This document shows positions 1 to 64,000 of a stretch of DNA of 64,000 nucleotides, in pieces. Every line of letters starts with the position of its first letter. The first letter of the stretch is position 1. The DNA lies in the NCBI GenBank assembly GCA_963575745.1, contig CAUYUJ010017893.1, positions 128,546 through 192,545 of the forward strand, written 5' to 3'. Both the position numbers and the translations under genes were made by a program. The notes under the pieces were generated by a model, which saw only the letters and a program-made list of their open reading frames with translations, was not told the origin of the DNA and did not search any database. The stretch is from Prorocentrum cordatum (lineage: Eukaryota; Sar; Dinophyceae; Prorocentrales; Prorocentraceae).

Positions 1-165
1 CCTCATCCCTCTTCCTCCTCATCCTCCTCATCATCCTCATCATCCTCATCCTCCTCATCTTCCTCATCCTCCTCATCCTCCTCCCCTCCCTCCTCCCTCT
101 TATCCCTCCCTCCTCCCTCCCTCCCTCCTCCCTCCTCCTCCCTCTCCCTCCCCTCAATATTTCCC
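1..165. repeat. Pyrimidine tract (TCC/CTC/CAT)n
   Basis: Almost pure pyrimidine sequence made of CTC, TCC and CAT triplets. No coding signal. It is one of several polypurine/polypyrimidine tracts in the window. Confidence 0.85.
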
Positions 166-244
166 CTGTCAGCGCTTGCACTGCAGGCTGCAGGGGTCAG
201 GGCCTAGGGGCCCTCGCGGATATTGCAACATTTGGCGACAATAC

Positions 245-755
245 AGGGCCGATTTCGGTAGCTGGGTGGGTGGTGGGCGGTGTGGGTGGTGGGTGAATGG
301 TGGGCGGGTGGTGGGTGGATGGTTGTGGTGGTTGCATGGTGGGTGGTGGGTGATGGTGTGGGTGGTGGCAGTGAGGTGGTGGGTTGATGGAGTGGGTGGT
401 GGGTTGGGTGGTGGGTGTTGTGTGGGTTGTGCGCGGTGGTGTGCGTGGGTGGTGGTGGGTGGGTGGTGGGTGGGCGGTGGGTGTGTGGTGGGTGTTCGGT
501 GGTTAGTGGGTGGTGGGTGTTCGGTGGGCGGTGGGTGGGTGGGTGGGTGGGTGGGTGGGTGGTGGGTGGGTGGTGGGTGGGTGGTGGGTGGGTGGTAGGT
601 GGGTGGTGGGTGGGTGGTGGTTGGGTGGTGGGTGGTGGGAGGGTGGTGGGTGGGTGGATGGTGGTGGGTGGTGGGTGGGTCGTGGGTATTGGGTCTTGGG
701 TGGGTGGTGAGTGGGTGGTGGGCGGGTGGTGGGTTGGTGGTTGGTGGTGGGTGGG
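245..755. repeat. G-rich minisatellite, unit GGTGGGTGGGTGG
   Basis: About 500 bp of degenerate GGTGGG/GGGTGG units with very few C or A bases on the plus strand. Open frames across it on both strands (Gly/Val/Trp-rich one way, Pro/Thr/His-rich the other) result from the repeat and are not genes. The runs of three to four G would allow G-quadruplex folding on the plus strand. Confidence 0.9.
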
Positions 756-1854
756 TGGCTTTACTCTCACCCGCAAGTGCGGGGTGCTACGTAGAGAGAA
801 GAACATTGAATAACTAGGTAACTAGGCGGAGCGGGATCACTGCCGATCGAGGTACCTGCGACAATGCACTGATCACTGATTGGGGTTTTCTCAACCTCCT
901 CATTCCTCCATCCCTCCATCCTCCATCCCTCCACCTCCTCATCCCTCCACCCTTTACCTCCTCCAGGTCCGTTTGGCTCGCGCCGTCCTTTGATGACCCG
1001 AACTCCTGTCTGGGCCCTGGACGACATGCACGCAATGCGAACGGCCAGCTTGACGGTGTCAGTCATGTCAGATCTCCCCTTCAAGCGGGCAAACAACTTC
1101 ACAGAGTGCAACAGAACATCAGGATCTATCCGTTTTTCCAGATTCTGCCGGCGCAGGGGATGTCGAACCGCCGCGGCCCCGGGGGCCCCTTCGCCTCCAG
1201 AATGGACAACGATGGCCGAAGATGCGGATGCGGCTCGGCGCTCCGCGGTGCCAGTGGTGCCCGGGCCCAACTCGAATCCGCCGTCATCAACATGCTTACC
1301 AAAAGTGATAATGGTCGGGACGTTGCGGTGCAACACACTTGTCACGCAACCGAGATCCACAGTAAAACATCTGGCAACCCGAAGTTGCGCAACCGAGACT
1401 GGCTGGCCACGCGACCCAAGATGGGCAATCAACCCAGCAGTCTCGGCTCTGCTCGGGGACCACACCCGATGGCGCCACCTCCCCGATCTTTCGAGAACGA
1501 AAGGCTGTGAGAAGGCAATCGCACTACTTACACTCCAACGGACCATAACTCCATCCTTTGCCGAGGACCTCTTGGAGTCCTTGCGGAGGTGATTCATCAT
1601 ATCGAACTCATGGTTGTGAGAGAAGTCGGAACACGTACACGCAATAACGCCAGATAAGACAACAAGACCATGCACTCTGTTCGCGTTATTGTTCCTGGTA
1701 CCCTGCTGGGCGCAACACGTGTGCAACCAGAAATGCGCCGGGAATCCTCGGCGGACTCGACCAGGAGAGGGAGGGGCGGCCTCCACGGCCAGGCCGAGCC
1801 CGTCGTCCATGGCGCGGCGGGTCGGCCAAATTTACGCTTGGTCATAAAATCCAC
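756..1854. other. No recognisable gene
   Basis: Complex sequence of normal composition after a short CCTCATCCCTCCATCC tract near 890-970. Frames of 200 codons (990-1592, plus) and 347 codons (767-1810, minus) are open, but I recognise no domain in either and neither has a convincing gene context. A diverged transposon fragment is possible. Confidence 0.4.
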
Positions 1855-1942
1855 AGACGACGACGACGACGACGACGACGACCTCCTCCTCCTCCTCCTC
1901 CTCCTCCCCCCTCCCTCCCTCCTGCTCTCGGACCTCTCCAGA

Positions 1943-1975
<33 letters not shown>

Positions 1976-2108
1976 CTCCTCCTCCTCCTCCTCCTCCTCT
2001 CACTGCCCCATTCCTCCTCCTCCCTCTCCTCCGTCCTCCTCCTCCTCCTTTTCCTTTTCCTCCTCCTCCTCCCTCCCTCCCTCCCTCCCTCCCTCCCTCC
2101 TCCCTTCA
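1855..2108. repeat. Trinucleotide tracts (GAC)n and (CTC)n
   Basis: Two blocks of (GAC)n, each followed by (CTC)n, end in (CCCT)n. The symmetric arrangement (GAC-CTC, spacer, GAC-CTC) suggests a duplicated compound microsatellite. Homopeptide frames (Asp, Leu, Ser, Arg) across it are artefacts. Confidence 0.9.
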
Positions 2109-2195
2109 TCCCGCTTGGACCTCTTGGACCTCTCCAGACATCTTGGACCTCTCTTGGGCCAGCAATATCTCAAACAAATCCTGATCGAGTCCTGG

Positions 2196-2250
2196 GGAGC
2201 TCCCTACGGGGCCACGAAGGCCACGAAACGTGAAAGGGGGGTGCCACACA
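2196..2250 (-). repeat. Single inverted copy of the 36-kb 90-bp satellite
   Basis: The stretch reading gagctccctacggggccacg, then cacgaaacgtg and ggggtgcc, is the reverse complement of the core of the tandem satellite at 36185-37345. It carries a short duplication of the CCACGAAG segment. It lies directly beside a (GT)n tract. Confidence 0.7.
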
Positions 2251-2267
2251 GTGTGTGTGTGTGTGTG

Positions 2268-2324
<57 letters not shown>

Positions 2325-2490
2325 GCGCGCGCGTGCGTGCATGCGTGCGTGCGTGCGTGCGTGCGTGCGTGTGTGAGTGTGTGTGTGTGTGTGAGTGTGT
2401 GTGCGTGCGCGTGTGTGCGTGTATGCGCGCGTGCGCGCATGCGTGTCCGTGCGCGCGCAAGTGCGCCAGTGCGCGTGCGCGCGTGTTTGC
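2251..2490. repeat. (GT)n/(GC)n dinucleotide tract
   Basis: About 240 bp of alternating purine-pyrimidine sequence: GT, then GCGT, then GC runs, decaying to the right. Such sequence favours Z-DNA. Cys/Val and His/Thr frames across it are artefacts. Confidence 0.95.
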
Positions 2491-2553
2491 GTGAACGTGC
2501 TTTGAACACGAGGGAGTGCATGTGTTTTGAAATGCGCTCCCGCGCTCACGAAT

Positions 2554-2895
2554 TCACCCGATGAGCATTTCTAGCTCTTCGTCCGTCATCCGCAATGGGC
2601 GGTCAGGCTCCTGCCTGAAAAATGACGGGTAGAACTCGAATGTTTGGCCGTCCGCCATCGTTGGGCCTATGAGCCCATAGCGGGTCCCGAAATCTTGGCC
2701 ATACATCACATTCGTCCAATCCCAATAATGGGGGTGCGGCCTAAAGGGGGACGGGAAAATAACATGACCAACGCGATGCAACCATCCTACCGTGAGCGAG
2801 CCTGGCCATGCTTTCACCTCAGGAGATGTCAGGGGTGCTCGATGTATACTGTAGCCCTCCAGGGCGCGTTGCAAGCCCCGCGCGTCCGACAACAA
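2554..2895 (-). CDS. Possible terminal exon, unknown protein
   Basis: A minus-strand frame of about 113 codons with balanced, non-repetitive amino acid use. Visible segments include [31 protein letters not shown] and an acidic end [11 protein letters not shown] before the stop. I do not recognise a family. An acceptor-like CTCCTGAG|GTG occurs near 2815, and the 5' part runs into the TIR element at 2880-3092, so the true exon probably begins inside the frame. The aromatic-rich composition differs from the repeat-derived frames around it, which is the main reason to think it is coding. Confidence 0.3.
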
Positions 2896-2995
2896 TGATG
2901 CGCGTGCACGGCCCCGCCGGGGCCCCCATCATCCACCTCCGAAGCACTCTCGTGCACCACAATCGCCTCCGCCCGTTTCGTCGCGTCGTTTCGTT

Positions 2996-3026
<31 letters not shown>

Positions 3027-3092
3027 AGCCAGGCCGTAGGCCGCCAGGCCCCAGGATCCGCGCGTGCATCATTGTTGTCGGACGCGGGTGGT
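2880..3092. mobile_element. Small TIR element around a (GTC)n core
   Basis: Arms of about 27 bp at 2880-2909 and 3056-3088 are inverted copies of each other. The shared core is CGTCCGACAACAATGATG on the left and its complement CATCATTGTTGTCGGACG on the right. The interior holds a (GTC)n microsatellite and GC-rich spacer, and no frame for a transposase. It sits at the 5' side of a possible minus-strand exon, so it may be an introner-like intron or a MITE. Confidence 0.5.
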
Positions 3093-3343
3093 TTGGGACC
3101 CTGAGCCCCAGACCGCACGGAAGCATCTGATCAACAGCGCGTCGACGATCGACGACGCAAAGCCGCAAAGGCTCTGCACACGTTAGGAAGACACCTGAAG
3201 CCCTCGGTTTCGAGCCCGACGTGCACCTGGGCCCCCTAATCGAAGTTGCTTTGACGCTTTATTTTTTTTCATTTTATTGCGATTTCGAGCCGAGGTCGAT
3301 TGGACGGGGGCGGGGGGGTACGGGGGAGTTCAAACTATCGGTT
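3093..3343. other. No recognisable gene
   Basis: Mixed sequence with a T-rich stretch near 3260-3280 and a G-run near 3305-3325. I see no gene or repeat family here. Confidence 0.5.
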
Positions 3344-3496
3344 TTAAAGGCCCCTGGGGGCCTGCAGCTGATTCAGCCAATCCATATAAATGTCGTCATC
3401 GTCGCTGAACGAATCGTCGCTGAACGAATCGTCGTCCGCGTCCATGAACGAATCGTCGCCGTCGCCGCTCCACGCGTCGCTCCCGTCGCTCCCCAT
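3344..3496 (-). CDS. Possible acidic C-terminal exon
   Basis: The minus-strand frame ends in about 50 residues dominated by Asp and Ser, with the repeated motif DDSFSDDSFSDDDD and a final DWLNQLQAPRGL before the stop. On the plus strand the same bases form a GAACGAATCGTCGCT-type repeat. Acidic serine tails are common in nuclear and chromatin-linked proteins, but nothing upstream identifies the protein, and repeat-derived coding is an equally good explanation. Confidence 0.22.
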   Translation of the reverse strand: MGSDGSDAWSGDGDDSFMDADDDSFSDDSFSDDDDIYMDWLNQLQAPRGL

Positions 3497-3675
3497 AGCG
3501 ACGGCGCACGGTGGCGCGGCGCACCGGCGCGCCGGCGACGGACGGGGCTCGGGCGATGAACGGGGGCCACGGGCGGCCCGTGACGGGGCCGAGAGAGCAG
3601 CGGCGACAACGGCGGTGGCGGCAGGCGGCACGCGGCACCATTGATAAAGCAGGGTGATCGGACGACGGCAATGTG

Positions 3676-3830
3676 ATGACCACGACGATGATGATGATGA
3701 TGATGGTTGCGGTAACGGCGACAATGGTGGTGATGGTGGCGATAAGAACCACTACGAAAACCATCACAATGATCGTGATATCATTGCAGATACTACCGAT
3801 GATGGCGATGATGATGATAAATCAAGAGGG
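3676..3830. repeat. (GAT)n/(GGT)n degenerate microsatellite
   Basis: GATGAT and GGTGAT triplets dominate. No gene is visible between 3500 and 4440, which also holds purine-rich and C-run stretches around 3870-3900 and 4190-4225. Confidence 0.75.
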
Positions 3831-4494
3831 CGAAGTGATGTGGAGGGGAGGATACGGCTAGATAGGGGAGGGAGGAGGACCAGGAGGGGGGAGGAGGAGG
3901 AGAACGGGGCGGAGGACGACTTCCACGCGGCGTTCAAAATATCGACCTCCAGAGGGGTGCGCGCCACGAAAGCAGCGCGTTTCCAGCCCGATCGGCCGCC
4001 AGGAGGCTTGGCGTTTCCAAAGCTGATTTCTGCAAGGGCCAAGCTGTTACAGGTCACAAGCCGAGACTCACTACCTTCACTCACCGTCCCTCCTCATCGA
4101 CTCGTTCGTACTTCTTCCATCCACTCACGCACTTACACGCAGCGCGCGCGCTCCCCCATCGCGCCGCACCCCTCCTCCCGCCCTCTCACCCCCCCCCACC
4201 CCCCCCTCGCCCCCCCCCCCCCCCCTTCGCGTTCTGCTCCCTGTCCAACCCCTCCTCCGCAGGGCCGCGGGGGGCGCAGGCCGCTGGCCGAGCCTCGCCG
4301 CCATCGCCGCCGCGGTCGCCAACCGCGCAGCGAGGAGAGAAGAGGAGGTTGGCGAATTGTTCGGTCCCAGGGCACATCGTCGTCGCCACAGCTGGATTCT
4401 CCCCCTTCAAAACCAGCAGAACGCATCCTTTCCCGAAAACAATAAAATTAAAGGGAGGCGGGTGCCGCGCGAGGAGGATGAAGGAGGAGGAGGA

Positions 4495-4980
4495 TGCGGG
4501 CCCTCCAAGAGGCCTCCCAGACGGCCCCCAAGAACGCATCCAAGACGGCCCCCAAGAAGCCCAACCCCCCAAAACGGCCTCCAAGGCGGCGTCCAAGACG
4601 GCCCCCAAGGACCCCCCCCCCCCCCAAGAAAGCGTCCCAAGACGCCCCCCGAGACGGCCTCCACGACGACCCCCAAGACGACCTCCAAGAAGGCAGCCCT
4701 AAAGACCCAAGAAGCCCAAGCCGCCAAATGAGCCGAAGGCCCCTGGAGCAAAAAAAACGAGGGAAGATTAGACCACCCTGAGCCCAAACATTCCCAGGAA
4801 GCCAAAGGCACCTCGATTCCCAAAGCCACTCTGAAGCCCCGAAGCCCCCAGATCGCCAGAAGCCCAAAGCTCCAAGGTCCCTCGAGCCGAAAGGCCCATA
4901 CCTCAAAGAAGCCCGAAGCCGCTCTAGTGACCCCCAGGAAGCCCAAAGGCCCAAGACACCCATGAAGCGAAAGCCCCCTA
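4495..4980. repeat. Degenerate CCAAGANGGCCC / GAAGCCCAAAGG repeat
   Basis: Short units of the type CCAAGACGGCCC pass into GAAGCCCAAAGGCCC units. The first type belongs to the same family as the arrays at 26.8-27.3, 28.1-28.4 and 47-51.6 kb. All long frames here (Arg/Pro/Lys-rich or Gly/Leu/Trp-rich) come from the repeat. Confidence 0.75.
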
Positions 4981-5735
4981 AGATCGGCTGTGGCGGACAA
5001 CCTCGTGGGGCGATGCTCAGCGGGGCAGCCCCATGACGGAAGAGTGTCACAATCGGCATGACAAACGCAAAAGTCACCAACGCAAGTCATACGTCGCGAC
5101 AGCGAAGCCTCAGCGATAACACAGAAGCACACGAGATATGTTAGCACCCGCAGGCCCCGCACCATCCGAACGCATATCAGCGCGCGGATCCATGCGGCGT
5201 CTGACGCGGCAGGGCCGCGCTGCTTCGATGATCGGCGGCGGTTTCTGCTTCAGCCCCAGAAGCAACAAGGACGTCGGACCAATTGCACTTCAATCAATTG
5301 AATAAGCGAGACAATGCCAATCGCCGTCGTCCTCCTCCTCCTCACCCACCCCTCCGCATTCCCATCATCCTCCTCGCCCTCCTCGTCACCCCAGCGTCGC
5401 CGATGCAATCGCCATCCCCTCCTCCCACCCTCTATGTGCCAATCGTTCCTACTCCCGCCCGTCCCCCTCGCCGCTGCCACCGCCGCCACCCTCCCGTCGC
5501 CGCCGCCGTCGCCGTCGACGGCCCCGTCGGGGGCGGAGGGCCGAGGGTGGAGTGCGCCCCCACCCCCCCGCGCCCACCCACCCACCACGTGGGCAGACAG
5601 GCGCGCGCCAGGCTGGCGAGGCGGCCCCAGGGCACCACGGACCGCGGACCAGGACGCGCGCGGGGCTGCACTTCGACCGCGCCCCCCCGCGCCTCAGAGT
5701 TACTTCAGACCATTCTTTCAGCCAGCCATCACGCC
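4981..5735. other. No recognisable gene
   Basis: C-rich sequence with CCTCCTCCT and CGCCGCCGC tracts at 5325-5560. Frames are Pro/Arg-rich and unconvincing. Confidence 0.5.
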
Positions 5736-5739
5736 AAGG

Positions 5740-6115
5740 CCTAAAGTTACTGTATCTCTACTTAGAGGCCTGGCGGTGCGCAACCCCCAAACGCACTCTA
5801 AAGTCACATGCGGCTGACGGCCTAAACTCGCTTTAAGTGTGCGTAAACCAAGTTTAAGTACACTTACACCAACTGTAAGTACACGTACACTGGTTGTAAC
5901 ATGCGATGCGCGTAAGTGTGAAACCCTAAACATAATCTCAGTGTGCTTAAACATACTTTACGTGTACTTAACCACCCTTTACGCACACTTAAACTGGTTT
6001 TAGCATGCACGAGCAAGTGACGTTTATGTTACTATAAAGTAACTTTGCCTGGCGGCGCCAGCGATGCGTAAGTGACCTTTAAGTGACTTTAAAGTAGGTT
6101 TGCGCCGCCTCTGAG
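5740..6115. repeat. A+T-richer AAGTGTACTTA repeat region
   Basis: Many related words such as TAAGTACACTTA, GTGTGCTTAAAC, TTACGCACACTTAA and CTTTAAGTGACTTTAAAG occur in both orientations. Many are near-palindromes around GTAC or TTTAAA. A short related stretch occurs at 17925-17995. No coding signal. Confidence 0.6.
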
Positions 6116-6368
6116 GCACGACCGAAACTAGCACCCAAGTAACTATGCGCTGTCATGCGCGCGCGCACAGGCGCGCGAGGATACCAACGTGGGGTAACTC
6201 ACACCTGGCGTGAAGCCAGAGAAAAAGAAATGGATGACACTCCGAGCACGCCAGCCTGCGGCCCGCGCGCGCCGAACACCCGAGCGCACGCTGGGGGATG
6301 CGACTGATTTCCCTGGCGCTGCTGTGATGCGTCGGTGGCGTCACACGAGACCAGCCCTAGACCCGACC

Positions 6369-6983
6369 CTAATCATGCGCCCCTGGGGGCCTCCTCCAAA
6401 GCTCCAAGAGATCAGCCTGCTCCTCGCCCTCGCCGTGCTCAGCGCCCCTCTCTGCTGCGAAGAGGGCTGCGGATGCGTCAGACATCCTGACCAGATTCCG
6501 AAAATGCTGGCGGCGAGGGACGGGCATGCAGAAATTGTAAACCCTGAGTGGCGCTTTACGCTCGTCTCTGGATGCGGTCGACATTGCGAGGCTCAGCCAA
6601 GCAACCAAGAAACCGATGGGCCCCCCCCCCCTTGGAAAACCGTCGGGGCCCGCGCCCTTCGCAAGAGGCGTGCGGCGCATAACGCAGCAACCGTGGTTTG
6701 GGTTGCTACAGATAGCTTCAAAATTCCGATATTTGGTATAATACTTGATCACGCCACCTGCCACCCGAACGCTCCCATCAGCAGGAACGGCAACTGCCCT
6801 CGGCCCTGCTGGAGGCGCAGGAGGAGGTGGAGGAGGTGGAGGGTCAGGGGGCGCTGGATCGCCGCCGTCGAGCGGCGGCCCGGGCGCGCCCGCCCCGCCC
6901 TCCCCGCTGGCAGCTCCGCCAGCACCTCCTTCAGGCCCGATTGGTTGAGCACCGCCAGGTGCTTCAACGAGAAGATCGGCGAC
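6369..6983 (-). CDS. C-terminal exon, Cys/His-containing dinoflagellate-type domain
   Basis: The minus frame begins after an acceptor-like GGGGAG|GTC near 6983. It passes through a Gly/Pro-rich linker with an eight-proline run, then a compact segment: GGVIKYYTKYRNFEAIC, NPNHGCCVMRRT, GRPIGFLVAWL-like residues (PIGFLVAWLSLAM) and an acidic end EGEEQADLLELWRRPPGAHD. From memory, the pattern of a short strand, FEAxC, HGxCVxxRT and a 'GFLxAWL' helix recurs at the C-termini of dinoflagellate proteins of unknown role. The Cys/His spacing could bind zinc. The rest of the gene lies upstream beyond 7 kb and I could not trace it. Confidence 0.45.
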   Translation of the reverse strand, partial: VADLLVEAPGGAQPIGPEGGAGGAASGEGGAGAPGPPLDGGDPAPPDPPPPPPPPAPPAGPRAVAVPADGSVRVAGGVIKYYTKYRNFEAICSNPNHGCCVMRRTPLAKGAGPDGFPRGGGPIGFLVAWLSLAMSTASRDERKAPLRVYNFCMPVPRRQHFRNLVRMSDASAALFAAERGAEHGEGEEQADLLELWRRPPGAHD

Positions 6984-7059
6984 CTCCCCTCCCGAGCTTC
7001 ACAACGTAAATTTGAAGAGTAACGCTCCAGGGGTGGAGCTCATAATGCCGACGGCGACG

Positions 7060-7480
7060 TTGACCACGAGAGCCCTCCACCGTCGGCTGCTACGACGGCA
7101 ACCACGACCACCGCCCTCGACCCTCGACTCGACCGCCGACGGCGGCGCCGACGGCGAACGGCCCGAGCCCTCGATCGTCGACATCGGCAACTACGAATGC
7201 CATCGCCCCAACATCGCCGACGACGACGGCGACGAAAGCCGTCGACCCTCGATCGCCGACGACGACGTCGACGACGACAAAAACGCATCGAGCCTCGATC
7301 GCCGACGGCGTCGACTGGGACAGCCCCCGATCCTTCTAATACAGCCGATGACGTTGACGACGAACGCCTTTCGTTTCCGAGCGACGACGACGATGCCTAC
7401 GAAGAAAACCGCCAACCCTCTCACGTTCGTCGATGGCGACGTGGGCGACGGGAAACCTTCGAACCGCGATCGACGACGAC
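7060..7480. repeat. Degenerate (GAC)n-rich region
   Basis: GACGACG and CGACGGCGAC words dominate with unique spacers. It encodes Asp/Arg/Ser-rich frames on both strands. I see no gene between 6990 and 7826. Confidence 0.6.
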
Positions 7481-7826
7481 GACGATGGGGCAACCCCATC
7501 TCGTCCCGAAGGGCAAGACTAGTGACTAGCCCAGAGCCCGCAAGCAAGATGGCGGCGCATGGCAATCATGGTCGTAAGTGCTGTCTGTTTCGTCACCCGA
7601 AAACCCCAGGACCGTACTTGTGCACCTCTAAAACAGATGTCGATACTACGCATGTGAACGACACGCGCTAACCTAGCAAGCAAAGAAGCTGAATCTGGCG
7701 GAGGTCTCCACCCCACGGGCGCTGATCCCCAGTCGGAGAGGGGCTGCAAGAAGGAAGATGGACAAGCAGAGGTGGGAGTGCAGAGGGGAGCTAGATATAC
7801 AAAGAGGGCAGCACCAACTGGCCGAC

Positions 7827-8447
7827 TCAATCCGAGTCCGAGGAGTACCCGCTGGAAGCCGCAAAGCCTGGGTCGTCGAGATCAATGGAAGACTCGGCAT
7901 CTTCAAGGGATTCGTGCTCCGAGAAGAGAGGCAACACCACCTCGCGCGGCTCCGCGTTCGGCGAGTCCTGGTCCACGGCTGCGCTCGGCGGGCTGGTGGA
8001 AGGCCTCGGCAGCTCCCCTCCGAAGCCGAGGGGCGCGGGCAATCCATGCAAAGGCGCGAGGTGCTCGTCGCGGAGCACGTCCTGCAAGGCCATCGTGGCG
8101 TAGGACTGGGCGACGGGCCTGGCGTCTGGCAGAGGAATGGCCTTCGTGTACTTATTCGGCTGTGAGTCAGGCACACGTGCAGATCTGCGACGCGGACGAT
8201 CGGCCGACATGTCGGACTCCCAGCTCACGTGCCCCCCGAAGGTCAGCGTGGCGTCAGAGTCGTAGCGCGTGGTGTCGTCCTCCGAATGGTTGGGGTCCGC
8301 GTCCACAAAGCTATGCGGCGCCGAGGCAGACCTGGTCTGCGCGGAGCCGCGCGCCGCAGTGCCATCGATGCCGAGAGCCTGCTCAACTCTGCGAAGGCGC
8401 TCTTCCAAATCAAGAATGCGTTCCTCGGCCTGCCCGATCTTGTAGAA
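7827..8447 (-). CDS. Exon of a coiled-coil, acidic/Ser-rich protein
   Basis: The minus frame opens near a GGGCAG|GCC acceptor at 8430. It starts with an amphipathic heptad segment (AEERILDLEERLRRVEQALG) typical of a coiled coil. It then becomes a disordered Ser/Asp/Pro-rich chain containing RPRRRSARVPDSQPNKYTKA, a possible basic nuclear signal. It ends DDPGFAASSGYSSDSD at a TGA. Amino acid use is balanced and unlike the repeat frames nearby, which supports real coding. I recognise no family. Upstream sequence (8450-8700) is purine/pyrimidine-rich and may be intron. Confidence 0.45.
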   Translation of the reverse strand, partial: FYKIGQAEERILDLEERLRRVEQALGIDGTAARGSAQTRSASAPHSFVDADPNHSEDDTTRYDSDATLTFGGHVSWESDMSADRPRRRSARVPDSQPNKYTKAIPLPDARPVAQSYATMALQDVLRDEHLAPLHGLPAPLGFGGELPRPSTSPPSAAVDQDSPNAEPREVVLPLFSEHESLEDAESSIDLDDPGFAASSGYSSDSD

Positions 8448-9019
8448 TGCCTCCCGCCGTCTGCCCCCCCGCCCCCAATCCCAAATCCCGACATGCCCCG
8501 CTCCCCCTTTCGTTCCGAAGGGGGGGGGGAGGGGCGGGGCGCGTCGGGTTCGGGGAAAGGGGGCTGGAGCAGAGGATGGCAGGCAGAGAAAAATAATGAG
8601 ATGGCAGGAAGCAGAAGGTCGGAGGGGCAGAGGCGAGCGGGCAGGCGAGCAGGGGCAGACGGAGAGAAGGAAGGAGCGAAGGGCAAGGTACCCTTGTCAC
8701 CCCCTGTCTCACCAAAGAAACTCTCTCCCCGTCATCGGCCGCGAGCAGCCGCTGGCGAGAAGAAGGGCGGACCCCCTCGAGATCAGCGCTGTCGTCGCGG
8801 CCGCGCACAAGTGGGCGATGGCTGCTGGGCGATGGGCTGGCGCCCACCTGCCTCTGCGCCGACATCGCAAAGCGGAGGGCTGGCCGCGAAGCGGGCGGGT
8901 CGCTAGATGAGGAGGTGGGGCCTGGTGCACAGAGCCTAGAGTCTAGAGCCGAATCCACAACAGACGACAACCACTTGCTGCATCGCCCATTTCTGAGCCG
9001 CCCTCCATCTGTGGTCGCC
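8448..9019. other. Purine/pyrimidine-rich spacer, no gene seen
   Basis: Contains an inverted-looking pair of C-run/G-run segments around 8466 and 8521, and a GGCAGGCGAGCAGG purine tract to about 8690. The remainder is complex but unrecognised. Confidence 0.4.
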
Positions 9020-9083
9020 CCCTGCCTCCCCTGCCCCCCCCCCCCAAAAAAAAAAAAAAAGCGGCATGCCGAGCAGCGCGCGC

Positions 9084-9123
<40 letters not shown>
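9020..9123. repeat. Long A and C homopolymers
   Basis: A C-run, an A-run of about 15, and a C-run of almost 40 bases interrupted only by a short unique stretch. These are prone to sequencing and assembly error. Confidence 0.95.
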
Positions 9124-9125
<2 letters not shown>

Positions 9126-9499
9126 GACCCAAGACGGCCGCGGGAACGACCCACGCGACGCCGCTTCCAGCGGAGGGTGGGCCACATCGGGCGCATCTCG
9201 GGACCTATCGCGAGCCCTGCGGCGAAGCCGCTCTCGGTGTTCCCTAACATCCCAAGACGGCCTGACCGAGCACGAACCGATTTTTCGCGCGTGGGGCCCA
9301 AGAAGTAAAACGTAGAAAACCCTCCAAATCAACATCGAATGTTCGTGGTGCAATCAATCATTTGGCACAATGCATTTGATGCGCTCTAGGTCGCGCCGCC
9401 CACGTGGAGAACCGACGCAACCGCGGCCGCCGCCCGCGACCGCCACCCACCGCCCGCCACCGCCGCCACCAACACCCCCCCAAACCACCTACCGCCGAC
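9124..9499. other. No recognisable gene
   Basis: Complex sequence leading into the satellite, with a CCGCCACC-rich stretch at 9420-9480. No family recognised. Confidence 0.45.
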
Positions 9500-11960
9500 C
9501 TTGGAGCCCAAGAAGTCCACGCGTGGAGTTCTTGGAGGCAACAAGAGAAGGAGGAGGATGAGCCCAAAAAAACCCACATATGGATTGCTTGGGACCCAAG
9601 AAGTCCACACGTGGATTTCTTGAGCCCCCAAAACCCACATGTCGACTTCTTGGAGCCCAAGAAGTCCACGCGTGGATTTCTTGGAGCCAACGAGGAGGAG
9701 GAGGAGAAGGATGGGCCCAACAAGTCACATGTGGACCTCTTGGAGCCCAAGAAGTCCACATGCCGATTTCTTGGGGCAACGGAGCAGGAGGGGCACAAAA
9801 AGCTCACGCGTTTCTTGGAGCCCAAGAAGTCCACATGTGGATTTCCTGAGCCAACAAAAACCACATGTGGACTCCTTGGAGCCCAAGAGGTCCACACGTG
9901 GGTTTCTTGGAGTCAAAGAGGAGGAGGAGGGGCCCAACAAGTTATTTTTTGATTTCTTGGGGCCCAAGAGGTCCACGCGTAAAGTTCCTGGAGGCAACGG
10001 GGCGGGGGGGAGGGGCCCAACAAGTTCACGTGTGGAATCCTTAGAACCCAAGGAGTCCACCTGTGAATTTCTTGGGCACAAAAATCCCACATGTGGGCCC
10101 GCTGGGGCCCAAGACAGGTCCGCGCGCAGCTTTCTTGGGGCCGACGAGGAAGACGGGGTGCCCAACAAGCCCACATGTGGACTACTTGGAACTCGAGAAG
10201 TTCACGCGTGCATTTTCTGGAGGCAACAGGAGAGGGAGGATGAGCCGAAAAAGCCCACATGGGCCCAAGAAGTCCACACGTGGATTTCCTGAGCTCACAA
10301 AACCCACATGTGGACTTCTTGGAGCCCAAGAAATCCAAATGTGGATTTCTCGGCGTCAACGAAGGGGGGGGGGGGGGGATTGTGGGGGCCAAACAAATCA
10401 CATGTGGACTTCTTGGAGCCCAAGAAGTCCACATGCGGAGTGGAGGAGGAGGGGCCCAACAAGCTCACATGTGGATTTCTTGGAGCCCAAGAAATCCACA
10501 TGTGGATTTCCTGAGCCAACAAAAACCACATGTGGACTGCTTGGAGCCCAAGAAGTCCACACGTGGGTTTCTTGGAGTCAACGAGAAGGAGGAGGAGCCC
10601 AACACGTCAACACGTGGACTTCTTGGGGCCCAAGAAGTCCACACTTGAAGTTCTTGGAGGCAACAGGGGGAGGAGGGGTGGGGAGGGGCCCAGCGCGATG
10701 ACATGTGGATCTCTGTAGAGCCCCAGCGTGTCACCGGGATTTTCTCGAGCACAAACAATACGCATGTGGGCTTCTTGGGGCTGACCCAAGGATGTCCACA
10801 TGGCCGATCTGGGGCCGACGAACGGGGATCGACAGAATCGACAGGGGGGGGAGGGAGGGGGGGGGGGGGGGCAGCAAAATGGGGGGGGCAGAGCAAAAGC
10901 AAGGGGGGGCCCAGCCATAGAGGGGGCAGCGGCAGCCAGGCCAGCAATAGAGCAAAGAGCCAGCACAAGGGCAGCAAGTCCACGTATGGACCAATTGGGG
11001 CTCAAGAAGTCCACATGTGGATTTCTCTGAGGCAACATGAAGGGGGGGAGCCCAAAAAAGCTCACACGTGGATTTCTTGGACCCAACGAAATCCACATGT
11101 GGACTGCTTGAGCCCAGACAAGTCCACATGTGAGCTTCTTGCAGCCGAAGAAGTCCACATGTGGACTTCTTGGGGCCAGTGAGGAGGATGATGAGGTGTC
11201 CAACAAGGCCACGCGTGGACTTCTTGGAGCTCAAGAAGTCCACATGTGGATTTTTAAAGCCAAGTAAGCTTACACGTGGACCTCTTGGAGCCAAAAAAAC
11301 ACACGTGGATTTCTTGGGGTCTACGAGGCGAAAGAGGAGGGCCCGCACAGTCTACGTGGACTTGTTGGGGCACAGGGGTCCACGCGTGGATTTCTTGAGG
11401 GCAACGCAAACAATGATGGCGAGCCAAAACAAAACGCGTGGAATTCTTGGAGTTCTAGACAGCGACCCGTTGATTTCTTGAGCGCAGGAAAGTGCACATG
11501 TAGATTTCTCGGGGTCGGCGAGGAGGAGAATGAGGAGGGGGGATCAACGCGTCCACATGTGCACTTCTTGGGGATCAAGAAGTCCACGCGCGAAGTTCCC
11601 GAAGGCAACAGGGGGAAGCTGGGGGGGGGGGGGGGGCAGGGGGCCCGCGTGGACTTCTTGGCGCCCAAAGAAGTCCATGTGTGGATTTCTTGAGCCCAAA
11701 CAATCCACATGTGGACGTTTCGGTTTTTGGGACCCAAGAAATCCACGCGTGAAATTATTGGGGCCAACGAAAAGGAGGAGGAGGGTGATGGGAAGGAGGA
11801 GGAAGAGGCGCCCAAGCAAACCACATGTTGATGTCTTGTCTTGGAGCTAAAGAAGTCCACACGTGGATTTCTTGGAGGGAACAGGAGGAGGAAGAATCCC
11901 AACAAGTCAACATGTGGACTTCTTGGAGCCCGATAAGTCCATATGCGGTTTTCTTGGAGT
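9500..11960. repeat. Palindromic satellite, core AGTCCACATGTGGACT
   Basis: About 2.4 kb of irregular units of roughly 40 bp. Each carries a CCACATGTGG or CCACGCGTGG palindrome flanked by TTCTTGG on one side and CCAAGAA on the other. At 11148-11171 the unit is a perfect 24-bp palindrome. Groups of units are separated by purine-rich GAGGAGGAGG spacers and by a G-rich stretch at 10840-10920. Frames are open in most phases because the unit lacks stop codons, so the long frames are not genes. Confidence 0.9.
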
Positions 11961-12410
11961 CAACGGGAGCAGGAGGAGGGGGCCTGAGCAGGGCGGGGGG
12001 GGGGCTCCCGATGGGGGGCCCAAGAAGGGGGCCTGGGGGGCCCCGAGAGCGCCCCGTACAATGCCCCAACCCAGCCCTTGGGGCCCTCCTGGGGCCCTCC
12101 TGGAGCCCTCGTGGCTTTGGGGCCTCTGGTGCCCTTTTGTGGCCCCCATTGGGGCCCTCTCGGTGCCATCTTGGAGTCCACCCTGGGGGCCGAAATCCAG
12201 AGTGCTCCGACCGTTCAACCTCCTGGTGTGAGTCGTTCGGGCCCCTCTTCCTACTCCTCCTCCTCATCCTCTTTCTCCTCCTCCTCCTCCTCCTCCCTCC
12301 TCCCCGTCGTCCAAGGGGCCATCATCCCCCTCCTGCGCCCTCCTCCTCCTCCTCGTCTCCCCCCCCACCCCCCCAGGTCCCCCCCCACCCCCCGCTTGGA
12401 GTCGCCTTAG
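11961..12410. repeat. GGGGCCC-rich degenerate repeat and (CTC)n tract
   Basis: Units like GGGGCCCTCCTGG run to about 12190. A lone copy of the GGTGTGAGTCGTTCGG motif (reverse of the 47-52 kb satellite core) lies at 12222-12240. A (TCC)n tract and CCCCACC runs follow. Confidence 0.7.
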
Positions 12411-12878
12411 ATATGTTGCAATATGCCCCCAGATGTTCCAACGCCACTCCCCCGTATCGTATCACCCATATACACCTCACCTATGTACTCGATCCATACA
12501 CATAGATACATTCGTGTGTGCATATATGTGTATATCGGAACAGCAATACACATTTGCACACATACCCATCACAACTATATACATGTTACAACGCATTACA
12601 TACATTATATTATATAGTGCGCAATGCATCAATAGCGCCACGCATGCAAGTGGAATGCAAACCTCCATAATAGCAATAAACATCACATGGTTGCTCCAAC
12701 AGTTCATGTGTATTGTTTTCTCTGGCTGGTTTGTATTCTTCGGTTGGACTCCAAACCCAACATGCCGAGCATGCCCCTGAGCATTAGCCACGGGCGCCGC
12801 GCGCAATAACCATCTGAGGGGCTGATTATATAGCACCCGTGGCATTGCCCAACCAATCCCAAGAGCAATATTGGGCCT
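12411..12878. other. A+T-rich spacer, no gene seen
   Basis: Local drop in GC with CATACACA/TATATA words (12470-12620). It forms the 3' flank of the large minus-strand gene that ends at 12879. Confidence 0.5.
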
Positions 12879-15800
12879 CTAAGGGCCAACGTTTGCTATC
12901 GCGGGGGAGGCCGAAGGGGCGCGTCGCCCACCCCCAGCACAACATGCCTTATAAGCGCGACGATGCAAACATATGCAAAGTGAGCGGCGATGCTGGCACA
13001 TGCAAGCCCCTCCCCTGCCGACCTCTCGGGCCTGCTCGAGCTCGTCGATCAGGTCGTCGAGCTCGTCGTCGAGGCCACCTGCGTGCTCCGCGCGGCCGCC
13101 GCCGACGATGCCCACATCAGCATGAGCGGCGTCGTCCTCGACGTCCTCGGCGGCGTTGCCCTCCAAGGCCAAGTGCGGCGCGGCGGGGGGCGCGTGCGCT
13201 GGCGCGGCGGCCCTCGCCCTAGCCGCAGCTGGCCGCGGCCAGAATGGTAGACCGCCAAATCCACCCAGCGGCAGCACAGGTACAGTGTGAGGTGCAACGT
13301 CTGCAACAGGCCTGCTTGAATATTCAAGAACGTACCCGCTGATCGTCCAGCGCGGGCAATCCAACAAGAATCCCAAAGCGCTGTACAACGACTTGAACTC
13401 CAAACATGTTTTGATGTACACTCTGTCGGTTCTCGGCGGTAGCTCGACCAACGGGTCGACGGGCTTCGCCCCCATGAAGGTCGGGCGGTACGGCGACCAG
13501 TACATGAGGCCCACATGGAGCCAGACTTCGAGACCTAGCCCGAAAAGCGCATCATCGATATCCTCGTCATCGTCTTGCCCAAGTAGCTTGACTACGAGCC
13601 TCCCGTCGTCCACCAGTGAGCGCTCGTAGGAACCTGGGCGGGTCCAGATCTTCAGGGGCTGCAAGAAAGCGGCGATGCGCCCAGACAGCTCTTTGCCCCT
13701 GCCTGCGCACACGCACATCTCAGCATTGCAGCACGCGGTGAACCCTGCCTTCTTCAAACCAAGCTGCTCACTCGGAGACGCATCGTGCCGAATAAAATCG
13801 TGGGCCCACTCGTTGAAGGACTCCAGCGCTTGGCAAACCCCGCTTGTCTTGTACTTGGGCGCCGCCCATGCCACAGAGCGCCCGATGCCGCCAGCCATGT
13901 CGTAGTCGGGTTCCACAGCGCGTAGCTTTCCAGACGCTGGAACCGCCACGAACTCCATGCCGCCCGCAACTTCCGATATACTCTTCATCTCGCCGACGTG
14001 GTCCTTGCCTTTGCCGTCGCAGAACTCACGGATGGCCTTGATGTCAGCACCCAAGGTCGCCCGTGACCTTTCCCGTCTTGCCCTGACCACTGCGCGGCAA
14101 GACGTGAGCGCCTCGTCGAGCGGTGGAATATGACCTTCAACGTCGCGCAAAACAATATCCACTGTATTGCAATCTATGTCCTGGATGGCTGCATGCGAGA
14201 TCGCGCGTCTCCTCGCCGCCCGCAGGGCCTCGGAGGGCGCCGAGCCGAACGATGAACGATGAGCCCCCGCGCCGCTATTGCCAGCAAGAGTTGCAGCCTC
14301 CCCTACAGCCTTCAGCCTCTCCTTCTCGTCGCGCGGTAGGTTCGAATACTCAACTGCCCACAACGCAAAGTCGGCGTGTCCACCAGTTGCCAACAGCCTC
14401 TGCCTACAATACGCCCTCCATGCGCCGCCAGGCCGAAACTGTTTTTTTGCCATCGAGCTCAGGTTTATCTCGCCGAACAAAAACAGGCTTCAGCTCATCG
14501 GTAAACTGCTGGCGTGCCTTTCTGGATCGACTTTGACCGAACATCCAATCATTGGACATGTCCTTGAACGATATCTGGGGTAGGTGTGCTGATACGGTTT
14601 CCACAGTCCGCCGAATTCTGGCAAAAGCTCTCTCCTGCGGCCCGTTGTCACATATAAACTTAAGCATGAAACTAAAAATCTTGGCCTCGCACAGGTCGCC
14701 CTGCAGATCAGGGCGTTCAGTTATGATTTGCAATGATATTTCGTCCATCAAGTGCTTGGACATGTTGCTAACTCTCCCTTTCGTCTGCGGAAGCTCCAGC
14801 GTGCGGAACAAGACCCAAGGAAAACCACGTCGCTGAGCTCGCCAAAGGTACTCCACAGCACAGCCCAGCCGAGACAAAGTTTGAAACATGAGCGCCCTGA
14901 ACTCTACGGTGTGGCAGTCCTCGGGGACGCACGTCCACAACAAACTCTGGGAAAAGAGAGCCTCGATCTTCTGGTAACACGGAGCTCCCACGCCCCCCCG
15001 CGCCAGCACCAATGGCGTGAAGTCGCGAACCAATAAATCTGTAAAGCCAGCCTGGATCTTGCGAGCTGCCTTCGCAGCCTCACGCCGCTCGAACGTTGGG
15101 CCATTGATGTAGAAGTTGAGCTCGCGCATTCCCCGAAGGAGCTCCATGGCGCTCCGCTGAAGCACAAGCAGGCCCAGCGGGTTGCAACGCCACCATTTCC
15201 AAGCAGCCGCCCTGCACTTGGCGTTCTTGATGGCGCCGTCCTCCGCGTCGTGCCCCTTCGGCTTCGGGTTGTCATGGCAATCCTCGCCGCCGTCGTCATC
15301 GCAGATCGCTGGGCCGCCAGCCTGCTGATGCCGTCCGACACGCATGCGAAGTGCATCCATCCCCCCTCGCCCATCGGGCACGGCGCCAACAGCGTGCCCG
15401 TGCGCCAACATGTACCGTCTGAAAGCATGCGAAAAAACTCGATGGCACGCCTCGCCGATCGCGGTCTCGTCAGTGGCGGCCTCCCCGCGGCACCATTTCG
15501 CCTCCTGGTACCGCGTCGGGACATGCGGCGCCAGCGCTGTGGACAACCCCGACGCCAGCACGTGGGCGATGGCGTGTCTGTCGACCTCGTCGATGGCACC
15601 GTCGGTGACGTGGTAGCGCACGTGCTTGGAATCCCTCCAGTCGCCGTTGGGAAGAGTCGACAACAACAGCTTGGCCATCATGTTCGACCGTTCGGTCGTG
15701 GAGCAGAACGTCCTGATGCACAACTTCCGATGCAAGGTCGCGAAGTCATCGCAAGGGCCCTCCATGATCACACACCTGTCCTCGACGTCATCATAAATGC

Positions 15801-17160
15801 ACTTTTGCCAACACATCATATCGCCCGTCATCTGAAAGCTCAACTGATGATGAAGCATGCCGCGAACACTCTGATGCAGCAGCGCCATTGTTTTCTTGTA
15901 ACCTACAGCAATCAAATGGCTCCCACAACTCTCACGGTGACGTGGCCACCCTCGCAATTGACCGACAATTCTCTCTCCCTTCTCATTGGTACCATCATCA
16001 TCTGTCATTGCGAACCTAGCCTTCGTCTTGAATCTATCTGACCATGTGCTCGCGCCAGAAGCTCGAATCTGAGTCAGGGCCACGCACTCGGAGGCCCCCC
16101 GCTCCAGCAATCCCAAACCCGCACTCTTTGCAAAACAAATGACCGTTAATGAAGAGTCTATCGTGCACAACATCGTATACCTTAGTTTCGTCTGCATTGT
16201 CTTACAAACGCCTGAATAGGACGGGGTCTTGATTGCAATCTGCACTCTCTCTGGCGCTCGAAGGGCCAAGCTATTCTGACTATGCTGGGTCATGGAATCT
16301 GAAGGAAGCGCAACTTTGAAAACAAGAATTGATGCTTTGCCAGACAATGTTGCCGAGAAATCGGCAGCGTCGTAGCAAGCGAACTCCGCGTACATATGCA
16401 AGCACTCCGCTGGCAGAGTCAATACAAGCGATCTCCCCGACAATGTCTGAGTCATAGTGTCCATTACCGCAACTGCAGCACCAAGAGCATCTGTACATCG
16501 AACTGTTTTGTCTTTGGTAATATCTAGACCCTCGTTGCGTACAGCCTTGGACTTCAATCGAGATGACGAAACAGAATCAAACACATGTTTGGCCATCGCC
16601 AAATGGTCCTGATCAAGCTCCTTCTCGTCTGATGCTGCGCACAACTGGCGTACGGCATGCATGTTCCATACCAAAGTCGAGCTGCCCATGAAACCAGAGA
16701 ATCTGGGCGGCACGACCTGCAACTTCGAGTTCGCGTCGCGGACGACGGTGGCCTGCTTCGCGAGCGCAGCGACGGCCTGGAGTGGCAGCACGGGCCGAGG
16801 CGTCGGCGCCTCCGCGACCGCCAACGCCATCGCCTCAGCAGGCAAGGCCGCCTCCTGGGCCCTCGGGGGCCTGCCGCGGCGCCTCTTGGGCGCGGGCGGC
16901 TCCGCCGCAAGGTCGGCGGCGGCGGGCGCCCCCAGCGCTGGGCGCACTGGCGCGGCCAGCGAACCCAAGTCCCCCCAGCCGCGGCGGGCGGCGGCCTCGG
17001 CCGCGGACACCCCCGAAAACCGAGGGCGTCGAGGCGCCGCCAACTCTGCCAGGTCGCCCCACCCGCCGTCGGCGGCGGCCATGGCCGCGAGCGGCAGGGC
17101 GCAAGGAAAGGGTGGGAGGGGGACGTAGGGCGATGGGGGGAGACAAGGGAGCAGTTCCAT
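12879..17160 (-). CDS. Large intronless unknown protein with AT-hook-like motif (one frameshift)
   Basis: The reading frame starts at ATG 17158-17160 and continues 918 codons. It is completed by an overlapping frame (14480 to TAG at 12879) if one base is removed from the T7 run at 14442-14448, giving about 1,426 residues in one exon. The N-terminus has two copies of GWGDLxxLAAPxRP around residues 30-75. An AT-hook-like KRRRGRPPR follows near residue 95, suggesting DNA binding. The middle is a balanced globular sequence with scattered Cys/His and no motif I recognise. The second frame continues with PGGAWRAYCRQRLL and ends in an Ala/Asp/Glu-rich region, then a basic Cys-containing tail. The frame switch falls exactly where the sequence stays protein-like, so a sequencing error or a recent inactivating indel is likely. 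The lack of introns and large size would suit a transposon or retrocopy product. Function unknown. Confidence 0.65.
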
Positions 17161-17239
17161 GACGAGGGCGCGGTTCTGAGTTTCACGTAGGCCACCTTTT
17201 TACAGCCCTCCGCCCTCTCAACGCCCCAACCTGGCTTTG

Positions 17240-17870
17240 GCCATTGTTGCTCCTCCACTACGTCCGCCCCTTTCCCCCGTGCCTCTCCCCTACCCTTTCC
17301 TCCTCATTGTTCATTGCCCCCCTGTGCTCATGAGCTGCATTCCTCCTCCGCCTCCTCCTCCTCTTCCTCATCATCATCCCCACCCTTTTCCCGATTGCCA
17401 TCTTCCCCCTCCACTCGTCGGCCTGCCCTCTCCCGTTTTTGTCGCTTGCCTGCTCACTCCCCCCCCTTTTTCCACGCCTCCTCCGCTTCCCCCCGCCCCC
17501 CCTTCCCCTCTCTTCCCCCGCCTCCTCGCCCTTCCCAGAGAGGTCGAGGGTGGATGGGGAAAAATGGGGGCTACTTCATTGGTGCGGAGGGGCGCGGAGC
17601 CCCGCGACGTCCGAGCCAGCGGCATCGGGCGCGCGCGGCAGAGGGGGCGAGAGAGTGGAGGATGGGGGACGTGGAGGAGGGCGGGGGGATGGAGAGAGGA
17701 CTGGGGACGGGGGAGAGGATAAAATGGGAAGGGGAAGAGGGGGAAAAGGAAGGGGAAGGTGGACTGGTGAAAGGAGGATGGGTGGGAAGGGAGGGCACTG
17801 GAAAAGACGAAGGGACAGGGGGGGTGGAGGGAAGGGGGAAGGAGGAGAGGGCATGTAGGAGATATCTAGG
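17240..17870. repeat. Pyrimidine-rich then purine-rich tracts
   Basis: CCTCCTCCTC/CCCCCTTTTCC sequence to about 17530, then GGGAGAGGATGG/GGAAGGGG sequence to 17850. The two halves are roughly complementary in composition and could pair. This is the 5' flank of the minus-strand gene, and no promoter motif could be assigned. Confidence 0.7.
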
Positions 17871-17879
17871 CGCGCCCCA

Positions 17880-18160
17880 CTGTCAGATTTATCGTCATCA
17901 GAGCCAAACCCCTCGGACCCCAGGTTACTTTTAAGTTATCATATGTCATACTTAAGTACATATATCTAGAACTACTTTAAAGTTACTTAAACGCTACATT
18001 GATTAATTCCTGTGCACCCCAGGGTTTAGGGAAGTGCAGATCGTTAACGATAGGCCAGTGCCTCAAGACGGCGCCATTCGCAATGGATTGCTGATGCATT
18101 CCTGCGTCGAAAGTGGCTGCCCGTCGCATCGCCTTACGGCCATACTTATTCACGCGTGAT
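17880..18160. other. A+T-richer spacer
   Basis: Contains TTAAGTTATC and CTTTAAAGTTACTTAA words related to those at 5740-6115. It separates the large gene from the 3' side of the LINE remnant. Confidence 0.45.
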
Positions 18161-18162
18161 TG

Positions 18163-19771
18163 TCACTTGTTAATCTGGACGGGGGTGAATATAAACGCCT
18201 CAAGCCCAGTGACAGCCAATCCCAATATCTTGCTCAAGAAAACCGAACGCTTCTCAACATAGGGAACTTTGGCCTGAGTCCAGCAACGGCGCATGCTTCC
18301 ATAGGCCGTGCCGATGGCCTCGAGATGTTTACCCAGCTCGATGGCGAATGAACAGTCTGCTCGGGGCATGCAGCCGAGGTATCTTGCCAGGTCGTTAGGG
18401 ATTCCAGCAACAGGGACCTGTTTGGAACGAGCGCAGCGCCGTCGACCCTGGGACCCAATGCCGAAGAAAGCAAGCACAATTTCGTTCTTGGCGGGGTTCA
18501 GCCTATAGTTGTGCGCGAGGAGAGCATTCGAGAGGATGGTGTCGAAAGCGAGCGGCTTGCGACTGAGCTCCAGGGCCCCATCGCCTCCTGCACCTTGACT
18601 GACCAACTTCCTCGCCCCATCATCTACGTACACGTGGAAAGATGGGTCCAACTCAAAGTCCCCCCCCCCTCATCAGGGATGTCCACAACGCACCGCTCAG
18701 CTGATGGGGGGGGGGGGTCGCCACTGCGTGCGCATTCATCCGGGGCTGCCTGAAATGCAGTGCAACTGTCGCACGCGAACATGTTTACTGCCCGCGGATC
18801 CCCGTGCAGGGCGCCAGCGTGAAGGCGAGCATAGAAGAGGCCATCTGGTCCAACGAAACGCACAACTGCCATCCTGAAGCGCTGCTCCCCGAACACGACC
18901 TCCTCCTCCTTCATGGGCGATTTGTTGGCCTCAGGAAGTGCGCCCCAGGAGGTGCTTCCAAAAGCGTTGGCGATCTCTTTGCGGTTAGCGATGCGCTGAA
19001 GCCCCAGACGACTAAGTTTCCAAGAAACCAATTGCTTCACCGTCATTGGGGTCTCTCGGCGGCGCCGGGCGATGCAGCCATGACAGAGGCACGGTTCCTT
19101 GTCTCTATCATCTGTCCGAATGCCACTGGCCACGAAAGCCTTTCCAAAAGGCACAATATGTGAATAACTCGCTTCCAGGTGATGGCGACGCCCATGGAGA
19201 GGTGCCAAGAGGCAGGGGCATGACCTATGCGACGTATACCATGTTTCATGCTAGCCAAGAATGCGCGTGCGAGCTGGAGGCCAATCTGCGGCGACTCGAA
19301 ACCGACGCCTCTAAATCGTTTCGAAGTCCTGCGGTAAGGGTGGAACAGCATCCAGAAGACCTCAAACGGGGGGGGGGGCAGGGGGGGCACTGCGCGCCGG
19401 TTGCCCGCATTGCGAAAGTGCGCTGCAATAAGCTGGGGCTTCTGCTTGGCCCGCGAAAGCCCCTCCTGGGCCCGCGGAGATCGGTTTTCCCGGGCTTCAA
19501 TCCCCGCAGTAGCATGGGACATGTTGTCCTCCACCTCCTTCTCCAAGTCTATGATGTCCGCCTCCATTCCCCCTTCCCCCGCAGATAGTTGCAGTCTATG
19601 TTGCACGTCAGAAGCATAAGGTTTAGCAGCGAGAGCACGACGATATCTGCGCTTGAGGGGTCCAGTGCCACGGCCTGAGAGCAATCGCGAGAGGCGGGCT
19701 GCCTCTGCGGGCCGACCTTTGGCCAGCGCCTCATTGAGTTCACGCGCAACATCCTCACGCCACAAAGTCAA
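18163..19771 (-). pseudogene. LINE reverse transcriptase remnant
   Basis: Three overlapping minus frames carry reverse-transcriptase blocks in the right order. APASWHLSMGVAITWK resembles the block before the fingers. ANRKEIANAFGSTSW corresponds to the 'AFDxxxW' region but without an evident catalytic Asp. GALHGDPRAVNMF corresponds to the 'GxxQGD' block. FHVYVDDGARK contains the YxDD catalytic box, followed by NPAKNEIVLAFFG. Frame changes occur near 19150 and 18640. The family copies a LINE transcript at a nicked site. This copy cannot be active as read. Confidence 0.6.
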
Positions 19772-20099
19772 TCATCTGCGGCGAAGCTTCCTGAGATTCC
19801 GAGACAACGCCTGGAGCTTCTGGGTGAGTCTCAATCGCCGCGCACGCCTTGTCGGATGCGGCGTCAAGCTGGGGCCCGATGCGCCTGCGCGTAGCCAGAA
19901 CTTTTTGTTTGACGCGGTCAGCTCGACGTTTGTAGCTAGGGGCCACCTCTGGTTTACTCGTAAGAAGCTTCTCCGCCCCCTCACCCACCACCGTGAGAAC
20001 CCCCCCACACGGGGCATTCGACAACTGCTCCTGTCGAAGTTCCCTCCACGTCTCCTCCTCCTGCAATGTGTGATCGGCTGCGTTCAAAAAATCCGCACG

Positions 20100-21066
20100 T
20101 TGTGCTCCAGTACGCAAGCTGTACGTGAGAGATGCCATGTTCCAGCGAACTCGGCGATGGAGGAACCCGATGCGATCTTTAGCCTGAAAGTGCGTAGGGA
20201 GACCAAGCACGTCATGATAATCATAACCTAGACGTGCATGGAGTGGGATGTGATCTCGGGCAGCCTTCGCGTTAATGATCTGGAGGGACTTGCCTAATTT
20301 TCTAAGTGGTCATGCGGAGAGAGCAGAATCCAGGGGACAGCGTGCACCGACGAAGGTGTTAAGAGCGACGAGGTCAAGGTCTTCAAGAAAACGAAGCATC
20401 ACATTGGCAGACTATCTCTGCCGAGCACGCGGTGCATGGGGACCGATGCTGGTAGACTCAACAGGGTACCAGCGCTCTGTCTCCTCCAGCTGAGTCAAGC
20501 CAAATCCTGAGTCAATGCCAGCGCATGTAACGGGATAGCATATGTGCGAACTTCAAATTTATTTCGGATCAAGCGAACGAGATGCTCACAAGTCTTGGCA
20601 TACGCAGGGTACTGTGCCGGATGGCTGGGGATAAGGGGGAAGTACACGTTGACAATGCCTAAGTCGAACGCCCTGGACCGTGCTCTAAATGCAAGGCCGC
20701 GTCGTGCAGCCGGGGCGACCCAGTGATGTGTAACCGTATGCCGCGGAATGCGTGTACCTAGGAGTCTCGAGCATCCTGCCGCCTTGTTCGAAACAGTCCT
20801 CTAGCCCATCCCGCCTCTAACAACCACTGGTCCCCAACTTTCCTCCAATCCGCAATCCCCGCCTGCCCATACCTCCTCGCGCCCGTCCTGTTGAAGCAAA
20901 CGAAATCCATATTGCGAGCCTGATCCGCGATGTCGACGAGACGATCGAGGGAGGACGCGCGCATAGGATTATACTGCAGCACCGAGACACTGGATAACCT
21001 GCCCCCAGGGCGACTTGGCATAGACGGCCGACAGCCACCATCCATGTTTGAGCTCCTGAAAAACAA
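20100..21066 (-). pseudogene. LINE endonuclease (APE-like) remnant
   Basis: Recognisable pieces in order are SVLQYNPMRASSLDRL and ADQARNMDFVCFNRTGARR (opening strand and the 'divllxGTr'-like motif, here degraded to NRTGAR). Then come LEDLDLVALNTFVGARCPL (the 'LxalNT' segment) and AARDHIPLHARLGYDYHDVL (equivalent of the C-terminal DHxP motif). APE-type LINE endonucleases nick target DNA to prime reverse transcription. The pieces lie in different frames between 20230 and 20760, so the domain is broken. Confidence 0.6.
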
Positions 21067-21099
21067 CTTCGCGATGAGAACGGCAAGAGATATTCAGAG

Positions 21100-22129
21100 C
21101 AACGTAACAAAACGCGGCGACATCATGCGAGCGTTCTCGCGGCTGCCGCCGCCCCCCTTCAGGGTGCCGTCTCTGCAACCCTCGCCGCAGCCCCCTCGCG
21201 TTGTGACAAAAATCACGAAGGGAGGCTTTTCGTTAATTACGTTCGGGGTCGCGTCATGAAAAAATCTTGACGTCGGGGGTCTGGGGCCCCTTTTCTGCAG
21301 CCCTCGCTGCCGCCCCTCGCCTCGTTCAGCTGGGCCCGGGAGGCCTTCCGAAGCCTGGTCCTCGCGGCCGCGGGGCGGGCCTCCAAAGGCTGCAAATGGC
21401 GAAACAACTCCCGTCGTGATTTTTTTCACAGCGCGCGAGGGTCTGGTTCTCTGGGGCCTGGAAGGGGCCCCTTCAGGGCTCCTTTTCTGCGGCCCTCGCT
21501 GCCGCCCCTCGCCTCGTCCAGGTGCGCGGGGCCCGCAGAGAGCACGCCCTCTCCGAGGTGTCTGGAGGTCCCCGGATGGCTCCATGGAGGCCCCTGGGCA
21601 GGCCTCGCCGAGCCCCATACAGCAGAGCCTGGGCCGCCCCGGGACCTCCATATCCTCGAGCGCCCTTCTCCTCGCAAGGGAGGGGGGATCGATAAGACGG
21701 AGGTCTCTTGGGGAAGGAGGGAGGATGGACGGACGGGGAGGGAAGGACCCAGGAGGGAAGGAATGGGGAAGGAGGCTCTTACACTTCTCGCGCGCCCCTC
21801 CGCCTCCGTCCCTCCTCGAGGGGAGCGCGAAGCTTCAGCACAAGAGAGCGCGCTTCGTGAGCGCGTGCCTGGACACGAAAATACACCTTGACACGTTGGA
21901 GCCGGGCGAAAGCCCCCCGTTAGAGCCGGGGGAAAGCATCCCCCCAAAACATAGAGTGTCCCTGGAGAACGGCGGGGAGTCTTCTCCTGACCACTGGGAA
22001 CGGGGCTCGAGCCGGCCCCCCCCCCTGAGTTGCAAAGGGGGAGGGGCGGCTCGAACCGGGAGGGGGGGCCTCCCCCCCCCTTGAATTGCAAGGGGGGGTT
22101 CGAACTGGGGCCCCCTTCCCCTCCCTGTG
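21100..22129. repeat. Dispersed-repeat region without a gene
   Basis: Contains copies related to the ~140-bp repeat at 23.9 kb (for example the GTCGTGATTTTTTTCAC and GCGTCATGAAAAAATC segments near 21250 and 21412) joined by GAGGGCCTCCGAGG-type GC-rich sequence. G- and C-runs dominate after 21990. Confidence 0.55.
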
Positions 22130-22222
22130 CGCGTCGTCTTCGTCGTCGCTGGTCGCCGTGGCCGTGGCCGTGGCCGTGGTCGTGGCCGTGGCCGTGGCCG
22201 TGTCCGTCGCCGTCGCCGTCAA

Positions 22223-22257
<35 letters not shown>

Positions 22258-22458
22258 GTCGCTGGTCGCTGGTCGCTGGTCGCAGTCTCCACCTTCGCTG
22301 TGGGGATTGGGTCGGCCCTGTGCGCGTCGTCGTCGCCGCTATCGCCGTCGCCGCCGCCGGCGTCGCCGTCAGCGGCGACGGCGTCGTCGTCGTCATCGTT
22401 GCCCGACGGCACCGGCGCCGGCGCCTCGGGCTGCGCCGCCGCCGTCGCCGTCGCCGTG

Positions 22459-22499
<41 letters not shown>

Positions 22500-22694
22500 A
22501 GTAGTCGTCGTCGGTCGCTGGTCGCTGTCGCGGCCGTCGCTGTGGGGTGGGGGGGCCCTGTGCGCGTCGTCGTCGCTGTCGCCGTCGCCGTCGCCGCCGT
22601 CGCCGCCGCCGCCGCCAGCGTCGTCGTCAGCGGCGACGGCGTCGTCGTCATCTTCGTTGCTCGACGGCGCCAGCGCCGGCGCCTGGCGCGGGCG

Positions 22695-22737
<43 letters not shown>

Positions 22738-22745
22738 TGCTGCCC
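22130..22745. repeat. (GTC)n/(GCC)n compound microsatellite, about 0.6 kb
   Basis: GTCGTC, GTCGCC and GTGGCC units with two nearly identical halves (around 22200-22400 and 22480-22680) sharing GCGTCAGCGGCGACGGCGTC-like spacers. Long Val, Arg, Ser or Asp/Thr frames on all strands are artefacts. Confidence 0.9.
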
Positions 22746-22779
22746 TGCTGGCGCCAGGGAGCGGGTGGGGTCTTCCTCC

Positions 22780-23020
22780 TTTGCGAATCCCCTCCCCCCC
22801 CCATGGACAGGGAGGGAGGGGTGCCACCCCTGGTTCGAACCCCCCCCCCCGCGCCCCTTTCGACAGATCGAGGAGGAGGGGGGGGGCGGTTTGAACAACC
22901 CCTCCCCCCTGCCTTGCAACTAGGGTGGGGTGGCCCCCCCCCCCGGTTCGAACTCCAACAACTTGAAGGTGCCCCCCCAGGTTCGAAGCCCCTCCCCCTG
23001 GCATTCCAGGGGGGGGCCCT
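22780..23020. repeat. C-run spacers with repeated GGTTCGAA words
   Basis: GGTTCGAAnCC words occur at about 22830, 22943 and 22978, separated by C- and G-runs. A related GGTTCGAACTGG is at 22095. They resemble a tRNA B-box but no tRNA fold surrounds them. Confidence 0.5.
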
Positions 23021-23924
23021 TCTCGGCCCGACCCTCCCCCTCTTCCAAATGTTCACAAAACGCGCTCTTCCTTGAGAACGCTGCTGCCTCCCCGGAGGCT
23101 CCTGTGGCGGCGCCGGCGTCGCGCAGGCCCGTGGAGGCGCCGTCTTGCCGATTCCGATTGGCTGGCTTCGGTGGAGCCTGCAAGGGAACACCCGAAGTGG
23201 AGAGACTTAGCCAACGCAAGACGAAGCCAGGACGAGGACAACATCGGAAGAAGACAAATCGAGAATCTCTGGGATCTGGCGGCTCTGGAAAATATCTTGG
23301 GCGCCGCGGCCTTCTGAGAGCTTTCCGGAACGCTCTGGAACGAAACACTCGAGGTGGAGATACACGGCTAGAGAACTCCCACATTAGCTCCCAATCAGAC
23401 CACCCAACCCAACCCGAAAGCCCGAATTTCGGGTTGGGGGGCATACGGGTTCCATCGCCATTTGTTCAATGTTCCGTGATCCCCCCCCCACTGGGAATGG
23501 ATGGCAACTTGGGGCCTTCGGGTTGGCTTGGGGTGGTTTGATGCATCGGCGATGCGGCGCGATCTTCAGACCTCATCTACTCGGAATCTTCGGTGGCAAC
23601 TCATGGGAGCCTCCCATACCATCTTGCCGGCCCTTGCGAATCGAAGCAAATCGACACTAGCCGCCGGTGACCGACGCTAAGTCGACGCCACTCCACGCTG
23701 AACCGGCAACTTTGAAGACGTAATTGTGAGGGCATCCAAGGCTCCCACGTTGCAGAATCCCTGAAAACAAAAGCTTGCCATCTCCTGGGAGACAATTTCT
23801 TACTGCCGCCAGCGGAAGCCGGCGGAGGCGCCCTCGTTTTCTGTCCGCCGCCTTTCGCTGCCCTTCCGCCGCCTTCCGCCAGAGGAGAGGTGCCAAACCC
23901 TTAGCGATCCTCGAACCCAGACCC
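23021..23924. other. Unassigned sequence
   Basis: Complex sequence. The plus frame 22930-23541 and minus frame 22920-23444 overlap and neither is convincing. TTCTCTAGCCGTGTATC-like and CGATGCGGCGCGATCTTC words resemble spacer near 32.8 kb. No gene called. Confidence 0.35.
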
Positions 23925-24240
23925 CCGACGTCATGGTTTTTGCATGACGCGGCCCCCCAAGGTCCGGAACCATTCCCCGGGACTGGTTTCTCATCCCGCG
24001 TCGTTTTTGTTGGCGGTCCCGAGGCTCGGCGAGGGTCCCCAAAGGCCGAACATAGCGAAAAACCTCCCGTCATGATTTTTTCATGACGCGGCTCCCAGAG
24101 GTCCAGACGCATTGCCCCGGACTGGTTTCTCATCCCGAGTCGTCTTTTGACGGCCCCGAGGCTCGGTGAGGGCCCCCAGAGGCCGAACGTAGCGACAACC
24201 TGTCCGTCGTGATTTCTTCATGGCCCGAGGGGGTCTGGCC
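23925..24240. repeat. ~140-bp tandem repeat, two-plus copies
   Basis: Copies start near 23930 and 24070, with a partial third near 24208. Each has TCATGATTTTTTCATGA (a short hairpin), a GACGCGGCCCCC block, then GGACTGGTTTCTCATCCCG and CCGAGGCTCGGCGAGGG. More diverged copies lie at 21210-21440 and 38150-38330, and a fragment near 36015. Confidence 0.8.
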
Positions 24241-24410
24241 CTCCCTGGCACGAGTCAGACTTGCCACCGAAGACGGGGGCTAACTTGCCGCGGACGGCAC
24301 CCGCCTGGGAGGCCTCAAACTTGGCCGCAGGCACGCCTGGACCTAAACGTTGCTCCTCGTTCTGCTCTTCTTTTTATTGTTCTACCCGTTTTCCGGTACA
24401 GTCAACCCGT

Positions 24411-24871
24411 AATGGGAGGAAACGATCAAAAAAAAACTTTTTGGGCCGGACGATTAAACAAAATTGTTTCGCGGGACTCCTCGCCCCCGCAATAGCGGGG
24501 GGGCAGGGCAGGCAGACGGGGGGCTGACAATTCCGGGTTGCCTGGAAGGCCAGGGAGGGGGGGCACGGGGTGGCGATCCAGGGCGCGGGGGCCAGGGGGC
24601 TGGACGGGGTGATTTTTCAGGGCGAGCTCGTCCTCCTCCTCGTCCTCCTCCGCCTCCTCCTCGTCCTCCTCCTCCTCCTCCGACTCCTCCTACTCCTCCT
24701 CCTCCTCCTCCTCCTCCTCCTCCTCCCCCAAAGGGGCAAAAGCAAACGCCGGGGGGCGGACGATTTAAAAAACAGTTCCCGGCGGCTGAATTCTATTAGT
24801 CCGCCGCACTCAAAATCATTTTGGGGGGTCCGGGGGGGGGGGAGGCGTTTTTTTTTTCGTTTCCTCCCATT
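24411..24871. mobile_element. 460-bp TIR element, no transposase
   Basis: Left arm ATGGGAGGAAACGAtcA(9)C at 24412-24437 matches, as an inverted repeat, the right arm GT(10)CGTTTCCTCCCAT at 24847-24870. The interior has G-rich sequence, a (CTC)n tract at 24640-24725, and two copies of a GGCGGACGATTTAAA-like word. There is no coding capacity, so it is MITE-like or a TIR-bearing intron remnant. No clear target duplication is visible. Confidence 0.55.
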
Positions 24872-24879
24872 ATAGTAAG

Positions 24880-25284
24880 GATGCGCGGTAAGGATGCAAG
24901 GGCCTTAAAAGGCGATGTTGACGTTTTTCGGACGAGGATGGCCAGCGAACGTCGCTAAGGATGAGCCGGAGGGGCAAGGATGCAAGGGCAACCTTGGAGC
25001 AGTTGCCCATCCTTACTATGCGGGTTGACTGCATCTCCCTGCCAAAGCGAAGAACAAAACGCAGCGGCAGTCCAGCAAGACGGCGTTTAGGTCTAGCCCT
25101 GGCAGCAGGAGCAGCCCGGGCCCTGCCCCGCCGGGGGGCGGGCACGCGCAGGGCGCAGTCTCCCGCGGGCGCGGACGATGTTCGCTCGGGGGGGGGGTGC
25201 TCGGGGCTCTCGAGGAGGGCAGTCCAGGGCGACAAGTTGTCGCAGGCAGAATTTCGGCTTGAGCTCAGAGCAGCACACTCAACA
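24880..25284. other. Spacer with AAGGATGC repeats
   Basis: TAAGGATGCGCGG, TAAGGATGCAAGG and similar words recur between 24875 and 25020. The remainder is unrecognised. Confidence 0.45.
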
Positions 25285-25329
25285 ACACACACGCACACAC
25301 ACACACACACACACACGTGTGTGTGTGCA

Positions 25330-25364
<35 letters not shown>
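25285..25364. repeat. (AC)n-(GT)n palindromic dinucleotide tract
   Basis: (CA)n meets (GT)n at CACGTG near 25317, so the tract is self-complementary and can form a hairpin. Confidence 0.9.
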
Positions 25365-25399
25365 TGCCAGCGTGGGCCCTTAACAGTGGCTTGTTGCAC

Positions 25400-25665
25400 C
25401 CTGAAGTGCAAGCTATGTCGTGCAAGCTGCGTGGTGCAAGCTGCGTGGTGTATGAAACGTGGTGAACAAAGCCACGTGGTGCAAGCGATGTGGTGCAGGC
25501 CACGCGGTACAAGCTATGCGGTCTAAGCTCTGTGATGCAAGCTGTGTGGCGCAAGTCATGTGATGCAAGCTATGTGGTGCAGGCTATGTGGTGCAAGCCA
25601 TGCGGCACACGCTGAAAGGTGCAAACTACGTGGGGTGAACTATGTGGTGCGCACAACGCACCGGG
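25400..25665. repeat. GTGGTGCAAGCTATG short repeat, left arm
   Basis: About 18 degenerate 12-16-bp units of the form GTGGTGCAAGCTRYG. The same units in reverse orientation occur at 26163-26362, 28780-28940 and near 30300, giving inverted arms around 25.7-26.16 kb. Confidence 0.75.
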
Positions 25666-25944
25666 CTGTCACGAGCGTGCACCAAAGCGAAACCCACATG
25701 GGCGACCACCAACCGGGCACTAAGCAAACCCGGGACCGCACGGGGCGGCCAAGAGGCCCCGCCAACGAGCGGCCACCAAGCAGGCACTGGGCGGAACCCC
25801 AGCAGACACATCCGATTACTTCGGCAAGCTACGTGAGAGCCCTTAGGGGCAAACGCTGCTTGTGGAATCTGCTTTTTTTTATGGGCAACAGCGGTCCCGA
25901 AACCGTGCTTGCATGTCTGACCGCAGTCAGACAGGTCAGACAGG

Positions 25945-26160
25945 TCTGCCGAGGATGCTCCACGTTGCCGCCCAGTGCCGCCTTGTGGGCGCTCGTGGGC
26001 GCCCTGTACGCTGGGTGCGTTCGCCGAGGATGCTCCACGTTGCCGCCACGTGCCGCCTCGTGGGCGCTCGTGGGCGCAGCGACCGCTGGGTGGGTCCGCC
26101 AATGTTGCGCCAAGTTGCCGCCCGCGCCGCCTCGTGGACCCTCGTGGGTGCCCCGTGCGC
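25945..26160. repeat. 75-bp tandem repeat, about 3 copies
   Basis: GCCGAGGATGCTCCACGTTG recurs at 25948 and 26023 (75-bp step), with a diverged third copy near 26095. Each is followed by GCCGCCTCGTGGGCGCTCGT-like sequence. The 75-bp step keeps frames open. Confidence 0.8.
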
Positions 26161-26162
26161 TG

Positions 26163-26362
26163 AGCCTACACCACGTAGCTTGCACCACACCGCTTGCACG
26201 ACATGGCTTTCCCACATGGCCTAACCCGCGTAACCTACACACCATAGCCTACGCATTACAGCTCAGACCGCACAGCTTTTTCAACTCCGCCTCACACAGC
26301 TCACGCGGCATAACGCCCACGTCCACAGCTCACACCGCATAGCTTACACGACCTCTGCCACT
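26163..26362. repeat. Short repeat, right (inverted) arm
   Basis: Units such as CACGTAGCTTGCACCACA are the reverse complement of the 25.4-25.66 kb units, so this block pairs with the left arm across about 500 bp. Confidence 0.7.
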
Positions 26363-26379
26363 GAATTTTGTCATGCTCT

Positions 26380-27260
26380 TTGGAGGGGCCCGCAGCCCCC
26401 GACTCCGGGCGCTCTTGGGCGTTCTTGGAGGCTCTGGGGCTAGCCGCGTGCTCTCGCACGAGGCACGAGGGCTCCGAAACAGGCCGCGAGGGTCCCAAGA
26501 AGCCGCCAAGACAATCCCAAGGGGGCCCCGAGACGTTCCACGACGCCCAAAATGTCCTCAAGACGGCCCAGACGGCGCTCGAACACGCAATCGAGGCACG
26601 GTGGCAGGGTGGGCCTAGGGCCACTAGTCCGCCGCCCCCTGTGCTTGTCACAAGGGTGCCCGGCGTGCTAGACGCTACCGTTGTTGGTTTTGGTTCTTTT
26701 CCAAAAGAACTCCCCCTGGGGCTCCGGCCCAGCCCGCCGGCCACCCGGAAGGGCGCACATAGCCTGGAAACGACCTCAACGTCCACAAACAAATCTTCGG
26801 GTCAATACCTTTCCCGCTCCAAGGGTGGCCCCAGACGGCCTCCAAGACGGCTCAGATGGCCCGAGATGGCCTTTAAGTTCGCCCACTATGGTCCAAGACG
26901 GCCTCCACGACAACCCAGGTTCAAGATGCCTCCATGTCGGCCCAAGAAGCTTCCAAGATGGTCCAAGAAGCCCCCAAGAGGCCTCCAAGATGGCCGAAGA
27001 TGCCTCCCTGAGGTCCTCCAGGAAGGCCCGAAGAGGCGAACATCATTGATATTCCTTAGGTTTTGAAGGATTTGGGCATTTGCTTCTGTTCGGCCTTCTG
27101 ACGGCCCGAGACGGCCCAAGAGCCCCCAAAGGTCGCCCCAAGATCGCCCAAGAGGCCTCCAAGATGGCCCCAGAACGGCCCAAGAGGCTCTCAAGACGGC
27201 CCCCAGAGGGCCCCAAGACGGCCCAAAAGGCCTCCAAGACGCCAAAGATGGCCTTCAAGA
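26380..27260. repeat. CCAAGACGGCC degenerate array with hairpin ends
   Basis: Units of 10-15 bp, mostly CCAAGANGGCCTC. The densest parts are 26820-27010 and 27100-27260. Each dense part ends in GGAAGGCCCGAAGAGG or begins in TTCGGCCTTCTGACGGCC, which are inverted relative to one another. Confidence 0.75.
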
Positions 27261-27285
27261 CGGCCCTGAGGCGCGGCCAAACCAG

Positions 27286-28060
27286 GTGACTTTCGAGGCT
27301 ATAAAAGAGAGCATGCACATTTTAGATAAGCGCAGGCCACACGGAGACGTCTTCAAGATCCTGAGCGTGCTCTTCGACCCCAAACTGCCCATTCACCGCG
27401 CCGTCCAAGAATTCACTCGCGACGCATCTTGGCGGCTCCGGGCATTGCTTCGGTCAAGCAAGTTCTATAGAATTGCCGATCTTTTCAGATTGTTCAAATG
27501 CCATGTTGATACCTTGAATGACGGCGCTGCCCCAGCTATCTTTCACGCAACTGATGCAGTACTGGCTCCGTTGGATGCACTGCAGGAAGAATGTTTGCAA
27601 TCGGTTGGGGTCTCCGATGACCAAGCCTTTTGTGAGTACCACCTTGCCCCTGCATGTTTGAGACGGGATTTGTCTGTGTTAGGTTTGTTGCACAAAGTCG
27701 CTCACGGCAAGGCTCCTCCTGAGCTCTGGGACCTTTTCCCGCCTATGTCCACAACAACCTCGAGAGTCAAGGCTTCGGCGGAGGAAGGCGCATTTATTAC
27801 AGAGCGCTCCGTGATACAGTCGAGCCCGGCATGCATCCCATGATGCTTAGATCGAGGTTTGGTATAGTGTATGTCTTTAATCATCTTCCTCAACATTTTG
27901 TCGACTGCCCCTCTGCGGAACAATTCCAGACCAAGTTACGGCCAACGGCAGTTGAGGCCATGAGGTCAAGCCACGTTCAACGTGCCGTGCCGCGTTCCGC
28001 AGCTACCCCTCGTGCGTGTTTCGGTCTGAGGGTTCGTTGTAACAAAAATGATGCACCGTA
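27286..28060 (+). pseudogene. 3' fragment of a LINE ORF2
   Basis: The plus frame from 27286 reads VFKILSVLFDPKLPIHRAVQ, RALLRSSKFYRIADLFRLFK, APAIFHATDAVLAPLDALQE and ACLRRDLSVLGLLHKVAHGK. After a frame change near 27800 it continues LRSRFGIVYVFNHLPQHFVD and FQTKLRP. From memory this succession (paired Trp/Leu-rich helices, 'TPAIYHA...LDxxQ', 'RRDxxMLGLLH', 'SxxGLVxVYNxLP') is typical of the region after the reverse transcriptase in dinoflagellate LINEs. Length and the missing RT show a 5'-truncated copy, as expected from incomplete reverse transcription. It lies between two copies of the same CCAAGACGGCC repeat. Confidence 0.6.
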
Positions 28061-28061
28061 G

Positions 28062-28390
28062 GTTTTTGAAGGATGTTGGCATTTGCTTCTGTTCGGCCTT
28101 CTGACGGCCCGAGACGGCCCAAGAGCCCCCCAAGACGGTCCCGAGAAGGCTCCAAGACGGCCCAAGATGCCTCCAAGACGCCCAAGATGGCCTCCAAGAT
28201 GGCCCTGGAGCACCCCGAGAGGGCCCAGAGAGGCCCTCACGACGGCTTCCGACGGGCCAGGAGGCCATCAAGACGGCCCAGGATGGCTCCAAGATGGTAA
28301 GACAGCCCAAGAGGCCCCCAAGAGGTCTCCAAGACGGCCCCAGAGGCCCCCCAAGAGGGCCCCCAGGAAGGCCCGAAGAGGCCAAAATCA
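28062..28390. repeat. Second copy of the hairpin-ended CCAAGACGGCC array
   Basis: Starts with GGATGTTGGCATTTGCTTCT and CGGCCTTCTGACGGCCCGAG, nearly the same as at 27067-27115. It runs through CCAAGANGGCC units and ends GGAAGGCCCGAAGAGGCC near 28367. The pair flanks the LINE fragment. Confidence 0.8.
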
Positions 28391-28624
28391 TGACACCAAG
28401 GGGGGGCGTCTCTCACTCGCGCCGCGATACCGCGCCGCGTGGGGGCCGAGCGGCCACTTTAAGAAGTCACTGCTCATGTTGAGGCCAACGGCGTCGGGGT
28501 ACGTGTTAGAGGAGGGCCCCAAGAGGAATTTCAGGAGGCCCCAATCATTACTTTTCCCTAGGCTCGTCCTAACCGTCTTGCGGTGCAAAGTCCTCGCTCT
28601 GCAGAGAGACAGCGCCCGCGTCTG

Positions 28625-28755
28625 CTCCTCCTCCTCCTCCTCCTCCTCCTTCTCCTCCTCCCTCTCCTCCTCCTCCCCCTCCTCCTCCTCCTCCTCCTCC
28701 TTCTCCTCCTCCCCCTCCTCCCCCTCCTCCTCCTCCTTTTCCTCCTTCCCCTCCT
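28625..28755. repeat. (CTC)n tract
   Basis: About 130 bp of CTC/CCT triplets. Flanking sequence from 28400 to 28620 shows no gene. Confidence 0.9.
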
Positions 28756-28779
28756 CACACCCTAAAGCCCCACGACATA

Positions 28780-29110
28780 AGTGCCGCCACATATCAGGCA
28801 ACACAGAAATTGTGCCGCGTAGATTGCGCCACATAGATTGCGACACGTAGCATGCACCACATGCGTTGCACCAGATAGCTTGCACCACATAAATTGCACC
28901 ACGTAGTATGCACCACGTAGCGAGCAACACATGTCTTGCATCATATCAGTTCTCCTGTCCTGAAAAAAATGTGGATCCACCACCCCCTTCCCGGCTTTAT
29001 CTGTACACAAATGCGTAGTGCACTTTACGTGTGATTCTGCTCCATCGTCCACCCTAAATATGAACTCGTACAATCCCAGCCAAACCGGGTTCGACCCCCC
29101 CCGTCATCCC
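28780..29110. repeat. CACATAGATTGCACCAC units plus shared 3' flank
   Basis: Units of 15 bp (TTGCACCACATAGA type) run to about 28940. They are followed by a unique-looking stretch ending CCTAAATATGAACTCGTACA. The same order (units, then an A-rich stretch, then CCTAAATATGAAATCGTACC) recurs at 30296-30495, so the whole is a dispersed repeat. Confidence 0.65.
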
Positions 29111-29216
29111 CCGCAACAGAAAATATGCGCACACTCGCGTATCGCATGAATTTAGAATTGCCGTGAAAATCTTGTTCAAAACGTGGGCGGTGGTGGGAAA
29201 ATCTTGTTCAAAACTG

Positions 29217-29700
29217 TTGAAGTGCACACGCGCGCGTCGTCGCGCGCGCATGCTGAAATCCTGCAAAGACTGTTTCCCGGAAGGAATTCAAAACCGAATG
29301 TCCAAACAACACATAAAACAACACATGGTTTCGCAACACGAATTTTCAAACAAAGCAGAAACACGTGCGCGTGCTCTGGCGAATGATGAACAAGCCATAG
29401 GTTCTTCAACCTGTGCATACCATAGTACCAAATGGGCTTCGCGCGCGCATGTCAAAATCGTTCGGACGCCCTGGCGCGCGTGCCGTCACGAGAACCCTTT
29501 TTGCGAACCATGGGACGAAGTGTACACGCGCGCGCCGTCGCGCGCGCATGCCGACATCCTTCAAAAACCGTCGGTTTTGTGGCGGTTTCAAAACCGAATG
29601 TCCAAAGAAACGTTCAAACACACATGGCTTCGCAACATCGGTTTGCCAAACAAGCTGCGCGTCAGCTCTTGCGAATTCTTCCATCGTATTTATGTATTTA
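29217..29700. repeat. ~300-bp repeat with (CG)n hairpin, copies 1-2
   Basis: GAAGTGCACACGCGCGCG at 29217 recurs at 29518 (301-bp step). Each copy holds a CGCGCGCG-TCGT-CGCGCGCG hairpin, a CCGAATGTCCAAA block and a TTCGCAACA block. Confidence 0.8.
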
Positions 29701-30579
29701 TATATATAAAGCATGACCGTGGAGTTCTGCCAAGCGGGCCCCTGGCGCCGCATGCCGTCATCATTCGCACGCCCTTGAGCGCGTGCTGGGGGGGGGTACG
29801 ATCCGTGTCCAATTAAAACATGCGGGCCACTCTCGCATGTCGGCCGCGCGCGCACGTCGAGCTCCTTCCAACATCTTCATCACCGACGCGAAGTCGCCGT
29901 CATCGTCGTCGGCGTGATCACCATCGGCGGCCGCACTGGCCGCGCCATCGTTGGTGCGAACATCGTCACCAACATCGTTACTATCATCATCGTGTCTACC
30001 TTCTTTCGGCGTTGCCAGGATACCGCGGCCGCCCAAGTCGCCAACTGGGAGTGAAGTGCCCGCTGGGATGCGCCCAGCGGTCAGTGCAACCGCGGCCGCG
30101 CTGGTGGCGCCAAACTAGTTAGCTGGCCGCTGCGCGCGCGTGCTAAGGTTGGTGCGACCGCAGAGATGCACCAGCCAACGCCAAGCATGCATCGCAATCA
30201 CCACCGCATGGGTTTTGCAAACAATTTGCGGGTGGGTGGGTGGGATGTTTGCAAGAGCATGGGGTGTGTCAACTCGATAGTTTCAATCAATTGCGCCTCG
30301 TAGCTTGCACCACACAAATTGCACCACATGGATTCTCCTTTCTAAAAAGAGAACAGACTCTACCCCCCCCCCGACTTAACGCTTCCCCCTGGGATAGTAT
30401 AGTTTCATATATATATATAAATATATATTCTGCACACTCGTCCATCCTAAATATGAAATCGTACCATCCCAGGCGGGCCGGTTCCCCCCCCCACTGAGGG
30501 TCCTTTATAAAAACACTATGCGGTGACATGTCTTGTTCTAGCATCGCACTTGTTCACGAACCCCTTGCAACAAGTGAGA
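29701..30579. other. Repeat-bearing spacer, no gene
   Basis: Includes a short (TA)n at 29695-29712 and 30410-30430, GATCATCGTCGTCGG sequence at 29890-29990, and the dispersed repeat copy at 30228-30500. The GCGGGTGGGTGGGTGGGATG word at 30229 recurs at 31848. Confidence 0.5.
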
Positions 30580-31020
30580 CGAAGTGCACACGCGCGCGTC
30601 GTCGCGCGCGCATGCCGAAATCCTTCAAAAACCTTCGGTGCCGGAAGGATTTCGCAATCGAGTTTCCAAACACATGCAAAAACACATGGTTTCGCAACAC
30701 TGATTTGCTAAAAAAGCTTCCGCGCGAGCTCTTGCGAAATCTTGAGAAAACCATGGGTTTTTCAAGATTTTCACAAAATGCTACCAAACGGGCTTCGTGC
30801 GCGCGCGTGTCGAAATCTGTCGAACGCCCTTGCGCGTGTGCCGTTGCGAGAATCCTTTGCAAAAAACTGAGACGAAGTGCAGACGCGCGCGTGGTCGCGC
30901 GCGTACGCCGAAATCATTCAAAACCCATCGGTTTCGGAAGGATTTCGAAATCGCGCGTCCAAAAAACCTACAAAAACCCTAGGTTTCGCAACACGGATTT
31001 TCAACAAAAGCGTGCGCGCG
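30580..31020. repeat. ~300-bp repeat with (CG)n hairpin, copies 3-4
   Basis: Same family as 29.2-29.7 kb, with starts at 30580 and 30872. The array ends where the (GTC)n tract begins. Confidence 0.8.
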
Positions 31021-31024
31021 CGCT

Positions 31025-31027
31025 CTT

Positions 31028-31065
<38 letters not shown>

Positions 31066-31792
31066 CTCCCTCCTCCCACGTCGTCGTCGTCGTCGTCGCC
31101 TACGTCGTCCTCTGTCTTTCCTCGTGTTCGTCGTCGTCGTCCTCTTTGGAGTCGTGGTCGTTTCCGTCGTCGTTGTCGCCGTGGTCGTCCTTCCTCCTCC
31201 TCCCTCGTCGTCGTCCCTCCTATTTCGTCGCCGTCGTCGTCGTCGTCGTCGTTGTCGTCGTCGTCGTCGTCGTGTGTCGTCGTCGGTTGTCGACGTCGTC
31301 GTGTCTGTCCCGTCCCCTCGTCGTTGCCGTCGTCGGCGTCGCCGTCCTTCCTCCTTCTTCGTCGTTCGCGTCGTCGCCGTCCTCCCTCTTCCCTCGTCGT
31401 TGTCGTCGTTGTTGCCGTTGTCGCCGTCGTCGTCCTCCCTCCTCGTCGTCGTCTTCGTTTGCGACGTCGTCGTCTTCGTCGTCGTCGTCGGCGTCGTCGT
31501 CGTCTTCGTCGTCGTTGTCGGCGTCGTCGTCGTCGCCGCCGTCGTCGTCGTCGTCGTCGTCGGCGTCGTTGACGTCGTCGTCGTCGTCGGCGTCGTCGTA
31601 GTCGTCCCGTCGTTTTCGTCATCGTCGTCGTCGTCGTCGGCGTCTGCGTTGTTCGTCGTTCCGTGTCGTCGTCGTCGTTGTCGGTCGTCGTCGTCGAAGT
31701 CGTTGGAGACGTCGTCGGTGTCGTCGTAGTCGTTGTCGGCGGCGTCGTCGTCGTCGTTGTCGCTGTCGTCGTCGGCGTCGCTGTCGTTGGCA
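31025..31792. repeat. (GTC)n microsatellite, about 770 bp
   Basis: Nearly continuous GTC/GTT/GCC triplets with CCTCCCTCCT interruptions every 60-100 bp. All six frames are mostly open, giving long Arg-, Val-, Ser-, Thr- or Asp-rich frames that should not be annotated as genes. Confidence 0.95.
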
Positions 31793-31886
31793 AGTGCCAT
31801 TTGGTACCCACCATCACGGTCTTAAGAGAGTTTGCGAACCAAGTTGCGGGTGGGTGGGTGGGATGTTTGCGCGAGCAGTGGAGTGG

Positions 31887-32203
31887 TCAAGCGCGGTGCA
31901 GGGTAGTCAATTCCACCACATAGACTGCACCTCTCAGTCTGCTAGAACACGCCGTTTGGGGCTCACGCTGGCTGCCATTCATGTGTGTGCGATTCTGTCT
32001 TCTTCGAGTGCAAGCCTCCCCCCGAGGAGCCAGGATGCACTGGCGGACCAGCTCGGGGATCAGCGAGTGGAAGTCCGGCGAGCTCTGGGCGGCGAGGCGG
32101 AGGCGGCGCCGGAGCACGGAGAGGCAGCTGCAGAGGCAGAGCGGGGTCATGCAGAGGCAGCACACCAGCATGGACACCATCGCAGTGACCAGGCCAACGT
32201 TAC
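31887..32203 (-). CDS. Terminal exon, transmembrane segment and cytosolic tail
   Basis: This minus-strand exon follows a CTCTAG acceptor and reads GNVGLVTAMVSMLVCC, then LCMTPLCLCSCLSVL, a hydrophobic stretch of about 28 residues. A basic RRRLRLAAQ follows. This is the layout of a single-pass membrane protein with an extracellular N-terminal side and a short cytosolic tail. It joins the 32349-32660 exon in frame (phase 1). The frame runs to a stop at 31887, but the last 30 residues enter repeat-like sequence (31890-31930), so the true end may be earlier or behind another intron. Confidence 0.55.
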
Positions 32204-32348
32204 CTAGAGGAAGAAACAACTGGATGAACATACACGTTCGTAGCTCCGCGCAGATTTCTTGGATCGGCGCTGGGACCCCCCCCCGGCGCCGCCCCTGGCG
32301 CGCGCCAAGGATGAGGGTCTGGCGTCGGTCCAAGAAATCCGCGTGGAC
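32204..32348 (-). mobile_element. 145-bp GT-AG intron with terminal inverted repeats (introner-like)
   Basis: On the minus strand the intron runs from GGAG|GTCCACGC to CCTCTAG|G, and both flanking exons stay in frame (phase 1). Near its ends lie inverted arms: GGATTTCTTGGACCGACG close to the donor and CGCCGATCCAAGAAATCT close to the acceptor. Short introns with such arms resemble introners, DNA elements that insert to create introns. The first 20 bases match a unit of the 9.5-12 kb satellite apart from one base. Confidence 0.6.
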
Positions 32349-32660
32349 CTCCGAAGCTTCTGTTTATGCTGTTTTGAGTTCCTCGAGCACTGTTCTCCCG
32401 TGGCGCAGGTGCTGCTGCTGCCAGAGCGCCAACGACGTTCGCCGTGACGCGCGCCACACCAACAGAGTACACGCCCTCGCCGACCTGCGCATCGACGTTT
32501 GCCTGCAGCAGCGACGTGAATGAGCCGAGGTCGATATTGTCTAGGGAATATTTCATAGCGGCTGCATCGGGAAGGTAGGCCAAGGCATCTGCGGGCACGT
32601 CGACGCTGTACTCCACGGTGAGGGCGCCGCTTGAAAGCCTTCGAGCGCGGCCAAACAGCC
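32349..32660 (-). CDS. Exon with small extracellular domain (SEA-like), shared with the 39.6-46.5 kb gene
   Basis: The minus frame reads RARRLSSGALTVEYSVDVPA, then KYSLDNIDLGSFTSLLQANV and DAQVGEGVYSVGVARVTANV, and ends APAPRENSARGTQNSINRSF at a GT donor. The run 'RRLS...vtVeysvdVp...' followed by an Leu-rich helix and 'GvySVgV' matches the second half of a domain found repeatedly in dinoflagellate surface proteins, and it occurs also in the Thr-rich gene at 39.6-46.5 kb. The 5' limit is uncertain. Upstream (32690-33060) appears to be another intron with degenerate CCAAG/CTTGG arms. With the next exon it forms the C-terminal end of a type I membrane protein. Confidence 0.5.
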
Positions 32661-33059
32661 CCTCTCCATGACGGCACCCCAGCCCGCCCCCAAAGATGTG
32701 TGCAGATGGCTGCAATAGTGTCCCTCCAGATGCGGTGAGCGCAGATCGGGTCGGAAGATCGCGGCTGCATCGCCGATGCATCGGCAATGTCGGGATGGAG
32801 AAACACTTGCTCCGGATGGCACCGCATCGCCAATGCGTCGGCGATGCAGCGCGATCCCAAAAGAAGAACACATGCAGGACCATAAACTTTCAGAGATCCA
32901 CACCGGTTCCTTGGATCTGCGTTGGGCCCCTCCGAAGCGCACCAGGGGCGGCACCTCAGGCGCTGCCAGAGGGGGGCTCCAACGCCGACCCGAGACATCG
33001 GCGAGGACGTCAGAAATTTCTGCTTACGCTGTGTGTTGCTTCTTCGGTGTGCAGTAGAC
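32661..33059 (-). other. Probable intronic sequence upstream of the membrane-protein exon
   Basis: Contains GCATCGCCGATGCATCGG near-palindromes (32768-32850). It also has a TTCCTTGGATCTGCGTTGG segment (32910) and a partner near 32990 that repeat the arm sequences of the 145-bp intron in diverged form. The flank CAGAAATTTCTGCTTACGC resembles the exon edge at 32355. No coding called. Confidence 0.4.
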
Positions 33060-33265
33060 CTCGCCCAGAAGAAACAACTTCCGCAAGAGACCCAACTCTG
33101 AGTCCCCGGGACGTCCACCGAGTTTTGGTGTGGGAACGTCACGCTTTCCATAACAAAACCATCGAACCCAAGAAACCCAGGGCACCCTGGAGGCAAGCAG
33201 GGTGTTTCTTGCCATGGGCTTCCCCTGTATGCAGAGGCGTGCGGGAGGAAACACCGAGCTTGCTG
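33060..33265. repeat. Dispersed repeat with CCAAGAAACCC hairpin, copy 1
   Basis: Order: GAAACAACTTCCGCAAGAG, CCCGGGACGTCCACCGA, GTGTGGGAACGTCACGC, AAACCATCGAACCCAAGAAA, CTGGAGGCAAGCAGGGTG, TTTCTTG. The end forms a hairpin, CCAAGAAACCC with GGGTGTTTCTTG. Further copies lie at 38670-38850 and 39400-39600. Confidence 0.75.
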
Positions 33266-34000
33266 GATTGTAAGCAGCCTGGGGCGTCCAAGAAGAGGGC
33301 GTCCAAGAGGGGTGTTCGCTAACCATGGCCCGAGGCATTTGCGCGGACGAGGGGGGGGGGGGCAAGGGACGTGGTGAAAGAAGGAACGGTCGGTTGCGCG
33401 CAAACATGGATTGGCGATCAATGGATCTGGCGCGCGGTTGCCCAATCCATGGATTGGGGGAGGTGCTCCCCCCCAAAAGAAAAAAGATGCGGCCGGTGCC
33501 GCCTCGCTCGGCGGCGGAAATGTGCGATTTCCCATGGAAACGGGACCCGTCGCTAATCCACGCCCCCTTAATCCATGTGTGCGATCGCCTGAAAAGGGGA
33601 GCAAGAAATCTGGGAGATATCACGGCCCGGGCCCTGAGATCCCCCGCCCCTACTTGGATCACCGCGGGGGGTGCTACGGGGATATATGGGGGTCACTGTG
33701 AGCACCTCACTTTCAGAAGACGCTCCTGGGAGCCTTTCGTATTCACCTGAGTGGCCGCAATGGCTCCTCCAATGGCCACCATTGGACCCCAGCGGCCCCC
33801 CGCACGCCTAGAGCTGCCTCCAGTGTCTCCTCCAGTGGCCACCCCGCGGCCTCCAATAGCCTCTAGGGGCCTCCCGTAGCCCCCAGTGGTCTCAAGAGGC
33901 GCGAGCAAACGACTGTGGACCACTGGAGGCGCAGGAAAGCCAGGCCAAATGACAATAAGAGGCTCCCCGGATCGTCTTATGAACCTCAATAACTTTGGGC
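33266..34000. other. No recognisable gene
   Basis: Has a G-run at 33350, repeated ATCAATGGAT/CCATGGATTGG words at 33405-33460, and a CCTCCAGTGGCC/CCACTGGAGG repeat at 33770-33930 in both orientations. Confidence 0.45.
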
Positions 34001-34004
34001 CCCC

Positions 34005-34425
34005 GGACTACAAGGTCCCCCGGAGTACAAAGGCACAGACTACAAGGGCTCCCCCCCGGACTACAGGGACCCCCCCCCCGGACTACAAGAACCCACTCCC
34101 CAGACTACAAGGGCCACCTCCCCAGACTGTGACTACAGGGACCCAGCCCTGCAAGGACCACTCCCGGACTACAGCCACCCCCACCCAACACAGGGGGTGC
34201 TACGGGTTGACAGTGACGGATGTCGGGGCCGTTGTCTCGGAGAGCAGCGGAATCGCCGCGTTGCTCGACGACGGGATTGCGCGCTTGTCGAAAGCGCATT
34301 GTCTGCGTTGTCCCCCCCCCCCCCGGGACTGGACTACAGGACCCCCCCCCGACGTCAAGGGCCCCCCCCCCGGACTACAACAGCCCCCGCCCCGGACTAC
34401 AAGGCCCCCCCCCCGAGCTATCGGT
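34005..34425. repeat. CCCGGACTACAAGGGCCCC minisatellite
   Basis: About 15 units of 15-25 bp centred on GGACTACA(A/G)GG with variable C-runs. They are interrupted at 34190-34310 by unique sequence and then resume. Confidence 0.85.
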
Positions 34426-34429
34426 CATC

Positions 34430-35254
34430 CCAAAACCAGATTGAGGCACTCAGAGTATCGGTGGCTAATATCTGGCCTTCTGAGCGGGTAGGTGGCTGAC
34501 TGGCCTGGTCTAGTCAGCGGGCTGGAAGCCCCCTGGGTGGCTTGAGGGGGAGAGAGGCTAGAGGCCAGGCACCACCCACCGTGGCATCCAGCATCCACTT
34601 ATACACGGTCGTGCGCTCTTGCTCCGCGTGTCGCCGCGGCAGTCCCGGCGACACGCCGGGCCCTGCGAACGGATAGCGTGCCGCTCCGCTCCGCGGGGCC
34701 GGAGGCCCGGAGCGGCTCGGGACGGCGACGCCGGGGGACCGGAAGGTGGACCGCGTGTCGCGCCGAAGCGCGGTGGGCCCGAACTGGCGGAGCGACACAG
34801 CGCCCCAAAGTTCCAGACCGCAACACCCGTCTGCCTCCCCGCAGCCCCGGCGGACCGCTCCCGGTGCAGATCAGGGCCTGCACTGGGTCGGGCATGTCCG
34901 CCGCTAGACTTCAGACGAACAATGAGGCATACCCAAAAAAGACCCAAAAACAATGGTAGGCTTCAGGCGAACGATGGGTCAGAACATGTCCCCATTTTTT
35001 TGTTTGGCTACGTTTGAAGCTTCCCCCTCTAGAGGGGCAGGCCCGACCGCAGGCTTGCAGGCCGCCCGCGCAGGCCTGCGCGGGCCGGACCCGAGCCTCC
35101 GGGCGTCCTCTGCCCACCACGCGGCGGCCAGGCTCGCGGGCACCGCGGCCACCAGGGCGACCGTGTGGCGCACCGCGGCCAGGAAGCCCTCGGAGTGCGG
35201 GCCGGTCCGCGCTGCGCCTGGGTCTCCCAGGAGGAGCTGCACGGACCCGGCGAT
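34430..35254. other. No recognisable gene
   Basis: GC-rich. A ~53-bp direct duplication is visible (GACTTCAGACGAACAATGAG near 34907 and GGCTTCAGGCGAACGATGGG near 34960). I recognise no domain in the frames. Confidence 0.4.
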
Positions 35255-35255
35255 C

Positions 35256-35438
35256 ATGGCGACCGTCGCCGTCGGCGCCGTCGACGTGGTCGTCGGCGGC
35301 GCCGCCGTCGCGCCCGCACCTGCGCTCGTTGACGTCGGGTCGGCGGTGGCGACCGTCGCCGTCGGCGCCGTCGACGTGGTCGTCGGCGGCGCCGCCGTCG
35401 CGCCCGCACCTGTGCTCGTTGACGTCGGGTCGGCGGGG
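35256..35438. repeat. Two 90-bp direct repeats, Val/Ala-rich if translated
   Basis: TGGCGACCGTCGCCGTCGGC at 35257 recurs at 35347, and the second copy is nearly identical. The plus frame would read VATVAVGAVDVVVGG twice, but no wider gene is evident. Confidence 0.8.
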
Positions 35439-35587
35439 GCTCCTGCGGGAGGGGGGCTCGGGCCGGGCGCGGGCGCGGGCGGAGGGGGGGAGGAGGCGAG
35501 GGGCGGAAGGCCGATGCCAGAGATGGCAGGGGCACCAGAATCACGCAGTGGCGAAGCGTCCTGGCTCGCCTATAGGCCGACCAAACA

Positions 35588-35710
35588 ATGTTCTAAGAAC
35601 CTTTTACGCAATGTTCTTAGAACATGTCTGGTTGATATTGTCTTGTTTTAGCACATCGGGTCTATGTTCTAAGAACACTGTTTTTGTTTTCAGAACATTT
35701 TGGGGTTCTG
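35588..35710. repeat. Cluster of TGTTCTnAGAACA palindromes
   Basis: ATGTTCT-T-AGAACAT at 35611-35625 and TGTTCT-A-AGAACA at 35665-35677 are perfect palindromes. Imperfect ones lie at 35589-35600, and half-sites (CAGAACA, GTTCTGAGAAC) near 35690-35710. The region is A+T-richer than its surroundings. It may be a regulatory cluster or the tip of a repeat. Confidence 0.6.
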
Positions 35711-36184
35711 AGAACATTTCGTGGTAGGACTATAGGAATGCCGGGACGGTCGGTCCCTGCTCAACAGAAGCGGACCTGTGTCTCTAATATCCTGACGTCG
35801 CAGGATTTTCGAGCCAGGCGTTTTCGCCTTGCTTCGGGACCCCGGTCCCTCACATATCGATACGGCTCGCAAAAGTGAGCAGAAAGATGGGGTCCAGGGC
35901 CCAGGTCTTGATTTCTTTTGCAGCTGACGTTGGCAAGATAGCGTGCAGCATCGATCCTCGAAAAGCACCTGTGAGCCGATTCCCCCGCGAGGGGCCCCTT
36001 CCCAACCCGCCGACGTTATGATTTTTCCCAACCATCCTGTGGTGTTGGGTCCTCGTTTTGAAGAGACGTCGCCCCGCGTTCCTTCCTTCCTTCCCGCTGC
36101 CCCCTCCCTCCTCCCATCTTCTTCATCATCGTCATCATCCCCATCATCGTCATCGTCATCATCATCTGTCGTCATCATCATTAT
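35711..36184. other. No recognisable gene
   Basis: Includes a fragment resembling the ~140-bp repeat near 36015 and an (ATC)n tract at 36125-36180. Confidence 0.45.
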
Positions 36185-37345
36185 CACCACCCATGTCGGC
36201 ACACCCCTCACACGTTTCGTGACCCCATCGGGAGCTCCACCGAAGGTCCCAGTGCGTGTGCCCGCATGCGTCCCGCACACTCATTTCGGCACACCCCTCA
36301 CACGCTTCGTGGCCCCATAGGGAGCTCCACCGAAGGTCCCAGTGGGTGTGCCCGCATGCGTCCCGCACACCCATGTCGGCACACCCCTCACAGGTTTCGT
36401 GGCCCCATAGGGAGCTCCACCGATGGTCCCAGTGGGTGTGCCCGCATGCGTCCCGCACACCCATTTCGGCACACCCCTCACACGTTTCGTGGCCCCACAG
36501 GGAGCTCCACCGAAGGCCCCAGTGCTGCCGTCCGCATGCGTCCCGTACACCCATTTCGGCACACCCCTCACACGTTTCGTGGCCCCATAGGGAGCTCCAC
36601 CGAAGGCCCCATGGCTGCCGTCCACATGCGTCCCGCACACCCATTTCGGCACACCCCTCACACGTTTCGTGGCCCCATAGGGTGCTCCACCGAAGGTCCC
36701 AGTGGGTGTGCCCGCATGCGTCCCGCACACCCATTTTGGCACACCCTTCACACTATTCGTGGCCCCATAGGGAACTCCACCGAAGGTCCCAGTGGGTGTG
36801 CCCGCATGCGTCCCGCACACCCATTTCGGCACACCCCTCACACGTTTCGTGGCCCCATAGGGAGCTCCACCGAAGGTCTCAGTGGGTGTGCCCGCATGCG
36901 TCCCGCACACCCATTTCGGCACACCCCTCACACGTTTCGTGGCCCCATAGGGAGCTCCACCGAAGGCCCCAGTGCTGCCGTCCGCATGCGTCCCGCACAC
37001 CATTTCGGCACACCCCTCACACGTTTCGTGGCCCCATAGGGAGCTCCACCGAAGGCCCCAGTGGGTGTTGCCGCATGCAGTACGGACACCCTTTCGGAAT
37101 CCTCCCGCAACCATCCGGACCCATAGGGGGCTCCACCGAAGGTCCCAGTGGGTGTGCCCGCATGCGTCCCGCACACACATGTCGTCCCAACCCTCACACG
37201 TTTCGTGGCCCCATAGGGAGCTCCACCGAAGGTCTCAGTGGGTGTGCCCGCATGCGTCCCGCACACCCATTCCGGCACATCCCTCACACGTTTCGTGGCC
37301 CCATAGGGAGCTCCACCGAAGGTCCCCGTGGCGCAGTCCACATGC
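36185..37345. repeat. 90-bp tandem satellite, about 13 copies
   Basis: Each unit holds CACACGTTTCGTGGCCCCAT, AGGGAGCTCCACCGAAGG, GCATGCGTCCCGCACAC and CATTTCGGCACACCCCT. Copies are 90-95% alike, with one short 89-bp copy near 37005 and two diverged copies near 37060-37150. Because 90 is divisible by three and the unit has few stops, frames are open on both strands (for example 36256-37701 plus and 36281-37180 minus). I treat these as artefacts. Diverged single copies occur at 37365-37400, 38046-38105 and, inverted, at 2196-2250. Confidence 0.92.
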
Positions 37346-37402
37346 GTCTCCTTTGCCCAGTACAGCGTTACGTGGCCCCATATGGAGCCCCACCGCAGGT
37401 CC

Positions 37403-37685
37403 CAGCCAGCCAGCTAGCTCTCTTTGCTCCGCGCAGCGGGCGACCCGCGCGCGTCGCTGGGACTCCTCCGGGGCGACCTGCGCGCGTCGCGGGGGCTCCG
37501 TGCTGCGTTCCGCCCAGCGCCTCGCTCGCCCGTCGTCGCTCTGCCCAGCGGCAAGAGCCTTGCCCGCTATCAGCCAGCCAGCTAGCTCTCTTCGCTCCGC
37601 GCAGTGGACGACCCGCGCGCGTCGCTGGGACCCCTCCGGGGAGACCTGCGCGCGTCGCGGGGGCTCCGCGCTGCGCTGCTCCCGC
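37403..37685. repeat. ~168-bp direct duplication
   Basis: CAGCCAGCCAGCTAGCTCTC at 37403 recurs at 37571, followed in both by GCTCCGCGCAG and CGCGCGTCGCTGGGA. The second copy is truncated. Confidence 0.8.
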
Positions 37686-38149
37686 AGCCTTGGACTTTTG
37701 AGTGCGCGGGCAAAGAGGGAGTAAAGGAAGGGGAGGAAGCGGGCGCGATCCTCGCGGGGGGGCGCGCCGACATTGGCGTCGCGGCGCGCGGGCGATGCCG
37801 TCGGGGAGTCCCGGGGAAGCTCCTTGCGGCGGCCACGCCCAGCGTCACGAGTATTCAGAGGCAGTCGTTGTCAAACTATTGGCATTCCTACACATTTGCA
37901 CCACGCTTTGTCATATTCGCATTCATGCACGTAGACTCGCTCGCACGCAGATCATTCACAGTCAGACGCACGCGCGCAGATTCACCCGCGCACAGTCTCC
38001 CTACGTACTCAGATCAATCGTTTTCGTTCACTTTGTGTACCACGCCACTCATGTCGGCACGCCCCTAGCACGGTTCGTTGCCTCATAGGGATCGCCACCG
38101 AAAAAATGAATCACTATTGCGGTACTCGCACCTGCATATGGTTGGGTCC
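37686..38149. other. No recognisable gene
   Basis: Complex sequence ending in a diverged copy of the 90-bp satellite (38046-38105). No domain recognised. Confidence 0.4.
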
Positions 38150-38330
38150 CTCGTCAGGCTAATTTCACGACGCGACCCCCACAAAGGTCCGGACCCATTT
38201 CCCGGGACCGGTTTTTCATCCTGCGTCGTTTGTTGACGGTCCCGAGGGCTTGAGAAGCCCCCCAGAGGCCTCAAATATAGAAAAACTGCCCGTCGTGAGT
38301 TTTTCGTGACTCGAGGGGGTTTGGGTTCTG
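38150..38330. repeat. Diverged copy of the ~140-bp repeat
   Basis: Shares AAGGTCCGGACCCATTTCCC, GGTTTTTCATCCTGCGTCG and CCGTCGTGAGTTTTTCGTGA with the tandem copies at 23.9-24.2 kb. Confidence 0.7.
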
Positions 38331-38499
38331 CGCAAGCTATACCCCTGCGAGGGCTTCTTCGGCGCACGCGATCGCCAAGGTGCAGATCGCGTGTAACACA
38401 GCGGGCCGACGGCGCCGCCTTGCCCGCTGTCGGTCCTACGCCATCTGCACACGAGTTCATGCCCGCTAGGTGCGCTCGCGTGATACAGCGGCAGGGGGG

Positions 38500-38690
38500 A
38501 ATGGGCAGAGGGGGCAGAAGAGGAAGAGAGTGGCGAGACAGGGGAGGGAAGAGACGTGGAGGGGACGAGACGGGGAAGGGCAAGGTAAGGGGACGGAGGG
38601 GGAATGGGGCAGGGGGGAGATGGAAGAGTTGGCGGAGAGGAGGGAGGAAGAGGGCGAAGCAAGACCTGAGAAACAGTAGGGGCCCGACCA
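38500..38690. repeat. Purine-rich tract
   Basis: GGGGAAGGG/GAGAGGAGGG sequence. A very similar tract precedes the next copy of the dispersed repeat (39110-39400), so tract plus repeat were duplicated together. Confidence 0.7.
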
Positions 38691-38850
38691 CAAGAAACCT
38701 TCCACAAGAAACCCATACCTGAGACCCCAGGACGTCCACTGATTGAATTGGTGTGGGATCGTCACGCTTCCCATCGCAAAACCATCGAAACCCAAGAAAC
38801 CCAGGGCACTCTGGAGGCAAGCAGGGTGTTTCTTGGCAAGGGCCCCCACT
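38670..38850. repeat. Dispersed repeat with CCAAGAAACCC hairpin, copy 2
   Basis: Same order of blocks as 33060-33265 and closest to copy 3: ACAAGAAACCTTCCACAAGA, CCCCAGGACGTCCA, CAAAACCATCGAAACCCAAG, GGAGGCAAGCAGGGTGTTTC. Confidence 0.8.
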
Positions 38851-39110
38851 GCATCTGACATCCTACCTCTCCCACCCATCCCATCCCATCGCGCTGATGC
38901 TTATATATCCACGGGCGCGCATCATAGCGGCTCTAGAACTCCCAACATAATGACACCATCGTGCTATGCGCAGTCGGACGTGGGGGGCTGCGTACACAAG
39001 ACGGTCAAGAGAGATCGGGAGCGGGGGAGCGCAAGGGTTGTTTGGGCGCGGGATGTGGCGGAGGGGGGCAGCAGAGGATGGTAAGATGGGGACGGCGAGA
39101 GAGGGCATCA
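38851..39110. other. No recognisable gene
   Basis: Unique spacer between two copies of the purine tract plus hairpin repeat. Confidence 0.4.
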
Positions 39111-39600
39111 TGGGGGGTGCGGAGGGAGGAGGAGGGGGAGGGGGTAGGAACGGGAAGGGAGAAAGGCCGACCATGGGAGAGGGCACATGGGGCAGAGAGG
39201 GAAGGGGGAGGGGAAGAGAATGGGCAGAGGGGGGCAGAGGGGGGGGGGGAAGAGAGTGGCAGGACAGGGGAGGGATGAGACAAAGATGGGGACGAGACGG
39301 GGAAGAGCAAGGTTAGGGGACGGAGGGGGAAATGGTGCAGGGGGGGATGGAAGAGTTGGCGGAGAGGAGGGAGGAAGAGGGCGGTGCAGGACCTGTGATA
39401 CAGTAGGGGCCCGGCCACAAGAAACCTTCCACAAGAAACCCAACCCTGAGACCCCAGGACGTCCATTGATTTTTGCCGTGGGAGCGTCACATCTTCCCCA
39501 TTGCAGCATCATCGAAACGCAGTAACAACCCAGGGCACCCTGGAGGCAAGCAGGGTGTCTCTTGGCATGAGTCTCCTCTGTAGGATGCGAGGCGAGGGAA
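39110..39600. repeat. Purine tract plus dispersed hairpin repeat, copy 3
   Basis: The purine-rich part runs to about 39400. The hairpin repeat follows (39415-39600) with GACCCCAGGACGTCCATTG and GGAGGCAAGCAGGGTG. It abuts the 3' end of the Thr-rich gene, whose last open frame runs into it. Confidence 0.75.
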
Positions 39601-40247
39601 ACACGGTGGAGTAACGCATAGGGGACGTCTGTCTCCTGTGATCGTTCTGCTGGTGGATGTCTCTGTCACAGACGTCGCGCTCTGCGTGGCCACCTCCATG
39701 GGGTCCTCCTCGGATACTGTCGCAGTGGCTCCAGTGGTTGTCACCACCACCTCCAAGGTCTCCACGTTGGTGGTTGTCACCACCTCTTCTGGTAACATAG
39801 TGGGGTCCCCAGTGGTCGTCACCTCCATGGAGCCCTCCTCGGTTACTGTAGCAGTGGCCACCTCAAACGTTCCCGCGTCGGTGGTGGTCACATCCTCGCC
39901 AGGTGACGCAGTGGGGGCTCCAGTGGTTTCCACATCCACATCAAAGCTGTCCACGTGGGTGGTTGTCACCACCTCTTCTGGTAACTGAGTAGGGTCCCTA
40001 GTGGTCGTCACCTCCATGGAGCCCTCCTCGGTTACTGTCGCAGTGGCCAACTCAAATGTTCTGCTGGTGGTTGTGTCTGTCGCAGACGTCGCGCTCTGCG
40101 TAGTCATGGTGACGGTAACAATCCTCTTTAGTGGCTCTGTGACGATCAACGAGGTCTCATCCACTTCAAGTCCTTCCGATCCGAATGCTGATTGCAGTGC
40201 CGCTGCTGTGTCAACGGGGTTGGCACTCATGTTCTCCTCGGCAGGAG
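39601..40247 (-). CDS. Thr-rich surface protein, exon 3 (third, truncated unit)
   Basis: After a TGAAATTCAG acceptor at 40248-40250 the minus frame reads APAEENMSANPVDTAAALQS and FGSEGLEVDETSLIVTEP. This completes the small domain begun in the previous exon. About 2.5 Thr/Val/Glu repeats follow (TTTGDPTMLPEEVVTTT type). The phase (two bases plus codons) fits the phase-1 end of the upstream exon. The frame then runs into the dispersed repeat and stops at 39487, so the true 3' end is unclear: it may be truncated or continue through an intron. Confidence 0.5.
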
Positions 40248-40416
40248 CTGAATTTCAGGGGCATGCAGGGGATGAACCTAAAGATAATCGCACAGGTATG
40301 CAAATTCATTACGAAAGCACTTCCTTCACGCGCCCACGGTTTAGAAACGTGGTACCTCTAGCATTCACGTTATGGAAATCGCCCTGAGATAGCCCAAGGC
40401 CGCCCCAAGACAGCTG

Positions 40417-40461
<45 letters not shown>

Positions 40462-41199
40462 TACTGGCGCAAGAACGGCCTGTGGGTGCCCAAAACTGCC
40501 AAGATGTTCCCGAGAGGCCCAACCATGCCATATGACGCAACCAGGCCCTCAAATAATCCTCTAGCAGAACGCTGAAGACCAAAAACGCGGAAGAGATACG
40601 CCTGTCCTGTGATGTTGACTCTATTATCTGCCTGAGGTGGCACAATAAACAAACGATACCGGAGAACAACCCCAATCAGGGCTATAGGGATAGGGGGCTA
40701 TAGGGCTATTGAGCTATAGGGCTAGAGAGCTATAGGGCTATAGAAATGCAGGGCTATAGGGCTATTGGGCTATAGGGCACCCCCGGGCACACCCAAACAC
40801 CCGGGCACCCGGGCGTGCGGCGAAAATCGGCGGCAAACCAAACTTAACCATATGGATCCGCTAGGACCCCTACAGAGGCAAGCTCTGATTGGGGAACTTC
40901 AGACGACCCCAAGCTGGCCACAGCCCGCCCAAGACGGCCACATAACCTTCCTACCAGTTCTCAGAGGCCGCCCACAAAAGCCGCCAAGAGGCTCCAGCAA
41001 ACACGCCGCAGCGCGCAACAACCATGGAACGTTAAAGCCGCACTACGCTACAACATCGTAGCACTGCTCCACCAGACGGCGCCCAAATGACTTTACCGGC
41101 CCTGTCCAGGCGGACTCGGTAGAGCACCATCCTCAACGCATTCCGAGGCTGAGCTGGCACTGTCCAGGGGTTTGCCGCAGACACTGGAAATCCAATTAC
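40248..41199 (-). other. Intron 2 of the Thr-rich gene (duplicated)
   Basis: Between donor CTCAG|GTAATT (41200) and acceptor AATTCAG (40248). It contains an (AT)n tract at 40425-40450, a GGGCTATA minisatellite at 40680-40780, CCCGGGCAC units at 40780-40810 and unique sequence. It is nearly identical to the intron at 42935-43910 apart from repeat lengths and the (AT)n tract. An alternative GC donor (GGATG|GCAGGG) also keeps phase 1. Confidence 0.5.
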
Positions 41200-42934
41200 C
41201 TGAGCTCCGCCCATGATCAACGGCCGTTTCGGAGCCCCTGCCATCCGTTGTCTGGAAGATCTCTTCGGCAGCCTGCTGAGGCGCGCTTAACTCGAAGTCC
41301 ACCACCCATGCCGATGACGAGGTGGAGAGCCGCCGAGCTGGTCGTCCAAGTTCTCTTGAAACGATTACCACTAACTTGTCCTCCTCTACTTTGAACTTGG
41401 CAATGAAGTAAGACCTCACCAGGGCCTTCACCTGCTCCGCGGTCCCTGTGCTTCTGAACCCCATGGTGCTACTCACAACCCACATAGGCGTGGTTGTGCT
41501 TGTCATGGTGGTCGAAGTCGTTGCCGATGTGAGACTTACCGACGACCAGGTACTTGTCTTTGTTTGAGTCGACGTGATGGTGGTTGCTGTCATTGTGACC
41601 GACGTTAAAGTCGTCGTCAATGTCAGAGTTGTCAACGTCAAGCTACCTGTAGTGGGGACTGCAGTGGTTTCCACCTCTTCCTCCAAGGTTTCAACGCCGT
41701 TGGTTGTCACCACCTCTTCGGGTAACATAGTAGGGGCCCCAGGGGTCGTCACCTCTATGGTGCCCTCCTCGGTTGCTGTCGCAGTGGCCACCTCAAACGT
41801 TCCCGCGTCGGTGGTGGTCACATCATCGCCAGGAGACGCAGTGAGGGCTCCAGTGGTTTCCACCTCCACCTCAAAGGTCTCCACGTCGGTTGTTCTCACC
41901 ACCTCTTCTGGTAACATAGTGGGGGCCCCAGTGGTCTTCACCTCTATGGTGCCCTCCTCGGTTGCCGTCGCAGTGGCCATCTCAAACGTTCCCGCGTCGG
42001 TGGTGGTCACATCCTCGCCAGGAGACGCAGTGGGGGCTCCAGTGGTTTTCGCCTCCGCCTCCAAGGTCTCCACGTCGGTGGTTGTCACCACCTCTTCGGG
42101 AAACATAGTGGGGGCCCCAGTGGTCTTCACCTCTATGGTGCCCTCCTCGGTTGCTGTCGCAGTGGCCATCTCAAACGTTCCCGCGTCGGTGGTGGTCACA
42201 TCCTCGCCAGAAGACGCAGTGGGGGCTCCAGTGGTTTCCACCTCCGCCTCAAAGGTCTCCACGTCGGTGGTTGTCACCACCTCTTCGGGAAACATAGTGG
42301 GGGCCCCAGTGGTCGTCACCCCCATGAAACCCTCCTCGGTTGCCGTCGCAGTGGACACTGCAAACATCACCACGTCGGTGGTGGTCACCTCCTCGCCAGA
42401 AGACGCAGTGGGGGCTCCAGTGGTTTCCACCTCCGCCTCAAAGGTCTCCACGTCAGTGGTTGTCACCACCTCTTCTGGTAACATAGTAGGGGCCCCAGTG
42501 GTCTTCACCTCCATGGAGCCCTCCTCGGTCACTGTCGCAGTGGCCACCTCAAGCGTTCCCTCGTCAGTGGTGGTCACGTCCTCGCCAGGTGTTGCAGTGG
42601 GGGCTCCAGTGGTTTCCACCTCCACCTCGAAGGTCTCCACGTCGGTTGTTCTCACCACCTCTTCTGGTAACATAGTAGGGTCCCCAGTGGTCGTCACCTC
42701 CATGGAGCCCTCCTCGGTTACTGTCGCAGTGGCCAACTCAAACGTTCTGCTGGTGGTTGTTTCTCTCGCAGACGTCGCGCTCTGCGTAGTCATGGTGACG
42801 GTAACAATCCTCTGTAGTGGCTCTGTGACGACCAACGAGGTCTCATCCATTTCAAGTCCTTCCGATCCGAATGCTGATTGCAGTGCCGCTGCTGTGTCAA
42901 TGGGGTTGGCACTCATGCTCTCCTCGGCAAGGAA
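41200..42934 (-). CDS. Thr-rich surface protein, exon 2 (duplicated unit)
   Basis: Encodes the second half of one small domain (ESMSANPIDTAAALQSAFGS, EMDETSLVVTEP). About seven repeats of roughly 63 residues follow, each TTGAPTMLPEEVVTTTDVET plus TTGAPTASPGEDVTTTDAGT plus an ATATxTEEG segment. A Thr/Ser-rich stalk (TLTLTTTLTSVTMTATTITS) leads to the first half of the next domain (VVSSTMGFRSTGTAEQVKAL, ARRLSTSSSAWVVDFELSAP). Dense Thr implies O-glycosylation and an extracellular, mucin-like role. The acceptor side (TTCCTTGCC) has one base more than exon 3, so with the same splice sites this exon joins out of frame. A small shift of splice site or a sequence error would explain this. Confidence 0.5.
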
Positions 42935-43910
42935 CTGAATTTCAGGGGCATGCAGGGGATGAACCTAAAGATAATCGCACAGGTATGCAAATTCATTACG
43001 AAAGCACTTCCTTCACGCGCCCACGGTTTAGAAACGTGGTACCTCTAGCATTCACGTTATGGAAATCGCCCTGAGATGGCCCAAGGCCGCCCCAAGACAG
43101 CTGCAATCTGTACTGGCGCAAGAACGGCCTGTGGGTGCCCAAAACTGCCAAGATGTTCCCGAGAGGCCCAACCATGCCATATGCTGCAACCAGGTCCTCA
43201 AATAATCCTCCAGCAGAACGCTGAAGACCAAAACGCGGAAGAGATACGCCTGTTCTGTGATGTTGACTCTATTATCTGCCTGAGATGGCTCAAGAAACAA
43301 ATGATACCAGAGAAAAAAACAATCAGGGCTATAGGGCTAGGGGGCTATAGGGCTATTGAGCTATAGGGCTATAGAGCTATAGAGTTGTAGGGCTATAGGG
43401 CTATCAGGCTATAGGGCACCCCCGGGCACCTCCGGGCACGCCCAAACACCCGGGCACCCGGGCAACCGGGCACCCGGGCACCCCAGGGGCACCCGGGCAC
43501 CCCCGGGCACCCGGGCACCCGGGCGTGCGGCGAAAATCGGCGGCAAACCTAACCTAACCATATGGATCCGCTAGGACCCCTACAGAGGCAAGCTCTGATT
43601 GGGGAACTTCAGACGACCCCAAGCTGGCCACAGCCCGCCCAAGACGACCACATAACCTTCCTACCAGTTCTCAAGAGGCCGCCCACAAAAGCCGCCAAGA
43701 GGCTCCAGCAAACACGCCGCAGCGCGCAACAACCATGGAACGTTAAAGCCGCACTACGCTACAACATCGTAGCACTGCTCCACCAGACGGCGCCCAAATG
43801 ACTTTACCGGCCCTGTCCAGGCGGACTCGGTAGAGCACCATCCTCAACGCATTCCGAGGCTGAGCTGGCACTGTCCAGGGGTTTGCCGCAGACACTGGAA
43901 ATCCAATTAC
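42935..43910 (-). other. Intron 1 of the Thr-rich gene
   Basis: Same content and order as the downstream intron: GGGCTATA minisatellite (43325-43415), a longer CCCGGGCACCCC array (43420-43530) and unique sequence including ATATGGATCCGCTAGGACCC. It lies between donor 43911 and acceptor 42935-42937. Confidence 0.55.
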
Positions 43911-46485
43911 CTGAGCTCCGCCCATGATCACCGGCCGTTTCGGAACCCCTGCCATCCGCTGTCTGGAAGATCTCTTCGGCAGCCTGCTGAGGCGCGCTTA
44001 ACTCGAAGTCCACCACCCATGCCGATGACGAGGTGGAGAGCCGCCGAGCTGATCGTCCAAGGTCTCTTGAAACAATTACCATTAACTTGTCTTCCTCGAC
44101 TTTGAACTTGGCAATGAAGTAAGACCTCACCAGGGCCTTCACCTGCTCCGCGGTCCCTGTGCTTCTGAACCCCATGGTGCTACTCACAACCCACATAGGT
44201 GTGGTTGTGCTTGTCATGGTGGTCGAAGTCGTTGCCGATGTGAGACTTACCGACGACCAGCTACTTGTCTTTGTTTGAGTCGACGTGATGGTGGTCGCCG
44301 TCATTGTGGCCGACGTTAAAGTCGTCGTCAATGTCAGAGTTGTCAACGCCCAGCTACCTGTAGTGGGGGCTGCAGTGGTTTCCACCTCCACCTCAAAGGT
44401 CTCCACGTCGGTTGTTCTCACCACCTCTTCGGGAAACATAGTGGGGGCCCCAGTGGTCTTCACCTCTATGGTGCCCTCCTCGGTTGCTGTCGCAGTGGCC
44501 ATCTCAAACGTTCCCGCGTCGGTGGTGGTCACATCCTCGCCAGAAGACGCAGTGGGGGCTCCAGTGGTTTCCACCTCCGCCTCCAAGGTCTCCACGTCGG
44601 TGGTTGTCACCACCTCTTCGGGAAACATAGTGGGGGCCCCAGTGGTCATCACATCCGTGGAACCCTCCTCGGTTGCTGTCGCAGTGGCCTGCTCAAACGT
44701 TTCGGCGTCGGTGGTGGTTACATCATCGCCAGGTGACGCAGTGGGGAATCCAGTGGTTTCCACCTCCATCTCGAAGGTCTCCACGTCTGTGGTTCTCACC
44801 ACCTCTTCGGGAAACATAGTGGGGGCCCCTGTGGTCGTCACCTCCATGAAACCCTCCTCGGTTGCTGTCGCAGTGGACACTGCAAACATCACCACGTCGG
44901 TAGTTGTCACATTCTCGCCGGGTAGCACATTAGGGGCTCCAGTGGTCTTCAACTCTATGGTGCCCATCTCGGTTGCTGTCGCAGTGGCCACTTTAGACAT
45001 CACCACGTCGGTGGTGGTCACCTCCTCGCCAGGTGACACGGTGAGAGCTTCAGTGGTCGTCACCTCAATGGAGCCCTCCTCGGTCACTGTCGCAGTGGAC
45101 ACCTCAAACGTTCCCACGTCGGTGGTGGTCACATCCTCGCCAGGTGTTGCAGTGGGGGCTCCAGTGGTTTCCACCTCCACCTCAAAGGTCTCCACGTCGG
45201 TGGTTCTCACCACCTCTTCGGGTAACATAGTAGGGGCCCCAGTGGTCTTCACCTCCATGTAGCCCTCGTCGGTTACTGTCGCAGTGGCCTGCTCAAACGT
45301 TTCGGCGTCGGTGGTGGTCACATCCTCGCCAGGTGACGCAGTGGGGGCTCCAGTGGCTTCCACCTCCACCTCCAAGGTCTCCACGTCGGTGGTTGTCACC
45401 ACCTCTTCTGGTAACATAGTAGGGGCCCCAGTGGTCTTCACCTCCATGGAGCCCTCCTCGGTCACTGTCGAAGTGGCCACCTCAAGCGTTCCCTCGTCAG
45501 TGGTGGTCACATCCTCGCCAGGTGACGCAGTGGGAGCTCCAGTGGCTTCCACCTCCACCTCCAAGATCTCCACGTCGGTGGTTGTCACCACCTCTTCGGG
45601 AAACATAGTTGGGGCCCCTGTGGTCGTCACCTCCATGAAACCCTCCTCGGTTGCTGTCGCAGTGGACACTGCAAACATCACCACGTCGGTGGTGGTCACA
45701 TCCTCGCCAGGTGAAGCAATGGGGGCTCCAGTGGTTTCCACCTCCACCTCAAAGGTCTCCACGTCGGTAGTTGTCACCACCTCTTCGGGAAACATAGTAG
45801 AGGCCCCAGTGGTCTTCACCTCCATGGAACCCTCCTCGGTTGACGCTGCAGACATCACACCGTCGGTGGTGGTCACCGTCTCGCCGGGTAGCACCGTCGG
45901 AGCTCCAGTTGTCTTCACCTCTATGGTGTCCCCCTCGGTTGCTGTCGCAGTGGCCACCTCAGATATCACCACGTCGGTGGTGGTCACCTCCTCGCCAGGT
46001 GACACAATGAGAGCTCCAGTGGTCTTCGCCTCTATGGTGCCCTCCTCGGTTGTTGTCGCACTGGCTACCTCAAGAATCTCCACATTTGTGGTGGTCACCA
46101 TTTCGCTGGGCAAAACAGTAAGGGCTCCCGTGGTCTTCGACTCCTCGGTTGTTGTCGCAGTGGCCACCTCCGGAGTCGCCACGTCGGTGGTGGTCACAAC
46201 CTCGCCGAATAGCACAGTAGGGGCCCCAGTGGTTTCCATCCCCATGGTGAATACCTCGAGTGCTGTCGCAGTGGCAACCTCAGATGTCTGTTTGTCGGTG
46301 GTGGTGACCTCCTCGCCAAGGCTTGTGCTGGCGAGTGCGACGGTAGCTGCTGAAGTGCTTGTCAGCGTGCGGGTGATGGTAGCCTGTGATGCTGAAGTAG
46401 TACTTGCCATGGTGGTAACCCTCGTCGCGATGCCCACCACACCAACAGAGTATACCCCGTGGCCGACATGCGAATCCGCCGAACC
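43911..46485 (-). CDS. Thr-rich surface protein, exon 1 of this window
   Basis: Begins after a CCCACAG acceptor at 46486-46488 preceded by a CT microsatellite. It opens GSADSHVGHGVYSVGVVGIA, matching the end of the small domain in the 32.4-kb exon (DAQVGEGVYSVGVARVTA). About 12 degenerate Thr/Val/Glu repeats of around 63 residues (189 bp) follow. The end is identical in layout to exon 2: a Thr/Ser stalk, then AEQVKALVRSYFIAKFKVEE, DKLMVIVSRDLGRSARRLST and VVDFELSAPQQAAEEIFQ. The exon is 2,575 bp and ends in phase 1 at CTCAG|GTAATT. An upstream exon with the start of the domain and any signal peptide was not found before 47 kb. Likely a cell-surface or wall protein (inference from composition). 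Confidence 0.6.
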
Positions 46486-46517
46486 CTGTGGGACCACAGG
46501 CGTATGCGCGTGTGTGT

Positions 46518-46550
<33 letters not shown>

Positions 46551-46560
46551 AGAGATAGTA
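46486..46560 (-). promoter_or_regulatory. Splice acceptor with microsatellite polypyrimidine tract
   Basis: On the minus strand a (CT)n run with CTAT interruptions (46524-46556) is followed by about 35 bp and then CCCACAG, where the Thr-rich exon begins. The microsatellite appears to serve as the polypyrimidine tract. Confidence 0.5.
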
Positions 46561-46985
46561 ACTTGCCTGGGTATTCATAATCCTTGCAATATGTTCCAAT
46601 CCCACCAGCCCTTTGGGCGTGAGTGGTTTAGAGAGCCCGCTCTGTCCTCAACCCCCTTCTTCCCCTTCGGGGAGGGGTTTACCCCTCCCCCTACCCCCTC
46701 CCCTGGACCTGGAGAGGGCGGGCGGAGTGGTGTCAAGGGGGTCTTTTTCGACTCCTGGGAGGGCCAAAAAACGACGACCCTCACGAGGATTCTGGTCCCG
46801 AGGGGGGGAAACCGTTTGGCGCATCAACTCGTCTTTGAAGCCAAAAACATTGATTTTACTACGGTTTCGGCCCCTTTTTGGCTTTCTGAAAGGGCCGCGC
46901 TCATCGTCCTTCATCGCAAAATTATTGATTATACAGAGGTTTTGGCGTCATTTTCTCCTTCTCAGGGGGCAGCGCTCACTTCCGC
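46561..46985. other. Spacer leading into the satellite array
   Basis: Includes a CCCCTTCGGGGAGGGG hairpin-like stretch near 46670. TTGATTTTACTACGGTTTC and CTTCTCAGGGGGCAGCGC segments are repeated at 48598-48660. Confidence 0.5.
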
Positions 46986-48590
46986 TTCTGAGGAGGTCGC
47001 AAAAGGCCCCAAGATGACCCCAAGAGGCTCCCAGGAGGCTCCCAAGAGGCCTCCAAGAGGCCCCCAAGAGGCCCCCAAGAGGCCCCAAGAGGCCCCCAAG
47101 AGGCCCCCAAGAGACCCCCCCAAAAAGGCTCCCATGAGGCCCCGAAAACCTCCAAGAGGCCCCCAAGAGACGCCCCAGAGGCCCCGAGAGGCTCCAAGAA
47201 GCACCCAAGAGGCCCCGCGAGGAGCCCGAACGACTCACACCACGCCGTGGGGCCCCAACGACTCACACCACGAAGAGCCCGAACGACTCACACCACAAGG
47301 AAGGGCCCGAACGACTCACACCAGGACGAGGCGCCCGAACTACTCACACCACGAGGAGCCCGAACGACTCACACCACGACGCGGGCCCCCAACGACTCAC
47401 ACCACGGGAAGCCCGAACGAGTTACACCAGGAGGAGGGGCCCGACCGACTCACACACAAGGAGGGGACTCATACCGCGAGGAGACCGAACGACTCACACA
47501 TAATGAGGGACCGGAAGGAGTCACACAAGGAAGGACGAGGGGCCCCAACGACTCACACCACGAATAGCCGGAACGACTCACATATCTGCAACGCACACAG
47601 ACGCGAACTCTCGCATTATCTCTGGAGGCCCTCCCGTGGCACTGCAAACCTGCACGTTTAGGGGAGGCCTTCTTCCTGCTTCGTTTTCTTTTTTCTTCTT
47701 TGATGGGCAAGGGCGGGTGCACTTCAGCCAGCACGTTGCGTAACGCACGACGCGCCTACTGCGCACCAGCGCGCTAGAGGATCATCGGAGGTTCGTCTTC
47801 CAGGCCTGGCGAGGGCCCGATCGACCTCCTAACAAAAAATCGCGACACCTCTTACCCCCTTGGCAGCGAGGGACAGGGTGCCCTCATTTCGCAAGGGGGC
47901 GACATCGTGCAAATACAAGCTCGACACTGGCGCGTGTCTGCGGCAGTCCGCGGTGGCAACCGTGCCTGCATGTCCTCGAGAGTTAGCCGCCACAACGCTG
48001 CTGCCACGAGGGCGAGGCCAATGGGGCAAGGAGTGAAACATGCATCACATCAACAAGTGGCCGACATAATGGACGAGAGTCCCATGAGGCCCCCAAAAGG
48101 CCCCAAGAGGCCCCCAAGAGGCCCCCACGATGCCGCCCCCAAGAAGCCCCAAGACGCTTCAAGAGGCCCCCAAGAGGCCCCCAAGAGACCCCCCCCAAAA
48201 GGCTCCCATGAGGCCCCGAGAACCTCCAAGAGGCCCCCAAGAGGCTCCACGAGGAGGCCGAACGACCCCCCCCAGGACGAGGAGCCCCAACGACTCACAC
48301 CACGACGAGCCCGAACGACTCACACACAAGGAGGGGCCCGAGCGACGCACACCAGGAGGAGCGACCCGAACGACTCACACCACCAGGAGCCCGAACGACT
48401 CACACGCAAGGAGGCGCCCGAACGACTTCCACCAGGACGAGGGGCCCCAACGACTCACACCACGGGGAGCCCGAACGACTCACACACAAGGAAGGGTCTC
48501 AACGACGCACACCAGGACGAGGGGCCCGAACGACTCACACCACGAGGAGCCCGAACGACTCACTCACAATGAAGGGCCCGAGGCACTCAC
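46940..48590. repeat. ~1.65-kb segmental duplication, copy 1
   Basis: TTCTCAGGGGGCAGCGCTCA, the mixed arrays, AACTCTCGCATTATCTCTGG (47600), GGAGGCCTTCTTCCTGCTT (47665), GATCATCGGAGG (47780) and TGCGGCAGTCCGCGG (47940) all recur in the same order in copy 2. Confidence 0.8.
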
Positions 48591-51500
48591 ACAATCATTG
48601 ATTTTACAAAGGTTGTGGCGTCGTTTTACCTTTCTCAGGGGGCAGCGCACACTTCCGCTTCTGAGGAGGTCGCAAGAGGCCCCAAGATGACCCTAAGAGG
48701 CCCCCTGGAGGCTCCCAAGAGGCCTCCAAGAGGCCCCCAAGAGGCCCCCCAGAGGCCCCAAGAGGTCACCAAGAGACTCCCAAGAGGCCCCCATGAGGCC
48801 CCAAGTAGCTCCAAGAGGCCCCCAAGAGGCCCCCAAGAGGCCCCCAAGAGACGCCCCAGAGGCCCCGAGAGGCTCCAAGAGGCTCCCAAGAGGCCCCACG
48901 AGGAGCCCGAACGACTCACGCCACGCCGTGGGGCCCCAACGACTCACACCACGAAGAGCCCGAACGACTCACACCACAAGGAAAGGCCCGAACGACTCAC
49001 ACCACGACGCGGGCCCCCAACGACTCACACCACGGGAAGCCCGAACGATTTACACCAGGAGGAGGGGCCCGACCGACTCACACACAAGGAGGGGACTCAT
49101 ACCACGAGGAGCCCGAACGACTCACACATAATGAGGGACCCGAGGGAGTCACACAAGGAAGGACGAGGGGCCCCAACGACTCACACCACGAATAGCCGGA
49201 ACGACTCACATATCTGCAACGCACACAGACGCGAACTCTCGCATTATCTCTGGAGGCCCTCCCGTGGCACTGCAAATTTGCACGTTTAGGGGAGGCCTTC
49301 TTCCTGCTTTGTTTTCTTTTTCCTTCTTTGGTGGGCAAGGGCGGGTGCAGTTCAGCCGGCACGTTGCGTAACGTACGACGCGCCTACTGCGCACGAGCGC
49401 GCTAGAGGATCATCGGAGGTCCGTCTTCCAGGCCTGGCGAGGGCCCGATCGACCTCCTAACAAAAAATCGCGACACCTCTTACCCCCTTGGCAGCGAAGG
49501 ACAGGGTGCCCTATTTTCGCAAGGGGGCGAAATCGTGCACATACAAGCTCGACAGTGGCGCGTGTCTGCGGCAGTCCGCGGCGGCAACCGTGCCTGCATG
49601 TCCTCGAGCGTTAGCCGCCACAACGCTGCTGCCACGAGGGCGGGGCCAATGGGGCAAGGAGTGAAACAGGCATCACAACAACAAGTGGCCGACATAATGG
49701 ACGAGAGTCCCAAGAGGCCCCCAAGAGGCCCCAAGAGGCCCCCAAGAGGCCCCCAAGAAGCCCCCAAGAAGCCCCAAGACGCTGCAAGAGGCCCCCAGGA
49801 GGCCCCAAAGACACCCCCCAAAGGCTCCCAAGAGGCCCCGAAAACCTCCAAGAGGCCCCCAGGAGGCCTCACTAGGAGGCCGAACGACTTCCCCCAGGAC
49901 GAGGAGCCCCAACGACTCACACCACGAGGAACCCGAACGACTCACACACAAGGAGGAGCCCAAGCGACGCACACCAGGAGGAGTGACCCGAACGACACAC
50001 ACAACCAGGAGCCCGAACGACTCACACGCAAGGAGGCGCTCGAACGACTCCCACCAGGACGAGGGGCCCGAACGACTCACACCACGGGGAGCCCGAACGA
50101 CTCAGGCCCCACGAGGAGGCCGAACGAGTCACCCCAGGACGAAGGGCCCCAACGACTCACACCACGAGGAGCCCGAACGACTCACACACAAGGAGGGTCC
50201 CGAACGACGCACACCAGGACGAACGGCCCGAACGACTCACACCACGGAGGCCCGACCGACTGACACGCAAGGGGGCGCCCGAACGACTCACACCAGGACG
50301 AGGGGCCCGAATGACTCACACCACGAGGAGCCCCAACGACTCACACACAAGGAGGGGCCCGAACGACGCACGCCAGGACGGACGGCCCGAACGACTCACA
50401 CCACGAGGAGCCCGAACGACTCACACGCAAGGAGACGCTCGAACGACTCACACCAGGACGAGGGGCCCCAACGACTCACGCCACGAGGAGCCCGAACGAC
50501 TCACACACAAGGAGGGGCCCGAACGACGCACACCAGGACGAGGGGCCCGAACGACGCACACACAATGAGGGGCCCGAGGCACTCACAAAAGGAAGGACGA
50601 GACCCCCAAGAGGCCCCAAAGAGGCCCCAAGAGGCCCCCCAGGAGGCCTCCAAAAGGCCCCACAGAAGCCCCAAGACTCCTCAAGAGGCACCCAAGAGGC
50701 CCCCAAGAGACCCCCCCAAAGGCTCCCTAGAGGCCCCGAGAACCTCCAACAGGCCCCCAAGAGTCCCCACGAGGAGGCCGAACGACCCCCCCCAGGACGA
50801 GGAGCCCCAACGACTCACACCACGAGGAGCCCGAACGACTCACACACAAGGAGGGGCCCGAGCGACGCACACCAGGACGAAAGGCCCGAACGACTCACAC
50901 CACGAGGAGTCCGAACGACTCACACGCAAGGAGGCGCCCGATCGACTCACACCAGGACGAGGGGCCCGAACGACTCACACCACGAGGAGCCCGACCGACT
51001 CACACACAAGGAGGGGCCCGAACGACGCACACCAGGACGAGGGGCCCCAACGACTCACACCACGAGGAGCCCGAACGACTCACACACAATGTGGGGCCCG
51101 AGGCACTCACACAAGGAAGGACGAGAGTCCCAAGAGGCCCCCAAGAGGCCTCCAGAGGCCCCAAGGAGGCCTCCAAGAAGCCCCCAAGAAGCCCCAAGAC
51201 GCTTCAAGACGCCCCCAAAAGGCCCCAAAGACACCCCCCCAAAGGCTCCCAAGACGCCCCGAGAACCTCCGAGAGGCCCCCAAGAGGCCCCACGAGCAGG
51301 CCGAACGACTCCCCCCAGGACGAGGAGCCCCAACGACTCACACCACGGGGAGCCCGAACGACTCACACACAAGGAGGGGCCCGAGCGACGCACACCAGGA
51401 CGAACGGCCCGAACGACTCACACACAATGAGGGGCCCGAGGCACGCACACAAGGAAGGACGGACCCCCAAGAGGCCCCCAAGAGGCCCCAAGAGGCCCCC

Positions 51501-51835
51501 CAAGAGGCCTCCAAGAGGCCCCAAAGAACCCCAAGACGCCTCAACAGGCCCCACAAAGGCCCCCAAGAGACCCCCAAGAGGCCCCCAAGAGGCCCCGAGA
51601 GCCGCCGAGAGGCCCCGGAGAGGCCCCACGAGGAGACCGAACGGCTCACCCCAGAACGAGGGGCCCCAACGACTCACACCACGAGGAGCCCGAACGACTC
51701 ACACACAAGGAGGGGCCCGAACGACTCACACCAGGACGAGCGGCCCAAACGACTCACACCACGAAAAGCCCAAACGACTCACACCAGGACGAAAACCCCG
51801 AACGACGCACACCAGAACGAAGGCAATCACTACCA
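46990..51835. repeat. Composite array: 12-bp GGCCCCCAAGAG and 25-28-bp CGAACGACTCACACC units
   Basis: Blocks of the 12-bp unit (around 46990-47220, 48085-48250, 48665-48895, 49710-49870, 50605-50770, 51130-51290 and 51465-51625) alternate with blocks of the 25-28-bp unit. The longer unit is CGAACGACTCACACCA plus a GGACGAGGGGCC or CGAGGAGCC end. Frames are open throughout (Arg/Pro/Thr/Asp-rich plus strand, Ser/Gly/Leu-rich minus strand) and are not genes. The 25-28-bp unit also fills the helicase intron at 55290-55753, and the 12-bp family occurs at 4.5, 26.8 and 28.1 kb. Confidence 0.92.
48591..50235. repeat. ~1.65-kb segmental duplication, copy 2
   Basis: Same landmarks about 1,630-1,670 bp further on (48635, 49235, 49300, 49410, 49570). 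Differences are mostly in array copy number. Confidence 0.8.
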
Positions 51836-52774
51836 TAGCCGACATCGGAGAAGCCACCGAAACCAAGCTAACAGGAACCGGCTAAGGAACCAGAGCCCCA
51901 AAAGAGCGAGATCCCAGGGACACGACTGACATGAATCACACGACGCAGAGGCGGAGGAGGAGGACTGTGAAGAGGAGCCACATGTTTTCGCATCGAGCGC
52001 TGTATCACAAGGTACTGCCACCAATGCGCCAACATTGAGTCGAGTCACCAGCACCATCACGTGCCATCATTGCCTCAGATCATGGTAACCAGTGCGAGAA
52101 ACCTCAAGTACGGTCCCTGCCATGATGCCATGCAAAATCCTCCAGCGATATGTTTCCTACATTATAACTCACCTGACGCGCCGCGCAAGCAGAGTAGCGG
52201 CACATCCACCATTGGATACATAACGAAGCTCCAGCCATATATTCACGAAGTACGGACTCCATTGAGGGCAACATCCGCTGTCCAGCCTCACCGTGCCCAG
52301 AGATATTCTGTTATAGCAGCGTGACATCCATAGTGGTACGCATGGGCCTCACCAGTACTGGAGGACAGACTATAAACTAAACGTACTATTCGCACCAATG
52401 AACCAACACTGAGTGCAAGAAGCACCATCACAGAGTGCAGTAGCCAGCGCCCGAGAACGACAGCACGGGCTTCATCCGACTACAATACAAGTCCAACCAG
52501 CACGCTGTTTCCCATAGTAGAGCCTACATGAAGCGCACGGGGTTCAGCTGAGTGGAGTACACGTTCCACCAGCAAACTGTTTCCTATAGTACACACCCTG
52601 AGGCGCCACGGAAAATGAGTAGTGGCACATCCACCATTGGATAGACACCGACGCCGTAGACATGTACACAGGAACCCCCGAGTCCATTGAGGGATCATCC
52701 CGTTTTCAGCCTTACTATACCAAGGGATAGTGTCGCCAGTAAAATGTCTGGGCCGACGGCCTCCGCGCCATGCC
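51836..52774. repeat. Degenerate ~435-bp duplication downstream of the helicase gene
   Basis: GTAGCGGCACATCCACCATT (52195) recurs as GTAGTGGCACATCCACCATT (52620). TCCATTGAGGGCAACATCC (52258) recurs as TCCATTGAGGGATCATCC (52683). A CAGCACGCTGTTTCCCATAG / CAGCAAACTGTTTCCTATAG pair lies between (52498, 52570). No gene seen. This is the 3' flank of the minus-strand Helitron-like gene. Confidence 0.6.
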
Positions 52775-53197
52775 TCATCGTCCCCAGGCTTTGTTCCGCC
52801 ATTCGGGAATTGGTTGCAACTCGTCTAAGAACTTTCGGTCGTCGGCGAATGTCGCCCCGTCGCTGCCCGGCCAGCGTTTCTTTCCGAAATAGACGGGGGT
52901 CAGCGGGCATTGGGCTTGGTGAATGCGGCACTGGCACTTGCACTTGCGCTTGCTCTTCTGCAGCGCTTTGCGCAAGTGGCGCGCTCGTTCGTCGATGTCC
53001 GCGACGCACTCCTTGCACTGTAGCTTCTGGCGATTATACTTGTGGTTCTTCAGAAGCTTGGAATTGAATTTGCGAACGCCGAAACTGCACGAGCATCTCT
53101 GGCACATGTACGTCGCAAGGTCCGACGGGTCGAATCCTTGCGCACGGCGCGCCTTGCAGACTAAAGTTGTGCCCCGAGAAGACGCGTGATGCCTGCG
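52775..53197 (-). pseudogene. Continuation of the Cys-rich tail after an in-frame TAA
   Basis: In the same frame as the helicase exon: TTLVCKARRAQGFDPSDLAT, YMCQRCSCSFGVRKFNSKLL, KYNRQKLQCKECVADIDERA, KRKCKCQCRIHQAQCPLTP and VYFGKKRWPG to a TGA at 52775. The CxxC spacing matches the repeated modules just upstream, so the TAA at 53198 looks like a nonsense mutation and not the natural end. Confidence 0.5.
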
Positions 53198-54664
53198 TTA
53201 AGCATTCGACCAGTACTTCAGCTCATATGCCGTTGTACATTTTCCACAGCGCAGCTTCGTCTGACAGTCCAAGCACACCAACCGGGCCTTCTCCCGCCTC
53301 TTCGCATTCTTCAGCAGTTGCCTGTCGAACGCGAGGCTGCCCAAGTGCTCCAAGCAATCTTCGCACAGGTGCTCGTCGATGTTGCCGGGAGCAAACCCTC
53401 GCTCTGCGCAGCCCGGGCACGCGAGGTCGATATCGGCACACCGATGATGTTTCATAATATTCGGGCCCCACACGCCTTCGTCAAAAACATCTTTGCAAGC
53501 AGCACACCCGTGGCTCTGCGGGATCAGGCTCCTCTTCCAGTCATCACGTTCCACACACCGCTTGCATATTGAATGATCTGGCGGGCTTCTCCTTGGAGCG
53601 TTGCCATCGGCCATCCCTTGGGAAGCCTCGGCCACCCGCGCAGACCGACAAAGCATTGGGCCGATCTCGCGCGCGCAGTCCATGCATCTCGTCCACCTCC
53701 CTTGCGACGCGTACTTCTCGTAGAAGTCAGCGGCTGCTTTCATGCCGAAGTCGCGAGCGTCGAGCATGTACTCCTGCTTCCCTTTGAGGTAGCAGCAGGC
53801 GCACAGGTGCTGCCTCGCCATGGGGTCCATCTTCTCACACTCAGCGGCCTCGTCGTCAAGCGTACTCCATTCATGGATCGCCTCGTCTGCTGTGATATGG
53901 CCAGACAGCTTCCGCATCAGTCGCTCGGGCCCCACTGGGTTGCCGAGGCCGAACAGAAAGGTCGAGAACGGCTGCATGACGCAGATGTTTGGCAATCGCT
54001 TCACTCTGGACAAGCATACGTAGGCAGCAATCTGAGCTGTCATGGGCGCCCTGCTGGACCAATGCTGCAGGTCCGCGAATGCCGCTTCCAACGTCGCCCC
54101 CTGGATCATGTGAGCGGTGGGCGCGAAGTCGGGGAGAATCCAGAAGCCCGTGCGTCGAGCTTCGGTGCCTGTGTGTTTGTTGACTTTCCAAGTCCTGGAT
54201 CTTCGCTTCAAAGGGTATACGCCTGTCGGCAACTTGCCTATGCTCCACTGTGCTTCTGGAAAATGGATATAGATAACCAAGGGCAACCTATCCAATATGA
54301 ACTCGCCCTCGATCTCCTGGGGGCTGCAATCAGGCGCCGGAGTCCATCCGTAAATCACTCCCTTTCGGCGTCTGTAGAGTTGTCTGCTTCGATCGACGTT
54401 GTCCGTCAACCGAATGGGCATGCCTTTGGCCAATGGGTAGATGCTCGGAATGGTGCCCGTCTCCTGGTCGTGCCTCTTCAGCCAGGAGAACAACTTCTCG
54501 TCCAATTTCTCCCTCGGCAGATCGCGATCTCCTGGATGCAGCGGCGCATCTCGAACGCAGCACCACGAGAGCTGAACGTTCTTCTGCTCGGCAAACTCCC
54601 TCGCGCGCAGGTTCGTCGCGAAGTACCTGGGCACGTTGAAGGTGCACAGAGCGAGCAGGTGCGC
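53198..54664 (-). CDS. PIF1-type helicase C-terminal motifs and first zinc-ribbon block
   Basis: Continues FNVPRYFATNLRAREFAEQK (the 'vxxxNxxR' motif), PICVYIHFP-like VIYIHFPEAQWSIGKLPTGV, then HMIQGATLEAAFADLQHW and AAYVCLSRVKRLPNICVMQP. The last two are the UvrD_C_2-like 'HKxQGxTL...' and 'YVxLSRV' motifs that close a PIF1 core. A long Cys-rich tail follows with repeated CxxC pairs (CKRC, CAAC, CPGC, CEDC, CLDC, CGKC), probably several zinc ribbons. It ends at a TAA (53198-53200), but the same frame continues beyond it with more Cys pairs. Confidence 0.65.
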   Translation of the reverse strand, partial: AHLLALCTFNVPRYFATNLRAREFAEQKNVQLSWCCVRDAPLHPGDRDLPREKLDEKLFSWLKRHDQETGTIPSIYPLAKGMPIRLTDNVDRSRQLYRRRKGVIYGWTPAPDCSPQEIEGEFILDRLPLVIYIHFPEAQWSIGKLPTGVYPLKRRSRTWKVNKHTGTEARRTGFWILPDFAPTAHMIQGATLEAAFADLQHWSSRAPMTAQIAAYVCLSRVKRLPNICVMQPFSTFLFGLGNPVGPERLMRKLSGHITADEAIHEWSTLDDEAAECEKMDPMARQHLCACCYLKGKQEYMLDARDFGMKAAADFYEKYASQGRWTRCMDCAREIGPMLCRSARVAEASQGMADGNAPRRSPPDHSICKRCVERDDWKRSLIPQSHGCAACKDVFDEGVWGPNIMKHHRCADIDLACPGCAERGFAPGNIDEHLCEDCLEHLGSLAFDRQLLKNAKRREKARLVCLDCQTKLRCGKCTTAYELKYWSNA

Positions 54665-55289
54665 CGCTGAATGGGTTCATGCGAAGCTCTGGCGCCAGCG
54701 AGTCAGTGTCGGTCAGAACCCTGTGTCTCTTGCCTCGCTCCGCACGGCACTCTTCGCACTCGCCCTCTGGCGAGTTCAGAAGCGCCGCCGTGTCGGCGCG
54801 CCCTCCTGGGAAGCGCCCCCCCCAAGTCTTGCGATACGGGCCCAGTACTGGGTCGTCCACCACGTCGTCGTTGCAAACGCACTTACCCGCGCTCGGGGAC
54901 GTCAACGTCGGAAGCCCGTGGAAATAGCTGTAGTCCTCCATGCTGAGATTCCCAACTCTGCACTGGCCCAGAAACGAGTTGCACCATGCATCGTCGCACC
55001 TCATCAATTCAGTCAACTGCCAGAAAGATCGCACGCTGTTCACGCCGTCTTGCCAGAACAGCCCCAACGCGCGGCGCGCGCACCCTGCGGGCACGTCCAG
55101 AGGGTTGGATGCCAGGAAGGCGCCCGTCACGGGGTGCAACTGCCAAAAATCAGCGCACATGACCACGTTCACTCCCCCGAAGGCGCGATGCAACTCCCCC
55201 GCCCTCTTCTTGTACGTGCCCCTCACCCGGACAGCGGCACTGACCACTCGTTCCAGGGTGCCCAGCAGCTCCGCGGACATCATGCTCAC
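54665..55289 (-). CDS. PIF1-type helicase, motif III exon
   Basis: After the intron the frame reads VSMMSAELLGTLERVVSAAV, then AFGGVNVVMCADFWQLHPVT (motif III, 'GDFxQLPPV' type with Ala-Asp), NSVRSFWQLTELMRCDD and YFHGLPT. It then runs through Cys-containing GECEECRAERGKRHRVL to LAPELRMNPFS. At AGCGGCGCA (about 54665) the conserved text moves one frame to AHLLALCTFNVPRYFATNL, so one base is extra or two are missing. The 'QLxxxMR' motif is the usual partner to motif III. Confidence 0.65.
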
Positions 55290-55753
55290 CTGGAAATGTT
55301 GCATACAGAATATCTAATTTTCTGTGTGCGCTGAGCTATGCTCATTGCCTCCACAGGTCTTGCAAACATGGAGACGCCTGGGACGCAATAGAGGATTATC
55401 AGAATTTGCCCAGACGCCGCCGTTGGAGGTGACGAAGAGCCCGAACGACTCACACCACGTGAAGCCCGAACGACTCACACCAGGACGAGGGGCCCGAACG
55501 ACTCACACGACCACGAACTCCAACGACTCGCACCAGGAGGAGGGGCCCGAACAACCCACAAAAGGACGAAGGGCTCCAGCGACTCGCACCACGAGGAGCT
55601 CGAACGCCTCACACCAGGACGAGGGGCCCGAACGACTCACACCAAGAGGAGGAGCCCCAACGACCCACACACGAGGAGCCCGAACGACTCACACCACGAC
55701 GAGGGCAACGAACGATGCACTCCATGGAGTGACTCGTTCGGTGCCCTCGGGAC
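55290..55753 (-). other. 464-bp GT-AG intron built from the 47-52 kb satellite
   Basis: Minus strand: GACGAG|GTCCCGAG to ACATTTCCAG|GTGAGC. Splicing in phase 0 restores IIIDEVSMMSAELL, the exact PIF1 Walker B context. Most of the intron (about 55430-55700) is the CGAACGACTCACACC repeat. A 50-bp palindrome (55700-55749, 22 of 25 pairs, centre CCATGG) sits next to the donor. Confidence 0.75.
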
Positions 55754-57280
55754 CTCGTCGATGATGATCACGCGCAGGGCCCCGCACTTCATGGACTGCT
55801 TGTGCCTGTCGCCCATGGCATTCCCGTCGTCGTTCCGCGCCGGGATGCCGCTCCAGTGGTGCACCGTGTGGCCGTTGATCTGCGCCGCCATGGCATTTTG
55901 AAACGCCAAGCGAACGAACTGAACGCCGTGCTCCCAACCGAGACCTTCTTCCATTAAATACCGCATCCAGCCAATGACGGCACTTTTTCCGGTGCCCGGA
56001 AATCCGTGCACTACGTCCAGCAGAGGCTCCTCGGAATTCTGGTTCACGTTGCCCTGTTGCTTCTCCAGCCACTCAATCTTCAAACGTCGAACGAAGTGCT
56101 CGAGAAACTGGCGCTGTTTCTCGTTCGGGATCTTCGAGCTCGCCAATATGGAAGCAAACGCTTTGTCTATGCTGGTGAAGCAATTGCCTGCAGGGTTGAA
56201 CGAAGCAGCAGCATCTCGCTTCTCGTCGAAGGGAGCATCGTGCGCCTTCTGGCTCGTGCCACCTGCGGATAGAGCTGCGAGGTGGTCCTGGTACGCATCC
56301 TCGAAGATATTTCCCGGACATCCACGGTCTCCAGCCTCGACGCCAGATGGTTCCGTCTTCCACACTCGCTCTCCGATGCGATGGCTTTGTTCACACTCGT
56401 GAAGTCGGACACTTTTCTTCGCTCGGCTGTTCTCCGAAGCTTTCACCTTCGCTTTCGCCGAGGCGGTCCACTTCTCGCCGAGGCTGTCCTCTTCTTTGGC
56501 CGATTGGAGCAGTTGTTGAAACTTTCTACCAGGGAGGCTCAGCGGAGGCATATCTTGCTCTTCCTCCGACGCATCTGCCTCGCCCTGATCATCTGCCGCC
56601 TTGCCAGGCGACGCCATCGTATTCAACAGGAAACTCTGGATGAGTTTCGCCGCTGCTTGGCTGACCACGTTCCCGCGCACGTACTCGTCCCAAGCGGTCT
56701 TCCAGGATACGCTGTCCAGCGTCGATGGCGTCCCTGTTGTGGTTGTCTTCTTGGTTAGTCTACACGAAGCTCGAACTTGGGGCGACTGGTGCTGGGCCTC
56801 CTGCCAATGCCGCAGTACCGTTGACTCCGTCCCCAACATACTCAGGTGAGGCACAGTCACGTCTCCTCCATAGAGCGTCCAGGGACGGAAAAATAAACTG
56901 CAATACTGAGCGTTGTACGTAGAACTTTTGTGTACGCTGGGCATGGGCAAGCCTTCGATGACCACCACGTCCGGCCTCGCTTTCCTGACCAGAACGCATG
57001 AGTGGCAGAAGACACCTGCGTCCTGCGGAAACACGAAATACTCGTCGGCCTCGGGTGTCACTGCTATGTAATGCTCTCCAGGCTTGGCGGCGACGTCCCC
57101 ATCTTTGTACTGCTTGCTCCTGATTAATTGTTGACCTCCTTTCGGGGAGACGTGAGACCCGGGCGCGGGGGGCTCGGAAATCCCCCACGAGGTCGCCAAA
57201 CAAATCACGAGGCCGAGCCTGCATTTTGACGAGGCCTCCCGCTGCAGACATCCCGCAAAACTCCCCCTCGTCAAAATCTG
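55754..57280 (-). CDS. PIF1-type helicase, N-terminal half (Walker A and B)
   Basis: Opens with PGEHYIAVTPEADEYFVFPQ, LVRKARPDVVVIEGLPMPSV and CSLFFRPWTLYGGDVTVPHL. Next comes SVSWKTAWDEYVRGNVVSQA, an acidic linker, then the helicase core. That core has HGFPGTGKSAVIGWM (Walker A), INGHTVHHWSGI (the 'GxTIHs' motif) and RVIIIDE (Walker B), where the exon ends at GAG|GTCCCG (55754/55753). PIF1 helicases unwind DNA 5' to 3', and in Helitrons they drive rolling-circle strand displacement. Motif III and later motifs are on the next exon. Confidence 0.7.
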
Positions 57281-57289
57281 AATCGCGGT

Positions 57290-57930
57290 CGTCAAAAAAC
57301 GATGCCGAGCCCGAGTCCTGGCAAACCCGGGTCTTGCGCCCCCCCGAACCTTTTGTCCACGCAGTTCGTGCTGGCTGGTTGCGGTTCAAGTAGTGCGTCG
57401 GAACCAGCAGTGGTTCGCACCTCCACCGCCGCAAGAACTCGCACGCGGACAACAACTTCCAAGGGTGCTCCAAGGGGCGATATGCGTAGGCGTCGAAGTC
57501 GTTTACTCTCGACCGGTCCGTCCGCACGTTCGGTTTGCGAGCCGGCGGGACGTGCGTCGTCACGCTCGTGTCCTTCATCTGCGACGAATTCTGGGACGTC
57601 TCCAACCCGTTCATCCACGACCGCCCATCGATCGCCTGCGAGCCAAATGTTCGGATGCACTCTGCCTTCAGAACGTCCCCCAGGTCCAGATTGCAGCACA
57701 AGTTGCAGACTTCCACGGCGCCGCGGTACGTGCTGTTCATCTCGAATTCCGTTATCGGCCTCCCGCTGCTTGCTCTGAGCTGCGCCGCTTTGCCCCCGCC
57801 CTGTATCTTCGCCCTCAAGGTAAACAGCTTGTCCACGCATTTCTTAGTCTCCAAAGTGCCCGCGGGCTGTCGCTTGCCAATGTATCCCCCGAAATATATC
57901 CATTCGTAGCTACCTGCGTGCGCTGAATTG
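57290..57930 (-). CDS. Segment between Rep-like and helicase parts
   Basis: Reads YIGKRQPAGTLETKKCVDKL, STYRGAVEVCNLCCNLDLGD, NDFDAYAYRPLEHPWKLLSA and CEFLRRWRCEPLLVPTHYLN. These match the spacing of conserved blocks ('KRQP.G', a Cys-containing helix, 'LSPYEFxRyWxVxxVPxP') seen in this protein family. The frame changes near 57280 into the helicase frame. Confidence 0.5.
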
Positions 57931-58470
57931 CTCGAGTGGTTCTCCCCAGACTCTGCTTCTTCATGATGCAGCGTTTCTTTGTGCAGCAAATTTCATGCGT
58001 TTGTTCGATGATCGGCAGTCGGTCATTGGGTTTCACGTCGCTGTTGCCCCCTGCAAAAGCGACGCACAGGCCCGGCATGCACCCGTTCAGCCACTCCTCA
58101 TTGCGCAAGCCGAGAGTTTGCCCCATCCAATTCCGGACTCCGCTTGTGCGCAGCGTGAACTTCTTGGCGATGCCCTTGCAAACCAGCAGCGGCGCCGTCA
58201 TCCACTCGGGGGATGCTCTGTTGGTCCACGGCGCCTCGTGCTTGCACTCTCTCTTGTTCTTCTTGGAGGCGCAGGCGTTCGGCGCCAAACGCTTCTCCTG
58301 CTTGGTCTTCGAATCCATGACCAGTCGATGTATGTGGTGCTGGCACCGACACATGAAATACTGTAGAGCGCCGTTGAACTTCTCCTCGAAGGTGGCGCCG
58401 TCGCTGTTCAGGCCGAGCTTCTGCGCTTCCCCTGGGGCTCCCTGCGCGGACAAGCCCAGACCGGCTCTCG
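57930..58470 (-). CDS. Rep-like linker with HHIH and Cys motifs
   Basis: In the next frame: KFNGALQYFMCRCQHHIHRL, then RLAPNACASKKNKRECKHEA, SPEWMTAPLLVCKGIAKKFT, LRTSGVRNWMGQTLGLRNEE and VKPNDRLPIIEQTHEICC. In Helitron relatives this position carries the histidine pair followed by a 'C-K-FP' motif (here CKHEAP). I read HHIH as a candidate HUH metal-binding site, which is inference. The partner tyrosine was not identified. A frame change near 57930 links to SYEWIYFGGYIGKRQPAGTL. Confidence 0.45.
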
Positions 58471-60391
58471 CGTGCATTCGGACGACTCCGAGTACGTCGG
58501 GAAGTTCTGCTCCAGCGAAGTCCTCTCTCTAGCGAATTGGTCCACGTCGGGATACCTCTCACAGCAGATTTGCCCGAGGAAATGTTTCAGCTCCGGCGCA
58601 TTCGCGAGACCTTCCTCGATTTTCTGGGCGATCTCCTTCAGCGCGGCGAACTGGTGCAGGCGCTGTACGAACATGAAAAAATGATAACGCAGCCCCCCCG
58701 TCGTTTTCTGAGCCTCCACGGCGCCGAACAAAACGTCCACGCGCCCGGCAATGCCCCCCATGGCTTCCGCGTTGCTGCCGAGGGCGTCCTGGCACGGCGA
58801 GGCAGATTCAGAGCACTGCGGACAGCGAGGGCACATGCGCACTCCGAGCATCGTCGCCAAGACCGTGCGGATCTGCACGAAGAATGCGCTGGGGGCGGCC
58901 AAGGGGTCCTCCGCGAGGAACAAGCGACGCGTGTCATATCCAGGAATGTTGACCTCAAACTCGTCCTCTGGCGACGGCTCCAGGCACGGCGAATCGCCCT
59001 TTGCCCACTTCTGTCTCCTGCTCTCGCCTGCAACGAAGGGATCGCCCTGGCGGTGCCTGCTGAGCCTGAGCGCTAGATAATTGCGCCGCTCTCCTGGGGA
59101 AATGATACAGAATATGCCATTCCCGTAATTGACGCACGCCCAGATCCCCAGATGCGAAATCTTCGTCCGAATCTCCTGCGTGCCCGGAATGGCGCGGCAT
59201 CGAAAGCGGAAGTCCGCCAAAATCCGCCGCTGCAGATTGCCGAGGCCGACTGCAAAAATCAGCTTACTGGCATCATTATTGATCTTGCGGCGTCTGCCAC
59301 CGGGTAACGTGTAGTAACCCTTCTCGAGCTTCTGCAATAAATCAGCAGCGGCAATGGCAGCGTCGGTCTCCGCGCTCTCCGCGCTTTGGCCTTGCAACCG
59401 CCCCCCTCGCTTGATGCTCAGGCTTGCTCCGAGATTGACGCGCTCACGGAAATATAGATTCCACAAGGCCGGCGCGAAGCCCCAAGTACGTCTGAACTGG
59501 CCCTCTATCCGCTGCGGCAAGCCGCGCGTGAGGTCAAACAACCTCACTGTGGTCGCTGGCCCCATCGCAAAATGCGCCTGCGGTAGTTTCCGCTGGGCTA
59601 CGCCCACTGACGGTTCGAGCCAACTGTGCAGAAGCCCACGAGGAGTTGGGGGATCTCTCGTCTCTGGTCGACGCCAACGAGGTTGGTTCGGGGCGTCGTA
59701 GCCGCCAACAGCACGCGGCAGCGTGAAGGGAAACGCCATGCCCAGGCACCAGGCGGCATGCTGATTCGTCAGGTCCGTCCCACTCTGGATGTTGACATCG
59801 CCGAACCTGGCAAACACGGACTTGTAATTATCCGAGATGTTCGACTGGGCTCTGGTGCTCCGCTCAGCGACGATATAAGACGGGCTCAACGCAGAGACGA
59901 AATCCTCCACCCGTCTTGCCCGCTCTGGAGGCGTCGCCACTTTGTCGTGAACGATGGAAGCTGTGGCCCCGTCTACCTGTTGTACCGCATCCTGCGCTGC
60001 CTGCGGGATGAACTTCGCCTCCCCGTATTTATCTGCGTATTTCTGAGAGTACCTTTCGTGGGGGCGGGCTGCCACTCTGTCGAATGAATTCAGGCCGTTG
60101 TTGCCATGCCCTGGATAGCCGCTGTCGCGCATGATCTCCATCAATTTTTGCATTACGGGGATGCGCAACGTCAGCCCTTTCAGGTGCTGCGCCAGGTCTT
60201 TGCTGCCCCCTTTGATGCGCACGTTCACCAGCGTCGCCAACGTTTCCTCCGAATGTGGCACACCGAGAGCATCCTGCAGCAACTTCAGCCGGTCCCCGTG
60301 GATCTCCTCGGCGTGCTGAGAGGCTTCGCGGCAACATCTCTCGATGTCGTCCCAGGGCATGGAGAAGCTGAAGAGATTGCCCTTCTCAAAG
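58470..60391 (-). CDS. Helitron helicase-like N region
   Basis: Begins at GNLFSFSMPWDDIERCCREA and runs about 630 codons. Visible blocks include VNVRIKGGSKDLAQHLKGLT, HAAWCLGMAFPFTLPRAVGG (position of the 'lFP' segment), LRRRILADFRFRCRAIPGTQ-type text (here LQRRILADFRFRCRAIPGTQ) and RTVLATMLGVRMCPRCPQC. Family knowledge places this before the replication initiator and helicase parts in Helitron-like proteins. The frame is lost near 58470 (C-terminal text CPRREPQGKRRSSA is out of frame). Confidence 0.6.
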
Positions 60392-60719
60392 CCCCGCAGA
60401 CCCGGACACGCTAGAACCGGACACCCAACACCTCTCGAAACCAAATTTTCCAAACGGCGGCACGAACGAAATACTGCACTGCTGCATTTCCAGAATAAAC
60501 CCGGACACAAGCCTCAAAAGCCCGCAAGACCCCTCTAAACCCGGACACAAACCCGAACCCTGCAGTGCAGCTAGGCAAACATGCACGGGTGCTGAAAAAC
60601 GTGACATTGCAAGAAAAAAATGTTTCCTTGGTTTTCCGTGTCCTGGTTTATCTGTGTCCTGGTCTCCGGGGGCCTGACCTTCGCCTGCGTTCTGGCTTCC
60701 GGCTTCCCGAGCGGGACGT
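60392..60719 (-). other. Probable intron of the Helitron-like gene
   Basis: Conserved coding stops after HGNLIDV (about 60720) and resumes at KGNLFSFSMPWDDIE (about 60380). The interval carries short ACCCGGACACA repeats and GGTCTCCGGGGGCC-type sequence, and no conserved protein. Exact splice sites are uncertain. A GAC|GTCCCG donor would match the donor of the helicase intron. Confidence 0.4.
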
Positions 60720-63200
60720 CGATCAGGTTGCCGTGCGGGGCCTCCAGGTAATAGACCAACATCGTACTCCACACTGCGCAGCGCGCCGCGCACTCCAGCC
60801 ACGTGACGTCGTTCTCCACAATGTATCGACTCACGTGGCCGTAGTAATGGTCGTTCGCTATGCTCATAGGGATGGTCCCGCCGTCGAGGAGAGAGGACGC
60901 CGCCTCGTGATCCCTGAGTTTCCCCGTGCAGTCGCGGCAAACTGGCACCTCGCACTGCGGGCAAAGTTTCCTGCAGAACGGCGGCGTTTCCCAATCGTCC
61001 GAATGTCTGTCGGGACACGCGAGGCGTCGGACGTCCTCAGTGCACCCGAATAACTTCCCTGATCTGCCTTCGAAGCTGAACTGGACGGCCCACCGCGACA
61101 CGTGGCGCTCCTGGTTTTCAACACGGGTGCTCAACGGTTCACTTAACACCTTCTGTCCTCTCCACGGGTGCGCCTTGCTTGTCTCGAGGTCCCGATCCAC
61201 GTGCCGCTTCTGCCATAGATCGAACCCGCAGTTGTTGAGCGGCGTCCCAGGGAAGTTCTTCTCAACGTCCTGGAAAGCCGCCTCTTTCCAATATCTTATC
61301 TCGACGTTGCCAGACGCGAGGGACATGGAACTCGACTCCAGGTCAACTGGCGGGTACCCCGCGCACGTCGTGCGAAGTTGGCCGCATATGAAGCAGGCCA
61401 GACATGTCGTCGTCTCGTCGTTGTACCGGAGCGCGAGCGGGTTCAGGGATCGCCGAGTTGTCGACAGCCCCAACATTGGCCACCGCTCCCGCTCGGCAAC
61501 GGCCATGGCCTCGTACACGTAGTCCAAGTTCGTCATCCAGCGAATATCGTTGTTGCAAATCTTCCTTATCACACTGGCATGCGTGAGATCCCCGGCGCCG
61601 CCGGCGATATGGTGCAAGAAGGCTACCCGGCCACTCGTGTGGAAACGGCAAGGCCCGCTGTGGTTGTTTTGGAAAGGACACGAGTACAAAGGCAACTTCA
61701 CTCCAGTTTCCAAGTCGGGAGCTGTCAAGGCTGCGCCGTCAGCTGTCAGCGGCGGCGTGGGCCGTTCTCGCATGAGTTTGCGAAGTTCTCGGCAACGGCC
61801 ATCAATCGCGTCCATTTCCACGGGCTCTCCACGGACTTGCTCCGCGTTGGCGCGAACTGCAAAATATTGCTCCTCCACGCCGTCGTCCCCTTCGCTATCA
61901 GATTCCTCGCAGGCGCCTTCGCTTGACTCCGAAGCGATGCCTTTGTCTCTGTCAGTTGCCTCCACAGCCGGCGTCCCTGCATTGCCTGGGAATTGGAACC
62001 CCAAGAAATCGAGCACGTCCGTGACGCACTGGCCCCCGTCAGTCGCCGCGACACCCGGCATTGCCGAGGCGGCGTCCTGGCGCTCCGCCGCATTGACGTG
62101 GTCGTCGCAACCAGCGTCGCATCCACTATGCATTTCGAAAGCCTCCTTCAGATGCAATCCAGACTTTCCGCCGGTCGCGCGCCGTCCAGCGCGCGCCCCG
62201 CGCGGCGGCGGCGGCAGCGGGGCGCGCTCGTTACTCTGGCCGTGCTTCTCTCGTTCGACTTCCTCGTCTGTCCTTGCTCGCTTTGCCGGGGCACTCCCAT
62301 CCTCCTGCCGCGTCGTCTGCTGCGCCGCTCCATCGTTCCCGTCTCCGCAGCTTCTCTCTTCGGCAGGGGGACGTGCCGGGGTTCTTTCACTCTGGGTTTT
62401 CGGGCGCTTCGCCTCTCTGTGCCCATCATCTTCAGTGGAGCGATCGCCGCCCGGGCTTCTCCCCCGCCCAGGCAACTGCTCCTGCGGGCAAACTAGGGAC
62501 GTGGCCACCGCTGGAAGGCTCGGGTCTCCGACGTGCGAACGCGCGTACGTCAACTCGTGCGCCGCAGAGCACTGCGCGAAAATGACTACATTCTGCCTCT
62601 TGCAGCGCGCCAGCGCAAGCAGTTCGATGTCGCTGAGATAATAATCTGCGCACGTAGTCATGGCTTCCAGATAGGCAGGATAGACGGCATTGAAGAAATT
62701 TGCGGGCAGCCCGGCAGATTGGTAGTTGCACTCCCTGGCCTTGTCCACGGACTCTGCGAAGGCCGATATAGGTTCCAGGTCGACGCCGCCGTCGAAATCG
62801 AGGCCGTCAACCACGTCGTGGATCTTACAGAGAAGCAAATCGAATGAGTTCTGGAGGCATGCATCTTCAACGACACTTCTGTGCCACTCTCGAGCGCCAG
62901 CGGTTCCCGCGAACAGCGCCTCGTACTTGCTCAGGCGGCGTCCTCCACAGAACTCATCAGATGCTTCTGCCGTGTACTTATTCAACAACCCCAAGGATCG
63001 CATCAAAGGCATTATGAAGACATCCTGGAAATCTTCGACGCAGAGATAACCAAACTCTTGCATTATCCTTGTTTTACGCTCCCTGTGCACTTCGAACTTG
63101 TGCAGTTCTTCCCGGCATGCCTCAACGCAGCGCTGAGCAACGTCGAAATAGGATTCCAGAAGGCAGTGCCACACGTGCTGACCTTCGTTGTCTCCCGCGT
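60720..63200 (-). CDS. Middle region with DUF6570-like Cys cluster
   Basis: The long minus frame starts with conserved GQHVWHCLLE and continues through LSKYEALFAG. A low-complexity acidic/basic linker rich in Arg, Glu and Asp follows. A globular part (NDIRWMTNLDYVYEAMAVAE, RYNDETTTCLACFICGQL) then leads to the Cys cluster CPQCEVPVCRDCTGKLRDH. The end, IANDHYYGHVSRYIVENDVT then WLECAARCAVWSTMLVYYLE, is the conserved block I associate with DUF6570, which precedes the Helitron helicase-like domain in many eukaryotic transposon proteins. Conserved coding ends near APHGNLIDV (about 60720). The frame continues to 60571 into probable intron. Confidence 0.6.
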
Positions 63201-63517
63201 GCAGCGGAGCACCGAAGGGCCCCGATTGCTTCGCAAAAGGTTGGATCAAATCCCAGGAGTGCCCATTCCATGTCGCCCAGCAGCTCCTCGGACGACAGCC
63301 TCGATTGAAAGATGTCAGCGGTGGGACCGAATGCTTCGCGCAGAAACGAGCGAGCGTCGGGCTTGACCAGCTCACCCCACTCCCACTCGCCCCACACAGA
63401 ATGAATGGCGCACGCGCCGTCTCCAGCCGTAGGCATCGTTTCCATCAGCATCCCCCGCAAGTCTCGCACCGCTCGGGGCAAGGGCGCGTGAACCTCACGT
63501 AAGTCCACGACTGGCAT
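63190..63517 (-). CDS. OTU-like cysteine protease segment (N-terminus)
   Basis: From ATG 63515-63517 the frame reads MPVVDLREVHAPLPRAVRDL, then TAGDGACAIHSVWGEWEWGE and VKPDARSFLREAFG. 'GDGxCxxHxxxG' is the signature around the catalytic Asp and Cys of OTU-family deubiquitinases, which are found fused to some Helitron and related transposon proteins. The C-terminal catalytic His was not located with confidence. The frame is lost near 63200, where conserved sequence passes to the next frame at GQHVWHCLLESYFDVAQR. An in-frame stop lies 27 bp upstream of the ATG, next to a CACCTGAG acceptor-like site, so the ATG may be internal. Confidence 0.5.
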
Positions 63518-63539
63518 CTCCGTGAACTCTGCCGCACGC

Positions 63540-64000
63540 CCTCAGGTGTTGGGAAGAATAGCGTCCGTGCGGAGCTAAACTCACTGCAGAAGAACGTCCG
63601 TGCGGAACTAACTTGACTTGCCCCACAATGGCTACGGAAAATCGCTAGGGAATCGTAGCGCCTTCGACCCTCTGATGGCAAAACCCTTGTGGACCCTAGC
63701 CTTTGTCGCACTCCCTTGTGGACCCGAGTCCCTTGTCTCGACTCCCAGGACAAAGCAATAGTAACATCTTCAGAGCCAGCACGACCAGTAAACCCGATGG
63801 GAACCCGAAAAAAAAACCAGGAAAACCAGGCACCAGCAAAGGCGAGATCGGAGGAACCAGCAAAGGCGAGATAACAGGACCCGACAAAGGAACCAGGACC
63901 CAGCCAGGGCAGTGAAGGGAGGGGGCCTCGGGCCAGCAGCTCGGTTGGTACGTATGGGTATCTCTTTTTGTATATGTCTGGGTTCTTCTGGTGGTTTTCT
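63540..64000. other. Upstream flank with short direct repeats
   Basis: ACGTCCGTGCGGAACTAA-type words at 63560 and 63594, CCCTTGTGGACC words at 63687 and 63713, and AACCAGCAAAGGCGAGAT at 63833 and 63855. No gene called. Confidence 0.45.

Follow-up and report, generated by a model that had tools for sequence, protein, structure and literature searches.

How does a helicase gene come to hold, in one of its apparent introns, the satellite that also builds an array a few kilobases away, and did the repeat enter the intron or spread from it? We addressed this question at a Prorocentrum cordatum locus, in a window of 64,000 nucleotides (the whole stretch of DNA analysed; contig CAUYUJ010017893.1), by comparing the gene with its relatives and the intron with the rest of the window.

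The helicase gene and its interruption

On the minus strand, positions 55290..55753 separate the Walker B residues DE from the following VSMM of a PIF1-type helicase and form a putative spliceosomal intron of 464 bp with GT-AG ends. Read on that strand, the borders are exon ...CATCGACGAG, insert GTCCCGAGGGCA...CAACATTTCCAG and exon GTGAGCATGA. The length of the insert is not a multiple of three and an in-frame stop lies inside it; its excision restores the conserved reading frame, joins the flanks as IIIDE-VSMMSAELL and raises the Pfam PIF1 score from 26.8 bits for the 3' ORF alone to 55 bits. The coordinates given in the preliminary description of this DNA proved exact, and its call of an intron is supported by the GT-AG ends, the restored DE-VSMM text, the rise in score and the same-site breaks in relatives described below. 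An AGGT direct repeat is found at both borders; AG-GT is also an ordinary exon context. Folded as RNA, the whole intron gave a z of -3.8. The AG/G acceptor and the GC-rich exons of the helicase gene fit Prorocentrum cordatum-like genomes, as these are described in the accessible text of PMC10666404.

Walker A and Walker B lie in the exon that runs up to DE (55754..57142, minus strand), and the helicase stretch after the intron occupies 53441..55289 on the same strand (P0049, 81-82% identity; P0009 and P0071 from 55292). A second apparent intron of ~208 bp (57143..57350, minus strand) is seen as a gap between helicase stretches. The first stretch supported by relatives begins at 58405 on the minus strand, and upstream of it a further break at ~60440-60660, judged by eye from the reading frames, would belong to the same gene. 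The core of the satellite described below is absent from the gap at 57143-57350 and from the break at 60440-60660, both of which lie upstream in the same direction. Inside the helicase stretches the reading frame changes at ~57890 and ~54653 (minus strand), where matches in one frame overlap or adjoin those in another; these changes may reflect either an ageing copy or sequence errors.

The joined protein matched PF05970 (55 bits, cut-off 25.9) and, among solved structures, PIF1 helicases, the best being PDB 5o6b (E 3e-09). It resembles PIF1-type helicases (PF05970; 5o6b) in Walker A, Walker B and the text after Walker B, but differs in that in the relatives PIF1 makes up one portion of a longer protein, the remainder of which has no Pfam match above the cut-off. 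Across seven window ORFs and four relatives, only PIF1/AAA models exceeded the Pfam cut-offs; no transposase, Rep or Helitron domain did so, a result that divergent domains could escape. Sub-threshold Pfam names, such as a phage terminase, a reverse-transcriptase thumb and a DUF29 model, were set aside as below the cut-off.

A relict resembling the dinoflagellate spliced leader (DinoSL; 18/21 bases) lies at 63617..63637 on the minus strand, the strand of the helicase; the first helicase stretch supported by relatives begins 5.2 kb further downstream. The relict is the sole match in the window at ≤6 mismatches, where ~0.001 would be expected at ≤3 mismatches and none of 100 shuffles reached that level. 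An ATG follows 100 bp downstream; its frame stops after ~130 residues and overlaps, in another frame, a 934-residue ORF (60571-63375). A peptide translated from the reading frame that follows the relict had no Pfam match. The ATG may be the start of the helicase gene. DinoSL relicts mark retroposed genes, and intron-bearing cases are on record in the accessible text of PMC6050394. With such DinoSL-tagged retrogenes, as far as the same text describes them, the locus shares a spliced-leader relict ~100 bp before an ATG and the precedent of introns; it differs in having one relict at 18/21 and an ATG frame whose link to the helicase we infer. The relict makes a dinoflagellate origin likely and a retroposition of the helicase gene possible, so that the gene may be a retroposed dinoflagellate gene.

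The same site in related helicases

At least 77 relatives were collected, 69 from a search with the joined helicase, in which the 7998 candidates with the most shared words were scored, and 8 more from a second search. At the DNA level, the loci were few (5 and 2) and distant (identity at most 34%), and the relatives were therefore compared as proteins. Seven of the 77 (P0010, P0014, P0019, P0020, P0024, P0030 and P0036) match the helicase as far as DE, beyond which their residues are unrelated; the four best matches to the 5' exon are P0014, P0010, P0019 and P0020, all breaking after DE. P0018 and P0035 match from VSM onwards, and the unrelated residues before it end in Q, an apparent acceptor side. 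Read-through relatives may be spliced transcripts. Four of them (P0002, P0016, P0026 and P0033) have unrelated ends at other places; these look genomic and would be intron-free at this site.

None of the satellite's 5-mer peptides was found in the relatives' intron stretches, which are 3-45 residues long and available as peptide only, so that satellite lying deeper would be missed. Within the reach of these peptides, the comparison shows that the satellite is not seen at the apparent intron start in any of the seven relatives. The preliminary description had proposed to look in other copies for the intron with and without the repeat; the same-site break is indeed there in 7 of 77, and its freedom from satellite peptide holds for the short peptide stretches visible, a result that bears on one half of the condition which that description had named for its own refutation. 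The intron stretches are also unlike one another: of 21 pairs (stretches of ≥10 residues, six pairs with the window; P0036, with 3 residues, left out), none beat its shuffles. The exons are themselves already at 60-86% identity, and drift alone could have made the introns unlike.

A tree of the 5' part was built from the window and 51 of the 77 relatives, 43 of which read through the site; its rows comprise 8 intron rows (window included), 43 read-through rows and 1 unlabelled. A second 5'-part tree retained 36 of the 52 rows, with 16 long-branched, short or unlabelled rows omitted. On either 5'-part tree, 2 changes suffice to place the eight intron rows, and 0 of 500 shuffles did as well. On the 36-row tree they fall within an 11-row group (support 87/89) alongside the read-through relatives P0001, P0017 and P0023. 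As a single clade they appear in 1% of 200 bootstrap trees with an AU p of 0.171, which neither shows nor rejects such a clade.

The 3' tree is weaker (43 rows, with six rows starting with Met near the site kept apart and four unlabelled). Its three intron rows (window, P0018 and P0035) did not cluster, needing 3 changes, which 500 of 500 shuffles equalled; the 30 read-through rows need 4 changes, and 1 of 500 shuffles was as low. Taken together, the clustering of the same-site breaks on the 5' tree and the lack of a visible satellite peptide in the relatives suggest that the site probably predates the satellite, and we conclude that it was probably inherited within one branch. The best reading of the insert, from sequence comparison, is an intron of a DNA-helicase gene that would be removed by splicing and whose site is common to some related copies.

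The satellite in the intron and in the array

Ten satellite units are arranged head to tail at 55442..55708 (plus strand; one of 24, three of 25 and six of 28 bp). At the donor side of this tract, a 50-bp palindrome (55700..55749) begins 4 nt inside the donor and contains two more cores, one at 55709 and one, inverted, at 55726-55740; its DNA fold reaches -20.8 kcal/mol (z -6.6). The satellite's 15-base core, CGAACGACTCACACC, matches the window 96 times at ≤3 mismatches, against 2.5 expected, and 0 of 100 shuffles reach as many. This core brings the consensus donor-like hexamer GTGAGT onto the sense strand of the intron in five places, where base composition would predict 0.15.

Of the core matches, the region at 47-52 kb accounts for 84, every one of them on the plus strand; the intron contributes 11, of which 10 are plus and 1 minus, and a single orphan lies on the minus strand at 12225-12239. 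The preliminary description had identified the intron's repeat with that of the neighbouring array, and these 84 array and 11 intron matches support it. Its further statement that the repeat makes up the intron body applies to about two thirds: satellite and palindrome cover 308 of the 464 bp, and the 152 bp on the acceptor side (55290..55441, minus strand) are non-satellite, with no other match in the window at E 1e-3. The orphan unit (12219..12252, minus strand), 94% identical over 34 bp to the intron tract, shows satellite dispersal. Beyond the window, the exact 19-base satellite pattern had 0 matches in viral_contigs and 0 in genome_contigs, and a protein query with the satellite ORF gave no match at E 0.001 for the 7989 candidates that were scored. 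Rfam gave 0 matches.

Other features of the window were also recorded. Self-complementary repeats of ~31 bp (CCACATGTGGATTTCTTGG-like) lie at 9500-11716, two long ORFs (533 and 918 aa; 12879-17160, minus strand) have no Pfam match at E 0.01, and Thr/Val-rich ORFs at 39487-46605 (minus strand) have 189-bp repeat units in related copies, the longest having no Pfam match. Seven other window ORFs yielded 0 Pfam families at E 0.01.

The neighbouring array (47218..51820, plus strand) consists of blocks of the intron's satellite (25-, 27- and 28-bp units) that alternate with a CCAAGAGGCC satellite and other sequence. A larger repeat of ~1.63 kb is also visible there (47007-49868), the non-satellite stretch at ~47582 recurring at ~49210. 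The array had been placed 1 kb beyond the 3' end of the gene; its end at 51820 is 1.6 kb from the last helicase stretch supported by relatives (53441), and the earlier distance holds only when measured to another Cys-rich ORF (52775), ~1 kb away, which no relative was seen to cover.

The ten intron units have the orientation of the 47.2-51.8 kb array. Compared with any of the 74 array units, they reach a mean best identity of 0.899, while units of the seven array blocks are at 0.929-0.988 to units outside their own block. In the five array blocks with ≥3 pairs, lag-3 identity is 0.81-0.90, above lags 1 and 2 in four of the five, lag 2 being nearly equal in the 47 kb block (0.805); in the intron tract, lag 3 (0.768) and lag 2 (0.767) are alike (7 and 8 pairs). 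The 25- and 28-bp unit types are common to intron and array, meaning that more than one monomer type is shared; 27-bp units make up 20 of the 74 in the array and none in the intron. The intron's 0.90 against the 0.93-0.99 of the array blocks speaks against recent seeding in either direction. The intron tract looks like neither a fresh copy of the array nor its recent source, and the direction of transfer would be unreadable from these identities.

We regard as unlikely the reading that the satellite arose in the helicase intron and then gave rise to the neighbouring array. The shared family and orientation, the ~3.6 kb between the two tracts and the divergence of the intron units, which are the most diverged, as an old source might be, would agree with this reading; it is opposed by the lack of satellite at the site in the visible parts of relatives, by the 27-bp units and the second satellite found in the array, and by the orphan unit 43 kb away. 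The preliminary description had offered two readings, a spread of the repeat into introns or growth of the array from an intron carried by a transposon. The second is not supported: the visible peptide stretches at the breaks of the seven relatives show no satellite, the intron units are diverged, and no transposase or Helitron domain exceeded the Pfam cut-offs in the ORFs and relatives examined. As to the first, the orphan unit at 12.2 kb shows dispersal and the two other apparent introns of the gene lack the core; the repeat may spread into introns in general.

Origin of the satellite tract

An introner, a mobile element that would have created the intron on insertion with the satellite as part of it, is an improbable source. 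The AGGT repeat at both borders falls within the 3-5 nt looked for in such elements and a stable hairpin stands at the donor end, but AG-GT fits an ordinary exon as well, the site is common to copies with other content, and the window contains the non-satellite part once only. Dinoflagellate genomes are reported to be rich in introners (PMC7789003, PMC10666404 and PMC11453091, in their accessible parts), and the accessible text of PMC10666404 gives an 8-20 nt inverted repeat between both intron ends as their mark. Here, the first 30 and the last 30 nt share an exact inverted match of 3 nt at most, and we therefore did not file the insert as an introner. To the dinoflagellate introner elements, as portrayed in the accessible parts of PMC7789003, PMC10666404 and PMC9860276, the insert is similar in its short border direct repeat, its hairpin and the repeated sequence in the intron, and dissimilar in that no inverted repeat joins its ends and its site recurs in copies with other content.

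We consider doubtful a reading in which retroposition produced a DinoSL-tagged helicase family whose copies retain or regain an intron at one fixed site, each refilling it with whichever tandem repeat is abundant locally. If this were true, satellites would be raw material for intron renewal, and a captured tract would even supply donor-like sites ready for use, as the consensus core of the satellite contains GTGAGT on the sense strand of the intron.

Very unlikely is a dead helicase copy broken by a satellite insertion, with no intron at all: the other frame changes near 57890 and 54653 would suit it, but removal between the GT-AG ends makes the Walker B text whole again, and in seven relatives the break falls at the identical residue.

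We consider it probable that the insert is an inherited spliceosomal intron of a multicopy PIF1-type helicase family, and that in this copy the two thirds of it on the donor side were supplanted or lengthened by a dispersed, GC-rich satellite that is also present nearby. A multi-unit piece of satellite would have entered the intron by DNA repair or template switching, and the palindrome at the edge of the tract may be the fold-back scar of that entry. The tract would have been tolerated since splicing would remove it, and would then have decayed, escaping the homogenisation that the array shows.

Introns in which satellite DNA has settled are already known. The TCAST satellite families of Tribolium (PMC5844308) offer a likeness, repeats of array-forming families inside introns; the accessible part of that source describes a genome-wide survey with mostly single repeats, in contrast to the one ten-unit tract at one locus here. 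Our literature search, with little reach into subscription papers, found nothing on dinoflagellate introns filled with satellite, nor on the present helicase family.

For this probably inherited intron, position seems to outlive content: a satellite enters a gene and the spliced message would be unspoiled. If many introns in this genome prove to be filled with satellites, tandem repeats would have to be counted, next to introners, among the origins of intron sequence.
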